This document shows positions 1 to 64,000 of a stretch of 64,000 nt of DNA, in pieces. Within the stretch, counting starts at the first letter, position 1; the number at the start of each line of letters is the position of its first letter. The position numbers were made by a program, and so were the translations under genes. Under the pieces are notes generated by a model, which saw only the letters and a program-made list of their open reading frames with translations, did no database searches and was not told where the DNA came from. Source of the DNA: Comamonas sp. lk (GTDB lineage: Bacteria > Pseudomonadota > Gammaproteobacteria > Burkholderiales > Burkholderiaceae_C); assembly GCA_945860595.1 (NCBI GenBank), contig CAMAQV010000008.1, positions 1 to 64,000 of the forward strand, given 5' to 3'.

Positions 1-359
1 TGGCCGACTTCAAGCTGCCGCTGTTCAACGATGTGGTGGTGGTCACCCAGGAGACGCTCAAGACCCGGCGCAAAGACCTCGTCGCCTTTATGCGCGCCAG
101 CCGCAAGGGCTGGGACGAGAACTTCAAAGACACGGCCGCTTACCCGCCCCAGTTCAAAGACACCTGGTTCAAGGGCACTGGCCGCACCGTGGAAAACGAG
201 CTGTACTTCAACCAGGCGCAAAAGCCCTTGATTGCCCACCCGCAGGGTGTGTTTGCCATGAGCGACGACGCCATCGGCCGCTGCATTGCCGCACTCAACG
301 CGGTCAATGTGAAGGCCGACAAGTCCCACTTTGACACCAGCCTGCTCAAAGAAATCTGA
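1..359 (+). CDS. ABC transporter substrate-binding protein, C-terminal part (NMT1/THI5-like, NitT/TauT family), partial
   Basis: The reading frame is open from the window edge (codons from base 3) to the TGA at 357-359, so only about 118 C-terminal residues are visible and the start lies upstream. The text ([23 protein letters not shown] followed by an alternating Lys/Trp/Phe-rich helix region) resembles the C-terminal lobe of NMT1/THI5-like periplasmic binding proteins. The next two genes encode the ATPase and permease of a NitT/TauT-type importer, the ATPase starting one base after this stop. The ligand is not readable. A thiamin-pyrimidine precursor is one possibility, given the cyclo-ligase-like gene downstream. 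Confidence 0.72.
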
Positions 360-360
360 G

Positions 361-1140
361 ATGGACAACCGCGAACTGCGCATAGACCAGGTCCGGCGCG
401 CGTTCGCGGTGGCGGGTGCGCCGCCGCTGGTGGCACTCGATGGCGTGTCATTGCATTGCCCCAGCGGTTCTTTTACCGCGCTGATCGGCCCATCGGGTTG
501 CGGCAAGTCCACCTTGCTGCGCCTGATTGCCGGGCTGGAGCAGCCCGACGCGGGCAGCTTGCGCATCGGTAACGCGTCCCCGTTGGCCTTGCAGCGCCAG
601 GGCAAGCTCGGCATTGCGTTCCAGGACGCGGCGCTGCTGCCTTGGCGCAGTGTGTTGGAGAACGTGCGGTTGCCCCTGGATGTGAGCGGCAGCGCCAGCG
701 CCGCTGATCTGCAACGCATCCGTAAGCTGGTGGAGCTGGTTGGTCTGGCGGGTTTTGAGCAGGCCTTGCCCTCGCAGCTATCGGGTGGCATGCGCCAGCG
801 CGTGGCGATTGCCCGCGCCCTGGTCACGCAGCCCGAGGTCTTGCTGCTCGATGAGCCCTTTGGCGCTTTGGACCAGATCCTGCGCCGCAGCATGAACCTG
901 GAGCTGCAACGCATCTGGCTGGAGCGGCCCACCACCACGGTGCTGGTGACGCACGGCATTGATGAAGCGCTTTTTTTGAGCGACCGGGTGGCGGTGATGC
1001 AAAGCCAGCCCGGGCGCATCACCGAGGTGATCGACGTGCCCTTCGCGCGCCCGCGCCACATCGGTTTGTTCAATACCCCCGAGTTCCGCCAATTGGAAGC
1101 GCAAGTGGCAGCGCTTTTGTACCGCAGCGAGGCGGCCTGA
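361..1140 (+). CDS. ABC transporter ATP-binding protein (NitT/TauT family)
   Basis: This 259-residue cytoplasmic ATPase would power the importer encoded by its neighbours. Walker A is GPSGCGKST at residues 43-51, followed by a Q-loop ([11 protein letters not shown]), the signature LSGGMRQR, Walker [13 protein letters not shown] and the switch histidine in [10 protein letters not shown] chose the ATG at 361 because it follows the upstream stop directly and gives the normal family N-terminus. An in-frame start at 331 would add ten residues lying inside the preceding gene. The SSUB/TauB-like pattern fits substrates such as taurine, nitrate or pyrimidine precursors. The substrate itself cannot be read from this subunit. 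Confidence 0.9.
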
Positions 1141-1143
1141 GCC

Positions 1144-2724
1144 ATGTCGGGCTTGATGCTCCTGGCGCGCAAGCACAGCACGCTGCTGGGCTTTGTGCTG
1201 TTGGCGCTGCTGTGGGAAATTGCGGGCCAGCGCCACTGGGTGGGCGACGGCGCGCTGCCCGCGCCTAGCGCGGTGTTGCAGGCCTGGTACCGCGACCGCA
1301 CCGACTACCCGGCGCATATTTGGGGCACGCTCAAAACCGCGCTGGCGGGTTTTGTCATTGGCAACGTCTGCGCCATTGGGCTGGGCGTGTTGTTTGCGTG
1401 GTTCCGGCCGTTTGAGCGGCTGATGGCCGGTGTCAACGTGACCTTGTTTGCCATGCCGGCGATTGCGCTGGTTCCTATTTTGGTGATCGCCTTGCCGGGC
1501 GACAGCCCGCGAGTGGTCTTGTCGGCTTTGTCGGTGTACTACCCGACCATGGTGGCCACGGTGCTGGGCTTGACACAGGTGGATGCGCGGCTGGCCGATC
1601 TGGTGCGCGTCTACGGCGGCAGCTCCTGGAGCGTAATGCGCTGGGTGCGCTTGCGCAGCAGCCTGCCCACGGTACTGGCGGGCTTGCGCGTGGCCGCACC
1701 GGCGGCCGTTCTGGGCTCCTTGCTGGCGGAATTCGGCAGCGGTGGCAGCGCCGGCTTGGGCACCTATTTGATTGGCTCTTTGGGTCGTGCCGACCCGGCG
1801 CGCCTGTGGGGCATCGGCCTGGCCGCTACGGCCATCAGCGGCCTGGCGTATGCGCTGGCCGGTCTGCTGGCGCGCCGCTTTGCTGGCAACACGGTCAGCG
1901 CCAGCCTCACACCCGGGCGTCAAGCCGGCCCGCGTGCGGAGTCTGCGCTGTACCACTGGGTTTTACGTGCTGGTGCGCTGGCCATGCCTTTTGTGTTGTG
2001 GTTGGCGGTGATCGGACTTTTTGAATCGCTGGGCGTATCCGAGATCGTCTTGCGCGGCCCGCAGGGCGTGTTTGAACATGTGTTCACCAGCGAGGCGGCG
2101 GCCGACAACCGCGACAGCTTGTGGCTGGCCCTGGGCGAAACCCTGCCCATCACGCTGCTGGGTATGTTCGCTGGCCTGGCCGTGGCGCTGGCGTTCGCGG
2201 TGGCCACTACGGTGTGGCGCAGCCTGGGGCGCACGCTGCTGCCTCTTGCGCTGGTCAGCCAGTCCATGCCGCTGGTGGCGCTCACGCCGCTGGTGGTGCT
2301 GGTGTTCGGTCGCGGCAGTTTGAGCATTTTGGTGGTCACGGTATCCGTCACGTTTTTCCCGGCCTTTGTCACCATCGCCCAGGGCCTGGCGCTGGTACCC
2401 GCCAGCGCCACTGACTTGGTGCGGGTTTACGGCGCGCGGCGCTGGCGGCAGTTGCAACTGGTGGCCTTACCCTGGTCCTTGCCCTATTTGTGTGCCGCCG
2501 CCCGGCTGGCCGCGCCCCGGGCTTTTCTGGGCGTGATGATTGCCGAATGGCTGGCCACAGGAACCGGCATCGGCAACCTGCTCAACGTGTCGCGCGGCGT
2601 GCTGGACTTCGGAATGATCTGGACCGTGGCGGTGGTGGCCATTGCCATTGCCGTTCTCCTCAACGGCCTGGTTGTGGCGCTGGAGCGTTATGTGCTGCAC
2701 CGCTACGCGCTGGCCGGCGTTTGA
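1144..2724 (+). CDS. ABC transporter permease, two permease domains fused in one chain
   Basis: At 526 residues this is about twice the usual 250-270 of a NitT/TauT permease. It contains two complete BPD-type transmembrane domains. The first half carries an EAA-like loop around DLVRVYGGSSWSVMRWV and the second half repeats it as DLVRVYGARRWRQLQLV. Both halves are rich in hydrophobic helices, with a linker near residues 255-275. A single polypeptide therefore probably supplies the whole membrane pore that two subunits normally form. It starts three bases after the ATPase stop and belongs to the same operon. Confidence 0.88.
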   Translation: MSGLMLLARKHSTLLGFVLLALLWEIAGQRHWVGDGALPAPSAVLQAWYRDRTDYPAHIWGTLKTALAGFVIGNVCAIGLGVLFAWFRPFERLMAGVNVTLFAMPAIALVPILVIALPGDSPRVVLSALSVYYPTMVATVLGLTQVDARLADLVRVYGGSSWSVMRWVRLRSSLPTVLAGLRVAAPAAVLGSLLAEFGSGGSAGLGTYLIGSLGRADPARLWGIGLAATAISGLAYALAGLLARRFAGNTVSASLTPGRQAGPRAESALYHWVLRAGALAMPFVLWLAVIGLFESLGVSEIVLRGPQGVFEHVFTSEAAADNRDSLWLALGETLPITLLGMFAGLAVALAFAVATTVWRSLGRTLLPLALVSQSMPLVALTPLVVLVFGRGSLSILVVTVSVTFFPAFVTIAQGLALVPASATDLVRVYGARRWRQLQLVALPWSLPYLCAAARLAAPRAFLGVMIAEWLATGTGIGNLLNVSRGVLDFGMIWTVAVVAIAIAVLLNGLVVALERYVLHRYALAGV

Positions 2725-2755
2725 AACAAACCACCATTTTTTTAGAAAGACCGCT

Positions 2756-3562
2756 ATGCCCATCAGCCCCAGCCATACCGCCGACAGCGATCAGAGTGAA
2801 GAGGGCCACGCCGGACACAAGGTCAGCGTGCGCGACCGTGTGTTTGCGCAATTGCGCGAGGTGGCGCTGCCCGACAGTCGCTTCCATTACGACTTTGGCG
2901 AATTCATCGCCGACTTTCAGGGCAGCAGCGCGGCCACCGACCGGCTCATGGCGCACCGCTTTTACCGAGAGGCGCGCTGCATCTTCATCACCCCCGACAA
3001 CTGCCTGGAAGAGCTGCGCTACCGCACCCTGTGCGATGGCAAATTGATTTTGATGACCACCTATTCCATCAAGCGGGGCTTCTGGCTGCTGGACCCGGCC
3101 ACGATTGCCAAGGGCCGCTACTGGCACGCCGCCACGCTGGACGGCATGGAGCGCCACGGCCGGCCTGTGAGCCTGGCCGATATCCGCGCCCATTTGCCTG
3201 CGCTGGACTACATGATCACCGGCACCGGTGCCATCAACGAAGACGGCGTGCGTTTTGGTAAAGGCCATGGATTTTTTGACGCCGAATGGGGCATGCTCTA
3301 CCGCATCGGCACCATCTCGTCGGCCACGCCCACTGCCGCGCTGGTGCATGATTGCCAGTTGCTGACCGAGACCCTGCACCCGGAAATTTTTGACACCGTG
3401 GCCGACGCCATCTTCACACCCACCCGCACCATCGAAGTGTCCAACCCACACAAGCCGCGCTGCGGCATCGTCTGGGATTTGCTGGACCCGCACATGCTGG
3501 CCACCATCCCGCCCCTGCAAGAGCTGCAGGCCATGGAATCCGCCTTGCCCGCACTGGCATGA
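2756..3562 (+). CDS. 5-formyltetrahydrofolate cyclo-ligase-like protein
   Basis: This 268-residue protein has the C-terminal hallmark of the 5-FCL/MTHFS fold, GVRFGKGHGFFDAEWG, which matches the nucleotide/folate-binding G-x-R-x-G-x-G-x-G-x-x-D pattern. It is longer than typical MTHFS (about 190 residues), with an extra N-terminal region, so it belongs to a paralogous branch. Paralogs of this kind have been linked to thiamin metabolism by gene clustering (my recollection of the COG0212 literature, not checked). That would suit the THI5-like transporter just upstream. The ATG at 2756 is preferred over one at 2642 that overlaps the permease. The enzymatic role is unproven. Confidence 0.72.
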   Translation: MPISPSHTADSDQSEEGHAGHKVSVRDRVFAQLREVALPDSRFHYDFGEFIADFQGSSAATDRLMAHRFYREARCIFITPDNCLEELRYRTLCDGKLILMTTYSIKRGFWLLDPATIAKGRYWHAATLDGMERHGRPVSLADIRAHLPALDYMITGTGAINEDGVRFGKGHGFFDAEWGMLYRIGTISSATPTAALVHDCQLLTETLHPEIFDTVADAIFTPTRTIEVSNPHKPRCGIVWDLLDPHMLATIPPLQELQAMESALPALA

Positions 3563-4062
3563 GGCAGCCCGAAGCGGTGCGCATCCACCCGGTGGATTAC
3601 CGCGCCGCGCAAGACGCGGCCGATGTGCGCGCCATGCTCGATCTGTATGCCCGTGACCCCATGGGCGGGGGCGATGCGCTGGATGCCGATGTGCTGGGCC
3701 GTCTGTGCGGCGACCTCGCAGCCCGGGCAGACGCTTTCAGCTTCCTGGCTTACGTGGATACGCCGCACTTGAAGGCCGTCGGCTTGATTAACTGCTTCGA
3801 GGGTTATTCCACCTTCAAGGCCCGCCCACTGCTCAATATCCACGACATCGTGGTCCACCCGGATTACCGCAGCGCCGGTGTGGGGCAGGCATTGTTGGGC
3901 GCAGCGCAGGATTTGGCGCGGTCGCGCGCTTGCTGCAAGCTCACGCTGGAAGTGCTGAGTTGTAACACCGTCGCAGCCCGCAGCTACGCCCGCTTCGGTT
4001 TCGCTGCCTACCAGCTGGACCCGGCTGCGGGGCAGGCTGTGCTCATGCAAAAGTGGCTTTGA
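3559..4062 (+). CDS. GNAT family N-acetyltransferase
   Basis: This 167-residue protein has the GNAT core. Motif A is IHDIVVHPDYRSAGVGQALL with the acetyl-CoA pyrophosphate-binding R-S-A-G-V-G, and motif B is NTVAARSYARFGF. The start codon overlaps the stop of the cyclo-ligase-like gene (ATGA), which indicates translational coupling and a shared pathway. The acceptor substrate is unknown. It is the last gene of the 1-4062 operon and converges with the sensor kinase that follows. Confidence 0.85.
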   Translation: MRQPEAVRIHPVDYRAAQDAADVRAMLDLYARDPMGGGDALDADVLGRLCGDLAARADAFSFLAYVDTPHLKAVGLINCFEGYSTFKARPLLNIHDIVVHPDYRSAGVGQALLGAAQDLARSRACCKLTLEVLSCNTVAARSYARFGFAAYQLDPAAGQAVLMQKWL

Positions 4063-4089
4063 AGAAAAGTAAACGCCAAGGCTGGGGGC

Positions 4090-6375
4090 TTAGTGGAGCA
4101 AAAGTTCCTTGGCCGCGTCGCGAAACTTGGCTGCTTGGAACGGCTTGTGGATGACCCGCCCCTTATCGGACATCCGCTGTTCAAAGTCCAGATCGTCTTC
4201 GGTCACTGAACCAGCGGTGATGAACAGGAAACGGTCTTCGTAGGCGCCGCGGCGGCACATTTCCGAGAAAAACACTTTGCCGCTCATGTTCGGCATCATG
4301 ATGTCGCTGACTACCAGATCAAACTTCTGACCCGCGTCAACCTGCCGCAATGCATCACGGGCGTCCAGACAGGTGGTGACGGCAAAGTCCTGCTGCAAGA
4401 TTTTGGCCACCAGGGTCAGGATGAGCGCGTTGTCGTCAACCACGATGAGGCTGGGTTTGCGCTTCAAGGCGGTGTTTGCGGGAGAGTGGGAATCGGGTTT
4501 GGCGTCGGCGCTGCCGGTTTCGCGCAGCAAGGGAATCTTGATATGGACTGTGGTTCCCACACCAAGCTCCGACTGAATCTCAACTGAGCCACCCACCTCC
4601 ATCAAAATCCGGCGCGAAATAGCCAGCCCCAGCCCGGTGCCCCCAGGACGCCGGTTCTTGGTGTAGAAGGGCGTCCAAATGCGATCCAAGTCTTCGCGGG
4701 CAATACCAACGCCGTTGTCCTGGACCTCAACGTGCAAGTGATCGCCAACCTCCTTGGCGGAGACATGGATGCGGTTTTTGCTGAGGTCTGTGTCGTTGAA
4801 AGCGCGGCCTGAGTTGCTCAGAATGTTCAGAATCACCTGCGACATGCGGGCTGATGAGAGCGGAACGCGCGCCGAAGCTGCCAGGTCCAGCTTCAAGGTG
4901 GCGCGGTGTTTGAGGTCGGCCATCACCATGCGCGATGCGATGCGAATCACTTCGCAGGGGTCGCTGGCCTGCTCGTGTTCGCCACGGCTGCTGATGGCTT
5001 TGAGGTCTGACACGATTTCCTGCACATAGCCCGCGCCCGTCAGCGCGGCATCAATCAGCTCCTCAATTTCACGGTTCTGGGTCCAGTTTTCTTTGGTGAG
5101 CGCCTTCAGAATTTCCAGATTGCCCAGCACATAGGTCAGCGGATTGTTGATTTCATGGGCCACCCCTGCGGCTAGCGTGCCGATGGATGAGAGGTGCGAG
5201 GAGAGCTGGATTTGCGCATCCCGCTCCCGAATGTCCTTGTCCGCCTGGACCCGGTCAGAGATATCGCGGAACACGCCCAAAATCCGGGTTTTTCCATCAA
5301 CCTCGACCAGACTGGAGCTGATTTCGGCGGGCACCACCTCGCCGTTCATCCGCATGATCGGAACCTGGATGGTGGCACGCTTGTTTTTCATGAGGGCGGC
5401 AATATGTTCCTCAAATGCGCGCCGGGCTTCTTTGTTGAGTGCAGGCGGGTGCAGTTCTGATTGATGCGAACCCACGAGCTGTGAAATGGACTTACCCCAG
5501 AGCCGCTCGGACGGCTGATTGGCTTCAAGAATCAACCCGGTTTCGACTTCCGCAAGAACAGCGGCGTCATTCATGTGGTGAAACAGGATGTCAAAGCGCT
5601 TCTGTGTGTTTTCGAGCTTTTGCTCCACCCTTTGCATCAGCGTACGGTCACTCAAGCTGCCCACCAGAATGACCGGCATACCCTGGGGGTTTCGCAGCGC
5701 CATGCCGTTTGCGACGTAATAGCCAAACGCACCATCGGCCCGCTTGAGCCGCATCTCCACATCGCGGTAGGGCGCATGGTGTAAAAAATGGTTATTGATC
5801 GCCTGGTCGACGCGATCCGTATCCAAAGGGTGTATGAGTGCGACAAATTCGCCCATATTTTTGGGTCCCTGCCGCTTGTCTATGCCTACGAGCTCAGCGG
5901 TTCGGCTTGACCATTCAATGATGTCGCGCTGGATGTCCCAAATCCAGTAGCCATCGGCCGAGTGGTCCATAAAGATTTTTAAGGCCCGGTTTTCAGAGCG
6001 CAGCTTGTGGTCTCTGAGAGCCATACGCACCATGTGCTCCACGCTGACCCATTCCGCGCAAATCACATCGTCGCAACAACCGCCGATCCGCAGATGTGTA
6101 GCGGTCTCCTGCGAGTCCACCACCAGAAGGGTGCTCAGGTTGGCACCTTGTGCGCGATAGTTTTCAACTAACGCCTGAAACGGCATCAGGTTTGCCAAAC
6201 GGTTGACTGGAAAGACGACGAGCCCGATTTCTGAGTCTTCCTTGACGGCGAGTTTGAAAAAATCGTCGACTGCCAGACGCCCCACCCTGGCTGAGCCTCC
6301 CAAGGCCCTTTGCACCAGCGCAAAGACTTCTTCGTAGCCTTCCAAATCCAAAACCAGACAATCAAAAGTTTCCAC
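4090..6375 (-). CDS. Hybrid sensor histidine kinase / response regulator with two PAS domains
   Basis: Domains in order (numbered from a GTG start): degenerate receiver-like region 1-125, PAS 1 about 130-250 (ADGYWIWDI), PAS 2 about 260-380 (NDAAVLAEVETG), HisKA with phospho-acceptor His407 in AAGVAHEINNPL, and HATPase_c with N, G1 (DNGVGI) and G2 (GTGLGL) boxes. A C-terminal receiver follows, with Asp691 in VVSDIMMPN and Lys744. There are no membrane segments, so it is probably a soluble sensor. I prefer the GTG at 6375 because GGAG sits six bases upstream. A TTG at 6387 would add four residues. The stimulus is unknown and no dedicated regulator gene is adjacent. Confidence 0.88.
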   Translation of the reverse strand: METFDCLVLDLEGYEEVFALVQRALGGSARVGRLAVDDFFKLAVKEDSEIGLVVFPVNRLANLMPFQALVENYRAQGANLSTLLVVDSQETATHLRIGGCCDDVICAEWVSVEHMVRMALRDHKLRSENRALKIFMDHSADGYWIWDIQRDIIEWSSRTAELVGIDKRQGPKNMGEFVALIHPLDTDRVDQAINNHFLHHAPYRDVEMRLKRADGAFGYYVANGMALRNPQGMPVILVGSLSDRTLMQRVEQKLENTQKRFDILFHHMNDAAVLAEVETGLILEANQPSERLWGKSISQLVGSHQSELHPPALNKEARRAFEEHIAALMKNKRATIQVPIMRMNGEVVPAEISSSLVEVDGKTRILGVFRDISDRVQADKDIRERDAQIQLSSHLSSIGTLAAGVAHEINNPLTYVLGNLEILKALTKENWTQNREIEELIDAALTGAGYVQEIVSDLKAISSRGEHEQASDPCEVIRIASRMVMADLKHRATLKLDLAASARVPLSSARMSQVILNILSNSGRAFNDTDLSKNRIHVSAKEVGDHLHVEVQDNGVGIAREDLDRIWTPFYTKNRRPGGTGLGLAISRRILMEVGGSVEIQSELGVGTTVHIKIPLLRETGSADAKPDSHSPANTALKRKPSLIVVDDNALILTLVAKILQQDFAVTTCLDARDALRQVDAGQKFDLVVSDIMMPNMSGKVFFSEMCRRGAYEDRFLFITAGSVTEDDLDFEQRMSDKGRVIHKPFQAAKFRDAAKELLLH

Positions 6376-6455
6376 AACAATCTCCAAAATGCCTCGGTTG
6401 GGTATCGGTCGAGCGTTGCGGCCCCAGTTTGGTCAAGGCCCAGCCGGACGTTTTC

Positions 6456-6467
6456 CAATAATTATTG
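6456..6467. promoter_or_regulatory. AT-rich 12-bp palindrome upstream of the sensor kinase
   Basis: CAATAATTATTG is a perfect inverted repeat in an otherwise GC-rich spacer, about 80 bases upstream of the kinase start. It may be part of the kinase promoter (an AT-rich -10 region) or an operator. It could also be chance, since no second copy was found. Confidence 0.25.
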
Positions 6468-6532
6468 CATAGAGGCGCGGCGCAGGCGCTCCCGCAGAGG
6501 GCCGCAATTCCTCAGCGGGCCTGCCTGTGCTG

Positions 6533-6967
6533 CTATTCGACGCCGACCTGGCCACGTACCTCGCCGCCGGGATTGGAGGCGGTGTGCAGATTGACGTACC
6601 ACTTGCCTGCGAGCAGGTCGGCTGCTTGCGCGGCGGTCAAGACCGCCCGGCCCTGCACGGGGCTTTCGCCGATGTTGCTTATGCCCAAGGCTACGCCCGC
6701 ATTCTTGCCAGCCTCCGCCGGGCCATGGAAATGTCCGGCCTTGACCGGCCCGCTCAGGCCGCTGTAGCGCAGGGTGTAACTGAATGTGCTGGTGGCTTTG
6801 TCGAACTCGGCTTGCATTTGGCCCATGCCCGTGCTGGTGGTGGGCGGAACCTCCGCAGTGCCCGACAGAGTGGCACCTAAATTCATCGTGTCGGCATGGC
6901 CCGGGTTGGCGGCCAGAAGGGCTAGCGCGCTAGCGCAGACGAGAAGCGTGGATTGGACTATCAGCAT
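6533..6967 (-). CDS. Exported CHRD domain protein
   Basis: The 144-residue protein starts at the ATG at 6967, which has AGGAGT just upstream. The longer in-frame extension lacks a ribosome site. Residues 1-25 form a signal peptide ending in NPGHA, so the mature protein is periplasmic. The rest matches the CHRD domain seen in chordin and many bacterial secreted proteins: LSGTAEVPPTTSTGMGQ, AGHFHGPAEAGKNAGV, and the C-terminal WYVNLHTASNPGGEVRGQV. The function of bacterial CHRD proteins is not established. It is divergent from the Spy-like gene. Confidence 0.85.
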   Translation of the reverse strand: MLIVQSTLLVCASALALLAANPGHADTMNLGATLSGTAEVPPTTSTGMGQMQAEFDKATSTFSYTLRYSGLSGPVKAGHFHGPAEAGKNAGVALGISNIGESPVQGRAVLTAAQAADLLAGKWYVNLHTASNPGGEVRGQVGVE

Positions 6968-7186
6968 GGTAACTCCTTGTTTTGGGGAACCGCAATGTAG
7001 CGGGTTGTGGGGCTGGGGTGCAGGTGTTAGGGGCGATATGGGCGTGTGCGCCATTGCGCTATTGCGTCATTGGGCGGTGATTTGCCCGAACTTTGACATG
7101 GCGCAACCGCATCTTTACCCGGGGCGCGCAGCATCAGGGCATGCGCACCGGCAGTCCGCCGCGCGCACTTTCTGAAGGAACTATGT

Positions 7187-7720
7187 ATGACCACGATCCG
7201 AAATATCCAGGGCCAAGCTTCTGCGCAGGTTTCGCGCACGTGGCGATTGCTTCCCCTTGTCGCCGCTTTGTCCCTTGGGCTGGCCGGTATCCAAGCCCGT
7301 GCTGAGGGGATGGGCGCTGCACGCGGCCACCATGGTGTGAGGGCGCAATGCGGCCATCAGATGATGGATCAAGGCATGGGCGCGATGCACAGCGTGCGTT
7401 GGGCCGCTGTGAAGAAGCAGCTGCACCTGACTCCCGAGCAGGACCCCGCATGGAACCAGTGGCTGGAGTCGACCAAGCCAATGGACGGCATGGGCCATCC
7501 CGTCATGAAAAAGGCTGATTGGGCCACCCTGAGCATGCCGCAGCGTCTGGACAAGATGCGCACTCTGCACGAGGAGCACAGCCAGCGCATGGCCCAGGCG
7601 CTGGCCCGCCATACCGAGGCGACCAAGACGTTTTATGCTGCCTTGACCGAGGCTCAGCAAAAGACGCTCGACGAGGCCACTTTGACGCACATGTTTGGCA
7701 AGGCGCACCGGGGTTACTGA
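7187..7720 (+). CDS. Spy/CpxP-like periplasmic protein (LTxxQ motif)
   Basis: This 177-residue protein has a long N-terminal signal region, with a hydrophobic stretch around residues 20-38 ending in ARA. It carries two LTxxQ-type motifs characteristic of the Spy/CpxP periplasmic chaperone family: LHLTPEQDPAW and ALTEAQQKTL. The segment between is rich in Met and His (HHGVRAQCGHQMMDQGMG), which could bind metal. The start at 7187 is preferred for the signal peptide; an AAGGAA ribosome site lies upstream. A role in envelope stress or metal response is inferred from the family, not from its neighbours. Confidence 0.8.
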   Translation: MTTIRNIQGQASAQVSRTWRLLPLVAALSLGLAGIQARAEGMGAARGHHGVRAQCGHQMMDQGMGAMHSVRWAAVKKQLHLTPEQDPAWNQWLESTKPMDGMGHPVMKKADWATLSMPQRLDKMRTLHEEHSQRMAQALARHTEATKTFYAALTEAQQKTLDEATLTHMFGKAHRGY

Positions 7721-7802
7721 AACCTGGCGCGCCACAGACGCAGGACTGGCCGCGGCGGGCCAGTTGGCGGGGATGGGGCGGTACGGCGGAGTTTCTGTAC
7801 AC

Positions 7803-7810
7803 TGTATACA
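7803..7810. promoter_or_regulatory. Candidate GntR/FCD operator upstream of its own regulator gene
   Basis: TGTATACA is a perfect 8-bp palindrome, 16 bases before the start codon of the GntR-family gene. It matches the GT-N-AC half-site style of FadR-subfamily operators. Autoregulation is the likely meaning. Confidence 0.4.
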
Positions 7811-7826
7811 ATAATCCCGCAAACCC

Positions 7827-8507
7827 ATGGCCCAACTCCTTGAACTCCAAGCAACGCCCGATCTGGTAGAGCGCGTCTACGGCGCGGTGCTCGATGCGAT
7901 CAGCGACGGTTCGCTCCCGCCGGGCCAGCGGATCACGCAGGAGGATCTGGCGCGGCAGTTGGCGGTGTCGCGCCAGCCGGTCTTGCAGGCGCTGCGCCAA
8001 CTGAAAACCGATGGTTTCGTGCAGGACGCGCCGGGCCGCGGCCTGATGGTGGCGCCGCTGGATGCCGACTGGATGCGCAACGTCTACCAGGTGCGCGGCG
8101 CGTTGGACCGGCTTGCAGCGCAGGAGGCTGCCCGCCTGCACTTTCCTCTGGACGATGGGCTGATCACGCGTGGTAGGCAGGCCGCTGCGGGCAGCGACAT
8201 CAAGGCCATGATCGACGCTGATTTGGCGTTTCACAATGCGATTTACCAGGCCAGCGGCAACCCGCTGATTGAGCAAACCGCGCGCCACCACTGGCGTCAT
8301 TTGCGCCGCGTGATGGGCGGTGTTTTGCAGTCCAGCGGCCAGCGCGAAGCCGTCTGGGATGAACACGCGGTCATTGCCCAGGCCATCCGCGCCGGGGATG
8401 TTGCGCGCGCCGCAGCCCATATTGAAGACCACAGCACGCGCGCCAGCGCGGCGCTGGCACAACGACTTTCCCACGTTCTAACCACCACCGAGGCAGACAC
8501 CGCATGA
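7827..8507 (+). CDS. GntR family transcriptional regulator, FCD (FadR) subfamily
   Basis: The 226-residue protein has an N-terminal winged helix: ERVYGAVLDAISDGSLPPGQRITQEDLARQLAVSRQPVLQALRQL, the standard GntR DNA-binding layout. The C-terminal all-helical FCD ligand-binding domain (about residues 75-215) carries the metal/ligand pattern D-x3-H (DADLAFHNAIYQASGN) with a later histidine in WDEHAVIAQAI. It overlaps the next gene by four bases (ATGA), so it is the first gene of the 7827-12756 operon and probably controls it. The ligand is expected to be a small carboxylate but is not identifiable. Confidence 0.9.
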   Translation: MAQLLELQATPDLVERVYGAVLDAISDGSLPPGQRITQEDLARQLAVSRQPVLQALRQLKTDGFVQDAPGRGLMVAPLDADWMRNVYQVRGALDRLAAQEAARLHFPLDDGLITRGRQAAAGSDIKAMIDADLAFHNAIYQASGNPLIEQTARHHWRHLRRVMGGVLQSSGQREAVWDEHAVIAQAIRAGDVARAAAHIEDHSTRASAALAQRLSHVLTTTEADTA

Positions 8508-9385
8508 AACTCACTCCCGAACAACTCGAACAATTTGATCGCGACGGCTACTTGTTCTTCCCCAGCCTGTTCTCACCCGAAGAGACCCAAACCCTACTCG
8601 ATGCGGTGCCTGCGCTGTACGAGCGGCGTGATGCCTTCAACGTGCGCGAAAAAGGGCGTGATGCGGTGCGCACCAACTTTGCCGCGCACATGGTGAGCCA
8701 AGAATTCGGCACCCTGGCGCGGCACCCGCGCATGGTCGAGCCGGTGGAAGCGCTGCTGGGCGAGAAGCTCTATATGCATCAGTTCAAGATCAACGGCAAG
8801 ATGGCGTTCGAGGGCGACGTCTGGCAGTGGCACCAGGACTACGGCACCTGGCTGAACGACGACATGATGCCCACCGAGCGCGCCATGAACGTGGCAATTT
8901 TTCTGGACGATGTGAATGAGCACAACGGTCCGCTGATGTTCATTCCCGGCAGCCACAAGCGCGGCGTGGTGGCGGCCAAGCACGACCTGTCCACCACCAG
9001 CTACCCGCTATGGACCGTGGACAACGAGCTGATCACCAGTCTGGTTGAGCGCGCCGGGGGCAAAAATGGCGGCATCGTCAGCCCCAAGGGGCCGGCGGGC
9101 TCCATGATTCTTTTTCACAGCTGCTTGGTGCACGCATCGACCAGCAACCTCTCGCCCTGGAACCGGGTGGCCGTGTACCTGAGCCTGTGCGCGGTGAGCA
9201 ACCACATCCGCCGCCACAAGCGCCCCGAGTACATCGCGCACCGCGACTTCACACCCATCGAATGCCTGCCTGACGACTGCCTGTTGAAAAACTACCCCGT
9301 CGATCTGCCCTGGAAAGACGGCATGCCCGGCAGCGCGCTGCAAACGTCCACCGTTCCCTTTGACGACCAGAAAGCCGCCGCATGA
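8504..9385 (+). CDS. Phytanoyl-CoA dioxygenase family protein, EctD-like
   Basis: This 293-residue Fe(II)/2-oxoglutarate dioxygenase has the H-x-D iron motif in WQWHQDYGTWLNDD and the distal histidine in HSCLVHAS. The arrangement of GPLMFIPGSHKRG after a PTERAMNVAIFLDD segment resembles ectoine hydroxylase EctD and related amino-acid hydroxylases. No ectoine biosynthesis genes are nearby, so the substrate is probably another small amino-acid-like compound. It is translationally coupled to the regulator upstream and the oxidoreductase downstream (four-base overlaps on both sides). Confidence 0.85.
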   Translation: MKLTPEQLEQFDRDGYLFFPSLFSPEETQTLLDAVPALYERRDAFNVREKGRDAVRTNFAAHMVSQEFGTLARHPRMVEPVEALLGEKLYMHQFKINGKMAFEGDVWQWHQDYGTWLNDDMMPTERAMNVAIFLDDVNEHNGPLMFIPGSHKRGVVAAKHDLSTTSYPLWTVDNELITSLVERAGGKNGGIVSPKGPAGSMILFHSCLVHASTSNLSPWNRVAVYLSLCAVSNHIRRHKRPEYIAHRDFTPIECLPDDCLLKNYPVDLPWKDGMPGSALQTSTVPFDDQKAAA

Positions 9386-10740
9386 GCTTGTTTGTAAAAC
9401 TTCAGCAGCGCCAGGCCGAGGGCCGCCCGATCCGCGTCGGCCTGATTGGCGCGGGCAAATTCGGCTCTATGTACCTGGCGCAAATTCCGCGCACGCCCGG
9501 CGTGCATTTGGTCGGTATTGCCGACCTGTCGCCCGATGGCGCACGCGCCAATTTGGCGCGTGTGGGTTGGGATCTGCAGCGTACGCTGGCCGCGTCTTTG
9601 GACGCAGCGATCAAAGACGGCAGCACGCATATCGGTGAAGACTGGCGCGCGCTGGTGTCGCATCCGGCGATTGACGTCGTCGTCGAATGCACCGGCCATC
9701 CCATCGCTGCGGTCGACCATTGCCTGGAGGCGTTTACGCATGGCAAGCATGTGGTCAACGTGACGGTCGAGGCCGACGCGTTTTGCGGCCCACTGCTGGC
9801 GCTCAAGGCGCAGCAAGCTGGCGTGGTGTATTCGCTGGCATTCGGCGACCAGCCGGCGCTGATTTGCGATCTGGTGGACTGGGCGCGCACCTGCGGCTTC
9901 CCCGTGGTGGCGGCCGGGCGTGGCCACAAATGGCTGCCGCACTTCAACCAGTCCACGCCCGACACGGTCTGGGGTAATTACGGTCTGACGCCCGAGCAGG
10001 CCGCGCGTGGCGGGCTCAACCCCAAGATGTTCAACAGCTTTCTGGACGGCTCCAAGCCCTCGATCGAGAGCAGCGCGGTCTCCAACGCCACCGGCTTGGG
10101 CGTGCCGTCCAACGGCCTGCTGTATCCGCCAGCCAGCGTGGAAGACATTCCCTTCGTGACGCGCCCCATCAGCGAAGGTGGTGTGCTGGAGCGCAAGGGC
10201 ATGGTCGAGGTGATCTCTTCCCTGGAGGCCAACGGGCGCAAGATTCCCTATGACATCCGTATGGGTGTCTGGGTGACGGTGGAAGCCGAGACCGACTACA
10301 TCAAAAACTGCTTTGAGGAATACAACGCCCACACCGACCCGAGCGGGCGCTATTTCACGCTCTACAAGCGCTGGCATTTGATCGGTCTGGAGGTGGGCAT
10401 GTCGGTGGCCAGCGTCGCGCTGCGCGGCGAGCCCACCGGCGTGGCCACCGGTTGGAACGCCGACGTGGTGGCCACCGCCAAGCGCGATTTGCAACCCGGC
10501 GAGATGCTGGACGGCGAGGGCGGCTACACCGTATGGGGCAAATTGCTGCCCGCTGAAGTCTCGCGCAAGCTGGGCGGTTTGCCGCTGGGCTTGGCGCACG
10601 ACATCAAGGTACTGCGTCCGGTACGCCAGGGCCAGTCGCTGAGCTGGGCCGATGTGGCAATTGACACCAGTACCCGCGCCTACCAGTTGCGCCGCGAGAT
10701 GGAAGCCCATTTTGCGGCACCGCTGGTGCGAACCGTCTAA
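9382..10740 (+). CDS. NAD(P)-dependent oxidoreductase with C-terminal SAF domain (Gfo/Idh/homoserine-dehydrogenase-like)
   Basis: The 452-residue enzyme has an N-terminal Rossmann fold with VGLIGAGKFGSMYL (G-x-G-x-x-G) and a catalytic-type region VVVECTGHPIAAVDH. Its C-terminal third (from about residue 360) looks like an SAF domain: ATAKRDLQPGEMLDGEGGYTV. This architecture occurs in a family of uncharacterised sugar/acid dehydrogenases. It follows the dioxygenase with a four-base overlap, so it may oxidise the hydroxylated product. The substrate is not known. Confidence 0.8.
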   Translation: MSLFVKLQQRQAEGRPIRVGLIGAGKFGSMYLAQIPRTPGVHLVGIADLSPDGARANLARVGWDLQRTLAASLDAAIKDGSTHIGEDWRALVSHPAIDVVVECTGHPIAAVDHCLEAFTHGKHVVNVTVEADAFCGPLLALKAQQAGVVYSLAFGDQPALICDLVDWARTCGFPVVAAGRGHKWLPHFNQSTPDTVWGNYGLTPEQAARGGLNPKMFNSFLDGSKPSIESSAVSNATGLGVPSNGLLYPPASVEDIPFVTRPISEGGVLERKGMVEVISSLEANGRKIPYDIRMGVWVTVEAETDYIKNCFEEYNAHTDPSGRYFTLYKRWHLIGLEVGMSVASVALRGEPTGVATGWNADVVATAKRDLQPGEMLDGEGGYTVWGKLLPAEVSRKLGGLPLGLAHDIKVLRPVRQGQSLSWADVAIDTSTRAYQLRREMEAHFAAPLVRTV

Positions 10741-10749
10741 GGTCCACCG

Positions 10750-11745
10750 ATGGCTACATACCTACCCACCAACCCAGTTTTGCGGGGTTTATTCGATTCC
10801 GGTGCCGCGTTCGGCCCGCTTGACCGGGACGCACACCCCAACCAGCGCTGCGCCGGTCTGCTGGTGCTGGACCGCCTGGGTGCGGATGAGGCCGCGCTGA
10901 AGGACTTTGCGGCGCAGCAGGACGCACGTTTGCAGCCCGCGCCAGAGGCCGCTACCTGGCCCGCTGGCGATGCCTGGGCCGACCAACTCGGCAAAGCACA
11001 AGCCTGGGCACCATACCGCAACCTGATGGGTCAATGGTTGTTTTATGAAGACGCTGGCGACATGCTGTACCAGACGCTGCCGCCCCTGCTGCGCGGGTCT
11101 GGCGGGGCCGGTTTTGCGGGACTGATTCGCACCGCTTACGCGGTGCAGGCGCACCACCGCCAGGAGCTGGCGGATGCGTTGGCCTATTGGGCGAGTTGCC
11201 ATCTGGCCTTGCCGCCAGCGGGCGGGGTACGTGCGGCTGCGCGGCCCAGCGCCGATCCACAACCGGCCCTGCGCCGCCTGCATGCGGCGCCGCTGTCCCG
11301 GCGCAGTTGGGACCACGCTGTGCAAGCGGTGGCGCGCGAAGCCGCGTTTGAGCAGGCGGTGGCCATGGTGGTCCCCGATGCGCAGTTGGTGCAGCGTTTG
11401 TCCCCTTTGGCTGCACAGGCTTTTGCAGCCACCGGCGCACCCTTGGCCGCGCAGTTGGTAATCAGTGCCCAGGCCTTGAATGTGCTGCTGCAATTTATCG
11501 ACGACGAGGCGCTACCCGCTGCCTTGCAAGACTACTGGCGCGCTTTTGCGGCGGTGGTGTGTGTGGCCGGTTTGCGTGATGCGCCGCCGCCCGAGCCGCG
11601 CACTTGGCGCGTGATTCTGGCGCGGGTGCGGGACTGCCGTGACCCGCGCGCGATTTGCCTGGTGGACAGCTGCCGCGCGCTGGAAAAGACCTATGGCCCG
11701 GACCCCGTCTGGCGGCAAGCCGCTACCCGTGCTTTGTGGGCCTAG
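10750..11745 (+). CDS. Questin-oxidase-like protein (DUF4243-type), function unknown
   Basis: The 331-residue protein has no transmembrane segments. GFAGLIRTAYAVQAH followed by ELADALAYWASCHLALP matches the pattern of the questin oxidase (fungal AflY-like) family, in which His residues and a conserved AYA/YWA helix pair recur. In fungi the family performs a Baeyer-Villiger-type step; in bacteria it is largely uncharacterised. The gene sits nine bases after the SAF oxidoreductase and just before the dehydratase, so it is probably part of the same catabolic operon. The family assignment is from memory of the motif. Confidence 0.55.
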   Translation: MATYLPTNPVLRGLFDSGAAFGPLDRDAHPNQRCAGLLVLDRLGADEAALKDFAAQQDARLQPAPEAATWPAGDAWADQLGKAQAWAPYRNLMGQWLFYEDAGDMLYQTLPPLLRGSGGAGFAGLIRTAYAVQAHHRQELADALAYWASCHLALPPAGGVRAAARPSADPQPALRRLHAAPLSRRSWDHAVQAVAREAAFEQAVAMVVPDAQLVQRLSPLAAQAFAATGAPLAAQLVISAQALNVLLQFIDDEALPAALQDYWRAFAAVVCVAGLRDAPPPEPRTWRVILARVRDCRDPRAICLVDSCRALEKTYGPDPVWRQAATRALWA

Positions 11746-11775
11746 CGGCACGCGCGTTGCTGCCGACTGAAGTGC

Positions 11776-12756
11776 ATGACGGCTGATCTGGTGCTGCCCA
11801 CCTTCGCCGATGTGCAGGCCGCAGCCCAGCGCCTGCAAGGCCATGCGCACCGCACGCCGGTGATGCGCTCGCGCATGCTGGATGCGGAAGTCGGCGCACA
11901 GATTTTTTTGAAATGCGAAAACTTGCAGCGCATGGGTGCTTTCAAGTTCCGCGGGGCTTTCAATGCTTTGTCGCAATTCACACCTGCGCAGCGCAGCAGC
12001 GGCGTAGTGGCGTTTTCGTCCGGCAACCATGCGCAGGCGGTGGCGCTCTCAGCCCGCATGCTGGGCATGCCCGCCGTGATCGTGATGCCGCAGGATGCGC
12101 CCGCCACCAAGATCGAGGCCACGCACGGCTATGGCGCGGAGGTGCTGCTGTACGACCGCTACACCCAAGACCGCGAGGCCATCGGCCAGCGTCTGGCGCA
12201 AGAGCGCGGCATGACGCTGATTCCGCCCTTTGACCATACCGACGTCATTGCCGGGCAGGGCACGGCCGCGCTGGAGTTGCTGCAAGACCAGGGGCCGCTG
12301 GACGCGCTGTTTGTGTGTGTGGGCGGTGGCGGTTTGATCGCCGGGTCGGCGCTGAGCGCCCACGCGCTGGCACCGCAGTGCCGCGTCTACGGCGTGGAGC
12401 CCGAAGCGGGTAACGACGTGCAGCAGTCGCTGCACAGCGGCCAGCGGGTGCAGATTCCTGTGCCGGTGACGATTGCTGACGGCGCGCAAACCCAGCAGGT
12501 CGGGCGGCTCACCTTTCCCATCATCCAGCGCCATGTGCACGCTGTCGTCACCGCCTCCGACGCGCAGTTGGTGGACGGCATGCGCTTTATGGCCGCGTAT
12601 TTGAAATTGGTGGTGGAGCCTACCGGTTGTCTGGGGCTGGCGGCGGTTCGTGCGATGGGCGCGCAGTTTCGGGGCCAGCGCGTGGGCGTGATTCTCAGCG
12701 GCGGCAATATCGATATGCCGCGCTTTTGCGCTTTGTTGCAGGCAGCGCCAGCCTGA
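11776..12756 (+). CDS. Threonine/serine dehydratase-like PLP enzyme
   Basis: The 326-residue fold-type II PLP enzyme has the Schiff-base lysine in MGAFKFRGAFNAL. The phosphate-binding GGGGLIAGSAL loop and the SSGNHAQAVA substrate motif are also present. Its length fits catabolic threonine dehydratase, serine racemase or threo-3-hydroxyaspartate dehydratase; it lacks the regulatory ACT domain of IlvA. As the last gene of an operon headed by an EctD-like hydroxylase, it may deaminate a hydroxylated amino acid. EutB of hydroxyectoine degradation is also of this fold, but its usual partner genes are absent. Confidence 0.85.
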   Translation: MTADLVLPTFADVQAAAQRLQGHAHRTPVMRSRMLDAEVGAQIFLKCENLQRMGAFKFRGAFNALSQFTPAQRSSGVVAFSSGNHAQAVALSARMLGMPAVIVMPQDAPATKIEATHGYGAEVLLYDRYTQDREAIGQRLAQERGMTLIPPFDHTDVIAGQGTAALELLQDQGPLDALFVCVGGGGLIAGSALSAHALAPQCRVYGVEPEAGNDVQQSLHSGQRVQIPVPVTIADGAQTQQVGRLTFPIIQRHVHAVVTASDAQLVDGMRFMAAYLKLVVEPTGCLGLAAVRAMGAQFRGQRVGVILSGGNIDMPRFCALLQAAPA

Positions 12757-12783
12757 GGTTTCTGGTTTGATGCGTTGCCGGGT

Positions 12784-14160
12784 TTAAGCCGCCCATAAGG
12801 CGCGCATCGCCTGAGCAAAACCGTCGTCATCTCTCGGCGCAGTACGCACTTGCTGCCCCGCCACATACACCGCCAGCAGGGGCGCACCCGGGCTGGAGAA
12901 AACCGTAGCGTCCAATGCGCTCTCGGGTGGCACGCCGCACAGCGCGCCAGCCTCGCCATCGAGCACCACCCAGTCTGCGCGCTGACCCACGGCAATTCCC
13001 GCAAGGGGCTGGCCGCTCGCGGCCACACCACCGGCCAACGCCGCTTCAAATAAATTGGCTGCGCTGCTGGCGCTGGCGCCAAAGCCCGCGCCGATATTGC
13101 GTTGCCGCCGCTGCAGGCGCTGCCCGTATTCCAGCAGTCTCAGTTCTTCCGCCCACGCGCGCGTGACATGGCTGTCAGAGCCTATGGACCACGCGCCTCC
13201 GTGGGCCGCGTATGTCGGGTAATCAAAGATCCCGTCGCCCAGATTGGCCTCGGTGCTCGGGCACAGCACGACGTGTGCGCCGCTATCTGCCACGCCGCGC
13301 AGCTCGGCATCGGTGGTATGGGTGGCGTGCACCAGGTTCCAGCGCGGGTTCAGCGGCAGGTGTTGCAGCAGCCACTCCATCGGGCGCAAGCCGGTGTGCG
13401 CCAGGCAATCGCGCACCTCTTGCTCCTGCTCGGCGATGTGGATGTGGATGGGCAGTTGGCGCGCATCGGCCAGCGCGCTCACTTCCTGGATGGCTTGCGC
13501 ATCGGCTGCGCGAAGCGAATGGATGGCCACGCCCAGGTTGACTTTGGGCAGATCGCGGCAGGCATGTCCCAAGCCGTCCAGCAGGGCTTCGATGCGCTGC
13601 GGGCTGGACGCAAAGCGCTGCTGTTGTTCGCGCAAAACTGTCGCTTCAAAACCGGCGCGCATGTACAGCGTAGGCAAGAGCGTCATGCCTATGCCGCTGC
13701 GCTGCGCTGCGCGCACCAGCGCCATGGACATCTCCAGCGGATCACAGGCAGCCGCCCCGGTTGGGGCGTTGTGCAGGTAATGGAATTCGCAGACCTGGGT
13801 GTAGCCGCCAGCCAGCAGTTCGGTGTAGAGCCGGGTGGCAACGGCCTCGAGCTGCGCTGCGGAGATGCGCAAGGCCACGGCGTACATGCGTTCGCGCCAA
13901 CTCCAAAAATCATCGCCCTGCGCGCCGCGCTGCTCGGCCAGACCGGCCATGGCGCGCTGGAAAGCGTGGCTGTGGGCGTTGACCAAGCCGGGTAGCACAG
14001 GGCCAGCCAGCACGCGTGCATCTTGGCGAGCGCTTACGGGGACATGGCTTTGGACCGAAGACCAGTGCCCGGCGGTATCAATTTCCAGCAGCACATCGCG
14101 CGCCCAGGCACCAGCCACCCAGGCCTGCGCGGCAAAGAAGCGGCGGTTTTCAAGCGGCAT
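12784..14160 (-). CDS. hutF: Formimidoylglutamate deiminase
   Basis: This 458-residue amidohydrolase converts N-formimidoyl-glutamate to N-formylglutamate plus ammonia, the fourth step of histidine catabolism. The metal site is visible as LPGLVNAHSHAFQRAM, the histidines in HIHIAEQEQEV and NLVHATHTT, and the aspartate in SIGSDSHVTR. It is the last gene of the minus-strand hut operon and its start overlaps the end of hutG. Finding hutF and hutG together marks the five-step route ending in glutamate and formate, not the formamide route. Confidence 0.93.
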   Translation of the reverse strand: MPLENRRFFAAQAWVAGAWARDVLLEIDTAGHWSSVQSHVPVSARQDARVLAGPVLPGLVNAHSHAFQRAMAGLAEQRGAQGDDFWSWRERMYAVALRISAAQLEAVATRLYTELLAGGYTQVCEFHYLHNAPTGAAACDPLEMSMALVRAAQRSGIGMTLLPTLYMRAGFEATVLREQQQRFASSPQRIEALLDGLGHACRDLPKVNLGVAIHSLRAADAQAIQEVSALADARQLPIHIHIAEQEQEVRDCLAHTGLRPMEWLLQHLPLNPRWNLVHATHTTDAELRGVADSGAHVVLCPSTEANLGDGIFDYPTYAAHGGAWSIGSDSHVTRAWAEELRLLEYGQRLQRRQRNIGAGFGASASSAANLFEAALAGGVAASGQPLAGIAVGQRADWVVLDGEAGALCGVPPESALDATVFSSPGAPLLAVYVAGQQVRTAPRDDDGFAQAMRALWAA

Positions 14161-14950
14161 ACAAGACCTCGCAGGCGTGCAGGGCGGCTTGCAGCATGGC
14201 GCGCAGTTGCGGCTGTATGCGTCGAGCTAGATCGGGGTCATAGGCGTAGGGCGGCCTCTCGCGCATGTAAAGGTTTTGACACATCTCCAGTTGCAAGGCG
14301 TGCACCTGTGCGGCGGGTGCGCCGTAATGGCGGGTGATGTAACCGCCTTTGAAGCGGCCGTTCACCACGTGGCTGGTTTGCGGGTGGCTGGCGCAGACAT
14401 CGGCAACGACCTGCGTGATAGCCGCGTCGGCGCTGGCACCGCTGGCAGTGCCGATGTTCAGGCCGGGCAAGACGCCTTCGAACAGCCAGGGGATTTCGGA
14501 GCGGATGCTGTGCGCGTCCCACAGCAGCGCGTAGCCGTGCGTGCGGTGCAGGCGCTGTAGCTCAGCTTGTAGCGCTTGGTGGTAGGGCTCCCAATACGCG
14601 CTGCGTCGGCGGGCGCGCTCTTGCGCGTCGGGGGCACAGCCCTCGCGGTACAGAGCGTCGCCGTTGAAGAAGCGGGTGGGGCACAACTCGGTGTTGGACG
14701 CGCCGGGGTACATGGGCGCATCATCCGGCGGGCGGTTCAGGTCAATCACATAGCGGCTGAACTGCGGCTGCAGCACGCTGGCACCCAGCGCCTGCGCAAA
14801 GTCGTACAGCTGCGCCAGATGCCAGTCGGTGTCCTCCGATTCCAGCGCGCGCGGCACCAAGTGCGCCTGCATATTCGCCGGAATCTCAGTGCCGATATGC
14901 GGCATGCTGATCAGCAGGGGCAGACTGCCGGTGTGCAGGGTGAAACTCAT
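14150..14950 (-). CDS. hutG: N-formylglutamate deformylase
   Basis: The 266-residue enzyme hydrolyses N-formylglutamate to glutamate and formate, the final step of the pathway. Family motifs include [13 protein letters not shown] near the N-terminus, DLNRPPDD, and [18 protein letters not shown] chose the ATG at 14950 because it overlaps the hutI stop by four bases and gives the standard length. A longer frame to 15034 runs inside hutI. It shares an operon with hutC, hutD, hutI and hutF. Confidence 0.93.
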
Positions 14951-16161
14951 CGCAAAACTCCGGCAAAAACCACCTGACGCAGCGGGCGCGCGCCAAAGGC
15001 ATAGGCCAGTTCGGCCGGGTGCTGTACGTCCCACACAGCCAGGTCCGCGCGCATGCCCGCAGCCAGCACGCTACGGTCGTGCAGACCCAGGGCCTGCGCG
15101 GCGTGGCGCGTGACACCGGCCAGCGCTTCTTCGGGCGTGAGGCGGAACAGGGTGCAGGCCATATTGAGCATCAGCAGCAGCGAGGTGCAGGGCGAACTCC
15201 CGGGGTTGCAGTCGGTGGAAACCGCCATGGCCACACCATGCTGGCGCAGCAAATCGATGGGCGGCACACGGGTCTCGCGCAAAAAATAAAACGCGCCTGG
15301 CAGCAACACGGCCACGCTACCGGCTGCGGCCATGGCCGCAGCTCCCTCGGCGCTCAGCCATTCCAGATGGTCGCAGCTCAGCGCGCCAAAACCGGCAGCC
15401 AGTTGCGCGCCCCCGCTGTCGCTCAGTTGCTCGGCATGCAGCTTAACTGGCAATCCCAGTGCCCGCGCTGCGGTGAACACGCGGGCGGTCTGCGCCGGGC
15501 TGAAGCCGATGCGCTCGCAAAACGCATCTACCGCGTCGACCAAACCCTGCGCGTACAGGTCTGCGAGCATGGCCACAACCGTGTCGATGTAGTCGTCGCT
15601 GCGCCCGGCAAATTCGGGCGGCAGTGCGTGGGCACCCAAAAACGTGGTGTGCACGGACACCGGGTGGGTGTGCCCCAGCGCACGCGCCACCTCCAGACAA
15701 GTGCGTTCAGGCTCCAGCGCCAGCCCGTAGCCGGACTTGATCTCCACCGTGGTGACGCCTTCGGCCATCAAAGCGCGCAGGCGTGTGCTGGCAGACGCCG
15801 TGAGTTGTTCCGCGCTGGCCTGCCGCGTGGCGCGCACCGTAGAGGCAATGCCCCCGCCTTGACGGGCGATCTCTTCGTAGCTGGTGCCTTGCAGCCGCTG
15901 CTCAAATTCAGCGGCGCGGTCACCGCCGTACACCAAGTGCGTGTGGCAGTCGATCAGCCCGGGTGTGATCAGCGCGCCACCGGCATCGTGTTGCGTGATG
16001 CAGGCGCGGGCCAAATCAGGCGGCAGTTCGCTGCGCGGCCCGACCCAGCGCAATACCGGCCCGTCCAGCACCAGCGCGGCGTCGGCGATTAGGCCGTAGG
16101 GCCGGGCCGCTTGGGCCTGCATAGTGGCGGCTTGGCAATGGGTCCACAGGCTGAGGCTCAT
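14947..16161 (-). CDS. hutI: Imidazolonepropionase
   Basis: The 404-residue metal-dependent amidohydrolase opens the ring of imidazolone-5-propionate to give formimidoylglutamate. The metal-binding [16 protein letters not shown] motif, the family-specific [13 protein letters not shown] loop, [12 protein letters not shown] and the catalytic [11 protein letters not shown] region are all present. It overlaps hutD upstream and hutG downstream by four bases each, which implies tight translational coupling in the hut operon. Confidence 0.95.
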
Positions 16162-16742
16162 AGGCCAATCTCCATGAACAAGGCGTCGTCGCTGTGCACA
16201 GCAAGCGTTTGCGCGGCATCGAGCGCAGCCCAGGCCAGCGTGCCGGGCTTGAGGCTCACGGCAGCATGGTCATCAAGATAAAGCGTGGCAGGCGCGGTGT
16301 TAGCCCAGACTGCCAGCAGGTTGGGCGTCTTGACGTGCCAACGGGCCTGGCCTTTGACCCGCTGCATGCGGGTTTGCGGATGGCGCGCGCTGCGGGCCAT
16401 GAGGTTGAAGTCCTGCGTGGGACCGTCTATAAGTGTGCAGTCCACCGCCAGCGCGCCGTCAAATGCCAGTGGGCTGCTGGACGCATCCAGGCTGTGCGTC
16501 TGACCGGCGTCTGGCATGTGCAGCCGCACACCGGCACCAGCAAGCACCGCAAACCAGCGCGTGATGCCGTCAAAGCGCGAGAAGGGCCCGTCGACCTCAA
16601 CCTGCGCGACAGATAGGCGCAGCGTCCAGTCCTGCGGCGTGGGCCATGCCAGCAGTTCGCGGGTGGTGCCGCCACCGTTTTTCCAGAGCCTGGGCGGTAT
16701 GTCGGCCAGAGCGATCTGCTGCCAAACGGATGCTGTGTTCAC
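16158..16742 (-). CDS. hutD: HutD family protein
   Basis: The protein is 194 residues from the GTG at 16742, which overlaps the hutC stop in a GTGA junction. This overlap settles the start, since a longer open frame to 17231 lies entirely within hutC. The N-terminus [20 protein letters not shown] is the HutD signature, in a small bicupin-like fold. In Pseudomonas, HutD is proposed to limit over-induction of the hut genes, perhaps by sensing formylglutamate; its biochemical activity is not fixed. The position between hutC and hutI fits that role. Confidence 0.92.
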
Positions 16743-17449
16743 AACTGAAAATTCCCTTGCAGGCTGTAGCGCATACCTGGGTATACCAAGCGGCCCTGGC
16801 TGGCTACGTGTGCGCCGCTGATCGTGCAGCGGGTGATGACCAGGCAGGGTTGGCTGCCCTGTATGCCCAAGGCAGCGGCTTCCATGGCTGTGGGCAAAGC
16901 GGCTTCTATTGAGTAGCGGGCCTCGCTCAGCGGCGCGCATTGAAACAGGTACTGCGTGGGCGTGGTGTGCGCAAAGTCCACTTGCAAATAGTCGGGCGCA
17001 GCGGCCGGGTTTACGTGGCGGTCTTCGAGCTGGATGGCGATACCGTTTTCGTAATGCACCATGACCGAATGGAAGACCCGCGTGCCACGGCGCAGCCCGA
17101 GCGTCTGCGCCAGCGCGGCATCGGCCTTGACGACTTCCAGCGTCAGCACCTTGCTGCTGTGGCGGTGGCCGCGTTCCAGCACTTCTTCGTGGATGTCGCG
17201 CACCGCCAGCGTGCTGCTGATGCGGTGCCACTGCGCCACCACGGTGCCCGAGCCGCGCATGCGCGTGAGCAGCCCTTCCGCGGCGAGTTCGGTCATGGCG
17301 CGGTTGACCGTCATGCGGCTTAAGCCGAATTGCTGTTGCAGCGCGGCTTCGCTGGGAACGGCGTCGCCCGGGCGCAAGGCACCGCTGTGGATTTGCGCTT
17401 TGACAAAAGCTTTCACCTGCTCGTAAGCCGGTAGATCGGTGCTGGACAT
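16739..17449 (-). CDS. hutC: Histidine utilisation repressor (GntR family, UTRA domain)
   Basis: The 236-residue repressor has an N-terminal GntR winged helix (AYEQVKAFVKAQIHSGALRPGDAVPSEAALQQQFGLSRMTVNRAM) and a C-terminal UTRA effector domain (about residues 90-230). In the family, urocanate binding releases it from operators. The divergent promoter with hutU contains an AGTTGT-N4-ACAACT palindrome about 39 bases upstream of this start, so it probably represses itself as well as hutU-hutH. A matching operator at 27735-27750 suggests it has a second target locus in this window. Confidence 0.94.
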   Translation of the reverse strand: MSSTDLPAYEQVKAFVKAQIHSGALRPGDAVPSEAALQQQFGLSRMTVNRAMTELAAEGLLTRMRGSGTVVAQWHRISSTLAVRDIHEEVLERGHRHSSKVLTLEVVKADAALAQTLGLRRGTRVFHSVMVHYENGIAIQLEDRHVNPAAAPDYLQVDFAHTTPTQYLFQCAPLSEARYSIEAALPTAMEAAALGIQGSQPCLVITRCTISGAHVASQGRLVYPGMRYSLQGNFQL

Positions 17450-17460
17450 GGTGGCGTGGA

Positions 17461-17503
17461 GTCTCAGGGTTTTCCCGCTAGTTTACAAGTTGTATAGACA
17501 ACT
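17461..17503 (-). repeat. 43-bp promoter element, copy 1 (hutC side)
   Basis: Read on the minus strand toward hutC, this stretch aligns without gaps to 27735-27777 on the plus strand. I count 34 identical bases in the first 40. The matched parts are the operator palindrome (one difference), then TAGCGGG-AAACCCTGAG at the same distance. It indicates a shared ancestor for the two promoters. Confidence 0.75.
17488..17503. promoter_or_regulatory. HutC operator in the hutC/hutU divergent promoter
   Basis: AGTTGTATAGACAACT has perfect 6-bp arms around a 4-bp centre and contains GTATAGAC, matching the HutC-subfamily pattern GT-N-TA-N-AC. It lies 38 bases from the hutC start and 63 bases from the hutU start, well placed to control both. 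Flanking AGGGTTT (left) and AAACCCT (right) segments form an outer inverted repeat. Confidence 0.8.
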
Positions 17504-17566
17504 ACACTATCCTGAGAAACCCTTAAGTGCCACCCTGCACATGACCGCCAAAGACCTGTTCCCACC

Positions 17567-19285
17567 ATGAATGCATCCCTTCCCGCAGCCGCGCTGCCGC
17601 CCTTTGCCGACTCACAGGCCCGCGTGGTGCGTGCGCCGCGCGGGCCGACACTGAGCTGCGCCAACTGGCAAATCGAAGCGGCTTACCGCATGCTGCACAA
17701 CAACCTGGACCCTGAGGTGGCCGAGAACCCGGACGCGCTGGTGGTCTACGGCGGCATCGGCAAAGCGGCACGCAACTGGGCCTGTTTTGACGGAATCGCC
17801 CACAGCCTGCGCACACTGATGGCCGATGAAACCCTGCTGGTGCAAAGCGGCAAGCCGGTGGGTGTGTTCCGCACCCACACCAATGCACCCCGCGTGCTGA
17901 TTGCCAACTCCAACCTGGTGCCCAAGTGGGCGACCTGGGAGCACTTCAACGAACTCGACCGCGCCGGGCTGATGATGTACGGCCAGATGACGGCGGGCAG
18001 CTGGATTTACATCGGCTCGCAAGGCATCGTCCAGGGCACGTACGAGACCTTTGTGGAGGCCGGTCGCCAGCATTTCGGCGGCGACTTGGCTGGGCGCTGG
18101 GTGCTGACTTCCGGACTGGGCGGCATGGGCGGCGCGCAGCCTTTGGCCGCCACCTTTGCCGGAGCTTCTTCGCTGACCATCGAGTGCCAGCAAAGCAGCA
18201 TCGACTTCCGCCTGCGCACCCGCTACCTGGACAAACAGGCCGCCGACTTAGACGAGGCGTTGGCGCTGATTGCCCACCACACGGCGCGCAAAGAGGCGGT
18301 GTCGATTGGCCTGTGCGGCAACGCCGCCGAGCTGCTGCCCGAGCTGGTACGTCGCGCCAAATCCGGTGGCCCGCGCCCGGACATCGTCACCGATCAGACC
18401 TCGGCGCACGACATCATCAACGGCTACCTGCCCAGCGGCTGGAGCGTGGCGCAGTGGAAGGCAGCGCAAAAAGACCCGGCGCAACACGCTGCGCTCACGC
18501 AAGCCGCAGGCGAATCCTGCGCGGTACATGTGCGCGCGCTGCTGGACTTCCATGCCATGGGCATCCCCACCGTGGACTACGGCAACAACCTGCGCCAGGT
18601 GGCCAAAGACTACGGCGTGGCCAATGCCTTTGACTACCCCGGTTTTGTGCCGGCCTATGTGCGGCCCATGTTTTGTAAAGGCATTGGCCCCTTCCGCTGG
18701 GTGGCGCTGAGCGGCGACCCTGAGGACATCCGCAAGACCGACGCCAAGATGAAAGAACTGTTTCCCCACAACGCCGGTTTGCTGCGCTGGTTGGATATGG
18801 CGGGCGAGCGGATTGCGTTCCAGGGCCTGCCCGCGCGCATCTGCTGGATTGGCCTGGGCGAGCGGCATCTGGCCGGACTGGCTTTCAACGAGATGGTGCG
18901 CACGGGCGAACTCAAGGGCCCTATCGTCATCGGACGCGACCATCTGGACAGCGGGTCTGTGGCCTCGCCCAACCGCGAGACCGAGGCCATGCAAGATGGT
19001 TCCGACGCAGTCAGTGACTGGCCGCTGCTCAATGCCTTGCTCAACACCGCCAGTGGCGCGACCTGGGTCAGTATCCACCACGGCGGTGGCGTGGGCATGG
19101 GCTACAGCCAACACAGCGGTGTGGTGATCGTCGCCGACGGCACGCCCGAGGCCGCTGAGCGCTTGAAACGCGTGCTCTGGAACGACCCCGCCACCGGCGT
19201 CATGCGCCACGCGGATGCGGGCTACGCGATTGCCGAGCAATGCGCCCGCGAGCAGGGCCTGAACCTGCCCATGAAAGCCCGCTGA
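17567..19285 (+). CDS. hutU: Urocanate hydratase
   Basis: The 572-residue cytosolic enzyme uses tightly bound NAD to convert urocanate to imidazolone propionate. Characteristic stretches are [35 protein letters not shown] for NAD binding, and the C-terminal [15 protein letters not shown]. The length is slightly above the usual 555-560 because of an extra N-terminal segment. It heads the plus-strand hut operon behind the HutC operator and is followed by hutH after a single base. Confidence 0.95.
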
Positions 19286-19286
19286 G

Positions 19287-20837
19287 ATGCGCAGCGCCAT
19301 CACCATCACCCCCGGCGCACTGACGCTGGAGCAGCTGATGGCGATCCACGCCGATACCGTGTCGCTGCAACTGATAGACGCCAGCCGCGCGGCCATCCGC
19401 GCCAGCCAGCAGGTGGTGCAAAACGCCGCGGATGGTGACGCGCCGGTTTACGGTGTGAACACCGGTTTTGGCAAACTGGCCAATCAGCGCATCAGCAAGT
19501 CGCAACTGGCCACGCTGCAGCTCAACCTGATCCGCTCGCACTGCGTGGGCGTGGGCGAGCCGCTGCAGCCTGCCGTGATGCGCCTGATGCTGGCGCTCAA
19601 GGCGGCCAGCCTGGCGCGCGGTTATTCCGGCGTGCGCGAGGTGGTGATTGATACCTTGATGGCTGTTTACAACGCCGGGCTGGTGCCCTGGGTTCCGTCC
19701 AAAGGCTCGGTGGGCGCATCGGGTGATCTCGCGCCGCTGGCGCACATGACGCTGGCGCTGATGGGCGAGGGCTTCATGCTGGTTCATGGTGCGCCGGTTC
19801 CCGCGCTGGGGGCTTTGCAAGCTGCAGGTATTGCGCCGCTGGTTCTCGGGCCCAAAGAAGGCCTGGCCTTGATCAACGGTACGCAAACATCCGCCGCGCT
19901 GGCCCTGCATGCGCTCTTGGTGTTCGAGCCGGTGCTGGAAGCCGCGCTGGTCATTGGTGCGCTGACGATTGACGCCGCACGCGGCAGCGACGGCCCGTTT
20001 GACCCGCGCATCCACGCGCTGCGCGGGCAGCCCGGCCAGATTGATGTGGCCCAGTATTACCGCGCGCTGCTGGCGGGTAGCGAAATCCGTCACTCGCACT
20101 TGCACGGCGATGACCGGGTGCAAGACCCGTATTGCCTGCGCTGCCAACCGCAGGTGGTGGGTGCCTGTTTAGACCAGCTGCGCCACGCCGCGCGGGTTCT
20201 GCTGATAGAGGCCAATGCAGTGACCGACAACCCGCTGGTTTTTGCGGAAGACCAGGCCATGCTCTCAGGCGGCAATTTCCACGCTGAACCCGTAGCTTTG
20301 GCTGCTGACGGTATGGCGCTGGCGATTGCCGAAGTGGGCGCGATTGCCGAGCGCCGCATCGCTATGCTGATTGATAGTAGCGTCTCGCGCCTGCCGCCGT
20401 TTTTGACCGAGGACGCGGGCCTGAACAGCGGCTTCATGATTGCGCATGTCACGGCTGCGGCCCTGGCCTCGGAGAACAAATCGCTGGCGCATCCAGCCAG
20501 TGTGGACAGCCTGCCCACCAGCGCCAACCAGGAAGACCATGTGTCCATGGCCACGTTTGCAGCGCGCCGTCTGCAGGCCATGGTGGACAACACCGCGCAT
20601 ATTCTGGGCATCGAGTTACTCGCAGCTGCCCAAGGCATTGATTTTTTGCGGCCCTTGCACAGCTCACCTGTGTTGGAGCAGGTGCACGCGCTGCTGCGCC
20701 AGCAGGTTCCGAAAATGCAGCAAGACCGTTATCTCGCGCCCGACATCGCCCATGCCACGGCGCTGGTGCGGGATGGTTCGCTGGCACGGCTGTTGCAACC
20801 AATCGCGGGTTTACCCCTGCTGTGGACCCCGGCCTGA
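19287..20837 (+). CDS. hutH: Histidine ammonia-lyase
   Basis: The 516-residue enzyme deaminates histidine to urocanate, the first step of the pathway. The Ala-Ser-Gly triad that cyclises to the MIO cofactor is in GSVGASGDLAPLAHM. VYGVNTGFGKLA and the C-terminal QEDHVSMATFAARR are also family hallmarks. It is co-transcribed with hutU. Because this enzyme makes the inducer urocanate, the operon self-amplifies when histidine is present. Confidence 0.95.
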   Translation: MRSAITITPGALTLEQLMAIHADTVSLQLIDASRAAIRASQQVVQNAADGDAPVYGVNTGFGKLANQRISKSQLATLQLNLIRSHCVGVGEPLQPAVMRLMLALKAASLARGYSGVREVVIDTLMAVYNAGLVPWVPSKGSVGASGDLAPLAHMTLALMGEGFMLVHGAPVPALGALQAAGIAPLVLGPKEGLALINGTQTSAALALHALLVFEPVLEAALVIGALTIDAARGSDGPFDPRIHALRGQPGQIDVAQYYRALLAGSEIRHSHLHGDDRVQDPYCLRCQPQVVGACLDQLRHAARVLLIEANAVTDNPLVFAEDQAMLSGGNFHAEPVALAADGMALAIAEVGAIAERRIAMLIDSSVSRLPPFLTEDAGLNSGFMIAHVTAAALASENKSLAHPASVDSLPTSANQEDHVSMATFAARRLQAMVDNTAHILGIELLAAAQGIDFLRPLHSSPVLEQVHALLRQQVPKMQQDRYLAPDIAHATALVRDGSLARLLQPIAGLPLLWTPA

Positions 20838-20992
20838 AGCCTGTTTTCTTCGGATACCCAACCGTATACTTTGAAAGGACGCGCCATAGACACCATATCC
20901 AACGCCCCCTTTCGAAGTTCCTCTGGGGCCCGGTCTCATTCCTGACCGTGCCAATCGCTGATTCCCTGTTTCTTTTTTGATTGGAGTTCACC

Positions 20993-21817
20993 ATGAGCAA
21001 ACGGCTAGTACTGAAAACCCTTTTGGGCGTATCCCTGGCATTGGGCCTGGCAATGGGCGCACAGGCGCAAGACGCGCTGGCACGCACCAAAGCGTCCGGC
21101 GTCCTGAAAATCGGCACCGAGACCGCTTTCGCACCTTTCGATTTCATCGACGCTGGCACGCATGTGGGCCTCAACATGGACCTGATGAACGAGGTCGCTA
21201 AAGAGATGGGTGTGAAAACCGAATGGACCGCATTGCCTTGGGAAGGCGTGTTGCCCGGCCTGGAGGCGAAAAAATTTGACATGGTGACCGGTCCGGTGAC
21301 CATTACCAAGGCCCGCATGGAGCGTTACCGCTTCACGCCCCCCATCGCCGAGGCCACCGTAGCTTTGCTCAAGCGCAAGGGTGACAAGACGGTGATGAAG
21401 CCCGAAGACATTGCCGGTAAACCGGTCGGTGGTGGTAAGGCTTCGGCCCAGTTGGCGCAGCTGAAAACCTTTGCGGAGAGCCTGGGCAAAGCCGATGTGC
21501 GCGAGTACCCCGGCAACAACGAAGCCTATGCCGATCTGGCCGCCGGGCGTATCGTGGCAGTGGGCAATTCGCTGCCCAACATCAGCTATGTGGCGCAACA
21601 GCGCTCCGATACCTTTGAGGTGGTCAAGCCCGCGTTTGGCTTGAAGACCTACTTTGGCTATGTGGCTCGCAAAGATGATGACTCGGCCAAGTTGATGGAC
21701 GCCATCACCGCCGCCATGCTGAAGATCAAGGGCGACGGACGCCTGGCCAAAATCCAGAAAAAATGGTTTGGCGATTCGTTTGATACGCCGGATTCCGTGC
21801 CGAACCCGGCTCTGTAA
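20993..21817 (+). CDS. Polar amino-acid ABC transporter substrate-binding protein, probably histidine or urocanate
   Basis: The 274-residue family-3 periplasmic binding protein has a signal peptide (residues 1-23, ending in GAQAQ). The ligand-binding fold is shown by GVLKIGTETAFAPFDFID and ALPWEGVLPGLEAKKFDMVTGPVTIT. The ATG at 20993 has GGAG nine bases upstream. An in-frame start at 20981 would add only four residues. It lies 155 bases after hutH on the same strand, which suggests uptake of the hut substrate. The spacer shows no HutC-type palindrome, so it may depend on read-through or its own promoter. Confidence 0.85.
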   Translation: MSKRLVLKTLLGVSLALGLAMGAQAQDALARTKASGVLKIGTETAFAPFDFIDAGTHVGLNMDLMNEVAKEMGVKTEWTALPWEGVLPGLEAKKFDMVTGPVTITKARMERYRFTPPIAEATVALLKRKGDKTVMKPEDIAGKPVGGGKASAQLAQLKTFAESLGKADVREYPGNNEAYADLAAGRIVAVGNSLPNISYVAQQRSDTFEVVKPAFGLKTYFGYVARKDDDSAKLMDAITAAMLKIKGDGRLAKIQKKWFGDSFDTPDSVPNPAL

Positions 21818-21836
21818 TCGTAGCGATGCCAATGAA

Positions 21837-21868
21837 GAAACCGCGCCCGCAAGGCGCGGTTTCTCTTT
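21837..21868 (+). terminator. Intra-operon hairpin between binding protein and permease genes
   Basis: GAAACCGCGCC and GGCGCGGTTTC form a perfect 11-bp stem around the loop CGCAA, followed by TCTTT. It starts 19 bases after the binding-protein stop. The short T-tail suggests partial termination or 3-prime-end protection, keeping the binding protein in excess of the membrane subunits. Confidence 0.7.
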
Positions 21869-21892
21869 GATCAACACTGCCCCTAGAACCCC

Positions 21893-22534
21893 GTGTCCTG
21901 GAAACTTTTCTTCCTTCTGGTTAAGGCCTGCGGGCTGACCATTGCCATCAGCGCGGTTTCCATCGTGCTCGGTTTGGTGATCGGCACCCTGGTATCGGGC
22001 GCCATGCTCTCGCGCAATCCCTATGTATCCTGGAGCGGTCGCACCTTCGTCAGTTTTTTCCGTGGCTCGCCGCTGTTGGTGCAGCTACTCTTGATTTACA
22101 ACCTGCTGCCCGTACTGGGGCTGAATGTGCCCAGCCTGGTGGCAGCGGTGGTCGGTTTGGCTTTGTGCGATGCCGCCTACCAGGCTGAAAACATGCGCGG
22201 CGGCCTGACCAGCATCCCGCGTGGTTTGCTGGAGGCTGCCGATATGCTGGGCCTGAGCCCCGCGCAGCAGTTCTGGCGCATCAAGGTGCCCATCGCTTTG
22301 CGCCTCACGCTGCCCGCGCTCGTGAGCGAAGCGATCATGATTGTCAAAGCCTCTTCGCTGGTGTCGGTGGTCGGCGTGATTGAGCTGACCCGCATGGCGC
22401 AAGATTTGGCGGCCAGCACCTTCCGGCCCTTGGAGTTGTTTGCCGCAGCGGGCTTTTTGTACTTTGTGACCAACTGGGTCTTATCGCGCTTGGGACGCAG
22501 GCTGGAGCGCTCGTTCAGCTGGGGTATCCGATGA
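21893..22534 (+). CDS. Amino-acid ABC transporter permease (HisM/GltK type)
   Basis: The 213-residue inner-membrane subunit has the polar amino-acid permease pattern: RTFVSFFRGSPLLVQLLLIY near the N-terminus and the EAA loop RGLLEAADMLGLSPAQQFWRIKVP that contacts the ATPase. It starts with GTG, with only a weak ribosome site, 24 bases after the hairpin. It overlaps the second permease by four bases, and the two probably form a heterodimer. Confidence 0.87.
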   Translation: MSWKLFFLLVKACGLTIAISAVSIVLGLVIGTLVSGAMLSRNPYVSWSGRTFVSFFRGSPLLVQLLLIYNLLPVLGLNVPSLVAAVVGLALCDAAYQAENMRGGLTSIPRGLLEAADMLGLSPAQQFWRIKVPIALRLTLPALVSEAIMIVKASSLVSVVGVIELTRMAQDLAASTFRPLELFAAAGFLYFVTNWVLSRLGRRLERSFSWGIR

Positions 22535-23199
22535 TTATTGATTTCACCCACATCATCGAGCAGCTGCCCGAGTTGGTGCGCTCTATGGGCGTGACGCTGG
22601 CGATCTGGCTGGTCGGTACGGTAGGTGCCGTGGTGCTGGGATTTTTTGTCACGCTGGGTTTGCGCTTTGGCGCTTCGCCGCTGCGCTGGCTGCTGCACGC
22701 TTACGTAGAAGTCATCCGTGGTACGCCTTTTTTGATCCAGTTGTTTTTGCTTTATTACGGCGGGCCTTTCATCGGTATTGCGCTGGACCCCATGCCTGCG
22801 GGTTTGTTCGGTGTGACGGTGTATGGGGCGGCCTACTTCAGCGAAATTTTCCGCGCCGGGTTTGATGCGATTCCGCGCGGCCATGTAGAGGCGGCGCAGT
22901 GTCTGGGGCTGACCCGCTGGCAAACCATATTCCGTATTGAGGTGCCCGAGATGACGATGCTGGTTTTGCCCCCGGCTGTGAATATGACAGTGATCTTGCT
23001 CAAGGAGACAGCGGTGCTGTCCATCATCACCGTGCCGGAGCTGACCTTTTTGATGCAGGCCATCGGTTCCCAGCAATACGCTTTTGTCGAAGCCATGGCG
23101 GTGCTGGCCTGTTTTTACTGGGCCATGGTTTCCGTGGCCGGACGCATCGGCGCGGCCTTGGAAAAACGGCTCGCCACATTCACCTTCGCCCACACATGA
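22531..23199 (+). CDS. Amino-acid ABC transporter permease
   Basis: The 222-residue partner permease has VEVIRGTPFLIQLFLLYYG and the EAA loop RGHVEAAQCLGLTRWQTIFRIEVPE. It starts in an ATGA overlap with the first permease and overlaps the ATPase gene by four bases, so all three are translationally coupled. It forms the transmembrane pore of the importer whose binding protein is encoded at 20993. Confidence 0.88.
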   Translation: MIIDFTHIIEQLPELVRSMGVTLAIWLVGTVGAVVLGFFVTLGLRFGASPLRWLLHAYVEVIRGTPFLIQLFLLYYGGPFIGIALDPMPAGLFGVTVYGAAYFSEIFRAGFDAIPRGHVEAAQCLGLTRWQTIFRIEVPEMTMLVLPPAVNMTVILLKETAVLSIITVPELTFLMQAIGSQQYAFVEAMAVLACFYWAMVSVAGRIGAALEKRLATFTFAHT

Positions 23200-24005
23200 C
23201 TGCAACACACTCTTCCCTCCGCCCGGCGATTTCGGTACGCGGTGTCAGCAAGCGTTTCGGCTCGATCGAAGTCCTGCACGGCATTGACCTGGACATTCCC
23301 AACGGCCAGGTGACTTGCGTCATCGGCCCTTCGGGCTCCGGCAAAAGCACGCTGTTGCGCTGCATGGCTTTTTTGGAAGAAGCCACAGAGGGCACCATTC
23401 TGATCAACGGTGAGCCGCTGGGTTTTTCACAAGAAGCTGGTGCCGCGCGCGTGCGCCTATCGCCCCAGCGCATCCGCGAAGTCCGCTCGCATATCGGCAT
23501 GTGCTTTCAGCAGTTCAACCTGTGGCCGCACATGACGGCGCTGGGCAATGTGAGCGAGGCGCTGAAAACCGCGCGCGGTGTGCCCAAAGCACAGGCCGAA
23601 GAGCGCGCCATGGCGCAGTTGCGCAAAGTGGGCTTGGAAGACCGTGCCGGGCATTACCCCTCGCAGCTCTCGGGCGGGCAACAGCAGCGCGTGGCGATTG
23701 CCCGCGCCCTGGCTTGCGAGCCCAAAATCATGCTGTTTGATGAGCCCACCTCGTCACTGGACCCGGAGCTGACCGGCGAAGTGCTCAAGGTCATGCGCGA
23801 CCTGGCCGCCGACGGCATGACCATGGTGGTGGTGTCGCACGAGATCGGCTTTGCCGCCTCGGTGGCGAACCGCATCACTTTTTTGGACGAAGGCAAACTG
23901 CTGCTGCAAGGCACGCCCGCCGAAGTATTCGGCAAACCGCGCCATCCCAGGCTGGATCAGTTTTTGGACACCTATCTGGACCGGGGTGCGGCGATGCTGG
24001 TGTAG
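23196..24005 (+). CDS. Amino-acid ABC transporter ATP-binding protein (HisP/GlnQ type)
   Basis: The 269-residue ATPase has Walker A GPSGSGKST, the Q-loop CFQQFNLWPHMT typical of the polar amino-acid subfamily, signature LSGGQQQR, Walker B IMLFDEPTSSLDPE and the switch histidine VVSHEIGF. It is the last gene of the transporter operon. A 28-base gap separates it from the convergent FAD-oxidase gene. Confidence 0.92.
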   Translation: MTATHSSLRPAISVRGVSKRFGSIEVLHGIDLDIPNGQVTCVIGPSGSGKSTLLRCMAFLEEATEGTILINGEPLGFSQEAGAARVRLSPQRIREVRSHIGMCFQQFNLWPHMTALGNVSEALKTARGVPKAQAEERAMAQLRKVGLEDRAGHYPSQLSGGQQQRVAIARALACEPKIMLFDEPTSSLDPELTGEVLKVMRDLAADGMTMVVVSHEIGFAASVANRITFLDEGKLLLQGTPAEVFGKPRHPRLDQFLDTYLDRGAAMLV

Positions 24006-24033
24006 TGCTGAGGGCGCTGCGAGGCCCTCGCGC

Positions 24034-25431
24034 CTATTCGTTAAACACTTTCCCCGGATTCATCAGCCCCCGCGGGTCCAGCAGCGCTTTGACTTGCGCC
24101 ATCGCGGCCAGTTTGCCGTCATCCGTGGTGTCGTTCATGGCGCCAATGCGCTTGGAGCCTACGCCGTGTTCAGCTGAGAACGAGCCGCCCATGGCGCGCA
24201 GATCGCGGTACAGGATGTGCTCGACCGCCTGCGCTTGTTCGGGCGGCAGCGGGCCGCTGGCGTTGAGGATGATGTGCAGGTTGCCGTCGGCCAGGTGGCC
24301 GAAGATGTAGGGCTGCCAGGCCGGGTCGTAATGCGCCAGTTCGACCTGCACCTGCGCGGCGTAGGCGGAAATGCGCGACAGCGGCACCGAGACATCGTAG
24401 GAGGGCGCGGCTGGGTGCGCGCGGTACACGATATCGGTGTCTTCGCGCAGCCGCCACAGCGCTTCTTCTTGGCGCGCGGAGCTGGCGATGATGCCCGTGG
24501 TGCCGGGGTGGCGCGCTTCGGTTTCCTCGAACAGGATCTCGAATGCAGCGCGCAGGCGGTCTTCGTGCGCGCCGCCGAGTTTGAGCAGCAGGTACATGGG
24601 CTGGTCCAGCGCAAAACCGTCTTCGTGCCAGCGCAAGGCTTGCGCGTTGAGCTGCATGAAACCCGCCCACAGCGCCTCGGCCGCGCGCAAATGGCCGGCG
24701 TCAATTTGCAGCGCGCGGGCAATCACGTCCAGCGTGGCTTCCACCGAGGGCAGACCGAACAGCGCGGTGGCCGATGCGGGTGGCAGGGGGTCGAGCTTAA
24801 TCACCAGCCGGGTCACCACGCCCAGCGTGCCTTCGGCGCCGATGAACAAATGCTTCAGGTCGTAACCGGCCGAGTTCTTAACCACCCGGGTCAGGTCCTG
24901 GAACACGCTGCCGTCGGGTAGCACGGCTTCGAGGCCCAGCACGCGGTGGCGCATCACGCCATTGCGAAAAGCCATGACGCCGCCCGCATTGGTGGACACC
25001 ATGCCGCCCAGCGTGGCCGAGCCGCGCGCGGCCAGGTCGATGCCGGGCTCCAGCTGGTGCAGCGCCGCCGCTTCTTGCAGCGCCTGCAGGGTGCAGCCCG
25101 CGCCCACCAGCGCTACGCGTTCGGCCGGATCTATGGGCCCTATCTGGTTCAGACGCAAAAGCGACAGCACGATTTGCCCGGCTTGTGAGGTACTGCCCCC
25201 CACCAGGCCTGTGCGCCCCGCTTGCGGCACCAAGCTGACGCCGTGTTGCGCGCACAGGCGAACGACCTGCGCGACTTGGGCGGTGCTGTCGGGGGAGACG
25301 ACGATGCCGGCGTCCAGGTTGTGCGGATTCCAGCCCACGTCCAGCAGCTTGACCGCCTCGCCAGTGGCGACATGGGCTGCGCCGACTGCCGCGCGCAAGC
25401 TGTCCAGTAGTTCCTTGGGCAGGGTTTGCAT
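24034..25431 (-). CDS. FAD-binding oxidase, GlcD / D-2-hydroxyacid dehydrogenase family
   Basis: The 465-residue flavoenzyme has the PCMH-type FAD domain: GIVVSPDSTAQVAQVVRLC, then LVPQAGRTGLVGGS and ARGSATLGGMVSTNAGG. The C-terminal cap ends with GGSFSAEHGVGSKRIG, typical of D-lactate/glycolate/2-hydroxyglutarate dehydrogenases. The ATG at 25431 gives the family N-terminus; a longer frame lies in the upstream gene. It is the last gene of the Rieske-aminotransferase-oxidase operon. A 2-hydroxyacid such as imidazole-lactate would make sense next to a HisC-like enzyme, but this is inference. Confidence 0.87.
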   Translation of the reverse strand: MQTLPKELLDSLRAAVGAAHVATGEAVKLLDVGWNPHNLDAGIVVSPDSTAQVAQVVRLCAQHGVSLVPQAGRTGLVGGSTSQAGQIVLSLLRLNQIGPIDPAERVALVGAGCTLQALQEAAALHQLEPGIDLAARGSATLGGMVSTNAGGVMAFRNGVMRHRVLGLEAVLPDGSVFQDLTRVVKNSAGYDLKHLFIGAEGTLGVVTRLVIKLDPLPPASATALFGLPSVEATLDVIARALQIDAGHLRAAEALWAGFMQLNAQALRWHEDGFALDQPMYLLLKLGGAHEDRLRAAFEILFEETEARHPGTTGIIASSARQEEALWRLREDTDIVYRAHPAAPSYDVSVPLSRISAYAAQVQVELAHYDPAWQPYIFGHLADGNLHIILNASGPLPPEQAQAVEHILYRDLRAMGGSFSAEHGVGSKRIGAMNDTTDDGKLAAMAQVKALLDPRGLMNPGKVFNE

Positions 25432-25442
25432 GGCTTGTTGCC

Positions 25443-26561
25443 TCAGCGTGGGTTGAGCACAGCCAGTGCGGCAAGCAGGCGGTCGTTGTCCTGCGCGCTG
25501 CCGATGGTGGCGCGCATGAAACGCTCGTAGCCGGCTTCGCGCCAGGCTTTGACGATGATGCCCTGGCGCAAGAGCGCAGCCGCTTGTTCGGCGCTGTCGC
25601 TGCGGCATTCAAAGAACAGGAAGTTGGTTTGCGAATCGGCCACGCGCAGGCCCAGCGCCTTGACAGCCGCCGCGACCCGCGCACGCTCGGTACGCAGCCG
25701 CGCCACCGAGGCGCGCATCCAGGCCTCATCTTCCAGCGCGGCCAATGCGGCGAGTTGCGCTGCGGCATTCACGTTGAACGGTGTTTTGGCCGAGCCCATG
25801 ACCCGCGCGATCTCGGCGTCTGAACACACGGCGTAACCCACCCGCAAACCGGCCAGCCCATAGGCCTTGGAAAACGTACGCAGCACCACAAACCGCAGGC
25901 CGCTGGCCTTGAGTAATTCCAGGCCGTCCACGCTGCCCGGGTCGGCGTATTCGAAATAAGCCTCATCCAGCACCAGCAGGCTGCCGGGTTGCACCGCTGC
26001 GAGCACGCGGCGCAAATCCGCTTCGCTCAGCGCCGGTCCCACCGGGTTCCAGGGCGATGACAAAAATACGATGCTGGGCGCTGCGGCCATGGCGCGCTCG
26101 AGCGCGTCCAGGTCAAAGCCGAAGTTTGCGGTCATCGGCAGCTTGAGGACGGTGGCGCCGATGGCCAGCGGCTCGATCTCATGCAGGCCGAAGCTCGGTA
26201 CCACGGTGAGCACCTGCTTGCCTTGCACGAGCATGGCGCGTGAGACGGCGGCGATCATTTCTTCCGAGCCATTGCCCACCACGATCTGCGCCGCGTCCAC
26301 GCCCAAACGCGTTGCCAGCGCCGCGCGCAAGGCGGTGCAAGCGGGGTCGGCGTAGCGCCAGGGCTCGAACGCGCTGGAGGCCAGCGCCTGCATCACGCGG
26401 GGGGAGCAGCCCTCGGGGTTTTCGTTGCTGGCCAGGCGGGCAATGTCGTCGCGGCCCGAGGCGGCGCGTGCAATCGCCACATTGGTGCCCGCGTTATAAG
26501 GCGGCAGCGCGGCCACATGGGGGTTGAACGCCAGGCCCGTGGCCTCTTGATGGGCGCTCAA
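25443..26561 (-). CDS. HisC-like PLP aminotransferase (histidinol-phosphate aminotransferase family)
   Basis: The 372-residue class I/II aminotransferase has ARLASNENPEG at the N-terminus, SSPWNPVGP, VLDEAYFEY and the PLP lysine in RTFSKAYGLAGLRVGY. It starts with TTG in a TTGA overlap with the Rieske gene, and no ATG is available before the conserved region. Histidine biosynthesis genes are absent here, and the operon partners are catabolic oxygenases. It is therefore probably a paralog acting on histidine or an imidazole-pyruvate-type substrate, not the biosynthetic HisC. Confidence 0.83.
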   Translation of the reverse strand: MSAHQEATGLAFNPHVAALPPYNAGTNVAIARAASGRDDIARLASNENPEGCSPRVMQALASSAFEPWRYADPACTALRAALATRLGVDAAQIVVGNGSEEMIAAVSRAMLVQGKQVLTVVPSFGLHEIEPLAIGATVLKLPMTANFGFDLDALERAMAAAPSIVFLSSPWNPVGPALSEADLRRVLAAVQPGSLLVLDEAYFEYADPGSVDGLELLKASGLRFVVLRTFSKAYGLAGLRVGYAVCSDAEIARVMGSAKTPFNVNAAAQLAALAALEDEAWMRASVARLRTERARVAAAVKALGLRVADSQTNFLFFECRSDSAEQAAALLRQGIIVKAWREAGYERFMRATIGSAQDNDRLLAALAVLNPR

Positions 26562-27652
26562 GCGACTTGCTCCGGGTGGATGGCGATGGTGCGCGCACCG
26601 GCCTGTGCGTGTGCCTGCGCCTGAGCCTGTACCTGCGATTGTTCTTCGGCAATCAGCTGCGCCATGGCGCGGCGAAAGCGCGTGGGACCCAGGTCAATTT
26701 TCAGGCCGATGGGCGGCACAGCGGCGCGGTCTATGCCTTTTTGCACGGCTTCCAAAATGACCTTGTCTTCCGCGAACGCAAAGCGCACGGAGGCGGTGAA
26801 TTGGCGTGAAATGTCGGCGTCACCGGGCGCAAAGTTGCGCATCTGGAACCAGTAGTAGCGGGTATGTGTTTCGTCCACCGGCGTCATGAAGTTGTAGCTG
26901 TCCATGATGAAGCCGTCCGGGTGCAGGGGCCGGTCGTCGCCGCCCGTGCCTGCGGGTACAAAGATGGCCTTGATGTAGGCGTGGCTGGGAAAGCGCACTT
27001 CGTATTGCTGCTTGCGGTCGCAGCTGCCCTTGAACTTCAGGAAGGGCACGTAAAACGGCGCGGGCTCCACGTTGCGCATCCAGCGCGAAACGGTGACACC
27101 GTTATCGGCCACGGTGGTGTCCATCGGTGTGTCTTCGCAGGCGGCATTGCCAAACGAGCCTTGGTGCACCCAGGACACGTGCGAAGGGTCGAGCAGGTTG
27201 TCGGTGATGTGCAGGTAGTTACAGGCCATGTCGATGGCCTCGCCCTGGTTGCAGCCCCATCCGGGATCGTCCCAATGGGGAATCTGGTGGATCGTGGCCG
27301 GGTCAGCGCGCTGGGCCTCGCCCATCCAGATCCACAGCAGGCCGTAGCGCGCATGCAAAGGATAGGCGCGCACACGGGCGCCCGGCGGTATCTGGCTCAT
27401 TCCGGGCACTTTGACGCAGCTGCCGCTGCAATCGAAAGTCAGCCCGTGGTAACCGCATTCAAGGTGGTCGCCCTGGATGCGGCCCAGCGAGAGCGGCAAT
27501 TTGCGGTGGGGACAGGCGTCTTCCAGGGCGGCGGGGCGGCCGTCGGATTGGCGGTAGAGCACGATGTCTTCGCCCAGCACGCGCACGGCCAAGGGCTTCT
27601 CGCCGAGCTCCCGGTCCCACGCGGCGATGTACCAGGTGTTGCGCAAAAACAT
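26558..27652 (-). CDS. Rieske [2Fe-2S] aromatic-ring/demethylating oxygenase (VanA-like)
   Basis: The protein is 364 residues from the ATG at 27652, which has GGAG upstream; an in-frame TTG at 27670 is less likely. The Rieske cluster motif is CPHRKLPLSLG...CGYHG (C-x-H and C-x2-H). The mononuclear iron site is LLDPSHVSWVHQ. The N-terminus FLRNTWYIAAWDREL is typical of vanillate O-demethylase-like oxygenases, many of which remove O- or N-methyl groups. No dedicated reductase is in the operon. It is the first gene of the minus-strand operon and shares a divergent promoter, with a HutC-like operator, with the dioxygenase at 27803. Confidence 0.87.
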   Translation of the reverse strand: MFLRNTWYIAAWDRELGEKPLAVRVLGEDIVLYRQSDGRPAALEDACPHRKLPLSLGRIQGDHLECGYHGLTFDCSGSCVKVPGMSQIPPGARVRAYPLHARYGLLWIWMGEAQRADPATIHQIPHWDDPGWGCNQGEAIDMACNYLHITDNLLDPSHVSWVHQGSFGNAACEDTPMDTTVADNGVTVSRWMRNVEPAPFYVPFLKFKGSCDRKQQYEVRFPSHAYIKAIFVPAGTGGDDRPLHPDGFIMDSYNFMTPVDETHTRYYWFQMRNFAPGDADISRQFTASVRFAFAEDKVILEAVQKGIDRAAVPPIGLKIDLGPTRFRRAMAQLIAEEQSQVQAQAQAHAQAGARTIAIHPEQVA

Positions 27653-27734
27653 GGTGCTGGCTCCAATCAAACAGGGGTAAACCCCGAGATGCGGGGTGCT
27701 TCACAATGGCTGCAAAAGGCCCGCGTTCCAGTAT

Positions 27735-27750
27735 AGTTGTCTAGACAACT
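27735..27750. promoter_or_regulatory. HutC-like operator between Rieske oxygenase and dioxygenase genes
   Basis: AGTTGTCTAGACAACT is a perfect 16-bp palindrome with the same arms as the hutC/hutU operator. Its core GTCTAGAC fits GT-N-TA-N-AC. It lies 82 bases from the Rieske start and 52 bases from the dioxygenase start. No GntR gene is adjacent, so HutC at 16739-17449 is the obvious candidate binder. Confidence 0.7.
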
Positions 27751-27777
27751 TGCGGCATAGCGGGGAAACCCTGAGCG
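27735..27777 (+). repeat. 43-bp promoter element, copy 2 (dioxygenase side)
   Basis: This stretch matches the hutC leader (17461-17503, minus strand) over the operator and over TAGCGGG-AAACCCTGAG downstream of it, at identical spacing. Conservation outside the palindrome suggests a duplicated promoter, not only a shared binding site. Confidence 0.75.
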
Positions 27778-27802
27778 CCACAGTCAACCAGGAGCTCGCG
27801 CC

Positions 27803-28606
27803 ATGCTTGATCAGCAGACCCTCACAGCTTACCAACAGGACGGTGCCGCGGTGCTGCGCAACGTCATCAGCCTGGCGTGGATTGAGCGCCTGCGCGAGGG
27901 AGTGGAGCAGAACCTGCGCGAGCCCGGTCCCTACGCCAAGCACTACACGCCCGCCGGCAATCCGGGCATGTTTTTTGGTGATTACTGCAATTGGGAGCGG
28001 ATTGAGCCCTACCGGGACTTCTTTTTCCACTCCAACGCCAGCGCGCTGGCCGCCGAGTTGATGGGTTCGCCCAAAGTCAATCTGTACCACGAGCATGTGC
28101 TGGTGAAAGAGCCGGGTACCAAAGAGCGCACGCCCTGGCACCATGACCAGCCCTACTACCCGATCGATGGCAAAGACATCGTCAGCCTGTGGATTCCGCT
28201 GGACCCGGTGGAAAAAAACACCTGCGTGGAGTTCATTGCCGGCTCCCACGCCTGGGGCCGCTGGTTCACGCCGGCGCGCTTTGTAGACCAGAAAACCCAC
28301 ACCACCGCCCAGGACAGCCGTTTTGAGCCGCCGCCCGATTTCGAGGCCGAGCGGGCCCAGCACCGTGTTTTGCAGTGGCAACTTGCGGTGGGTGACTGCA
28401 TCGCCTTCCATGGCCTGACGGTGCACGGCGCGCCGGAGAACGCCAGCAGCCATCGCAGGCGGGCTTTTTCGGCGCGTTTTACCGGGGCCGATGCCCGCTT
28501 TGTTTTGCGTAACGGCTTTATGTCGCCTCCGCCACCGGCCCGTGGCGGGCCGCAGCCCGGCGCGGTCATGGACAGCGCGGCATTCCCGGTTTTGCAGGCC
28601 GCCTGA
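27803..28606 (+). CDS. Phytanoyl-CoA dioxygenase family protein
   Basis: This 267-residue Fe(II)/2-oxoglutarate oxygenase has the iron motif H-x-D in RTPWHHDQPYYP and the distal histidine in FHGLTVHGAP, followed by an RRAFSARF arginine region likely to bind 2-oxoglutarate. It differs clearly from the EctD-like paralog at 8504. It is monocistronic on the plus strand, divergent from the Rieske operon, with the HutC-like operator upstream. The substrate is unknown; an imidazole or N-methyl compound is inferred from context. Confidence 0.85.
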   Translation: MLDQQTLTAYQQDGAAVLRNVISLAWIERLREGVEQNLREPGPYAKHYTPAGNPGMFFGDYCNWERIEPYRDFFFHSNASALAAELMGSPKVNLYHEHVLVKEPGTKERTPWHHDQPYYPIDGKDIVSLWIPLDPVEKNTCVEFIAGSHAWGRWFTPARFVDQKTHTTAQDSRFEPPPDFEAERAQHRVLQWQLAVGDCIAFHGLTVHGAPENASSHRRRAFSARFTGADARFVLRNGFMSPPPPARGGPQPGAVMDSAAFPVLQAA

Positions 28607-28685
28607 GGGCCGCTGCGTCGGGCAATACCCCTTGAATGGGGGTGCGTGAGAAAATCCCTTCTTTTTCTCATACGGGACCCACGCA

Positions 28686-29790
28686 ATGGAAGCAGAACGC
28701 AGCAACCTGATCGGCAGCACTTTGGCGGATTTGAGCAACCGCACCGCCGAACTTCGGGGGTATCTTTGACTACGCTGCCAAATCCGAACGCCTGCGCACC
28801 GTCAACGCATCGCTAGAAGACCCCAGCGTCTGGAACGACCCCAAGCGCGCCCAGGAGTTGGGCAAAGAGAAGAAAGCCCTGGACGGCGTGGTGCTGACGC
28901 TGGACGGGCTGACCCGGGACCTGTCGGATAACTCCGAACTCTTTGAGATGTCGCGCGACGAGGGCGACGAAGCCGGTCTGCTGATGATTGAAGCCGACGC
29001 GCAGCGCCTGGCCGCGATCATTGAAGGTCTGGAATTCCGCCGCATGTTCAACAACCCGGCCGATTCCATGAATGCCTTTCTGGACATCCAAGCCGGTGCC
29101 GGTGGTACCGAAGCCTGCGACTGGGCCAGCATGCTGCTGCGCCAGTACCTGCGCTATGCCGAGCGCAAGGGTTTCGCTACCACGGTGGAGGACGAGACCG
29201 CAGGCGATATCGCCGGCATCAAGGGCGCGACCATCAAGATCGAAGGCGAATACGCTTTTGGGCTTTTGCGCACCGAAACCGGTGTGCACCGGCTGGTGCG
29301 CAAGTCACCGTTCGACAGCTCAGGCGGGCGCCACACCAGTTTTGCCAGCGTGTTTGTTTACCCCGAGGTGGACGACTCGATTGAAATTGACATCAACCCG
29401 GCCGATGTGCGGGTGGACACCTTCCGCGCCAGCGGTGCGGGTGGCCAGCACATCAACAAGACCGACTCGGCTGTGCGCCTGACGCATATTCCCACCGGGA
29501 TCGTGGTTCAGTGCCAGGATGGACGCAGCCAGCACAGCAACCGCGACGTGGCCTGGAAGCGCCTGCGCAGTCGCATGTACGACTTTGAGATGCGCAAGCG
29601 CATGGAAGAGCAGCAAAAACTGGAAGACACCAAAACCGACGTTGGCTGGGGCCACCAGATCCGCAGCTATGTGCTGGACAACAGCCGCATCAAAGATTTG
29701 CGCACCAATTACGAAACCTCGGCCACCCAGAAAGTGCTGGATGGCGACCTGGATGCGTTTATCCAGGCTTCTCTGAAACAAGGCGTCTAA
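28686..29790 (+). CDS. prfB: Peptide chain release factor 2, expressed by programmed +1 frameshift
   Basis: RF2 recognises UGA and UAA stop codons. The gene is read as 28686-28766 joined to 28768-29790, giving 367 residues, the normal RF2 length. The first frame (27 codons) ends at an in-frame TGA at 28767-28769. Shifting by one base continues into the full protein. The second frame has the stop-codon-reading SPF tripeptide ([10 protein letters not shown]) and the catalytic GGQ ([15 protein letters not shown]). It is autoregulated: low RF2 favours the shift. It is not a pseudogene. Confidence 0.97.
28755..28770 (+). promoter_or_regulatory. prfB programmed +1 frameshift site
   Basis: CGGGGGTATCTTTGAC contains the internal Shine-Dalgarno-like GGGGG, the slippery CTT and the TGA stop followed by C. 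It is nearly identical to the Escherichia coli prfB site. The peptide before the shift ends LRGYL, as in other RF2 genes. Confidence 0.95.
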
Positions 29791-29818
29791 GCGACGCCCG
29801 CAACACTACTAAAACCCC

Positions 29819-32527
29819 ATGTCTGATACCCACGACACAGCTCCTGCCAAACCCATGGTCTACCGACGGGACTACGCGCCTCCGGCCTTTTGGATCGACA
29901 CCGTCAACCTGACTTTTGACCTGGACCCGGCCAAGACCCGTGTCCTGAACGTGATGACCATGCGCCGCAACCCGGACGCACCGCCCCAAGCCTTGCGCCT
30001 GGATGGCCAGGAGCTGAACCTGGCGCGGGTGCTGGTGAACGGACAGGGCACCTCCTTCCGCATGGATGGGGAACAACTGGTACTGGAGAACCTGCCCGAA
30101 GGCAGCGAGAGTTTCACGCTGGAGATTTTCACCACCTGCGCGCCCATCAAGAACACCAGCCTGACGGGCTTGTATGTGAGCAACGGTTCATTTTTCACCC
30201 AATGCGAGGCCGAGGGCTTTCGCCGCATCACCTATTTCCTGGACCGCCCGGATGTCATGGCCAGCTACGCCGTCACCCTGCGTGCCGACAAGGCGGCCTA
30301 TCCGGTCTTGTTGTCCAACGGCAATTTGGTCGAGCACGGTCCATTGGACGGCGGCCGGCATTTTGCGAAATGGGTCGATCCGCATAAAAAGCCCGCCTAC
30401 CTGTTTGCGCTGGTGGCGGGTGAACTGGTCTGTCGCGAGCAGCGCATTCGCGCCCGTTCCGGTTCCGAGCATCTGCTGCAGGTGTATGTACGCCCCGGCG
30501 ATTTGGACAAAACCGAGCACGCCATGAACGCCCTGATGGCCTCCGTAGCCTGGGACGAGGCGCGCTTCAATTTGCCGCTGGACTTGGAGCGGTTTATGGT
30601 CGTGGCCACCAGCGACTTCAATATGGGCGCGATGGAAAACAAGGGTTTGAATATTTTCAATACCAAGTACGTGCTGGCCAACCCGGCTACCGCCACCGAC
30701 ACCGATTACGCCAACATCGAGAGCGTGGTTGGGCATGAGTATTTCCACAACTGGACCGGTAATCGCGTGACCTGCCGCGATTGGTTTCAGCTCTCGCTCA
30801 AAGAAGGCCTGACGGTTTTCCGTGACCAGGAATTCAGCCAGGATTTATGCGTCGAGCCTTCGGCCCGCGCGGTCAAGCGCATCGAAGACGTGCGCGTGCT
30901 GCGCGCCACACAGTTCCCGGAAGACGCCGGCCCCATGGCGCACCCGGTGCGTCCGGAGAGTTACCTGGAGATCAACAATTTCTACACGGTCACGATCTAC
31001 GAAAAAGGCGCTGAAGTGGTGCGCATGATGCAGACCCTGACCGGCCGCGCAGGTTTCGCCCGCGGTATGGCGCTGTACTTTGCCCGTCATGACGGCCAGG
31101 CTGTGACCTGTGATGACTTTGCCCAGGCGATTGCCGACGCCAACCCGGATTCGCCGCTGGCCCAGCATTTAGACGCCTTCAAACGCTGGTATTCCCAGGC
31201 CGGGACGCCCCGCCTGAGTTGCGGTGGCAGCTACAACGCCGAGAAGCAAACCTACACCATCACCCTGCTGCAGCATGGCGGGCGCACGACTGCGCACGAA
31301 GCACGAGAGCCTTTCGTCATACCCGTGCGTGTTGGCTTGATCGGCAGCCACAGCGGCAAACCCCTGATGCTGCATACCGAGGGACAGACCCACTCAGCCG
31401 AGGAGCAGCTCTTCGTGGTGTCCGGTACCAGCAGCGCCATCACCTTCAGCCAGGTGGACGAGGAGCCTGTGCCCTCGGTGCTGCGCGGTTTTTCTGCGCC
31501 GGTGATTCTGGAGTTCGACTACAGCGAGGCGCAGTTGCTGACCTTGCTGGCCCACGACACCGACCCCTTCAACTGCTGGGAAGCGGGCCAGCGTCTGGCG
31601 CTGCGTCGGGCGATCCAGAGCGTGCAAAGCGCCGAGGGCAGTCCTTTGCGCGCAGCGCCCCTCGATGTGGCGTATCTGGACGCCATGCGCGCGGTTCTGC
31701 GTAACCCGGCGCTGGACGCTGCCTTCAAGGAACTGGTCCTCGCCCTGCCATCGGAAGGCTACATCGCAGAGCAGCTCGAGCAGGTGGACCCCCAGGCGAT
31801 TCATGCCGTGCGTGAGTCCATGCGCCTGCAACTGGCCGTGGCCTTGCATGCGGACTGGGTCTGGGCCTACGAGGATCACCACCACAACGGCGCCTACCGT
31901 CCTGATCCGCTGTCCAGCGGGCGGCGCGCACTTGCCGGTATGGCATTGCACCACCTGTGTTTGGCGGCGGTGCAATCGGGCGACGCCGTCTGGCCGGGTA
32001 AAACCCTGCAGGCCTTTAAAGATGCGTCGAATATGACGGACCGTTTCAACGCCTTGCATGCGCTGGTTAATTGTGGCCACCCGCTGGCGCAGCAGGCGCT
32101 GGAGCGCTTTCACACCCTGTTCCAACACGAGCCGCTGGTCTTGGACAAATGGTTTGCGCTGCAAGCTGCCAAATGTGATGTGCAGGGCGATGTGCTGCCT
32201 GCGGTACGCCGTCTGTTGGCGCATCCGGACTTCAGCCTGCTAAATCCGAATCGCGCCCGAAGCCTGATCTTCAGCTATTGCAGCGCCAACCCCGGGGCTT
32301 TCCACCGGGCCGATGCAGCGGGCTATGTGTTTTGGAGCGAACGGGTGCTGGAGCTGGACGCGACCAACCCGCAGGTGGCTGCGCGTTTGGCGCGGGCGCT
32401 GGACCGTTGGAGCACCCTGGCCGAACCCTACCGGGGTGCGGCCCGCGAAGCCCTGGCCCGGGTGGCTGCCAAGGCTGATTTGAGCAACGATGTGCGCGAG
32501 GTGGTTTCGCGCGCCTTGACCATCTGA
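29819..32527 (+). CDS. pepN: Aminopeptidase N (M1 family zinc metallopeptidase)
   Basis: The 902-residue cytosolic aminopeptidase trims N-terminal residues from peptides. The exopeptidase motif GAMEN starts at residue 270. The zinc-binding HEYFH spans residues 306-310, with the third ligand glutamate in [13 protein letters not shown]. The N-terminus [22 protein letters not shown] and the full length match bacterial PepN of the E. coli type. It begins 28 bases after prfB and is followed ten bases later by fbp. Confidence 0.96.
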
Positions 32528-32537
32528 GGAGCAGCGC

Positions 32538-33551
32538 ATGTCCGTTTCCCTGACACGTTACCTGGTCGAACAGCAACGATCCAAAGGCCATATTCCCTCG
32601 GAGTTGCGGCTGCTGCTGGAGGTGGTGGCACGGGCCTGTAAAGGCATCAGCCACGCCGTGAACAAAGGCGCGCTTGGCGGCGTGCTCGGCAGTGCGGGCA
32701 GCGCCAATGTGCAAGGCGAGGTACAGAAAAAGCTCGACATCATTGCCAACGATGTGCTGATCGAAGCCAATGAATGGGGTGGCCATCTGGCCGCTATGGC
32801 CTCCGAAGAAATGGACACCATCCACGCCGTACCCAACCGCTATCCGCAGGGCGAATACCTGCTTTTGTTTGATCCGCTGGACGGCTCCAGCAACATCGAC
32901 GTGAATGTGAGCATCGGCACGATTTTCAGCGTGCTGAAAAAAGCCGACGCCAGCACGTCGGTTAACGAGGCCGATTTTCTGCAGGTCGGAACCCAGCAGG
33001 TCGCAGCCGGTTACTGCGTGTACGGCCCGCAAACCACGCTGGTGCTGACCGTCGGTGATGGTGTGGCCATGTTCACCCTGGACCGCGAGCAGGGCTCATT
33101 TGTGCTCACGCAGGAAGACGTACAGATACCAGCCGATACGCAGGAATTTGCCATCAATATGAGCAATATGCGGCACTGGGCAGCGCCGGTGCAGCGCTAT
33201 GTGGACGAATGCCTGCAAGGCAAAGACGGCCCGCGCGGCAAGGACTTCAACATGCGCTGGGTGGCCTCGATGGTTGCCGATGTGCACCGCATCCTGACCC
33301 GGGGCGGCATTTTTCTGTATCCCTGGGACCGGCGCGAGCCCGCTAAGGCCGGCAAGCTGCGCCTGATGTATGAAGCCAACCCCATGAGCTGGTTGGTGGA
33401 GCAGGCCGGCGGCGCATCGAGCAACGGCACCGGCCGTATTCTGGATATCGCGCCAGGGCAGTTGCACCAGCGGGTCAGCGTCGTCCTCGGTTCACGCAAC
33501 GAAGTCGAACGCGTGGTGCGCTACCACCAGGAAGCCGCTACTGCCGCATAG
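32538..33551 (+). CDS. fbp: Fructose-1,6-bisphosphatase class I
   Basis: The 337-residue gluconeogenic enzyme hydrolyses fructose 1,6-bisphosphate. The metal-binding [21 protein letters not shown] is canonical, and [20 protein letters not shown] near the C-terminus completes the substrate site. GAGGA lies eight bases before the ATG. It probably shares an operon with pepN. Confidence 0.96.
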
Positions 33552-33563
33552 TGGCCTGGCCGC

Positions 33564-33569
33564 TACAAT
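33564..33569 (+). promoter_or_regulatory. -10 element of the tRNA-Thr gene
   Basis: TACAAT sits 12 bases before the mature 5-prime end of the tRNA, with a CGCGCCC discriminator-like GC stretch after it, typical of stable-RNA promoters. No convincing -35 hexamer is visible. Confidence 0.5.
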
Positions 33570-33581
33570 CGCGCCCACATT

Positions 33582-33657
33582 GCCGGTGTAGCTCAGTCGG
33601 TAGAGCAGCTCATTCGTAATGAGAAGGTCGGGTGTTCGATTCATCTCTCCGGCACCA
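33582..33657 (+). tRNA. tRNA-Thr (anticodon CGT)
   Basis: The 76-nt cloverleaf has a D-arm GCTC/GAGC, an anticodon loop TTCGTAA with CGT at positions 34-36, a T-loop TTCGATT and an encoded CCA end. There are a T6-T67 mismatch in the acceptor stem and a G27-A43 mismatch at the base of the anticodon stem. It reads ACG codons. Confidence 0.95.
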
Positions 33658-33674
33658 ATGGAACCCGCAAGTGG

Positions 33675-33703
33675 GCCCCGCTTCAATCGAGCGGGGCTTT
33701 TTT
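33675..33703 (+). terminator. Rho-independent terminator after tRNA-Thr
   Basis: GCCCCGCT and AGCGGGGC form an 8-bp perfect stem around a 7-base loop, followed by a run of seven T. It ends the tRNA-Thr transcript. Confidence 0.88.
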
Positions 33704-33881
33704 GTTGGGAGAAGTCAGGCCAACTTCCTGCGCTGCACACACAGCCTAGCAGCGGTGGTTACGGAGATCAAGCGCTTGAGTTATGGCCTGACGCTGTCTG
33801 CGCAGACCCGCGTCCACTGCCGCATTGCGGCCATAGCGCCCGCCGCGCACAGTGACAGTGTGACCCCGCGCGGCTAGACCT

Positions 33882-34793
33882 TCAATCTTTTGGTAGAGCC
33901 GCGATCGCCAGAGCGACTGCGTCCTTGGCGTCGGTGCAAATGCTGTCGGCACCAAAGGTGCTGGCCTGAAATTCGCGGATGGTAAAAATAGGGCCACCTA
34001 GAAGTACCGATATGCGCGGATTACGCGAACGGTGGCGGATTTTCGCCACCAACGCATCCAGGTCCGTGAGTTGCTGATTGATACTCACCGAAAGGCCCAC
34101 CGTATCAAACCACTCGCCCGCCACCGCCTGTGCCAATTCGTTTGCGCTGGGGGATATTTCAACAACGACCTGCCAGCCTTCCCGGCGAAAAAATTCAGCC
34201 ACGATCGTGGGCCCCAGCAAATGCTCCGAGCCCGGAGCCGACGCAATCATGACGCGTTTGATTTCACCCTTCAGGCTCGGGCCTTCTGCGTAGGCAAAAC
34301 CAATTGAATGGGTGATGGCATGCAGTTGCACCAGGCCGTGTGTGACCTGCGTGAAGTCCAGGGTGTCGTCCTCCCACCGGGCACCTAAGGCCCGTGCGGT
34401 GGGCGTGATGAGCTCCAAAAAGATATGTTCAGTATTGAGGCCTTCTTTGAGCAAGCGATCAACAAAGGCCTGCGCGGCAAACGGCACCTGGCCAATACAG
34501 AGCTCTAAAAATGCCGCGATCTCATGCGCAGTCGGCATGGCGCGCGACGCCGGGATCAGACTTAAATGGCTCTTATCAATCCGCTGCGCCTTTAGAAGTC
34601 GGGGGACGATTTCCGATTCAATGACCGCCAAGATCGAGGTCTGGCAATCGTCCGGCGTACTATTAAAGGTACTGCGGAAATCTTCGTTCGAGGCGGCAGA
34701 CGCTTTCGAGAACATCGACATGGCCAACCACGTGAGTTCAGCCAGCGGCACTGCCAGTCGTTTGATAGTCGGTAAAACCGCCGCCTGGATCAT
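33882..34793 (-). CDS. Cobalamin-binding-domain protein, PpaA/AerR-like
   Basis: The protein is 303 residues from the ATG at 34793, which has TGAGGA six bases upstream; in-frame starts at 34805 and 34826 are possible. A helical cap (about 85-165, ALGARWEDDTLDFTQVTHG) precedes a Rossmann-type B12 domain (about 178-300). His191 in SEHLLG keeps the H-x-x-G of the cobalamin lower-ligand motif, with the preceding Asp replaced. Relatives in purple bacteria (PpaA/AerR) adjust photosynthesis-gene repression in response to light or redox. It stands alone between two tRNA genes. Confidence 0.65.
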   Translation of the reverse strand: MIQAAVLPTIKRLAVPLAELTWLAMSMFSKASAASNEDFRSTFNSTPDDCQTSILAVIESEIVPRLLKAQRIDKSHLSLIPASRAMPTAHEIAAFLELCIGQVPFAAQAFVDRLLKEGLNTEHIFLELITPTARALGARWEDDTLDFTQVTHGLVQLHAITHSIGFAYAEGPSLKGEIKRVMIASAPGSEHLLGPTIVAEFFRREGWQVVVEISPSANELAQAVAGEWFDTVGLSVSINQQLTDLDALVAKIRHRSRNPRISVLLGGPIFTIREFQASTFGADSICTDAKDAVALAIAALPKD

Positions 34794-34919
34794 AGGAATC
34801 CTCATCGTGGGATCTACCAAAGGCAAGATGGCCCGTAGGCGAGTAATTTAGCAAAGTTGCCAGGCTATGGCAATTTGTTGGCCTCAGGGTATTCCCGAAA
34901 AATGGACCTTGGAATCGGA

Positions 34920-34995
34920 TGGTGCGGCTGGCGGGGATCGAACCCACGACCCTTGGCTTCGGAGGCCAATACTCTATCCACTGAGCTACAGCCGC
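34920..34995 (-). tRNA. tRNA-Arg (anticodon CCG)
   Basis: The 76-nt cloverleaf on the minus strand has a perfect 7-bp acceptor stem (GCGGCTG/CAGCCGC), an anticodon loop CTCCGAA with CCG at 34-36, a T-loop TTCGATC and an encoded CCA. It reads CGG codons. A TACAAT element lies 21 bases upstream (plus-strand 35017-35022). Confidence 0.95.
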
Positions 34996-35046
34996 TACGG
35001 GATGGGTGTGGGCGGGATTGTAGGAGGTTTCTCGAAGGGCGCTGGG

Positions 35047-35052
35047 TATAAT
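35047..35052 (+). promoter_or_regulatory. -10 element of the cytochrome c gene
   Basis: A perfect TATAAT lies 39 bases before the ATG of the cytochrome c gene. The matching -35 is weak (AGGTTT/TTTCTC region). Confidence 0.5.
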
Positions 35053-35091
35053 TCCAGGCTTTAACCCGAGCCAGAACCCACCGAGGACACC

Positions 35092-35616
35092 ATGAGCGTC
35101 ACCCCATCCCCCGAGACCCATGACGAGGGCCATACCGGTCCGATCAAAACGCCCAAGCAGTTGCTGGCTGCCGTGTTTTTCTCCTTTGTCGTGCCGGTTT
35201 TCATCATCATTGGCCTGGTTTACTTCGTGACCGCGTCCAATAAACCGCTGGCGGGTGCCGAGCAAACTGAACGGGCCACGCTCGAGCGCATTCAAAAGGT
35301 CGGAAAAGTGGAAATTCTGGATGCCAACCGCGTCATGAAGACGGGCGAAGAGGTGTACAAATCCCAGTGCACAACCTGCCATGCTGCTGGTGTTGCCGGT
35401 GCTCCCAAATTCGGCGACGCCGCCGCGTGGGGCCCGCGCATCAAAACCGGTTACGAGGCGCTCCTGAACTCCGCACTCAAAGGCAAGAACGCGATGGGCG
35501 CGCAGGGTGGTGGCAACTTTGACGACTACGAAGTCGCGCGCGCAGTGGTCTATTTGGCCAACGCGGGCGGTGCCAAGTTTGCCGAACCCGCCAAACCGGC
35601 AGCACCCGCGCAATAA
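35092..35616 (+). CDS. Membrane-anchored cytochrome c5-like protein
   Basis: The 174-residue protein has one N-terminal membrane anchor (about residues 23-48) and a periplasmic class I cytochrome c domain. The heme motif is C93-T-T-C96-H97 and the likely methionine ligand is Met135 in GKNAMGAQGGG. The C-terminal tail is Ala/Pro-rich. It probably carries electrons in the respiratory or photosynthetic chain. It is monocistronic, with its own TATAAT promoter and a terminator after it. Confidence 0.88.
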   Translation: MSVTPSPETHDEGHTGPIKTPKQLLAAVFFSFVVPVFIIIGLVYFVTASNKPLAGAEQTERATLERIQKVGKVEILDANRVMKTGEEVYKSQCTTCHAAGVAGAPKFGDAAAWGPRIKTGYEALLNSALKGKNAMGAQGGGNFDDYEVARAVVYLANAGGAKFAEPAKPAAPAQ

Positions 35617-35640
35617 GCGTTGAGCCGGATACTGTAGTGG

Positions 35641-35665
35641 AGCCCGCTCTAGCGCGGGCTTTTTT
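35641..35665. terminator. Terminator between cytochrome c and the convergent gene
   Basis: AGCCCGC and GCGGGCT form a 7-bp stem with a 6-base loop, followed by six T on the plus strand. The stop codon of the convergent minus-strand gene (35649-35651) lies inside the hairpin. Confidence 0.82.
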
Positions 35666-36212
35666 GCGCCTGCGTTGCCTGGGCAACGGCCTGCGGACTG
35701 GTGACGTAATGGAATTGCTCGGTTAGCGCCGCCCGCAGGCCGTGAAGCAATGTCCAGGTCCCGGCCTCAATCGCCTGCGCGGCTAAGGCTACGTCCTGGG
35801 TGTGCACCAGGCCAAAGCCCACATCCGTGTGCAAATAGGCGTAGCCCTCTTCATCCACGTAGGCCAAAGCGACTGTCGCTGCGGTGCCGCAATGGGATTG
35901 CACGCTGCCATCCGGGCTGATACGCCAGATCCAGGGCGTCGTTTCCAGCTCAACAAACACCCGCTGCGGACCGTTCTGGAAGTACCAAAGCCCTGCGTCG
36001 GTTACCGCGTAGTTGCGGCCAATGAAGTCAATCAGCTTGGCGTGCTGCAGCATGGAGCCTTTGGCACCGGGCGCGCCGCTGGCAAAGCTGCCGCAGGCTT
36101 GCGCGCGGTCATCGCGCATGTACCAGTTGCCCCGTGCATCCAGGCCCAGCCAGCCGTAGCAGTCCGGCACGCTGGGCCACTTGGCCATGGCCTGTTTCAC
36201 GATGTCGTCCAC
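35649..36212 (-). CDS. Conserved hypothetical protein downstream of valS
   Basis: This is a 187-residue soluble protein starting with GTG (GGGAG ribosome site). It has no signal peptide or membrane segment. Features are a repeated aromatic pattern (CYGWLGLDARGNWYMRDD and GLWYFQNGPQRVFVELETTPWIW) that resembles a family of DUF2946-like proteins found beside valS in related bacteria (recalled, not checked). It begins 27 bases after the valS stop and is probably co-transcribed with it. The function is unknown. Confidence 0.75.
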   Translation of the reverse strand: MDDIVKQAMAKWPSVPDCYGWLGLDARGNWYMRDDRAQACGSFASGAPGAKGSMLQHAKLIDFIGRNYAVTDAGLWYFQNGPQRVFVELETTPWIWRISPDGSVQSHCGTAATVALAYVDEEGYAYLHTDVGFGLVHTQDVALAAQAIEAGTWTLLHGLRAALTEQFHYVTSPQAVAQATQAQKSPR

Positions 36213-36239
36213 AGGCGCTCCCTTGGGTGGATACCGGGC

Positions 36240-39233
36240 TCAGGCCAGGCGCGCGAGCTGATCGCGCACTTTGGACAGGGTGTCGCCAAATTCCGCCACC
36301 CTTTGGTGCGATTGCGCAATCACGTCGGGGGGCGCTTTGGCCACAAAGGCTGCGTTACCCAGCTTGGCCGTGGCTTTGGTGATTTCGCCTTCCAGGCGCG
36401 CGATTTCTTTGCCCAGGCGCAGCTTTTCGGCCGCAGCGTCGATTTCCATGAAGAGGCACATACGCGCCTCGCCCACCACGGCCACCGGCGCGGCCTGCGC
36501 GGCGGTTTGCCAGGCGGCTTCGTCGTCGAATAGTTTCACCTCTGCCAGCTTGGCCAATGCCTGGAGCACGGGCCTGCTGCCGTGCCAGAAGTCCGTGTCT
36601 GCCCTGCTGCCGGCGAGCACGAACAAGGGCAGGCGGGTGGAGGGCGGCACCTTCATTTCGCCGCGCAGGTTGCGGCAGGCGTCTACCAGCAGCTTGAGGC
36701 GTGTCACATGGGCTTCGGCCACCGGGTCGATGCGCCCGGGCTGGCTCACCGGGTAGCTGGCAATCGCTACCGATGGACCTGTGCGCCCAGCTACCGGTGC
36801 CACTTTTTGCCAGAGTTCTTCTGTGATGAAAGGGATGAGCGGATGCGCCAGACGCAAAATCGTCTCCAGGGTGCGGATCAGGGTACGGCGGGTGGCGCGT
36901 TGCTCGGCCTCACTGCCGGTGTTGATTTGCACCTTGGCAATCTCAAGATACCAGTCGCAGAACTCGTTCCAGACAAAGTCGTAGACCGTGTTGGCGACGT
37001 TGTCGAGGCGGTATTCGGCGAAGCCCTTGGCCACTTCGGCCTCGACCTGCTGCAGTTGCGACACGATCCAGCGGTCCGCTTGGCTAAAAACCAAATAGCC
37101 GTGAAAGGGACCCGCCACGGTGGCCTTGCCTGCTGCGTCAAATCCGGGGGCGGCGCATTCGGCTTTGGTGTGTTCGCGCAGGCCGCAGTCGTAGCCCTCA
37201 CAGTTCATCAGCACAAAGCGGGTGGCGTTCCAGAGTTTGTTGCAGAAGTTGCGGTAGCCCTCGCAGCGCTTGGTATCAAAATTGATGTTCCGCCCCAGGC
37301 TGGCCAGTGCGGCAAAGGTGAAGCGCAGCGCGTCTGCGCCATAGGCGGGAATGCCATCCGGAAATTCCTTTTGCGTGTTTTTGCGTACCTGCGGTGCGGT
37401 CTCGGGTTTGCGCAGACCCTGGCTGCGTTTATCCAGCAAAGGCTCCAGTGCAATGCCGTCTATCAAATCCACCGGGTCCAGCACGTTGCCTTCGGACTTG
37501 CTCATTTTTTTGCCCTGCGCGTCGCGCACTAAACCGTGGATGTAGACGTGTTTGAAGGGCACACGCCCGGTGAAGTGCGTGGTCATCATGATCATGCGGG
37601 CGACCCAGAAGAAGATGATGTCGTAGCCGGTGACCAGCACGCTGGAGGGCAGATACAAGTCGTAGTCGGTCATGCCTGAAGCATCGGCGTTAGCGTTGTT
37701 GACCATGTCGCTATTGCCCCAACCCATGGTGCTGAAGGGCACCAGCGCGCTGGAGTACCAGGTGTCGAGCACGTCCTCGTCGCGGCGCAAGACTTTGCCG
37801 GGCGCCTGGGCCTGCGCTTCAGCTTCGTTGCGGGCCACGTAGACGCGGCCATCTTCGTCGTACCAAGCCGGAATTTGATGGCCCCACCACAGCTGGCGGC
37901 TGATGCACCAGTCTTGGATGTTGTTCATCCATTGGTTGTAGGTGTTGACCCAGTTCTCGGGAACGAAGCTGACTTCGCCGGATTGCACTGCGTCAATGGC
38001 CTTTTGGGCGATGGACTTGCCGCTCGGGTCCTGGTCGCTTACTTTGGTCATGGCTACGAACCACTGGTCGGTCAGCATGGGCTCGACCACCTGGCCGGTG
38101 CGGGCGCACACCGGCAGCATCAGCTTGTGGGGCTTGACTTCCAGCAGCAGGCCTTCTTTGTCCAGGTCTGCCAGCAAGGCTTTGCGGGCTTCAAAGCGGT
38201 CCATGCCCTGGTACTGCACCGGGCCGTTGTGGTTGACCTTGGCGTCCAGGGTGAAGATGGTGATCAACGGTAGGCCGTGGCGCTGTGCGCAGGCGTAGTC
38301 GTTGAAGTCGTGCGCGCCGGTGATCTTGACGCAGCCCGAGCCAAAGGCGCGGTCTACGAAGTCGTCGGCAATGATGGGAATCCTGCGGTTGCACAAGGGC
38401 AGGTCCACCATTTTCCCGAGCAGGTGGATGTAGCGTGCGTCTTCCGGGTGGATGGCCAGCGCGCCGTCGGCCATCATGGTTTCGGGGCGGGTGGTGGCAA
38501 TCGTCATGCCTTTGCTGAGCACGCCGTCAATCAGCTGCGGCCCATCGGAGAAGGGGTACAGGATGTAGTGCATCTTGCCCTCGGACTCGGTGGCCTCGAC
38601 CTCCAGGTCACTCACCGCACTTTGCAAAACCGGATCCCAATTGACAAGGCGTTTGCCACGGTAAATCAGCCCTTGCTCGTAGAGCTGGACAAAGGTCTCC
38701 GTGACCGTTTTGGACAGCTTGGGGTCCATGGTGAAGTACTCGCGACTCCAGTCCACGCTGTCGCCCATGCGGCGCATTTGGTTGGTGATGGTGTTGCCCG
38801 ATTGTTCTTTCCATTCCCAGACTTTGGTGACAAAGTTTGTGCGGGCTTCGGCGGGTGTGGGGCCCATGTCATGGCGGCTGATGCCTTGCGCCTGCAACTG
38901 GCGTTCCACCACGATTTGGGTGGCAATGCCTGCGTGGTCGGTGCCCGGAATCCAGGCGGTGTTGAAGCCCATCATGCGGTGGTAGCGCGTGAGGCTGTCC
39001 ATGATGGTCTGGTTGAAGGCGTGACCCATGTGCAAGGTGCCGGTCACATTGGGCGGCGGTAGCTGGATGGCAAAGGCGGGCGCACTATCCTGTGGCGCTT
39101 GGGTGCCGCGGAAGCCGGCCACACCGTAGCCACGCTGTTCCCACTCGGGGCCCCAATGGGCTTCCAGCGCAGCGGGTTCGAATGACTTGGCAAGCGACTG
39201 CAGCGCGGGCTGCTCGGGAGGGGTGTTGGACAT
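36240..39233 (-). CDS. valS: Valyl-tRNA synthetase
   Basis: The 997-residue class I synthetase charges tRNA-Val and edits threonyl mistakes. The HIGH-type motif appears as [15 protein letters not shown] and KMSKS as [11 protein letters not shown]. The CP1 editing domain, anticodon domain and C-terminal coiled-coil arm (about residues 930-997, [17 protein letters not shown]) are present. The ATG at 39233 gives the usual N-terminus; a longer frame to 39404 is unsupported. Confidence 0.96.
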
Positions 39234-39366
39234 GGAATGGGATGCGGTGAGGCCCTCAACGCGAGGGCGGGCAAAGGCCGGGCATTTTACCGGCCGGCCT
39301 TTCTGAGGCCAGTGTGCGGCACGCAGATGGCTCCCTGTGCGGGCATTTGCGCATACCATGCGCGCC

Positions 39367-39630
39367 ATGCCTACGACCCCAACCACATTTTTCGGTCTGC
39401 CCAAGCTGCCCGCCCGCTACGCCAGCCTGGTCTTGCCATTTTTTCTGACCTGCGTGATGACCTGCGTTGTCTCGGGTATCAGCACCCTGCGGGTGGCGGG
39501 GTTCGGGCCTGGGGTGATGACGATGTGGCTTTTATCGTGGATGATTTCCTGGGCAATCGCGTATCCGACGATGTTGCTGGTGATGCCTTGGGTGAAGAAA
39601 CTGGTTGCCGCGCTGGTCGCCAGCGCCTGA
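39367..39630 (+). CDS. Small membrane protein, DUF2798-like
   Basis: This 87-residue protein has two hydrophobic helices (about 17-40 and 48-72): [20 protein letters not shown] and [20 protein letters not shown]. The pattern resembles DUF2798 inner-membrane proteins. Starts at 39358 and 39337 are in frame, but 39367 fits the family best. It is divergent from valS and 42 bases before yaaA. The function is unknown. Confidence 0.72.
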
Positions 39631-39672
39631 GGCGGGACCGCCCCGTCGTGTGCCTTTCGGGATAATTACGGC

Positions 39673-40452
39673 ATGCTCGTGCTCTTATCTCCCGCTAAAT
39701 CCCTGGATTACGCCACGCCCTTGCGTGGCCAGGTCCATACCGATCCGCTGTTTGTCAAACAGTCCCAACAGCTGATTAAAGTGCTGCGCAGCTACACCCC
39801 GCCGCAGATCTCCCAGCTGATGGACTTGAGCGACACCCTGTCCGGTCTCAACGTCGCCCGCTACCAGGCCTGGCGCGCCAAGGCCACGCCGCAGAACGCG
39901 CGCCAGGCTGTGCTGGCGTTTGATGGCGATGTGTACGACGGCCTGAACGCCCGATCCCTGGATGACGCGGCCCTGGACTGGGCGCAGCAGCATCTGTGCA
40001 TGCTCAGCGGTTTGTACGGCGTGCTGCGCCCGCTGGACTTGATGCAGCCCTACCGTCTGGAGATGGGAACCCGCCTGCCGACCGACCGGGGGCAGGATTT
40101 GTATGCTTTTTGGGGGGACTCCATCACCGACTACCTGAACAGCCGACAGGCTGAGGAGCGCGACCCGGTGGTGGTCAACCTGGCTTCTCAGGAGTATTTC
40201 AAGGCCGTCAAACCCAAGCGCCTGCGGGCCCGGCTGGTGGAATGCGTGTTTGAGGACTACAAGAGCGGGGTGTACAAAATCATCAGCTTCAACGCCAAGC
40301 GCGCGCGCGGTGCGATGGCCCGCTTTGCGATTACGCAGCGCGCCACGCGTCCTGAACAGCTGCAGGCGTTTGATGTGGACGGATACCGCTTCCAAGCCGG
40401 TTTGTCTTCATCCGAGCGTTTGGTTTTCCGCCGCAAATTGGCGCAGGCATAG
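39673..40452 (+). CDS. yaaA: Peroxide stress protein YaaA
   Basis: The 259-residue cytoplasmic protein begins MLVLLSPAKSLDY, the family signature, and contains LCMLSGLYGVLRPLDLMQPYRLEMGT and VVNLASQEYFKAV. In E. coli the family protects DNA during peroxide stress by limiting free iron. A GATAAT at 39661-39666 lies so close to the ATG that the mRNA could be nearly leaderless. The gene is followed by queF after three bases. Confidence 0.93.
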   Translation: MLVLLSPAKSLDYATPLRGQVHTDPLFVKQSQQLIKVLRSYTPPQISQLMDLSDTLSGLNVARYQAWRAKATPQNARQAVLAFDGDVYDGLNARSLDDAALDWAQQHLCMLSGLYGVLRPLDLMQPYRLEMGTRLPTDRGQDLYAFWGDSITDYLNSRQAEERDPVVVNLASQEYFKAVKPKRLRARLVECVFEDYKSGVYKIISFNAKRARGAMARFAITQRATRPEQLQAFDVDGYRFQAGLSSSERLVFRRKLAQA

Positions 40453-40455
40453 GCC

Positions 40456-41322
40456 ATGCGCGACACCACCGCTTCGCAGGCCACGCCTGCCCAGTCGCCG
40501 CTGGGCAAGAATGCCAGTTACATCGACCAATATGACCCTGCGCTGCTGTTCCCGTTGCCACGGGCAGCCAAGCGGCAGGAACTGGGTCTGGGCGAGCGAC
40601 TGCCCTTTTTTGGGGCCGATGTATGGACCGCGTTTGAGCTGAGTTGGCTTAACCCGCGCGGCAAGCCGCAGCTGGCGCTGGCGCACATCACCGTGCCCTG
40701 CGAAACGCCCAACATCATTGAGAGCAAGTCTTTCAAGCTCTACCTCAACAGTTTCAATAACACCCGGTTTGCCGATGCTTCTGAGGTGCTGACCCGCTTG
40801 CGGGTGGATCTGTCCGAGGCGTCCTGGCGTGGGATGGCTGGTACGTCCACCGTGGGAGTGCGCCTGCTAGGGCCTGAGCTGTTTGACCAGGAGCCTGTGC
40901 GCGAGCTTGACGGCCTGAGCCTGGACCGTCTGGACATTGCCTGCGACCGCTATAGCCCCGCGCCGGATTTGCTGCGCACCACCCCCGGCGAGCCGCCCGT
41001 GACGGAAACGCTGGTGAGCAATCTGCTCAAAAGCAATTGCCTGGTGACGGGGCAGCCCGATTGGGGCAGTGTGCAAATAAGCTACAGCGGCGACGCGATT
41101 GACCAGGAGGGCTTGTTGCAATACCTGGTGAGTTTTCGCAACCACAACGAGTTCCATGAGCAGTGCGTGGAACGCATTTTTATGGACATTTGGCAGCGCT
41201 GCAAACCGACCCGGCTGACCGTGTATGCGCGCTACACACGGCGCGGCGGTTTGGACATCAACCCCTTGCGCACCAGCCACCCGCAAACCCTGCCGCCCAA
41301 CACCCGCATGGCGCGGCAGTAA
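40456..41322 (+). CDS. queF: NADPH-dependent 7-cyano-7-deazaguanine reductase
   Basis: The 288-residue bimodular QueF reduces preQ0 to preQ1 in queuosine synthesis. The N-terminal module has the NADPH-binding [13 protein letters not shown]. The C-terminal module holds the catalytic cysteine in [14 protein letters not shown] and the substrate-binding [15 protein letters not shown]. Coupling to yaaA by a three-base gap is common in this group. Confidence 0.95.
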
Positions 41323-41342
41323 GACGGCCAAGGCGAATTGCG

Positions 41343-42578
41343 TCAGCCCCCCGAGCGCGGGTGGGCAGTCTGTACGGCGTCGGCCACCAACTCGGCAGTC
41401 GCCGCAGCCAGCGTCCAGCCCAGATGGCCATGGCCGGTGTTGTAGAACACGCCCGGGCGGCGGCCCGGTCCTACGCGCGGCATCAGGTTGGGCATCATGG
41501 GGCGCAGCCCGGCCCAGGGAATCGCGTGGCGGGTATTCACGGCTGGGAAGTTTTGCCGCACCCAGCCCACCAGCGGTTGGATACGGCTGGCGCGGATGTC
41601 GCGGTCTTCGCCATTGAATTCCGCCGTGCCCGCAACCCGCAAGCGCCCTTCGCCCAGACGCGAGCAGGCCACGCGGGCCCGGTCATCGAGCAGGCTGACC
41701 ACTGGCGCTGCGGCGCGGCTGGCGTCGTCGGGTAAGTCCACCGTGATGGAATAGCCTTTGACCGGGTACACATTGACCCGGTCGCCCAGGCTGGCGGCCA
41801 GCGCCCGGCTGGCGACCCCGGCGCAGACCACCACCGCATCAAAATCGGCATCGTGCACCGCGCCCTCGCACAGGCTGCGCACCCGGATTCCCTTGGCTGT
41901 GGGTGTCAATGTTTGTACCGCGTGGTCACAATGCAGCTGGACGCCTTTGCGCTGCGCCGCCGCAGCCAGGCCCACGGTGTAAAGGTGGATATCGCCGGTG
42001 CTGTCGTCGGGTGTGTAGAAGCCGCCCACCAACTCACCGCTGATGGCGGGTTCAATGGCCCGCATTTCGGCAGGTCCCACGGTGTGGCGGACGACGCCGC
42101 CGCGCAGCAGCAGGCGTGAGACGTCCTGCCCGTGGGCAAACCCGGCTGCGTCGCGGTACACGTGCAAGATGCCGCGGGTGCGCAGATCAAATTCAATGCC
42201 CTCGGCGCGGGCCCAGGCGAACAGGTGCTCGCGCGCCTGTACGGCCAGTTTGGCCGTGGCGATGGTGTTGCTTTCGTAGTGGCGGATGCTGGCGACAAAT
42301 TCGGCCAGCCAGCTCAGCTTGTGCCAGGTGGGCTGCGGATGAATCAGCAGGGGCGCGTCTTTGCGCAGCATCCATTTGAGGCCATTGATGACGGTGGCGG
42401 TACGGTTCCAGACCTCCGCATTGCAGGCGGAGATTTGGCCTGCGTTGGCGAAGGAGGTTTCCATGGCGGCGTAGCGGTGCCGCTCGAACAATGTGACCGC
42501 ATAACCCCGCTGCATCAGCGCATAGGCTGTTGTCACGCCGGTGATGCCACCCCCGATGACCCCAATTCTCTGAACCAT
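41343..42578 (-). CDS. dadA: D-amino acid dehydrogenase small subunit (DadA-like)
   Basis: The 411-residue FAD enzyme begins with the dinucleotide-binding RIGVIGGGITGVTTAYALMQRGY. FANAGQISACNAEVW and the C-terminal GLRPMMPNLMPRVG followed by NTGHGHLGWTLA fit DadA, which oxidises D-amino acids to 2-oxo acids and passes electrons to quinone. The ATG at 42578 gives the family start; a longer frame has no support. The alanine racemase that often accompanies dadA is not adjacent, so the exact substrate is open. Confidence 0.85.
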   Translation of the reverse strand: MVQRIGVIGGGITGVTTAYALMQRGYAVTLFERHRYAAMETSFANAGQISACNAEVWNRTATVINGLKWMLRKDAPLLIHPQPTWHKLSWLAEFVASIRHYESNTIATAKLAVQAREHLFAWARAEGIEFDLRTRGILHVYRDAAGFAHGQDVSRLLLRGGVVRHTVGPAEMRAIEPAISGELVGGFYTPDDSTGDIHLYTVGLAAAAQRKGVQLHCDHAVQTLTPTAKGIRVRSLCEGAVHDADFDAVVVCAGVASRALAASLGDRVNVYPVKGYSITVDLPDDASRAAAPVVSLLDDRARVACSRLGEGRLRVAGTAEFNGEDRDIRASRIQPLVGWVRQNFPAVNTRHAIPWAGLRPMMPNLMPRVGPGRRPGVFYNTGHGHLGWTLAAATAELVADAVQTAHPRSGG

Positions 42579-42713
42579 GCAAGAACTTTCGCTGCACGCT
42601 GTGCAAAGCAGTGATTGTGACCGCCCTGCAGCAAGGCCATCAGCGCCGCGCGGCAGGCCGCCGTCGGGGGGCTGGTAATATGGTTTGATTCGCTTGCAAC
42701 CCGCACACTCTTC

Positions 42714-43415
42714 ATGAACGCATCGACATCTGACCTTGGAACCCCGGTATCCGAAAAAATTCGTGAAAGGCTGCTTGCTGCGCGCAAGCGCTACCACGCC
42801 AATGACAATATTGCAGGCTATATTGAGCCGGGAGAGCTTGAGCAACTGCTTGACGAAGTGGAAGAAAAGATGATGGGCGTTTTACAAAGTCTGGTCATCG
42901 ACACCGAGCGTGACCACAACACCGGCAACACCGCGCGCCGCGTCGCGAAGATGTACGTCAATGAAGTGTTTAAGGGCCGTTACGTGGATGCGCCCACCAT
43001 CACGGAGTTTCCCAATGCAGAGCATCTCAACGAGCTGATGATCGTGGGCCCCATCACCGTGCGCAGTGCCTGCAGCCACCATTTCTGCCCGGTCATCGGG
43101 AAAATCTGGATCGGCGTGCTCCCCAATGAACACACCAACGTCATTGGTCTGTCCAAGTACGCTCGACTGGCTGAATGGGTGATGGGCCGCCCCCAAATTC
43201 AGGAAGAGGCGGTAGTGCAACTGGCCGACCTCATTCAGGAAAAAACCCAGCCCGATGGTCTTGCCATTGTGATGGAGGCAACCCACTACTGCATGTCCTG
43301 GCGCGGCGTCAAAGATATGGACAGCAAGATGATCAATTCGGTGATGCGCGGCGTGTTCCTGAAAGACCCGAATTTGCGCCGCGAGTTTTTGTCGCTTATT
43401 CCCCAGAAAGGCTGA
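42714..43415 (+). CDS. folE: GTP cyclohydrolase I
   Basis: The 233-residue enzyme makes 7,8-dihydroneopterin triphosphate from GTP for folate and pterin synthesis. The zinc and active-site residues are visible in CSHHFCPVIGKIWIGVLP, with VIGLSKYARLAEW and the C-terminal cysteine/histidine EATHYCMSWRGVKD. It is followed six bases later by a BLUF photoreceptor gene, so the two share a transcript. Confidence 0.95.
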   Translation: MNASTSDLGTPVSEKIRERLLAARKRYHANDNIAGYIEPGELEQLLDEVEEKMMGVLQSLVIDTERDHNTGNTARRVAKMYVNEVFKGRYVDAPTITEFPNAEHLNELMIVGPITVRSACSHHFCPVIGKIWIGVLPNEHTNVIGLSKYARLAEWVMGRPQIQEEAVVQLADLIQEKTQPDGLAIVMEATHYCMSWRGVKDMDSKMINSVMRGVFLKDPNLRREFLSLIPQKG

Positions 43416-43421
43416 AAACCC

Positions 43422-43844
43422 ATGTTGGTACGTTTGCTCTACGCCAGTCGCGCCGTCAACCCGGATGCCCAGGCCATTGAAGAAATATTGTCCAAATCAC
43501 GCGAGGGAAACCCGGGCTCCGGTATCACCGGCATCCTCTGTTACGGCGGTGGTATTTTTCTGCAGGCGATTGAGGGCGGACGCAATGCGGTCAATGAGCT
43601 GTACGGCCATATTCAGCGCGATACCCGCCATAAAGATGTGATTTTGCTGCACTACGAAGAAATTGAAGAGCGCCGCTTTGGTAGCTGGACCATGGGACAG
43701 GTCAATATGTCCAAAATCAACCACAGCATTTTGCTCAAGTATGCCGAGCGCCCGGAGCTGGATCCCTATGCCGTATCGGGTCGCGTGTCCTTGGCCTTGC
43801 TCGAAGAGCTGATGGCCACCGCCTCCATCATCGGGCGGGCCTGA
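43422..43844 (+). CDS. BLUF-domain blue-light photoreceptor
   Basis: The 140-residue short BLUF protein binds FAD and responds to blue light. The photocycle residues are in place: Tyr7 (LLYASRA), Asn30 (REGNPGSGITG), Gln48 (FLQAIEG), Trp89 and Met91 (GSWTM). Spacing from Asn to Gln to Trp equals that of AppA. The C-terminal helices (about 100-140) are the only extra part, so it must signal through a partner. It lies directly behind folE and in the same frame as the DUF429 gene that follows. Confidence 0.9.
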   Translation: MLVRLLYASRAVNPDAQAIEEILSKSREGNPGSGITGILCYGGGIFLQAIEGGRNAVNELYGHIQRDTRHKDVILLHYEEIEERRFGSWTMGQVNMSKINHSILLKYAERPELDPYAVSGRVSLALLEELMATASIIGRA

Positions 43845-43850
43845 GCGCAC

Positions 43851-44705
43851 TTGCCTGCTGCATCTTCGGCGCCCCCCGAGGCCCTGCCGCTTTTGGGCTG
43901 TGATTTTTCCAGCAGCCCCAGCAAGCGTAAAACCATCGTCAATGCATGGGGAATGCTAGGCGCGGGCGTCCTGCGGCTGGACCGACTGGAGCACTTTGAC
44001 AGCCTGGACGGCTGGGCGCGCAGCCTGCGCGAGGGCAGCTGGTTCGGCGCCTTTGACCTGCCCTTTGGCCTTCCGCGCGCGCTGGTGCAGACACTGGGCT
44101 GGCCGCTGGAGTGGGCCGCTTGCATGGACCATTACGCCAGCTTGCCGCGCAGCCAGATCCGCGATGCCTTCGCTGCGTTTTGCGATGCCCGTCCCGCGGG
44201 CGGAAAATTCGCCCACCGCGCCACCGACGGACCGGCAGGTTCCAGCCCCTCCATGAAATGGGTGAATCCGCCGGTTGCCTATATGCTGCATGCTGGCGTT
44301 CCTGTGCTGCGTCAGGCGGATGCCTATTTTCCCGGCCTGCAGCCCGCGCAGATGGATGCACGGCGCGTCGCGCTCGAGGCGTATCCTGGTCTGCTGGCGC
44401 GCGAGATCCTGGGCGCACGCAGCTACAAAAGCGACACCCGCATCAAGCAAACTCCCGAGCGCCTGATTGCCCGCAAAGACCTCCTCACTGCCCTGGAGTT
44501 AGGCCAGACCCGCTTGCAGTTGCGCCTGCGTTTGAGCCACGCCCAGCGCGATGCGCTGGCCCAGGATGCCAGCGGCGACGCGCTCGACGCAGTGTTGTGC
44601 CTGGTGCAGGCCGGCTGGGGTCAGCTACGGCATGCGACCGGTGATTCACTGTGCGGCTTGCCTTCGGATCTGGATCCGCTGGAAGGCTGGATTCTGAGCG
44701 CTTGA
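43851..44705 (+). CDS. DUF429 family protein
   Basis: The protein is 284 residues from a TTG at 43851, six bases after the BLUF stop; no ATG or GTG precedes the conserved N-terminus GCDFSSSPSKRKTIV. That motif, WFGAFDLPFGLPR and LEAYPGLLARE are typical of DUF429, a RNase-H-like fold of unknown function. A TTG start, short spacing and the shared frame point to translational coupling with the BLUF gene. It ends just before the convergent moeB/thiF-like gene. Confidence 0.72.
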   Translation: MPAASSAPPEALPLLGCDFSSSPSKRKTIVNAWGMLGAGVLRLDRLEHFDSLDGWARSLREGSWFGAFDLPFGLPRALVQTLGWPLEWAACMDHYASLPRSQIRDAFAAFCDARPAGGKFAHRATDGPAGSSPSMKWVNPPVAYMLHAGVPVLRQADAYFPGLQPAQMDARRVALEAYPGLLAREILGARSYKSDTRIKQTPERLIARKDLLTALELGQTRLQLRLRLSHAQRDALAQDASGDALDAVLCLVQAGWGQLRHATGDSLCGLPSDLDPLEGWILSA

Positions 44706-44718
44706 GACCGGCTGGCGG

Positions 44719-45468
44719 CTAACGCCCCGCGCAGACGCTGCACCTTGGATCACGCGGCAGGCCGATGCGGGTCCATTCCATGCTTCGCCCATCCAGCATC
44801 AGCAAGGTACCGGTCAGCGGCACACCGAACCCTCCAACCACCATCAGCGCCTGCGCTGCCTGCATGCAGCCAATTACGCCCACCACCGGCGCAAACACAC
44901 CCATGGTGGCGCAGGCGACCGGGTCGGGCGCACTGGCTGACGGGAATGCACAGGCATAACAGGGGCAGTCGCTGGCACGCGGATCGAAGACACTGATTTG
45001 CCCGTCAAACTGCACCGCAGCGCCCGATACCAGGGGCACCCGGTGGCGCACGCAGGCGGCGTTGATCGCGTGGCGGGTCGTGAAGTTGTCGGTGCAGTCC
45101 AGCACCACGTCGGCCTGCGGTACGTGCGTCTCAAGCAGCGCGGCATCCGCGCGCTGCTGCAGCGCCACCAGGCGCGTCAACGGGTTGATGCGGGCCGCGC
45201 TGTTTTGCGCCGATAACACTTTGGGGCTGCCTACAGATGCACTGTCGTGCATGATTTGCCGCTGCAAATTGGTGAGGTCGACTACATCGTCATCAACCAG
45301 CGTCAGTGTGCCAACGCCCGCTGCTGCCAGGTACAGCACGGTGGGCGAGGCCAGTCCACCTGCGCCGATGACCAGTACCCGCGCCGCGTTGATGCGATCC
45401 TGGCCCTCAATGCCGATGTCGTCGAGCAGAATATGGCGCGAGTAACGCGACAGCTCGGCATCGCGCAT
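44719..45468 (-). CDS. HesA/MoeB/ThiF family adenylyltransferase
   Basis: The 249-residue E1-like enzyme adenylates the C-terminus of a small sulfur-carrier protein (MoaD or ThiS). ATP binding is shown by VLVIGAGGLASPTVLYLAAAGVGTLTLVDDD and NLQRQIMH. Zinc cysteines are in CPCYAC and the C-terminal CSVC. Cys in ACATMGVFAPVVG matches the conserved loop. Whether it serves molybdopterin or thiamin synthesis is not decided by context. It follows the ctp protease gene after seven bases. Confidence 0.9.
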   Translation of the reverse strand: MRDAELSRYSRHILLDDIGIEGQDRINAARVLVIGAGGLASPTVLYLAAAGVGTLTLVDDDVVDLTNLQRQIMHDSASVGSPKVLSAQNSAARINPLTRLVALQQRADAALLETHVPQADVVLDCTDNFTTRHAINAACVRHRVPLVSGAAVQFDGQISVFDPRASDCPCYACAFPSASAPDPVACATMGVFAPVVGVIGCMQAAQALMVVGGFGVPLTGTLLMLDGRSMEWTRIGLPRDPRCSVCAGR

Positions 45469-45475
45469 GCAGCGC

Positions 45476-46909
45476 TTACTCCTCTTTGACTTCGGCTTTG
45501 CGCTCGGTCAGGGTTTTGCTGACCAGCACCGGTCTGCCCTTGAGCTGGTTGATTGCCTGGACCAGGCGGAAGTCTTTGTCCGACCCGAACTCTGGCGCAC
45601 GCCGTTCGGCCAGCGGTTTGAGGGCCTCTTGCTCAAGGCGCTTAATCGCGGCCTCGCGGGCTTTTTCACGTTCGGGGTCTTTGACTTCTGCGCCTTGACC
45701 GCTGCTGAGGTGTTTTTCAGCATCCGCCTCGCGCGGGGCCAAGGCAGCAAACGGGCTGCCTTCCTCGGTTTCGTCCACCATCACGTCGGGCACGATGCCT
45801 TTGGCCTGGATGGAGCGGCCGCTGGGCGTGTAGTAGCGGGCTGTGGTGATTTTGACGCCAGCCTCTGAGCCCAGAGGGCGGAAGGTTTGGACCGTGCCCT
45901 TGCCAAAGGTTTGCCCACCCATGATGACGGCGCGTTTGTGGTCCTGCAGGGCGCCGGCTACGATTTCGCTTGCCGACGCAGAGCCTTCGTTGACCAGCAC
46001 CACCAGCGGCACTTTGCGCATGGCTGGGGGCAGGGTTTTGAGCGGGTCGACGCCCCGGCGGTCATAGTCCAGCGGGTTGGCGCGCAAGGTCTGCTGGCTC
46101 TCGGGGGTTTGTCCGTTGGTGCTGACTACGGTCACGTTGTCAGGCAAAAACGCCGCAGAGATTCCCACAGCGGAACCGAGCAAGCCGCCTGGGTCGTTGC
46201 GCAGGTCGAGCACCATGCCTTTGATATTGGGATCTTGTTTGTACAACTCGCCCACTTTTTTCGCAAAATCTTCCAGCGTACGCTCTTGAAACTGGCTCAG
46301 GCGAATCCAGGCGTAGCCGGGCTCGACGATTTTCCCGCGTACCGACTGCTGTTTGATCTCTTCGCGAACAATCGTTACCACGAAAGTGCGGTTTTCCTCT
46401 TTGCGGAATACCGTCAGGACGACTTTGGTGTTGGGCTCACCGCGCATGCGTTTGACGGCTTCATTGAGTGACAGTCCTTTGACAGGCGTGTCATCGACCT
46501 TGGTGATCAGGTCATTGGTTTTCAGGCCGGCCCGGAACGCAGGCGAACCTTCGATCGGTGAGATGACTTTGACGAATCCATCTTCCTGCGTGATTTCAAT
46601 GCCCACGCCGACAAACTTTCCGGCGGTGCCTTCCTTGAATTCTTTATAGGCCTTTTTGTCGAAATATTGGGAATGCGGATCGAGGCTGGAGACCATGCCA
46701 GAGATGGCATCGGTGATCAGCTTTTTATCGTCTACCGGTTCAACATACTCGCTTTTGATCAGACCGAATACAGCGGATAGCTGTTGCAGTTCTTCCAGGG
46801 GCAGCGGCGCGACGCTGCCGCGCGCAATCGTTTGCAGCGAAAACGTTGCCATCGAGCCGGCCAGCACGCCCACGGCAACCCATCCCGCAATTTTCAGTTT
46901 TTGACCCAT
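45476..46909 (-). CDS. S41 family carboxyl-terminal processing protease
   Basis: The 477-residue periplasmic serine protease has an N-terminal signal/anchor (residues 5-30), a PDZ domain (about 85-175, ITQEDGFVKVISPIEGSPAFRAGL) and the S41 catalytic domain. The nucleophile serine is in VNEGSASASEIVAGAL and the general-base lysine in QTFGKGTVQT. The ATG at 46909 has TGAGGA five bases upstream. The C-terminal tail is a charged helix. It probably processes periplasmic or cell-wall enzymes, as CtpA does. Confidence 0.92.
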   Translation of the reverse strand: MGQKLKIAGWVAVGVLAGSMATFSLQTIARGSVAPLPLEELQQLSAVFGLIKSEYVEPVDDKKLITDAISGMVSSLDPHSQYFDKKAYKEFKEGTAGKFVGVGIEITQEDGFVKVISPIEGSPAFRAGLKTNDLITKVDDTPVKGLSLNEAVKRMRGEPNTKVVLTVFRKEENRTFVVTIVREEIKQQSVRGKIVEPGYAWIRLSQFQERTLEDFAKKVGELYKQDPNIKGMVLDLRNDPGGLLGSAVGISAAFLPDNVTVVSTNGQTPESQQTLRANPLDYDRRGVDPLKTLPPAMRKVPLVVLVNEGSASASEIVAGALQDHKRAVIMGGQTFGKGTVQTFRPLGSEAGVKITTARYYTPSGRSIQAKGIVPDVMVDETEEGSPFAALAPREADAEKHLSSGQGAEVKDPEREKAREAAIKRLEQEALKPLAERRAPEFGSDKDFRLVQAINQLKGRPVLVSKTLTERKAEVKEE

Positions 46910-46977
46910 ACGCATCCTCAAGATAGAACCAATATACACCCGCAGGTACGGTTTCCCCCTCTGTGGGGCCGGTAAAC

Positions 46978-47676
46978 CTAGGCTTTGGGCTCCAAGTAAT
47001 AGTGGTGCTGCGCCCTCAGCGTGGCATCAAGCTCATACACCAGCGGCTGCCCGTTGGGGATGTTGACGCCCACGATGTCGGCTTCGGAGACGCCGTCAAG
47101 GTACTTCACCATGGCGCGGATGGAGTTACCGTGCGCCGCAATCACGATTCGCTTGCCGGCCCGGATGGCCGGTGCCATGGACTCGTTCCACAGGGGCAAC
47201 ACACGCTCCACCGTGTCCTTGAGGCATTCGGTCAGCGGAATTTGTTCGGGTTTGAGTTTGGCGTAACGCAGGTCACCGCGTTCGCTGCGTGGATCGCCGG
47301 GTTCTAGAGTGGGAGGCGGTATGTCATAGCTGCGCCGCCAGGCCAGCACCTGATCCTCGCCGTACTGCTTGGCCATGTCAGATTTGTTGAGTCCTTGTAA
47401 AGCCCCGTAATGGCGCTCATTCAGGCGCCAGGCGTGGACGACAGGTAGCCAGGTGCGCTGCATCTCGTCCAGGCAATGCCACAGCGTGCGGGTTGCGCGC
47501 TGCAGCATGCTGGTGTAGGCGATATCAAAGTCAAATCCGTGTTGCTTCAAGACCCGGCCGGCGGATTGGGCCTGCGCGACACCGGTGGGCGTGAGGTCGA
47601 CGTCGGTCCAGCCGGTGAACCGGTTTTCCAGGTTCCATACCGATTCGCCGTGGCGGATGAACACAATCTTGTACAT
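46978..47676 (-). CDS. gpmA: 2,3-bisphosphoglycerate-dependent phosphoglycerate mutase
   Basis: The 232-residue glycolytic enzyme interconverts 3- and 2-phosphoglycerate. The phosphohistidine motif is [24 protein letters not shown], with [15 protein letters not shown] and the second histidine in [17 protein letters not shown]. It is slightly shorter than the 248-250 residues usual in E. coli-type GpmA, at the C-terminus. It is divergent from the rhodanese gene. Confidence 0.94.
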
Positions 47677-47778
47677 GGTGGTTGGGGTCAGGGTGGGGGG
47701 AATCGGGCCGTGTGCCGTATAGCGCGGGCCCGCATTCTAAAATGGGCTGTTAAACCCGATCACTCAACAAGGAAGCAC

Positions 47779-48195
47779 GTGAAATTTATTGTGGACAACT
47801 GGATGCTGGTGGCGCTTGCGCTGGTTTCGGGAGGACTGTTGTTGATGCCCGTGATGCAGGGCATGGCGGCGCGCGGTATCAGCGCCGCGCAGGCAGTCCA
47901 GCTGATGAACCGTGAAAAAGCGGTGGTGGTGGACGTGAGCGATGCCGAAGAATTTGCCGCAGCCCACATTGCCGGGTCCAAAAACATCCCCCTGGTCGAG
48001 CTGGAAGCGAAACTGGCCGGTACCGTGAAAAACAAGAATGTTCCCCTGATTTTGGTGTGCCGCTCGGGCGCCCGCTCATTGGGTGCTGCGGCGAAGGCCG
48101 GCAAATTGGGCTTTGCGCAGCCGCACTCGCTGGCCGGCGGCATATCGGGCTGGCGCGAAGCGGCCTTGCCGCTGGAATCCGCATCCGCCGGATAG
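47779..48195 (+). CDS. Membrane-anchored rhodanese-like protein
   Basis: The protein is 138 residues from a GTG with AAGGAAG upstream. An N-terminal membrane segment (about residues 9-28) precedes a single rhodanese domain with VVVDVSDAEEFAAAHIAGSKNIPL and the active-site cysteine in LVCRSGARSLGAA. It resembles YibN, which commonly lies upstream of grxC and secB as here. It probably handles sulfane sulfur at the inner membrane. Confidence 0.88.
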   Translation: MKFIVDNWMLVALALVSGGLLLMPVMQGMAARGISAAQAVQLMNREKAVVVDVSDAEEFAAAHIAGSKNIPLVELEAKLAGTVKNKNVPLILVCRSGARSLGAAAKAGKLGFAQPHSLAGGISGWREAALPLESASAG

Positions 48196-48207
48196 CGGGA
48201 GTCCCCT

Positions 48208-48468
48208 ATGCAAGAAGTCACCATGTACACCACCGCCGTGTGCCCCTACTGTGTACAGGCCAAGCGGATTTTGAAGGCCAAGGGCGTTGACACGATCACC
48301 GAGGTCCGGGTCGATCTGCAGCCTCAGGAGCGCCAGCGCATGATGGATACCACGGGGAGGCGCACCGTGCCGCAGATATTCATTGGCACCACCCATGTCG
48401 GTGGCTGCGATGATTTGATGGCCCTGGATGCGCGCGGTGGGTTGATACCCCTGCTGCAGGGCGGCTGA
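48208..48468 (+). CDS. grxC: Glutaredoxin 3
   Basis: The 86-residue thiol-disulfide oxidoreductase has the CPYC active site at its N-terminus (TAVCPYCVQAKRIL) and the glutathione-binding TVPQIFIGTTHVGGCDDL. Length and motifs match GrxC. It is co-transcribed with the rhodanese gene and precedes secB, a widespread order. Confidence 0.95.
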   Translation: MQEVTMYTTAVCPYCVQAKRILKAKGVDTITEVRVDLQPQERQRMMDTTGRRTVPQIFIGTTHVGGCDDLMALDARGGLIPLLQGG

Positions 48469-48586
48469 TGCCGATGCCGACCGCCTGACATAATCGCGCG
48501 CTGCTTTTGCGGCACCCGCCTTCGCGCAGCGGCCCTTGCCGGTGTTGCCCTGATTAACCCGCCCCTCTCTTGTTGAAAGACTAAAA

Positions 48587-49060
48587 ATGGCCGATTCCAT
48601 GTCCAGCAGTCCCACCCCTGTTTTCCAGATCCAGCGTCTGTATCTGAAAGAGGCGTCAATGGAGCAGCCCAATTCCCCTGGCATTTTGCTGGAGCAGGAG
48701 CAGCCTTCGGTTGACATCCAGCTCAACATTGAAGCCAATCCTGTCGCTGACGGCATTTTTGAGGTGTGCGTGACCGCGCGCGTGCAGACCATGATCAAAG
48801 ACAAGACGGTCTTTCTGGTTGAAGTCAAGCAGGGCGGTATTTTCGAAGTCCGCCATATTCCGGACGACCAGATGGGTGCCATCATGGGCATTGCCTGCCC
48901 ACAAATCATCTACCCCTATTTGCGCGGCAATGTGGCTGATCTGATTCAGCGTGGTGGCTTCCCGCCCGTGCACCTGTCCGAGATCAACTTCCAGGCCATG
49001 TATGAGCAGCAGCAAAGCCAGGCTGCGGCGCAAAGCAACGTCGCAAATCTGACCCAATAG
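48587..49060 (+). CDS. secB: Protein-export chaperone SecB
   Basis: The 157-residue tetrameric cytosolic chaperone keeps preproteins unfolded and delivers them to SecA. Diagnostic segments are [30 protein letters not shown], and [32 protein letters not shown]. It sits between grxC and gpsA, as in many proteobacteria. Confidence 0.96.
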
Positions 49061-49090
49061 TCCCTCCATTTCTCCGTCAAGGTGCACCGC

Positions 49091-50110
49091 ATGCGAATTC
49101 TGGTGCTCGGAGCAGGGGCCTGGGGTACGGCGCTGGCAAGCGCTGCCAGCGCACATGGGGGGCACGCGGTCGCGCTGTGGGCCCGTGATCCGGCGCAGGC
49201 GCTTGCCCTGCAGGCACAGCGCAGCAATTCCCGTTATTTGCCCGGCATTGCTTTGCCCGATGCGCTTGCCATGCACGGTGGCCCGTTACGCTCGGTATGG
49301 ATGTCGGGTGGGCCATGGGATCTGGTCGTGATCGCCACTCCCATGGCGGCGCTGCGGGACATGTTGCAGGGGCTGGCCGAGGTGCCGGTCCCACTGGTGT
49401 GGTTGTGCAAAGGATTTGAGACCGCCCGTGATGGGCAGGCCTGGGGCTTGCTGGGCCATGAAGTGCAGCGCCAGGCGGCCCCCCAGGCACTGTGCGGTGC
49501 GCTGAGCGGGCCCAGTTTTGCCCTGGAAGTGGCGCAGGGAAAGCCCACCGCGCTCGTGGCAGCCAGCGCCCACGCTGTGGTTCGGCAAACCCTGGTGGAT
49601 GCGTTCCACGGGCCAGCCTTGCGGGTGTACGCCAGCGACGATCTGCCGGGTGTGGAGGTGGGTGGCGCGGTCAAGAACGTGCTGGCGATTGCCACAGGGC
49701 TGTGCGACGGCTTGGCCCTCGGCGCCAACGCCCGCGCTGCGCTGATCACGCGCGGCCTGTCTGAGATGACACGCCTGGGATCAGCGCTCGGTGCGCAGGT
49801 CTCCACCTTTACCGGCTTGAGCGGTCTGGGCGATCTGGTGCTGACCGCCACCGGCGACCTCTCGCGCAACCGCCGCGTGGGCTTGGCCCTGGCGCGTGGC
49901 GCGACGCTGGCCAGCGCTGTTGCCGAATTGGGCCATGTGGCCGAGGGTGTGTACTGTGCCCGCACAGTGCTGCAACGGGCCCGGGCGCTGGGGGTCGATA
50001 TGCCGATTACTGCCGCTGTGGTGCAACTGCTCGACGGCAGCCTGCAGGCGGGCGAGGTCGTTGCCCTTCTGATGGGACGCGGTCCGCGTCCCGAGACAGA
50101 TACCGTCTGA
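49091..50110 (+). CDS. gpsA: Glycerol-3-phosphate dehydrogenase [NAD(P)+]
   Basis: The 339-residue enzyme reduces dihydroxyacetone phosphate to sn-glycerol 3-phosphate for phospholipids. The N-terminus [15 protein letters not shown] binds NAD(P), [15 protein letters not shown] is a family motif, and the catalytic lysine is in [14 protein letters not shown]. The ATG at 49091 is preferred over a GTG nine bases earlier because an AAGG ribosome site is better placed. Confidence 0.95.
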
Positions 50111-50127
50111 CTGCCCGCGCAAGACCC

Positions 50128-52701
50128 TCAGTGCGGCGCCTGAACTTTGCCGGCAATATGGGCCAGCGCGGCTTCCACCTGGTCCACCAATATCAGGCAC
50201 AACTCTCCGGCCTGTAAGGCGTCCATGGCGGTGTCGATGGCTAAAAACTCGCCGTAAATCTCGTGCTGGCGGGTGGTCACGCTGGCACCGGTCAGACCCT
50301 CGCGCAGCAGGGCCATCACTTCGCCGTCGCGGCGGCCGCGTTGGCACTGGTCTTCGTACATCACCACCTCTTCAAATGCAGCGCCCAGCACTTCGGTGAT
50401 CTGGCGGATGTCTTCGTCGCGCCGATCGCCGGCTCCGCTGATGACCACGGAGCGGCGGCTGGCCGGCATGGCCTTGACCGCGTTCACGAGTGCCACCATG
50501 GCGTCCGGGTTGTGGCCGTAATCGGCTATTACGGTCGCTCCGCGGTAATCAAAGACATTGAATCGACCGGCCGCGTTGTCCAGGTCCGGGCGAAACGCGG
50601 CCAATCCGGCCCGCAGGGTGACCCAGTCCATCCCCAGAGCCCAGGCTGCTGCCACGCTGGCCATTACGTTTTCAACCTGGAAGCCGATCGTGCCGTCGTG
50701 TGTCAGCGGGATGTCGCAGAGATTCAGAAATTGTTTGTGTGGCCCCTTAGCCGCCACAATCTGACCGTTTTCCACGTAGACCACCGCACGACCCTGCGCC
50801 CGGTGTGTGGCCATCACGGGGTTGGCTTGGTCCAGCGCGAAAAAAGTCACGTCGCCCTTGCAATGGGTGGCCATGGCAGCGACAACCGGGTCAGCGGCAT
50901 TGAGCACCGCCGTCCCTTTGGGGGCGACGTTTTGCACGATCACCCGTTTGAGTACCGCGAGTTCGTCCAGGGTGGTGATGTAATTCAGGCCGAGGTGGTC
51001 GCCGCTGCCCACATTGGTTACCACGGCCACATCGCAGTAGTCGAAAGCCAGGCCTTCGCGCAGTACCCCGCCCCGTGCGGTCTCCAGCACAGCAGCGTCC
51101 ACATCGGGGTGGTACAGGACGTTGCGCGCGCTTTTGGGGCCGCTGCAGTCACCCGTGTCAACGCAGTGGCCGCCCACATAGACGCCGTCAGTGTTGGTCA
51201 TGCCAACACACCAGCCCTGCTGGGCCAGCAGATGTGAGATCAGGCGCACGGTCGTGGTCTTGCCGTTGGTGCCGGTTACAGCCACGATGGGTATGCGGCC
51301 GTTGTTTCCGCTTTTGAACAGGCTGGAGACGATGGCCTCGCCCACAGGCCGGCCCTTGCCGAAGGACGGGTTGAGGTGCATGCGCAAGCCCGGCGCGGCG
51401 TTCACTTCCACCACCCCACCGCCTTGTTCCTCCAGCGGCCGCAAAATCGTTTCGCAGACCATGTCGACACCGCAGATATGCAGGCCCACCATCTGTGCGG
51501 CGGCTACCGCGCGCGCCGCCACATCGGGGTGTACATCGTCGGTCACATCCGTGGCGGACCCGCCGGTGGACAGATTGGCGTTGTTGCGCAGATTCACGCG
51601 CCGGCCCTTGTCGGGCACCGAGTCGGCGTCCAGCCCCTGTTTGCGTAGGCAGGCCAGCGCGATTTCGTCGAAGCGGATTTTGGTCAGCGAGGTGGCGTGC
51701 CCGTCGCCCCGGCGTGGGTCCTGGTTGACCCGCTCCACCAGTTGCGCCACGGTGTGCACGCCGTCTCCCGCCACGCTGGGCGGGTCGCGCCGGGCAGCGG
51801 CAACCAGGCGGTCGCCAACCACCAGCAGGCGGAAGTCATTGCCCGGCATGTAGCGCTCCACCAATACGTGGTCACGAAATCCCGCCGCCACCGCGTAGGC
51901 GGCACGGAGCGCCGCCTCATCCTGGATATTGACCGTCACGCCCTTGCCCTGGTTCCCATCCAGCGGTTTGACCACCACCGGCAAACCGATTTCCAGAGTC
52001 GCTTGCCAGGCATCGTCGGCATCGCGTACGGCGCGGCCCCGTGGCACCGGTACGCCGGCCGCGTGGAGCAGCTTCTTGGTCAACTCCTTGTCTTGCGCAA
52101 TCGCCTCTGCGATGGCGCTGGTGGCGTCGATTTCGGCCGCCTGGATGCGGCGCTGCTTACGGCCCCAACCAAAGCGCACCATGCTGCCTTCCGTCATGCG
52201 GCTGTAGGGAATCTGACGCGCCAGGGCTGCGCTGACCACAGACCCCGTGCTGGGGCCCAGGCGCACATCCTCATCCAGTTCACGCAGTTGGTGCAGGGCG
52301 GCCTCCAGGTCAAACGGCGCGTCCTGGCGGGCGCTCTCGCACAGTGCCGCGGCCAGATCCAGTGCCAAGCGACCGACCACCTCTTCGCTGTATTCCACCA
52401 CCACCTGGAAAACACCGTCTTCCATGGTCGGCTTGGTGCAGCTGAATGTCACCGGACATCCTGCCTGGGCCTGCAGCCCCAGTGCTGCCAGTTCCAGCAC
52501 CCGGGCCAGCGGAACCTCGCTGCGGTGCCCTATGGTCTGGAACGGCCCGACTTCCGGGAATCGCGCGCGCAAGCGGGTCTCGAATCCGTCCAGACCCGCT
52601 ACATCGTGTTCGGCCGCGGTACAGGTCACCACGGCTTGCATGGCCGTATGATGGCTCCAAAGATTGGGGCCGCGCAGGGCACGGATACGGGTCACTTCCA
52701 T
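50128..52701 (-). CDS. cphA: Cyanophycin synthetase (full-length CphA)
   Basis: The 857-residue enzyme polymerises aspartate and arginine into cyanophycin. It has an N-terminal domain (about 1-160), an ATP-grasp domain (about 215-470; VVKPLDGNQGKGVT and GVDMVCETILRP...VVEVNAAPG) and a Mur-ligase-like domain with an intact P-loop VTGTNGKTTTVRLI and a C-terminal lobe to residue 857. It is the second gene of the cphA'-cphA operon, 38 bases behind its shorter paralog. Confidence 0.93.
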   Translation of the reverse strand: MEVTRIRALRGPNLWSHHTAMQAVVTCTAAEHDVAGLDGFETRLRARFPEVGPFQTIGHRSEVPLARVLELAALGLQAQAGCPVTFSCTKPTMEDGVFQVVVEYSEEVVGRLALDLAAALCESARQDAPFDLEAALHQLRELDEDVRLGPSTGSVVSAALARQIPYSRMTEGSMVRFGWGRKQRRIQAAEIDATSAIAEAIAQDKELTKKLLHAAGVPVPRGRAVRDADDAWQATLEIGLPVVVKPLDGNQGKGVTVNIQDEAALRAAYAVAAGFRDHVLVERYMPGNDFRLLVVGDRLVAAARRDPPSVAGDGVHTVAQLVERVNQDPRRGDGHATSLTKIRFDEIALACLRKQGLDADSVPDKGRRVNLRNNANLSTGGSATDVTDDVHPDVAARAVAAAQMVGLHICGVDMVCETILRPLEEQGGGVVEVNAAPGLRMHLNPSFGKGRPVGEAIVSSLFKSGNNGRIPIVAVTGTNGKTTTVRLISHLLAQQGWCVGMTNTDGVYVGGHCVDTGDCSGPKSARNVLYHPDVDAAVLETARGGVLREGLAFDYCDVAVVTNVGSGDHLGLNYITTLDELAVLKRVIVQNVAPKGTAVLNAADPVVAAMATHCKGDVTFFALDQANPVMATHRAQGRAVVYVENGQIVAAKGPHKQFLNLCDIPLTHDGTIGFQVENVMASVAAAWALGMDWVTLRAGLAAFRPDLDNAAGRFNVFDYRGATVIADYGHNPDAMVALVNAVKAMPASRRSVVISGAGDRRDEDIRQITEVLGAAFEEVVMYEDQCQRGRRDGEVMALLREGLTGASVTTRQHEIYGEFLAIDTAMDALQAGELCLILVDQVEAALAHIAGKVQAPH

Positions 52702-52739
52702 GGGGATATCGTCCGGTTCATTGGGGGCTCACGTGGGTC

Positions 52740-54914
52740 TCAGTACCGCGCTTTTTGCGGGTTCGATTCAAAGGTGCGCAAGCCTGCGGCAATCAGCTCA
52801 GGCGTGATGCCCAGTGCCCACGCCGCGGCCACGGCGGCCATCACCATCTCAGGTTGTGCGGCCTTGGCCGGCTTGAGGTGGTGCAAACGCAGCAGCACGG
52901 TTTCCTGCTGGGGTCCGGCCAGCACTACGGCGTCGTTTCGCACAAAAACGGTTTTATGTCCCGCACTGCGATGCCGCGTTAAGGTGGGGTTATCCCCATC
53001 GCAGGCATAAAAAATAACAGCGCCGTCGCAGAGGTCGGCCAGTGCCTGGGCCTGGCCTGCTGCCGCGTTGATGACCGCAGTGCCGCTGGGCAAGACCACA
53101 TCGACCTGGGTGCGGCCTACTTTGAAGCACTGCTCTTCGTCCAGCACGTCGAAGTGCTGCAATGCGGGTGTCCAGCCGATGTCGGTGACAACGCCCACGT
53201 CGCATTTGTCGTAGGCCAGGCCCTGGCCCAGGATGGTGGCGCAGGGGTTCTCAAACACCGCCGCTTCGACTGAGCGGTTGATCAGAATGCGCTCGCCCGC
53301 CTCCCAATGGGTGCTGTCTGCGGCGTCTACCAAGCGGCTGTCCAGATAAAGGCCTTCACTACAAGCCAGCCCCACGCGCTTGCCGCTGATGTGTATGAGC
53401 CAGGCCACTAGGCGGGCAATTCGGCCGGTGTTATGGGTGCCGGTCACGCCCACTACGGGAATGCGTCCGCTGTGGGTCCGATCAAACAGGTGGGCGACGA
53501 TGGCAGTGCCCACCGGCTGGGCGGGGCCGTTGGCCGGCTTGATGTGCGCCAACAGCCCCGGGCTTGCGTTGACCTCAATCACCGCACCCCGTTGCTGACC
53601 CAGAGGGAGCGCACAGTTTTCGACGACCATGTCGACCCCGGCGATGTCCAGCCCGACCACCCGGGCCGCTAGCGCCGCAGCGTGGGCCACGCTGGGGTGC
53701 AGTTCAGCGCTGACATCAAAAGCCACGTTACCGTTGCGCTGGATCAACACCTGCCGGCCAGCTGCCGGAACGGAGTCGGGTTTGAGTCCCACACGCGCCA
53801 GTTCCAGAATGACTTCTGGGCTGTCGTCGAGTTCCACCACGTTGAGCGGAAAGGATTCCGCGCGGCCACGGCGCGGATCGCTGTTGATTTGCTGCTCGAT
53901 CAGCTGGTTCATGTCCGAGACGCCGTCGCCGGTCACATACAGCGTGGTTCCGCGCGCCGCAGCCGCTACGTGCTGGCCCACGACCAGCAGGCGGTGTTCA
54001 TTGCCACGGATGAACTCCTCGACGATCACCTGGCCGCCGCCCTCGGTAAATGCCAGGGCGTAGGCGGCTTCGATGTCGGCGCGGCTCTCCAGATCCAGCG
54101 ATACGCCGCGACCGTGGTTGCCGTCGTAGGGTTTGATGACCACCGGCGTGCCGATGGACTGCGCCGCGTCCCAGGCTTCAGAGGCGCTGTCCACCAACCG
54201 GCCCTGCGGCACCGGCACGCCGCAGGCTTGCAACATGCGCTTGGTCATATCCTTGTCACTGGCAATTTCCTCGGCAATTGCCGAGGTCTGGTCGGTCTCG
54301 GCCGTCCAGATGCGCCGCTGCGCGCTGCCATAGCCCAGCTGCACCAGATTGCCACTGGTCAGGCGGATGTGGGGGATATTCCGTGCCGTGGCGGCGTCCA
54401 CAATATGCGCGGTGCTGGGCCCCAGGCACAGCGAATCGACCATGTCTTGCAATTCCGAGACTGCGGCCGCCATGTCGAACGCCGTGTCATTGATGGCTGC
54501 CAGCAGCAGTTCCCGGCCCAGATCCAGCGCGCGCCGCCCCACGTCGGGCTGGCGGGTGCGGAACGCCACCTTGTAGACGCCGCGTTGCGAGGTCTCACGC
54601 GCCTTGCCAAAGCCGGTGCGCATACCGCCCAGGTTTTGCAACTCCAGACAGACGTGCTCCAAAATGTGCGCCGCCCAGGTGCCTTCGTGTAGGCGTTGCA
54701 AAAAACCACCCCGCACGGCCGGGCTGCATTCGTGCTCGACGAGGCTGGGCAGCCAGGCGCACAGGCGATCAATGAAGCCGGGCAGGGTGTTGGAGGGGTA
54801 GTCCTCGAGTTCGCCAATATCGACCCAGGCCTCGATCACCGGGCGGTAAGTCCATATATTGGGGCCACGCAGGTGGTTCACCCGCACAATCTCAATGGTT
54901 TTTTGCTGGGTCAT
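52740..54914 (-). CDS. Cyanophycin synthetase paralog with altered Mur P-loop (CphA'/CphA2-like)
   Basis: This 724-residue paralog has the N-terminal and ATP-grasp domains (VVIKPYDGNHGRGVS; GVDMVVENCALP...VIEVNASPG). The Mur-like P-loop reads GVTGTHNTGRIARL, so the GKT/S of a working Walker A is lost. The C-terminal Mur lobe is missing: the chain ends about 130 residues earlier than CphA. Related shortened synthetases accompany CphA in betaproteobacteria, and CphA2 types can join beta-Asp-Arg dipeptides using the ATP-grasp site alone. It is transcribed first, divergent from the ABC gene. Confidence 0.88.
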   Translation of the reverse strand: MTQQKTIEIVRVNHLRGPNIWTYRPVIEAWVDIGELEDYPSNTLPGFIDRLCAWLPSLVEHECSPAVRGGFLQRLHEGTWAAHILEHVCLELQNLGGMRTGFGKARETSQRGVYKVAFRTRQPDVGRRALDLGRELLLAAINDTAFDMAAAVSELQDMVDSLCLGPSTAHIVDAATARNIPHIRLTSGNLVQLGYGSAQRRIWTAETDQTSAIAEEIASDKDMTKRMLQACGVPVPQGRLVDSASEAWDAAQSIGTPVVIKPYDGNHGRGVSLDLESRADIEAAYALAFTEGGGQVIVEEFIRGNEHRLLVVGQHVAAAARGTTLYVTGDGVSDMNQLIEQQINSDPRRGRAESFPLNVVELDDSPEVILELARVGLKPDSVPAAGRQVLIQRNGNVAFDVSAELHPSVAHAAALAARVVGLDIAGVDMVVENCALPLGQQRGAVIEVNASPGLLAHIKPANGPAQPVGTAIVAHLFDRTHSGRIPVVGVTGTHNTGRIARLVAWLIHISGKRVGLACSEGLYLDSRLVDAADSTHWEAGERILINRSVEAAVFENPCATILGQGLAYDKCDVGVVTDIGWTPALQHFDVLDEEQCFKVGRTQVDVVLPSGTAVINAAAGQAQALADLCDGAVIFYACDGDNPTLTRHRSAGHKTVFVRNDAVVLAGPQQETVLLRLHHLKPAKAAQPEMVMAAVAAAWALGITPELIAAGLRTFESNPQKARY

Positions 54915-55124
54915 GCAATAAGACGTGCCGTAAGGCGTGTCGTCGGGTTTCGTAGTGCCGAGGGTATTCTCGCCGAAGGCACTGGCCGTGCCCGTTGCCG
55001 ACCCCTTGCGGCATAGTCGGGCCTGGGCGGGGCGGCACCGGGTCCCCGCGTGACCCTGTGCTTACCGGGCTTGGCAGGGCGGGTTGGCTTCGGAGCACGG
55101 TGGTATCTCAATGGATGGTTTGCT

Positions 55125-57398
55125 ATGAATCTGGTTGCTGCGTCGGAAACACCCCTGCAGTGGGGCGACGTGAACGCCGCCTGGCAGCAGGCGGTGTCGG
55201 CGCAGCTGCGCCCTGGTGAGAACGTCTGCGCCACGCTGGAGCTTGACCTGGACATGCAGATGCACTTCCGCTTTGGCCTTCTGGTGGCCACCGATCAACG
55301 CCTTTTGGGCTTCGCGGTACCCGAATCTCCCGGCCACAGTTGGGAATACCGTGACGGATTGACGCTTGTCCACCATGACCATGCCGGGGTGGGCCATTTG
55401 CGACTCAGCGATGCGGGCGGCCTTTTGCACAGCTGGCGCTTCACACTGGGGCGCAATGTGCAGGCCTTGCGCCTGGTGGACCAGTTTGCCGCCCGCCATG
55501 GCAGCGCTGTCAGCGGGATCCCGGTGGTAGCGGCTGCGCAATCCCTGTGCCCGAGCTGCAAAGCGCCGCTGGAGCCCGACGCCGAAGAGTGCTCCGTGTG
55601 CAGCAAAGTGGTCCATAAACCGCCTTCCACCTGGACGCTGCTGCGCCTTTGGCAGTTTGCCCGGCCCTATCGCGGGCAACTGCTACTGGGTTTTGTACTG
55701 ATGCTGCTGAGTACTGCGGCCAGTCAGGTACCGCCCTACCTGACGATTCCGCTGGTCGACGAAGTGCTAATCCCGCTCCAAAACGGGCAGCAGATCCCGC
55801 GCAGCACGATTGGCTGGTATCTGGCGGGCCTGCTCGGCTCGGGGCTGCTGGCCTGGGTGCTGAGCTGGGCCAAGACCTACATCCTGGCGCTGGCTTCTGA
55901 GCGCATCGCCGCCGATCTGCGTACCAGCACCTACGACCATTTGCTGCGGCTCTCGCTTGAATACTTTGGCGGCAAACGCACCGGTGACCTGCTCTCCCGC
56001 GTGGGCAGCGAAAGCGACCGCATTGCCGTCTACCTGTCGCTGCACCTGACCGACTTCGCCAGCGATGTGGTGATGATCGTGATGACGGCGGTGATTTTGT
56101 TTTCCATGAACCCCTACCTGGCGCTCATCACCCTGGTGCCGCTGCCCTTTATCGGCTGGATGATCCATTACGTGCGCTACCGCCTGCGCACCGGTTTTGA
56201 GAAGATTGACCGGGTCTGGGGCGAAGTCACCAACGTGCTGGCCGACACCATCCCCGGCATCCGCGTGGTCAAGGCCTTTGCCCAGGAGGCGCGCGAGTCC
56301 CGCCGCTTCCGTGATGCCAACCGCCACAACCTGCTGGTCAACGACCGCATCAACAAAATCTGGTCGCTGTTTTCGCCCAGCGTCTCGCTGCTCACTGAAA
56401 TGGGCCTTTTGGTGGTCTGGGGCTTTGGCATCTGGCAGGTGGCACACGGCGAGATCACGGTCGGGATGTTGCTCGCCGCCATTGCCTACATCGGGCGCTT
56501 TTATGGGCGACTGGATTCCATGAGCCGCATCGTCTCGGTCACGCAAAAGTCGGCCTCTGCGGCCAAGCGGATATTTGACATCCTGGACCATGTGTCCAGC
56601 GTGCCCGAGCCGCAGAACCCGGTGCACGTAGAGCGGGTGCAGGGGCGTATTGAATTGCGGGAGGTGGGTTTTCGCTACGGTAACCGGGCGGTGAACCGGG
56701 GCATTAACTTGCAGATTGCGCCGGGCGAGATGATTGGGCTGGTCGGCCACAGCGGATCGGGCAAGAGCACGCTGGTGAACCTGATTTGCCGTTTTTACGA
56801 CGTGTCCGAGGGTGCGATTCTGGTGGACGGCGTCGATATCCGCTCGTACGCGGTTGCCGACTTCCGCCGCAACATCGGGCTGGTATTGCAAGAGCCTTTT
56901 CTGTTTTTCGGCACGATTGCCGAGAACATCGCCTACGGTTTGCCCGATGCCAGCCGAGCCCAGGTCGTGGCGGCGGCCCGTGCCGCGCACGCCCATGAAT
57001 TCATCTTGCGTCTGCCGCACGGCTACGACTCCATGGTGGGGGAGCGTGGCCAGGGCTTGTCGGGCGGCGAGCGCCAGCGCATCTCGATTGCCCGTGCGCT
57101 GCTGATTGATCCGCGCATCCTGATCCTGGACGAAGCCACCTCCTCAGTCGACTCTGAAACCGAAAAAGAAATCCAGAAAGCGCTGGAAAACCTGGTCCAA
57201 GGCCGCACCACCATCGCCATCGCCCACCGCTTGTCCACCTTGCAGCGCGCCGACCGTCTGGTGGTGCTGGAGCGCGGGCGCGTGGTGGAAGAGGGCACGC
57301 ATGCGGCGCTGATGGCGGCAGAGGGCGCTTATTTCAAACTCTACGAAGCGCAGGCACGCAATGCCGCCGCGCAGGAAATATCCGGGAGCGCACCATGA
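55125..57398 (+). CDS. Cyanophycin-associated ABC transporter (fused membrane and ATPase domains)
   Basis: This 757-residue half-transporter has an N-terminal soluble region (about 1-170) ending in a zinc-ribbon-like CPSCKAPLEPDAEECSVCSK. An MsbA-type transmembrane domain (about 190-490) and an ATPase follow, with Walker A GLVGHSGSGKST, signature GLSGGERQR and Walker B ILILDEATSS. The ATG at 55125 is preferred; the frame upstream is unsupported. Adjacency to cphA genes and a DUF1854 gene is a recurring arrangement. What it moves is unknown. Confidence 0.85.
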   Translation: MNLVAASETPLQWGDVNAAWQQAVSAQLRPGENVCATLELDLDMQMHFRFGLLVATDQRLLGFAVPESPGHSWEYRDGLTLVHHDHAGVGHLRLSDAGGLLHSWRFTLGRNVQALRLVDQFAARHGSAVSGIPVVAAAQSLCPSCKAPLEPDAEECSVCSKVVHKPPSTWTLLRLWQFARPYRGQLLLGFVLMLLSTAASQVPPYLTIPLVDEVLIPLQNGQQIPRSTIGWYLAGLLGSGLLAWVLSWAKTYILALASERIAADLRTSTYDHLLRLSLEYFGGKRTGDLLSRVGSESDRIAVYLSLHLTDFASDVVMIVMTAVILFSMNPYLALITLVPLPFIGWMIHYVRYRLRTGFEKIDRVWGEVTNVLADTIPGIRVVKAFAQEARESRRFRDANRHNLLVNDRINKIWSLFSPSVSLLTEMGLLVVWGFGIWQVAHGEITVGMLLAAIAYIGRFYGRLDSMSRIVSVTQKSASAAKRIFDILDHVSSVPEPQNPVHVERVQGRIELREVGFRYGNRAVNRGINLQIAPGEMIGLVGHSGSGKSTLVNLICRFYDVSEGAILVDGVDIRSYAVADFRRNIGLVLQEPFLFFGTIAENIAYGLPDASRAQVVAAARAAHAHEFILRLPHGYDSMVGERGQGLSGGERQRISIARALLIDPRILILDEATSSVDSETEKEIQKALENLVQGRTTIAIAHRLSTLQRADRLVVLERGRVVEEGTHAALMAAEGAYFKLYEAQARNAAAQEISGSAP

Positions 57399-57886
57399 TC
57401 GATGTATCGCCGCCACCGCTTGCGCAATTCCAGCTGGAGCGCACTGCGTTTGGCGACTTGGTGTGGACGGGCCCGCAGGGCCAGCGTGTCAGCGGTGTGA
57501 TGCCGGTGCGCGCCTTCCCCATCCAGGCACCTCAAGACGGTATGTCATTGGTGGATCCAGAGGGCCACGAGGTCGCCTGGTTCGCCCAGTTCGACGCCAT
57601 TCCAGAACCCGCGCGCGGCCTGATCGAAGAAGAGCTCGCCCGCCGCGAGTTCATGCCGGTGATCCAGCGCATCGCCGCTGTGAGCGGTTTTTCAACGCCC
57701 TGCACCTGGACAGTGGACACCGACCGGGGTCGTACCGAATTTGTGTTGCGGGGTGACGAAGACATCCGCCGCATCGGCGGCGCCCACGCCCTGCTGATTG
57801 CCGACGCCCACGGCATCCACTACCTGGTGCCGGACCAGCGGGCACTGGATGCGCACAGCAAACGGGTACTGGACCGGTTTTTGTAG
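57395..57886 (+). CDS. DUF1854 family protein, cyanophycin-associated
   Basis: The 163-residue soluble protein overlaps the ABC gene by four bases (ATGA). LVWTGPQGQRVSGVMPVRAFPIQAP, GHEVAWFAQFDAIP, and RREFMPVIQRI are DUF1854-type features. The C-terminal half holds a strand-rich segment, VRGDEDIRRI-like with IADAHGIHYLVPD. It is consistently paired with the ABC protein near cyanophycin genes (recalled). A role as a cytosolic partner of the transporter is inference only. Confidence 0.82.
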   Translation: MIDVSPPPLAQFQLERTAFGDLVWTGPQGQRVSGVMPVRAFPIQAPQDGMSLVDPEGHEVAWFAQFDAIPEPARGLIEEELARREFMPVIQRIAAVSGFSTPCTWTVDTDRGRTEFVLRGDEDIRRIGGAHALLIADAHGIHYLVPDQRALDAHSKRVLDRFL

Positions 57887-57899
57887 CGCGCCGCTAGCC

Positions 57900-58085
57900 C
57901 TAGCGGCTGAAGGCCAGCGCCATGGCGCCGAGCAAGAGCAGGTACAGCGGCGTAAAAATCACCAAGGTTTTGCGCAGCTGCGCCGGAGTGGTTTTGCCTT
58001 TACGCCAGAGGTAGTACTGGTACAGGGGCGGAGCCAGCAGCACGACGGCGAGTTCGATGGCGAGTTCAATGTGGACCGCATCCAT
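57900..58085 (-). CDS. Small two-helix membrane protein downstream of hemL
   Basis: This 61-residue open frame has two hydrophobic stretches (LAIELAVVLLAPPLYQYYL and TLVIFTPLYLLLLGAMAL) separated by a basic loop WRKGKTTPAQLRK, which suits a two-helix inner-membrane protein. It starts 23 bases after the hemL stop on the same strand. No family was recognised. Being short it could be spurious, but hydrophobic composition and position support it. Confidence 0.55.
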   Translation of the reverse strand: MDAVHIELAIELAVVLLAPPLYQYYLWRKGKTTPAQLRKTLVIFTPLYLLLLGAMALAFSR

Positions 58086-58108
58086 GGCCGCTTGCTTTCA
58101 GGGTCTTT

Positions 58109-59410
58109 TCACAGCGACGCGAAGATGGATTTCGCTGCGTCCACGGTATGCGCAATGTCTGCGTCGGTGTGCGCGGCGCTCACAAAGCCGGCCTCGTACA
58201 GCGCGGGGGCGAAATAGACACCGGCGTCCAGCATGCTGTGGAAAAAATGGTTGAAGCGTTTGCTGTCGGTTTGCATCACGGTGGCGTAGTTTTGTGGCAG
58301 ATCGGGCATCAGGAAGAAGCCGAACATGCCGCCTTCACTGTCCACGCTAAAGGGCACGCCCGCCGCTTGCGCGGCGGCCAGCAAGCCGCTGGTCAGCGCC
58401 TGTGTCTTGGCGGCCAGCGCGTCATAAAAACCGGGCTGGCTGATCAGGCGCAGCGTGGCCAGGCCGCAGGCGGTGGCTACCGGGTTTCCGCTGAGTGTCC
58501 CGGCCTGGTACACCGTGCCCAGTGGGGCCAGGTGTTCCATGACCGCGCGTTTGGCACCAAAAGCGGCCAGCGGCATGCCCCCGCCGATCACCTTGCCCAT
58601 GACCGTCATATCAGGCTCAAAGCCGGGAATCTGTTTGGCGTACACGCTTTGCGCACCACCCAGCGCCACGCGGAAACCGGTCATCACCTCATCCAATACC
58701 AGCAAGACACCGTGCTCTGTGCACAGCTCGCGGGCGCGGCGCATGAAGGGAATGGAGGCGCGCACAAAGTTCATGTTCCCGGCAATCGGCTCGATCATCA
58801 GGCAGGCGAGCTCTTTGCCGTGCAGCGCAAAAGCTTCTTCCAGTTGCGCCACGTTGTTGTACTCGAGCACCAGCGTGTGCTGCACCACCTCGGGCGGTAC
58901 ACCGGCACTGGTAGGGTTGCCAAAAGTGGCCAGGCCCGAACCGGCCTTGACCAGGAGCGCATCGGCGTGGCCGTGGTAGCAGCCTTCAAATTTGATGAGC
59001 TTGCTGCGCCCGGTTGCGCCCCGCGCCAGGCGGATGGCGGTCATGGCGGCTTCGGTGCCCGAGCTCACCAGCCGCACCATGTCCATGCTGGGCATGCGTT
59101 GCAATATGGCTTCGGCCAGCTCGACTTCACGCTCGGTCGGCGCGCCGAATGAAAAGCCCGCGTGCAAGGCCTGTTGCACCGCCTCGACCACCTCGGGGTG
59201 GCCGTGGCCCAGAATCATCGGGCCCCAGGAGCCGATGTAGTCCACATAGCGCTGGCCATTGGCGTCCCACATATACGCGCCCTGTGCGCGGCTGATAAAG
59301 CGCGGCGTACCGCCGACCGCTTTGAATGCGCGTACCGGCGAGTTCACGCCGCCAGGGATCACGCGCGCGGCGCGCTGGAAGAGCTCAAGATTGCGGTCAG
59401 GCTGGGTCAT
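58109..59410 (-). CDS. hemL: Glutamate-1-semialdehyde 2,1-aminomutase
   Basis: The 433-residue PLP enzyme makes 5-aminolevulinate in the C5 tetrapyrrole pathway. [18 protein letters not shown] starts the family signature, the PLP lysine is in [17 protein letters not shown], and [16 protein letters not shown] precedes it. This shows that tetrapyrroles come from glutamate, as expected for a betaproteobacterium. Confidence 0.96.
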
Positions 59411-59493
59411 GGTTCGGTGGGTGGGGTTGGATGCAAAGGGTGGGGGGTCGGGAAATTCGGGTAAAGACGGACGTTCAGCGAATATCGTGAGGG

Positions 59494-60438
59494 TCAGTGC
59501 CGGGTGGGTCCGGGCGGCAGGTCAAAGCTGAAGTCTCCAGTGCTGTCTACATCGTCTGCGTCGTCGTCATCGTCGCTGTCGTTGTGGGCCCAAAACAAGC
59601 GGTCGGGTTGTACCAGGCCCATACCGGGGCGAAAGCCACCTTCCAGGCAGCGGTCCAGGTAGCTCAGCGCCTCGCTGGTGGCCTCGCCCAACTCGGTATC
59701 CGTGGCGATCAAGGCGGCCAGCGCTGCACTCAGCGTGTCACCGGCACCGGCGAATTGCGCCTCAAGGCGCTCGTACTTTTCGGTGCGGATGACGGCGGTG
59801 GGCGAACACAGCGCGTTTTCGATGAACTGATCCGGCAGGGGAATGCCGGTCACCAGGGTGTAAGCCACGCCGTGTCCGTGTGCGGCGATGGCGATATCGC
59901 GGGCGGTCGGGTTGCGCTGTGCGCTCCACTCGGGCAACAGCCAGCGGGTCAGCGTCTGGTAATTTCCCACCAGCAGGGTGGTCTGGGGCAGCAGCAATTC
60001 GGCGCACGCGTCCAGGTACTGGTCGATGGCATCCTCGCGCCACCAGGACAGGTCGGGCATATGGGTGAGTACAGGCACTTCAGCATAGTCGCTGACCAGT
60101 TCCGAGATCGCGCTGAGGTTTTCCGGCGTGCCCACAAAGCCGACTTTGAAGACCTGCACCGGTAGGTCTTCCAAAATTGTGCGGGCTTGTTCGGTGACGG
60201 CCTCATCGTCCAGCGCATAGTGGTCGACGATTTCGTTGGTGTCGCGGGCGTAGACGCCGGTCACCACCGGCAGCACATGCACACCTACCGAAGACATGGC
60301 GGTGATGTCAGCGCCTATGCCACCCGCCCCGCTGGCGTCGTTTGCATTGAAGACCATGACGCAGGCGGCGGGGCCGTCGTCATCGGCTTGCAGCGCGGTG
60401 TCGTCCTCGACGTGTATAGGGGGTGGGGCATGGGCCAT
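59494..60438 (-). CDS. thiD: Hydroxymethylpyrimidine/phosphomethylpyrimidine kinase (ThiD-like)
   Basis: The 314-residue PfkB-type kinase phosphorylates HMP and HMP-P for thiamin synthesis. [32 protein letters not shown] is the ThiD N-terminal signature and [19 protein letters not shown] contains the catalytic GAGD. It is longer than typical ThiD because of an acidic C-terminal tail ([14 protein letters not shown]). It is divergent from the rubredoxin gene. Confidence 0.85.
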
Positions 60439-60454
60439 GGGGGTACCGCAAAGC

Positions 60455-60460
60455 TACAAT
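60455..60460 (+). promoter_or_regulatory. -10 element of the rubredoxin gene
   Basis: TACAAT followed by CGCGCCC lies 36 bases upstream of the rubredoxin start. The arrangement is the same as at the tRNA-Thr promoter. No clear -35 was seen. Confidence 0.45.
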
Positions 60461-60496
60461 CGCGCCCATTCTATTCTTTGGATTTTGGGCTGCCGA

Positions 60497-60667
60497 ATGA
60501 CTACCACCACCTGGATGTGCTTGATTTGCGGCTGGATTTATGACGAGACGCTGGGCGCACCCGATGATGGAATTGCCGCAGGAACGCTCTGGGCCGATGT
60601 GCCCATGAACTGGGTCTGCCCCGAGTGCGGCGCCCGCAAAGAAGACTTCGAGATGGTCCAGATCTGA
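60497..60667 (+). CDS. Rubredoxin
   Basis: The 56-residue electron carrier has the two cysteine knuckles CLICG (WMCLICGWIYDE) and CPECG (WVCPECGARKEDF) that bind one iron. Length and motifs are standard. It stands alone between divergent thiD and convergent phr. Its redox partner is not indicated. Confidence 0.95.
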   Translation: MTTTTWMCLICGWIYDETLGAPDDGIAAGTLWADVPMNWVCPECGARKEDFEMVQI

Positions 60668-60677
60668 GGCCTGCGCC

Positions 60678-62207
60678 TCAGTCTGCTGCCGTCTCAGAAC
60701 CCAAGCCCGGTTTTTTCACCACGCTGTAGCGCAGCAGCGTCTTGGCCCGCGCCTGCGCGTGGTCGACGATGGGCAGCGGGTAGTTGGCATCCGGCCCCTC
60801 GCCGAGCACCACCCCGGCAGCGGCCAGCTCCAGCGGCCGTGCCAGCCAGGGCGCATGGATGCTTTTCGCGTCGAGCTGCGCCAGCGCGGGCAGGTAGCGG
60901 CGGATGAAAGCGCCCGGGGCATCAAACTTTTCGCTTTGCGACAGGGGATTGAAGATGCGGAAATAGGGTTGTGCATCGCAACCGCTGGAGGCTACCCACT
61001 GCCAGCCGCCGTTGTTGGAGGACAGATCAAAGTCGTTGAGTTGCTGCGCGAAGTAGCGCTCGCCCCAGCGCCAGTCCAGCCCCAGGTGTTTCACCAGAAA
61101 GCTGCCTGCCACCATGCGCAGGCGGTTGTGCATGTAGCCGCTTTGGTTCAGTTGCAGCATGGCCGCGTCCACCAGCGGGTATCCGGTGCGCCCGGCGCAC
61201 CAGGCGGCAAATCGCTGCTGTGCCGCGTCATCGGTGTCCCACTGGATGGTGTCGTATTCGGGTTTGAAGGCGCGCGTGGCCACATGCGGGAAGTTGGCCA
61301 GGATTTGCACATAAAACTCGCGCCAGACCAGCTCGGCGAGCCACACCTGCGCGCCGGCGTCGCCGCTGCGCTGCGCGGGCAGGGCTGCGCGCACCAGTTC
61401 GCGTATGGATACCGTCCCAAAACGCAGGTGCACGCCCAGGTAGCTGGGGCCTTTGACCGCCGGGAAATTGCGCCGCTCCTCGTATGCCCCCATGCGCGCG
61501 AGGAAATCCCGCAGCAAGGCTTGCGCGCCGCTGCTGCCCGGCGCAATGCCAATTTGGCGCAGATTGCTGGTCTCAAAGCCCATGCTGGCCAAGCTGGGCA
61601 CGCCACCGGCCAGCCCGGGATCGACGGCCGCAAGCTGGCGCGCCAGTATGGCGGTGCTGCGCTCGGCCACGTCCGCATCGGCGTGGGCCTGCAAACGGGC
61701 CAGCCAGGCGCGTAGGTAGGGCGTGAACACGCCATAGGGCTTGCCGGTTTGTGTCAGCACCTCACGCCGCTCGAACACCACCTGGTCCTTCACGCTGTGC
61801 CATTGGATACCCAGGCCGGACAGGCTGTGCGCCACCGCTGCGTCACGGGCCAGGGCCTGCGGCTCGTCGTCATGGGCCACCACCACCAGACTTGCGCCCA
61901 GGGCACGGGCCAGCGTGGGAATCTCCACCAGGGGGTCGCCGTGGCGGCATACCAGTCCGGCCTGGGGTGCCAGTGCGCGCAGGGTCGCATCGATTTCCGC
62001 CAGTGACTCGCGGATGAACTCCACCCGCCGGTCGCAGCGCGGCAAAGGGTCGAGAATGCCCGTATCAAATACAAAGACCAGCACGATCTGCTGCGCGGAC
62101 TCCAGCGCGGCATGCAAGGCGGCATGGTCGTGCAGGCGCAGATCACGGCGCAGCCAGACCAGCGCGGTGCGGGCTTGCGGGGTGGGTGCGAGGAGTGTTG
62201 CGGACAT
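60678..62207 (-). CDS. phr: Deoxyribodipyrimidine photolyase (class I)
   Basis: The 509-residue flavoprotein repairs UV-induced pyrimidine dimers using blue light. The antenna domain starts TALVWLRRDLRLHDHAAL. The FAD-binding region has RLRMVAGSFLVKHLGLDWRWGERYF and DLSSNNGGWQWVASSGCDAQPYFRIFNP. The start at 62207 gives the normal N-terminus; a longer frame runs through yqgE. It overlaps no gene but faces yqgE divergently over 21 bases. Confidence 0.93.
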   Translation of the reverse strand: MSATLLAPTPQARTALVWLRRDLRLHDHAALHAALESAQQIVLVFVFDTGILDPLPRCDRRVEFIRESLAEIDATLRALAPQAGLVCRHGDPLVEIPTLARALGASLVVVAHDDEPQALARDAAVAHSLSGLGIQWHSVKDQVVFERREVLTQTGKPYGVFTPYLRAWLARLQAHADADVAERSTAILARQLAAVDPGLAGGVPSLASMGFETSNLRQIGIAPGSSGAQALLRDFLARMGAYEERRNFPAVKGPSYLGVHLRFGTVSIRELVRAALPAQRSGDAGAQVWLAELVWREFYVQILANFPHVATRAFKPEYDTIQWDTDDAAQQRFAAWCAGRTGYPLVDAAMLQLNQSGYMHNRLRMVAGSFLVKHLGLDWRWGERYFAQQLNDFDLSSNNGGWQWVASSGCDAQPYFRIFNPLSQSEKFDAPGAFIRRYLPALAQLDAKSIHAPWLARPLELAAAGVVLGEGPDANYPLPIVDHAQARAKTLLRYSVVKKPGLGSETAAD

Positions 62208-62228
62208 GCCGGTGGCTAAAATGATTCG

Positions 62229-62828
62229 ATGTCCGGCGATTCTGCACCCACCAATCTCACCAACCATTTTCTGATTGCCATGCCCGGCATGGAAGATGCC
62301 TTTTTTGCGAAGAGTGTGGTGTACCTGGTGGACCACAACGACCAAGGCGCGATGGGGCTGATGATCAACAAGGCGGTGGATATCTCGATGGAGGCGCTGT
62401 TTGTCAAGATCGATCTGGCCATGCCCCGCACCGATTTGGCCGCCAGCCCCGTCTTGCAGGGTGGCCCGGTGCACCAGGACCGCGGTTTTGTGCTGCACGA
62501 CCCGGTGTTCGGGTCCAGCGAACCGGAGCAGGCCTCTCCCTACCAATCGACCATCCGCGTACCCGGTGGTCTGGATATGACGACGTCGCGCGATGTGCTG
62601 GAGTCCATTTCCACCGGCGGCGGCCCCAAGCGGGTTTTGGTCTCGCTGGGCTATGCGGCCTGGGGCGAAGGCCAGTTGGAAAGCGAACTCAAAGAAAACG
62701 CCTGGCTGACGGTGGAGGCGGACGCCAGCGTCATTTTTGACGCGCCCATGGCCGAGCGCTATGACCGGGCCCTGGGGCTGCTGGGTTTGCAAGCCTGGAT
62801 GATTTCCACCCAGGCGGGCAACGCATGA
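62229..62828 (+). CDS. YqgE/AlgH family protein
   Basis: The 199-residue conserved protein shows the family pattern LTNHFLIAMPGMEDAFFAKSVVYLVDHNDQGAMGLMIN and VLVSLGYAAWGEGQLESELKENAWL. The biochemical function is not established. It overlaps ruvX by four bases, the usual arrangement. Confidence 0.94.
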   Translation: MSGDSAPTNLTNHFLIAMPGMEDAFFAKSVVYLVDHNDQGAMGLMINKAVDISMEALFVKIDLAMPRTDLAASPVLQGGPVHQDRGFVLHDPVFGSSEPEQASPYQSTIRVPGGLDMTTSRDVLESISTGGGPKRVLVSLGYAAWGEGQLESELKENAWLTVEADASVIFDAPMAERYDRALGLLGLQAWMISTQAGNA

Positions 62829-63250
62829 GCGCCGCAGCCGCCCTGAGCCCTGTTGTGGTACCGGCGACGCTGCAAACATTCATGGCCTTTGATTTCGGCA
62901 CCAAGCACACCGGCGTGGCGGTGGGTAACCGCTTGCTGCGCAGCGCGCAGGCGCAGGCCACCATCCATGCCGAAGGCGATGCCCGTTTTGTCCAGGTGGC
63001 CCAGCGGCTCAAAGAGTGGCAGCCCGACGCCATCGTCATCGGCGTGCCCTACCACCCGGACGGCGCGGCGCACGACAACACGGCGCGGGCCCGTAAATTC
63101 GGCCGCCAGTTGCACGGCCGTTTCGGTTTGCCAGTCTTTGAAGTGGACGAGCGCTACAGCACCACCGAGGCGCTGGCCAGCGGCGCGCGTGACCCCGATG
63201 CGGCTGCTGCGGCCATCATCCTCAACCAGTTTTTGCAGGACTTGCCATGA
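62825..63250 (+). CDS. ruvX: Putative pre-16S rRNA nuclease / Holliday junction resolvase-like (YqgF)
   Basis: The 141-residue RNase-H-fold protein has the first catalytic Asp in FMAFDFGTKHTGVAVGN and later acidic residues in VDERYSTTEA and ARDPDAAAAAIIL. E. coli YqgF is implicated in 16S rRNA 5-prime-end processing. It is coupled by four-base overlaps to yqgE and pyrR. Confidence 0.94.
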   Translation: MSAAAALSPVVVPATLQTFMAFDFGTKHTGVAVGNRLLRSAQAQATIHAEGDARFVQVAQRLKEWQPDAIVIGVPYHPDGAAHDNTARARKFGRQLHGRFGLPVFEVDERYSTTEALASGARDPDAAAAAIILNQFLQDLP

Positions 63251-63759
63251 GCGATTTGACGCTGGACGCCCAGGCCCTGTATGCCGACTTGCTTCAGGGC
63301 GTACGGCCCTTGTGCCGCCCCGACACCCGATTGGTCGGCATTACTTCGGGCGGTGCCTGGCTGGCGCAGCGCCTGCAAATCGACCTGGGTCTTGCGGGTG
63401 CCTGCGGCGTAATTTCCTCGGCCATGCACCGCGACGACTTTGCCCAGCGCGGTTTAGGTGGTGGCGGGCGCACCCAGTTGCCTTTTGAGATCAACGGCGC
63501 GCATCTGCTGGTGGTGGATGACGTGCTCTACACCGGGCGGACGCTGCGCGCTGTTATGAACGAGTTGTTTGACTACGGCCGCCCGGCTAGCGTCAAGCTC
63601 GCGGTCCTGGTGGACCGGGGTGGGCGCGAGTTGCCCATTCAGCCTGACTTTGCCGCAGCGCGGGTGAGCTTGCCCTTAACCCAATCCCTAGCGTTGGCGC
63701 GCGCCGACGACGGCAGCCTGCGCTTTGACCTCAAAACCAAACCGCAGCGCGCGGATTGA
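63247..63759 (+). CDS. pyrR: PyrR-type uracil phosphoribosyltransferase / pyrimidine regulator
   Basis: The 170-residue phosphoribosyltransferase has the PRPP-binding motif [28 protein letters not shown]. It lies directly upstream of pyrB. In Gram-positive bacteria PyrR attenuates pyr mRNA. No attenuator hairpin separates pyrR from pyrB here (ATGA overlap), so it may act mainly as an enzyme or by another mechanism. Confidence 0.92.
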
Positions 63760-64000
63760 TGGACGTCACGGTCCCGCCTATGTCCACCCGCCACAACCCC
63801 CAGCTCAATAAAAACGGTGAGCTGATTCACCTGCTGTCCACGGAAGGCCTGTCGCGTGATTTGATCATGCACATCCTGGACACCGCATCCAACTTCGTGT
63901 CGGTGAGCGACCGTGAGGTCAAGAAAGTGCCTCTGTTGCGCGGCAAAAGCGTTTTCAACTTGTTTTTCGAGAACAGCACCCGCACCCGCACCACCTTCGA
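63759..64000 (+). CDS. pyrB: Aspartate carbamoyltransferase catalytic chain, N-terminal part (partial)
   Basis: Eighty residues are visible before the window ends. [14 protein letters not shown] is the carbamoyl-phosphate-binding S-T-R-T-R motif of aspartate transcarbamoylase, which makes carbamoyl-aspartate in pyrimidine synthesis. The ATG at 63759 overlaps the pyrR stop; an in-frame ATG at 63780 is an alternative start. The remainder lies beyond the edge. Confidence 0.94.

Follow-up and report, generated by a model that had tools for sequence, protein, structure and literature searches.

Why should an operator of the type recognised by HutC, the repressor of the histidine utilization (hut) genes, stand in front of a Rieske oxygenase operon? 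The question is raised by a window of 64,000 nucleotides, the whole stretch of DNA analysed here (contig CAMAQV010000008.1 of Comamonas sp. lk, positions 1 to 64,000), in which a putative HutC-type operator, AGTTGTCTAGACAACT (27735..27750, no strand assigned), occupies the divergent promoter region of a Rieske oxygenase gene and a PhyH-family dioxygenase gene. In Pseudomonas, HutC is released from its operator by urocanate. A preliminary description of the element had proposed that HutC also controls both of these divergent genes.

Gene Organization of the Extended hut Locus

The genes are ordered hutF-G-I-D-C / hutU-H / ABC transporter / FAD oxidase, HisC-like aminotransferase, Rieske / PhyH, and by this order the Rieske/PhyH operator lies within an extended hut locus and not outside it, as had been stated. 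The minus strand carries hutI, hutG and hutF (12784..16161) and the repressor gene hutC (16739..17449), whose product matches TIGR02018 with 280.5 bits against a cut-off of 220. The plus strand carries hutU and hutH (17567..20837) and an amino-acid ABC transporter composed of a binding protein, two permeases and an ATPase (20981..24005), which is perhaps of the HisXYZ type predicted for Comamonadaceae in the available text of PMC5343134. Convergent to the transporter are three genes of the minus strand: a GlcD / D-2-hydroxyacid dehydrogenase-like FAD-linked oxidase (24034..25437, the start being placed from the reach of some orthologs), a HisC-family aminotransferase (25443..26561), one of two proteins that the genome has above the HisC cut-off, and a Rieske oxygenase that carries a VanA_C domain (26558..27652, with the ATG start at 27652 preferred over a TTG at 27670). 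The gene for the PhyH-family Fe/2-oxoglutarate dioxygenase (27803..28606, plus strand), whose nearest solved relative is MysH, is divergent from the Rieske gene.

Operator and Promoter Architecture

A second putative operator of the same type, AGTTGTATAGACAACT (17488..17503, no strand assigned), is found at the hutC/hutU divergent promoter, and a check of the window sequence placed both palindromes where the preliminary description had put them. The gap-free alignment of 27735-27777 with the minus strand of 17461-17503 was likewise recovered, with 34 of 43 bases identical, while the reported count of about 34 in the first 40 bases is in fact 33. The next best place in the window reaches 23 identical bases, and in 200 Markov-1 shuffled windows the best match averaged 23.5 with a maximum of 26, so that a chance origin of the match between the two promoters was ruled out.

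The exact sequence GTTGTNTANACAAC occurs only twice in the 2.80-Mb genome, at the hutC/hutU and Rieske/PhyH promoters, and its sole copy with one mismatch lies inside an ORF that, judged by eye, seems to encode a sugar epimerase. When up to two mismatches are allowed, 32 forward matches are obtained genome-wide against 48 for the reversed control, so that weaker operator-like sites are at chance level; a HutC regulon extending beyond the two promoters was looked for genome-wide and none was seen. In the window, a search with three mismatches returned 12 matches against 11.5 expected, only the two perfect sites standing out, and a two-mismatch site at 46233-46248 was treated as chance. The fit of 27735-27750 to the HutC-subfamily pattern was confirmed: a core GTCTAGAC is flanked by AGTT/AACT arms, and the site conforms to the subfamily consensus NyGTMTAKACNy given in the accessible part of PMC4494728. 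The footprinted Pseudomonas core TGTA-N2-TACA, as it appears in the accessible part of PMC12977541, resembles TGTC-TA-GACA here, although two positions differ.

The likeness between the two promoters is not limited to the palindrome. An upstream block, CAGGGTTTCCCCGCT (27759..27773, minus strand), reads as a putative activator box towards the Rieske gene, and the same block, CAGGGTTTTCCCGCT (17465..17479, plus strand), reads towards hutU. The neighbouring block described earlier at matching spacing could be verified, as CAGGGTTTNCCCGCT is present exactly twice genome-wide, at the same two promoters as the operator. Towards hutU and towards the Rieske gene alike, the elements follow in the order CTCAGGGTTTTCCCGC, 9 bases, AGTTGTNTANACAACT and then, in most rows, ATACT/ACACT. 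The composite of block, operator and TATACT thus has the same orientation towards hutU and towards the Rieske operon. The TATACT at 27730..27735 (minus strand), the putative -10 of the Rieske promoter, touches the operator; in fact, the final base of the operator makes up TATACT/TACACT with the five that follow it, and this is likely a -10 element. A scan for consensus sigma-70 promoters returned none at either the hutC/hutU or the Rieske/PhyH site. Because the operator abuts the putative -10, bound HutC would cover the promoter spacer, and the block, centred near -43 relative to this -10, would occupy a typical activator position. On the other side, the operator at 27735-27750 ends 52 bases before the PhyH start codon and the composite element faces away from PhyH. 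In the Rieske leader, a terminator-like hairpin, CGGGGTTTACCCCTG (27672-27686, minus strand), was also noticed, which by eye recurs in G016 and in none of the other relatives printed.

Conservation of the Operator in the Close Clade

Among the 101 genomes of the relatives set, ten (the window's own and nine others) carry a Rieske gene at ~84-96% identity, and 22 more at <=43%. One or two exact operators stand upstream of the Rieske gene in all ten, and none was found at the other 20 Rieske loci fetched from this set. Together with L070 and L079, which come from an organism-named scan and have one site each, these genomes make up a clade of 12 members (Rieske gene at >= ~84% identity), all of them with Rieske-linked operators. 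Two sites exactly 66 bp apart are found in eight members, and a single one in the window, G016, L070 and L079. The palindrome is intact in every member, the adjoining 9-base spacer varies, and the palindrome variants seen stay within the HutC consensus. The upstream block is present in 10 of the 12 Rieske promoters, being absent in L070 and L079, and the second, PhyH-side operator of the members with two sites is devoid of it. As the 12 members are closely related, their agreement represents one evolutionary event.

From the consensus fit, the conservation throughout the clade and the orientation of the composite element, control of the Rieske operon by HutC, as read from the sequence, is well supported; of the two targets originally proposed, the PhyH gene is a plausible one only.

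The window, L054, L055, L061 and L079 preserve the whole order from hutC to PhyH, and L062 and L070 preserve it from hutU onwards; the remaining five clade loci are cut by contig ends, and extra ORFs are inserted in some relatives. Small ORFs that by eye resemble toxin-antitoxin modules were observed in L054 (7276-8232), L057 (3962-5730), L059 (346-2114), L061 (8207-9048) and L062 (5062-5834), where they either separate the FAD oxidase gene from the transporter or directly follow it; the window has none there.

A search of the 101 genomes for the exact motif gave 36 occurrences, spread over 16 genomes, against four in four genomes for the reversed control, and 35 of the 36 are at hut or Rieske/PhyH promoters, the remaining one being in G096. 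The exact motif was rejected as the general HutC operator of the genus, a hutC match (1e-50) being present in 40 of the 101 genomes and the motif in 16: more distant hutC genes (50-53%) are accompanied by operator variants such as ACATGTCTAGACAAGT, and G031 (hutC 71%) has sites with one and two mismatches. The draft assembly of G010 yielded neither a hut site nor hutC. As near relatives bearing hutC and lacking the Rieske gene, G005 and G057 proved invalid controls owing to contig breaks, inside permA and inside PhyH in G005, whereas the G057 contig ends in hutU. Better controls are G003, G015 and G048: their hutC genes are 72-73% identical, both hutU and hutC have sites, and the only Rieske match at E 1e-40 or better, one of 35%, is in G048. 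The hutU promoters of these three genomes and of G031 (L168, L167, L166 and L169, respectively) carry a perfect palindrome, GGGTTAACCC, where the block would be, and some regulator of hut promoters in the genus perhaps binds there.

Orthologous Loci Outside the Clade

Outside the clade, 28 orthologous Rieske loci at 64-68% identity were compared, their neighbours being identified by tblastn. A divergent LysR gene is present in 27 of them and a flavin/ferredoxin reductase gene directly downstream of the Rieske gene in 23, with the aminotransferase in 19 and the FAD oxidase in 18; family scans confirm the LysR assignment in L082, L083, L085, L086 and L089, and for the reductase they do so in L082, L083, L085 and L091. 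A cultured organism with the LysR version is Mesorhizobium ciceri WSM1271 (L099). The exact HutC site is found at none of 30 orthologous loci (these 28 together with L080 and L081, at 77%), two-mismatch matches being present upstream only at L082 and L089; moreover, neither hut genes nor the aminotransferase appear in the DNA fetched for L080 and L081. The expectation that the palindrome would track orthologous loci is therefore borne out in 12 of 12 close orthologs and fails at all 30 loci of 64-77% identity. A single Rieske relative from viral contigs, L150, is also without the site.

In the clade, conversely, the LysR gene is missing from all 11 members that can be assessed for it (L073 stops 302 bp upstream), and an adjacent reductase is likewise missing from all 11 that can be assessed (L107 stops at the Rieske gene), the best reductase matches elsewhere in the genome being weak (28-31% identity). 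The operator, its clade-wide conservation, the composite promoter, the gene order and the missing LysR and reductase genes can all be read directly from the DNA. Because both genes of the outside loci are missing in the clade, HutC control of the Rieske operon looks like a lineage-specific exchange of regulator, from LysR to HutC.

A second lineage is represented by L082, which keeps the LysR gene and has a HutC only 31% identical to that of the window. There, a 14-mer, ATAATGTATAGACA, containing GTATAGAC, is common to the hutH-hutC gap and the Rieske promoter, and sharing of this length or longer arose in 3 of 5000 shuffled pairs; as judged from sequence, L082 supports the link between HutC and Rieske genes as one independent case. 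Hut promoters accompanied by a HutC of the L082 type mostly have ATGT/ACAT flanks, not TTGT/ACAA. HutC-type palindromes, ATGTATATACAT, were additionally observed in L083 (6478) and L137 (6492) ahead of an operon that encodes a HisXYZ-like transporter and has a HutC of its own; that of L083 is also upstream of a divergent CoA-transferase / acyl-CoA dehydrogenase pair, and both loci carry the Rieske cluster.

Relation to Known HutC Systems

The operator motif and the role of HutC are already known, as the available texts of PMC4494728, PMC12977541 and PMC5343134 attest. The regulons treated in the accessible part of PMC5343134 (Leyn et al., 2016) comprise hut enzymes, HutD, the histidine biosynthesis operon and transporters, with operators in Comamonadaceae that serve hut genes as well as a HisXYZ-type ABC transporter. 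The proteobacterial regulons thus share with the present locus the hut and perhaps the HisXYZ-type targets, but the regulon section of that paper mentions neither Rieske nor aminotransferase, FAD oxidase or PhyH genes, all of which are present here. As far as the available text of PMC12977541 goes, HutC represses hut in Pseudomonas through a palindromic operator at Phut with the core cited above, likewise palindromic here, and the further targets tested are of low affinity and many of them virulence-linked; here, unlike in Pseudomonas, a perfect palindrome that belongs to the hut locus and precedes a catabolic operon is the additional predicted target. The accessible part of PMC12772324 gives no HutC motif. 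In the literature searched, partly in excerpt and with subscription papers, RegPrecise tables and supplements outside the search, nothing was found that joins HutC or methylhistidine to a Rieske gene. On sequence grounds the locus adds a conserved oxygenase operon to the HutC regulon, and it offers a clear case of apparent regulator exchange from LysR to HutC with new operators in place.

Enzyme Families and Proposed Function

The Rieske protein scores above the cut-offs of PF00355 (82 bits) and PF19112 (166.5 bits), and its CPH, CGYH, DPSHVSWVH and EDK segments align with DdmC; the Rieske CxH/CxxH motif and the facial-triad residues are present among them. The Rieske and VanA_C domains are common to oxygenases of the VanA/DdmC type (DdmC match 1.3e-45, PDB 7qwt 1.3e-49), from which the protein differs in its linkage to hut genes and, in the clade, where assessable, in the absence of an adjacent reductase. 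In a midpoint-rooted tree, to which a long-branch warning applies, it falls in a group of 55 rows (support 100/99) apart from 9 distant rows. The solved relatives include the demethylases DdmC, NdmA and NdmB and also the hydroxylase SxtT, and the top PDB match, 7qwt, carries no functional name, so that demethylation remains putative.

Within fetched flanks of up to 10 kb a side, often shorter, hut enzyme genes lie near Rieske loci outside the clade in 5 of 28 cases at 64-68% identity (the other 23 showing none in the fetched DNA), in 3 of 20 at 49-60% and in 0 of 20 at 34-42%. In L121, L122, L123 and L127 the Rieske gene is close to hutU, and neither aminotransferase nor FAD oxidase appears in the fetched DNA, an arrangement which suggests that the Rieske product enters hut directly; L082, whose contig ends 1.5 kb downstream, was excluded from this argument. 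The aminotransferase scores 292.9 with TIGR01141 (cut-off 276.55) and 413 with PRK05166 (cut-off 540) and is encoded outside the his operon. The other HisC copy of the genome lies by eye within hisD-hisC-hisB-hisH, and thus the enzyme at 25443..26561 is probably catabolic. The PhyH protein shares its domain with the Fe/2-oxoglutarate dioxygenase MysH (7.5e-35), and its gene here adjoins hut genes. Its dedication to hut is only partly supported, as homologues of 41-44% also stand beside unrelated genes (transporter or CoA genes). A 43% homologue directly follows hutH in another genome of the genus (L190, 8771-9580) and one lies near hutH in L191; the L190 case suggests that hut may have gained a dioxygenase of this family on more than one occasion.

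We consider it likely that 27735-27750 is a HutC operator and that the Rieske operon, repressed by HutC and induced by urocanate, feeds a histidine derivative into histidine catabolism; that HutC binds and represses, that urocanate induces, and what the enzymes act on are all matters that we infer here. HutC would sit on this site and block the Rieske-aminotransferase-FAD oxidase operon, probably also the divergent PhyH gene, until urocanate lifted the block, as at hutU. The operon would be a feeder branch of histidine catabolism, in which the Rieske enzyme would demethylate a histidine derivative, imidazole-lactate would become histidine by way of imidazole-pyruvate, with the FAD oxidase and the HisC-like aminotransferase as catalysts, and the resulting histidine would be degraded by HutH and HutU; the earliest urocanate to appear would further induce the hut and Rieske operons. 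For the Rieske substrate, N-methylhistidine is the best single guess, at somewhat less than even chances. Methylhistidines come from actin and muscle dipeptides, and literature searches turned up no bacterial Rieske enzyme for them. A fuller scheme is more tentative: a bacterial N-methylhistidine pathway might unite a Rieske demethylase subfamily with a D-2-hydroxyacid dehydrogenase and a HisC paralogue of catabolic function, together recovering histidine from methylated histidine and from its keto and hydroxy acids; it would be widespread under LysR and, in a clade of Comamonadaceae, captured by HutC and induced by its own downstream product urocanate. An uncharacterised oxygenase operon that appears to be under HutC control suggests an unstudied route feeding modified histidine into the normal histidine pathway, and it gives a testable substrate class for the Rieske group of Mesorhizobium, Paraburkholderia, Aureimonas, Rhodobacteraceae and others.

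Alternative Explanations

The chances are about even that HutC controls the operon while the substrate is another imidazole compound, such as imidazole-lactate, histidine betaine or a modified urocanate, or merely a co-regulated amino acid. Methylhistidine is deduced from family and context only, and hydroxylases occur among the Rieske relatives; furthermore, a second Rieske gene is found at some loci of Paraburkholderia (L085, L087, L097), and an amidohydrolase and a HisJ/ArgT-like binding protein besides in L085. For methylhistidine speak the demethylases DdmC and NdmA/NdmB, and the arrangement in L121, L122, L123 and L127, which favours direct delivery of a hut substrate.

Two other readings dispute the role of the site or the identity of its ligand. 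The operator could be a relic of a duplication of the hutC/hutU promoter that regulates nothing important, and a likeness that reaches past the palindrome to the block and the -10 is what a copied promoter would leave; this is improbable, however, given a palindrome intact in all 12 clade members beside a varying spacer, variants confined to the HutC consensus, and a second exact copy kept 66 bp away in eight of them. It is very unlikely that another GntR-family regulator uses the palindrome: the genome encodes eight GntR-like proteins matching TIGR02018, seven of them below the cut-off, but the hutC product alone exceeds it, and the same palindrome stands at hutC/hutU. HutC types only 31% identical, moreover, differ in the operator flanks of the hut promoters that accompany them, and in this genome a HutC gene and the same palindrome at its own hut promoter are both present, in agreement with HutC as the regulator.

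Other Genes in the Window

Adjoining hut, the segment 7827-12756 encodes a GntR/FCD regulator followed by an ectoine-hydroxylase-like PhyH protein, a DRL-type oxidoreductase, a questin-oxidase-like protein and a threo-3-hydroxyaspartate ammonia-lyase, possibly a second catabolic operon; three genes of this set are also found beside hutF in G005. Two neighbouring genes at 50128-54914 resemble those of cyanophycin synthetases, with Cyanophycin_syn and ATP-grasp domains and, in one of them, Mur ligase domains as well, and a photolyase/cryptochrome gene at 60678-62879 has about 230 residues ahead of the photolyase domain, unless its start was called too early.
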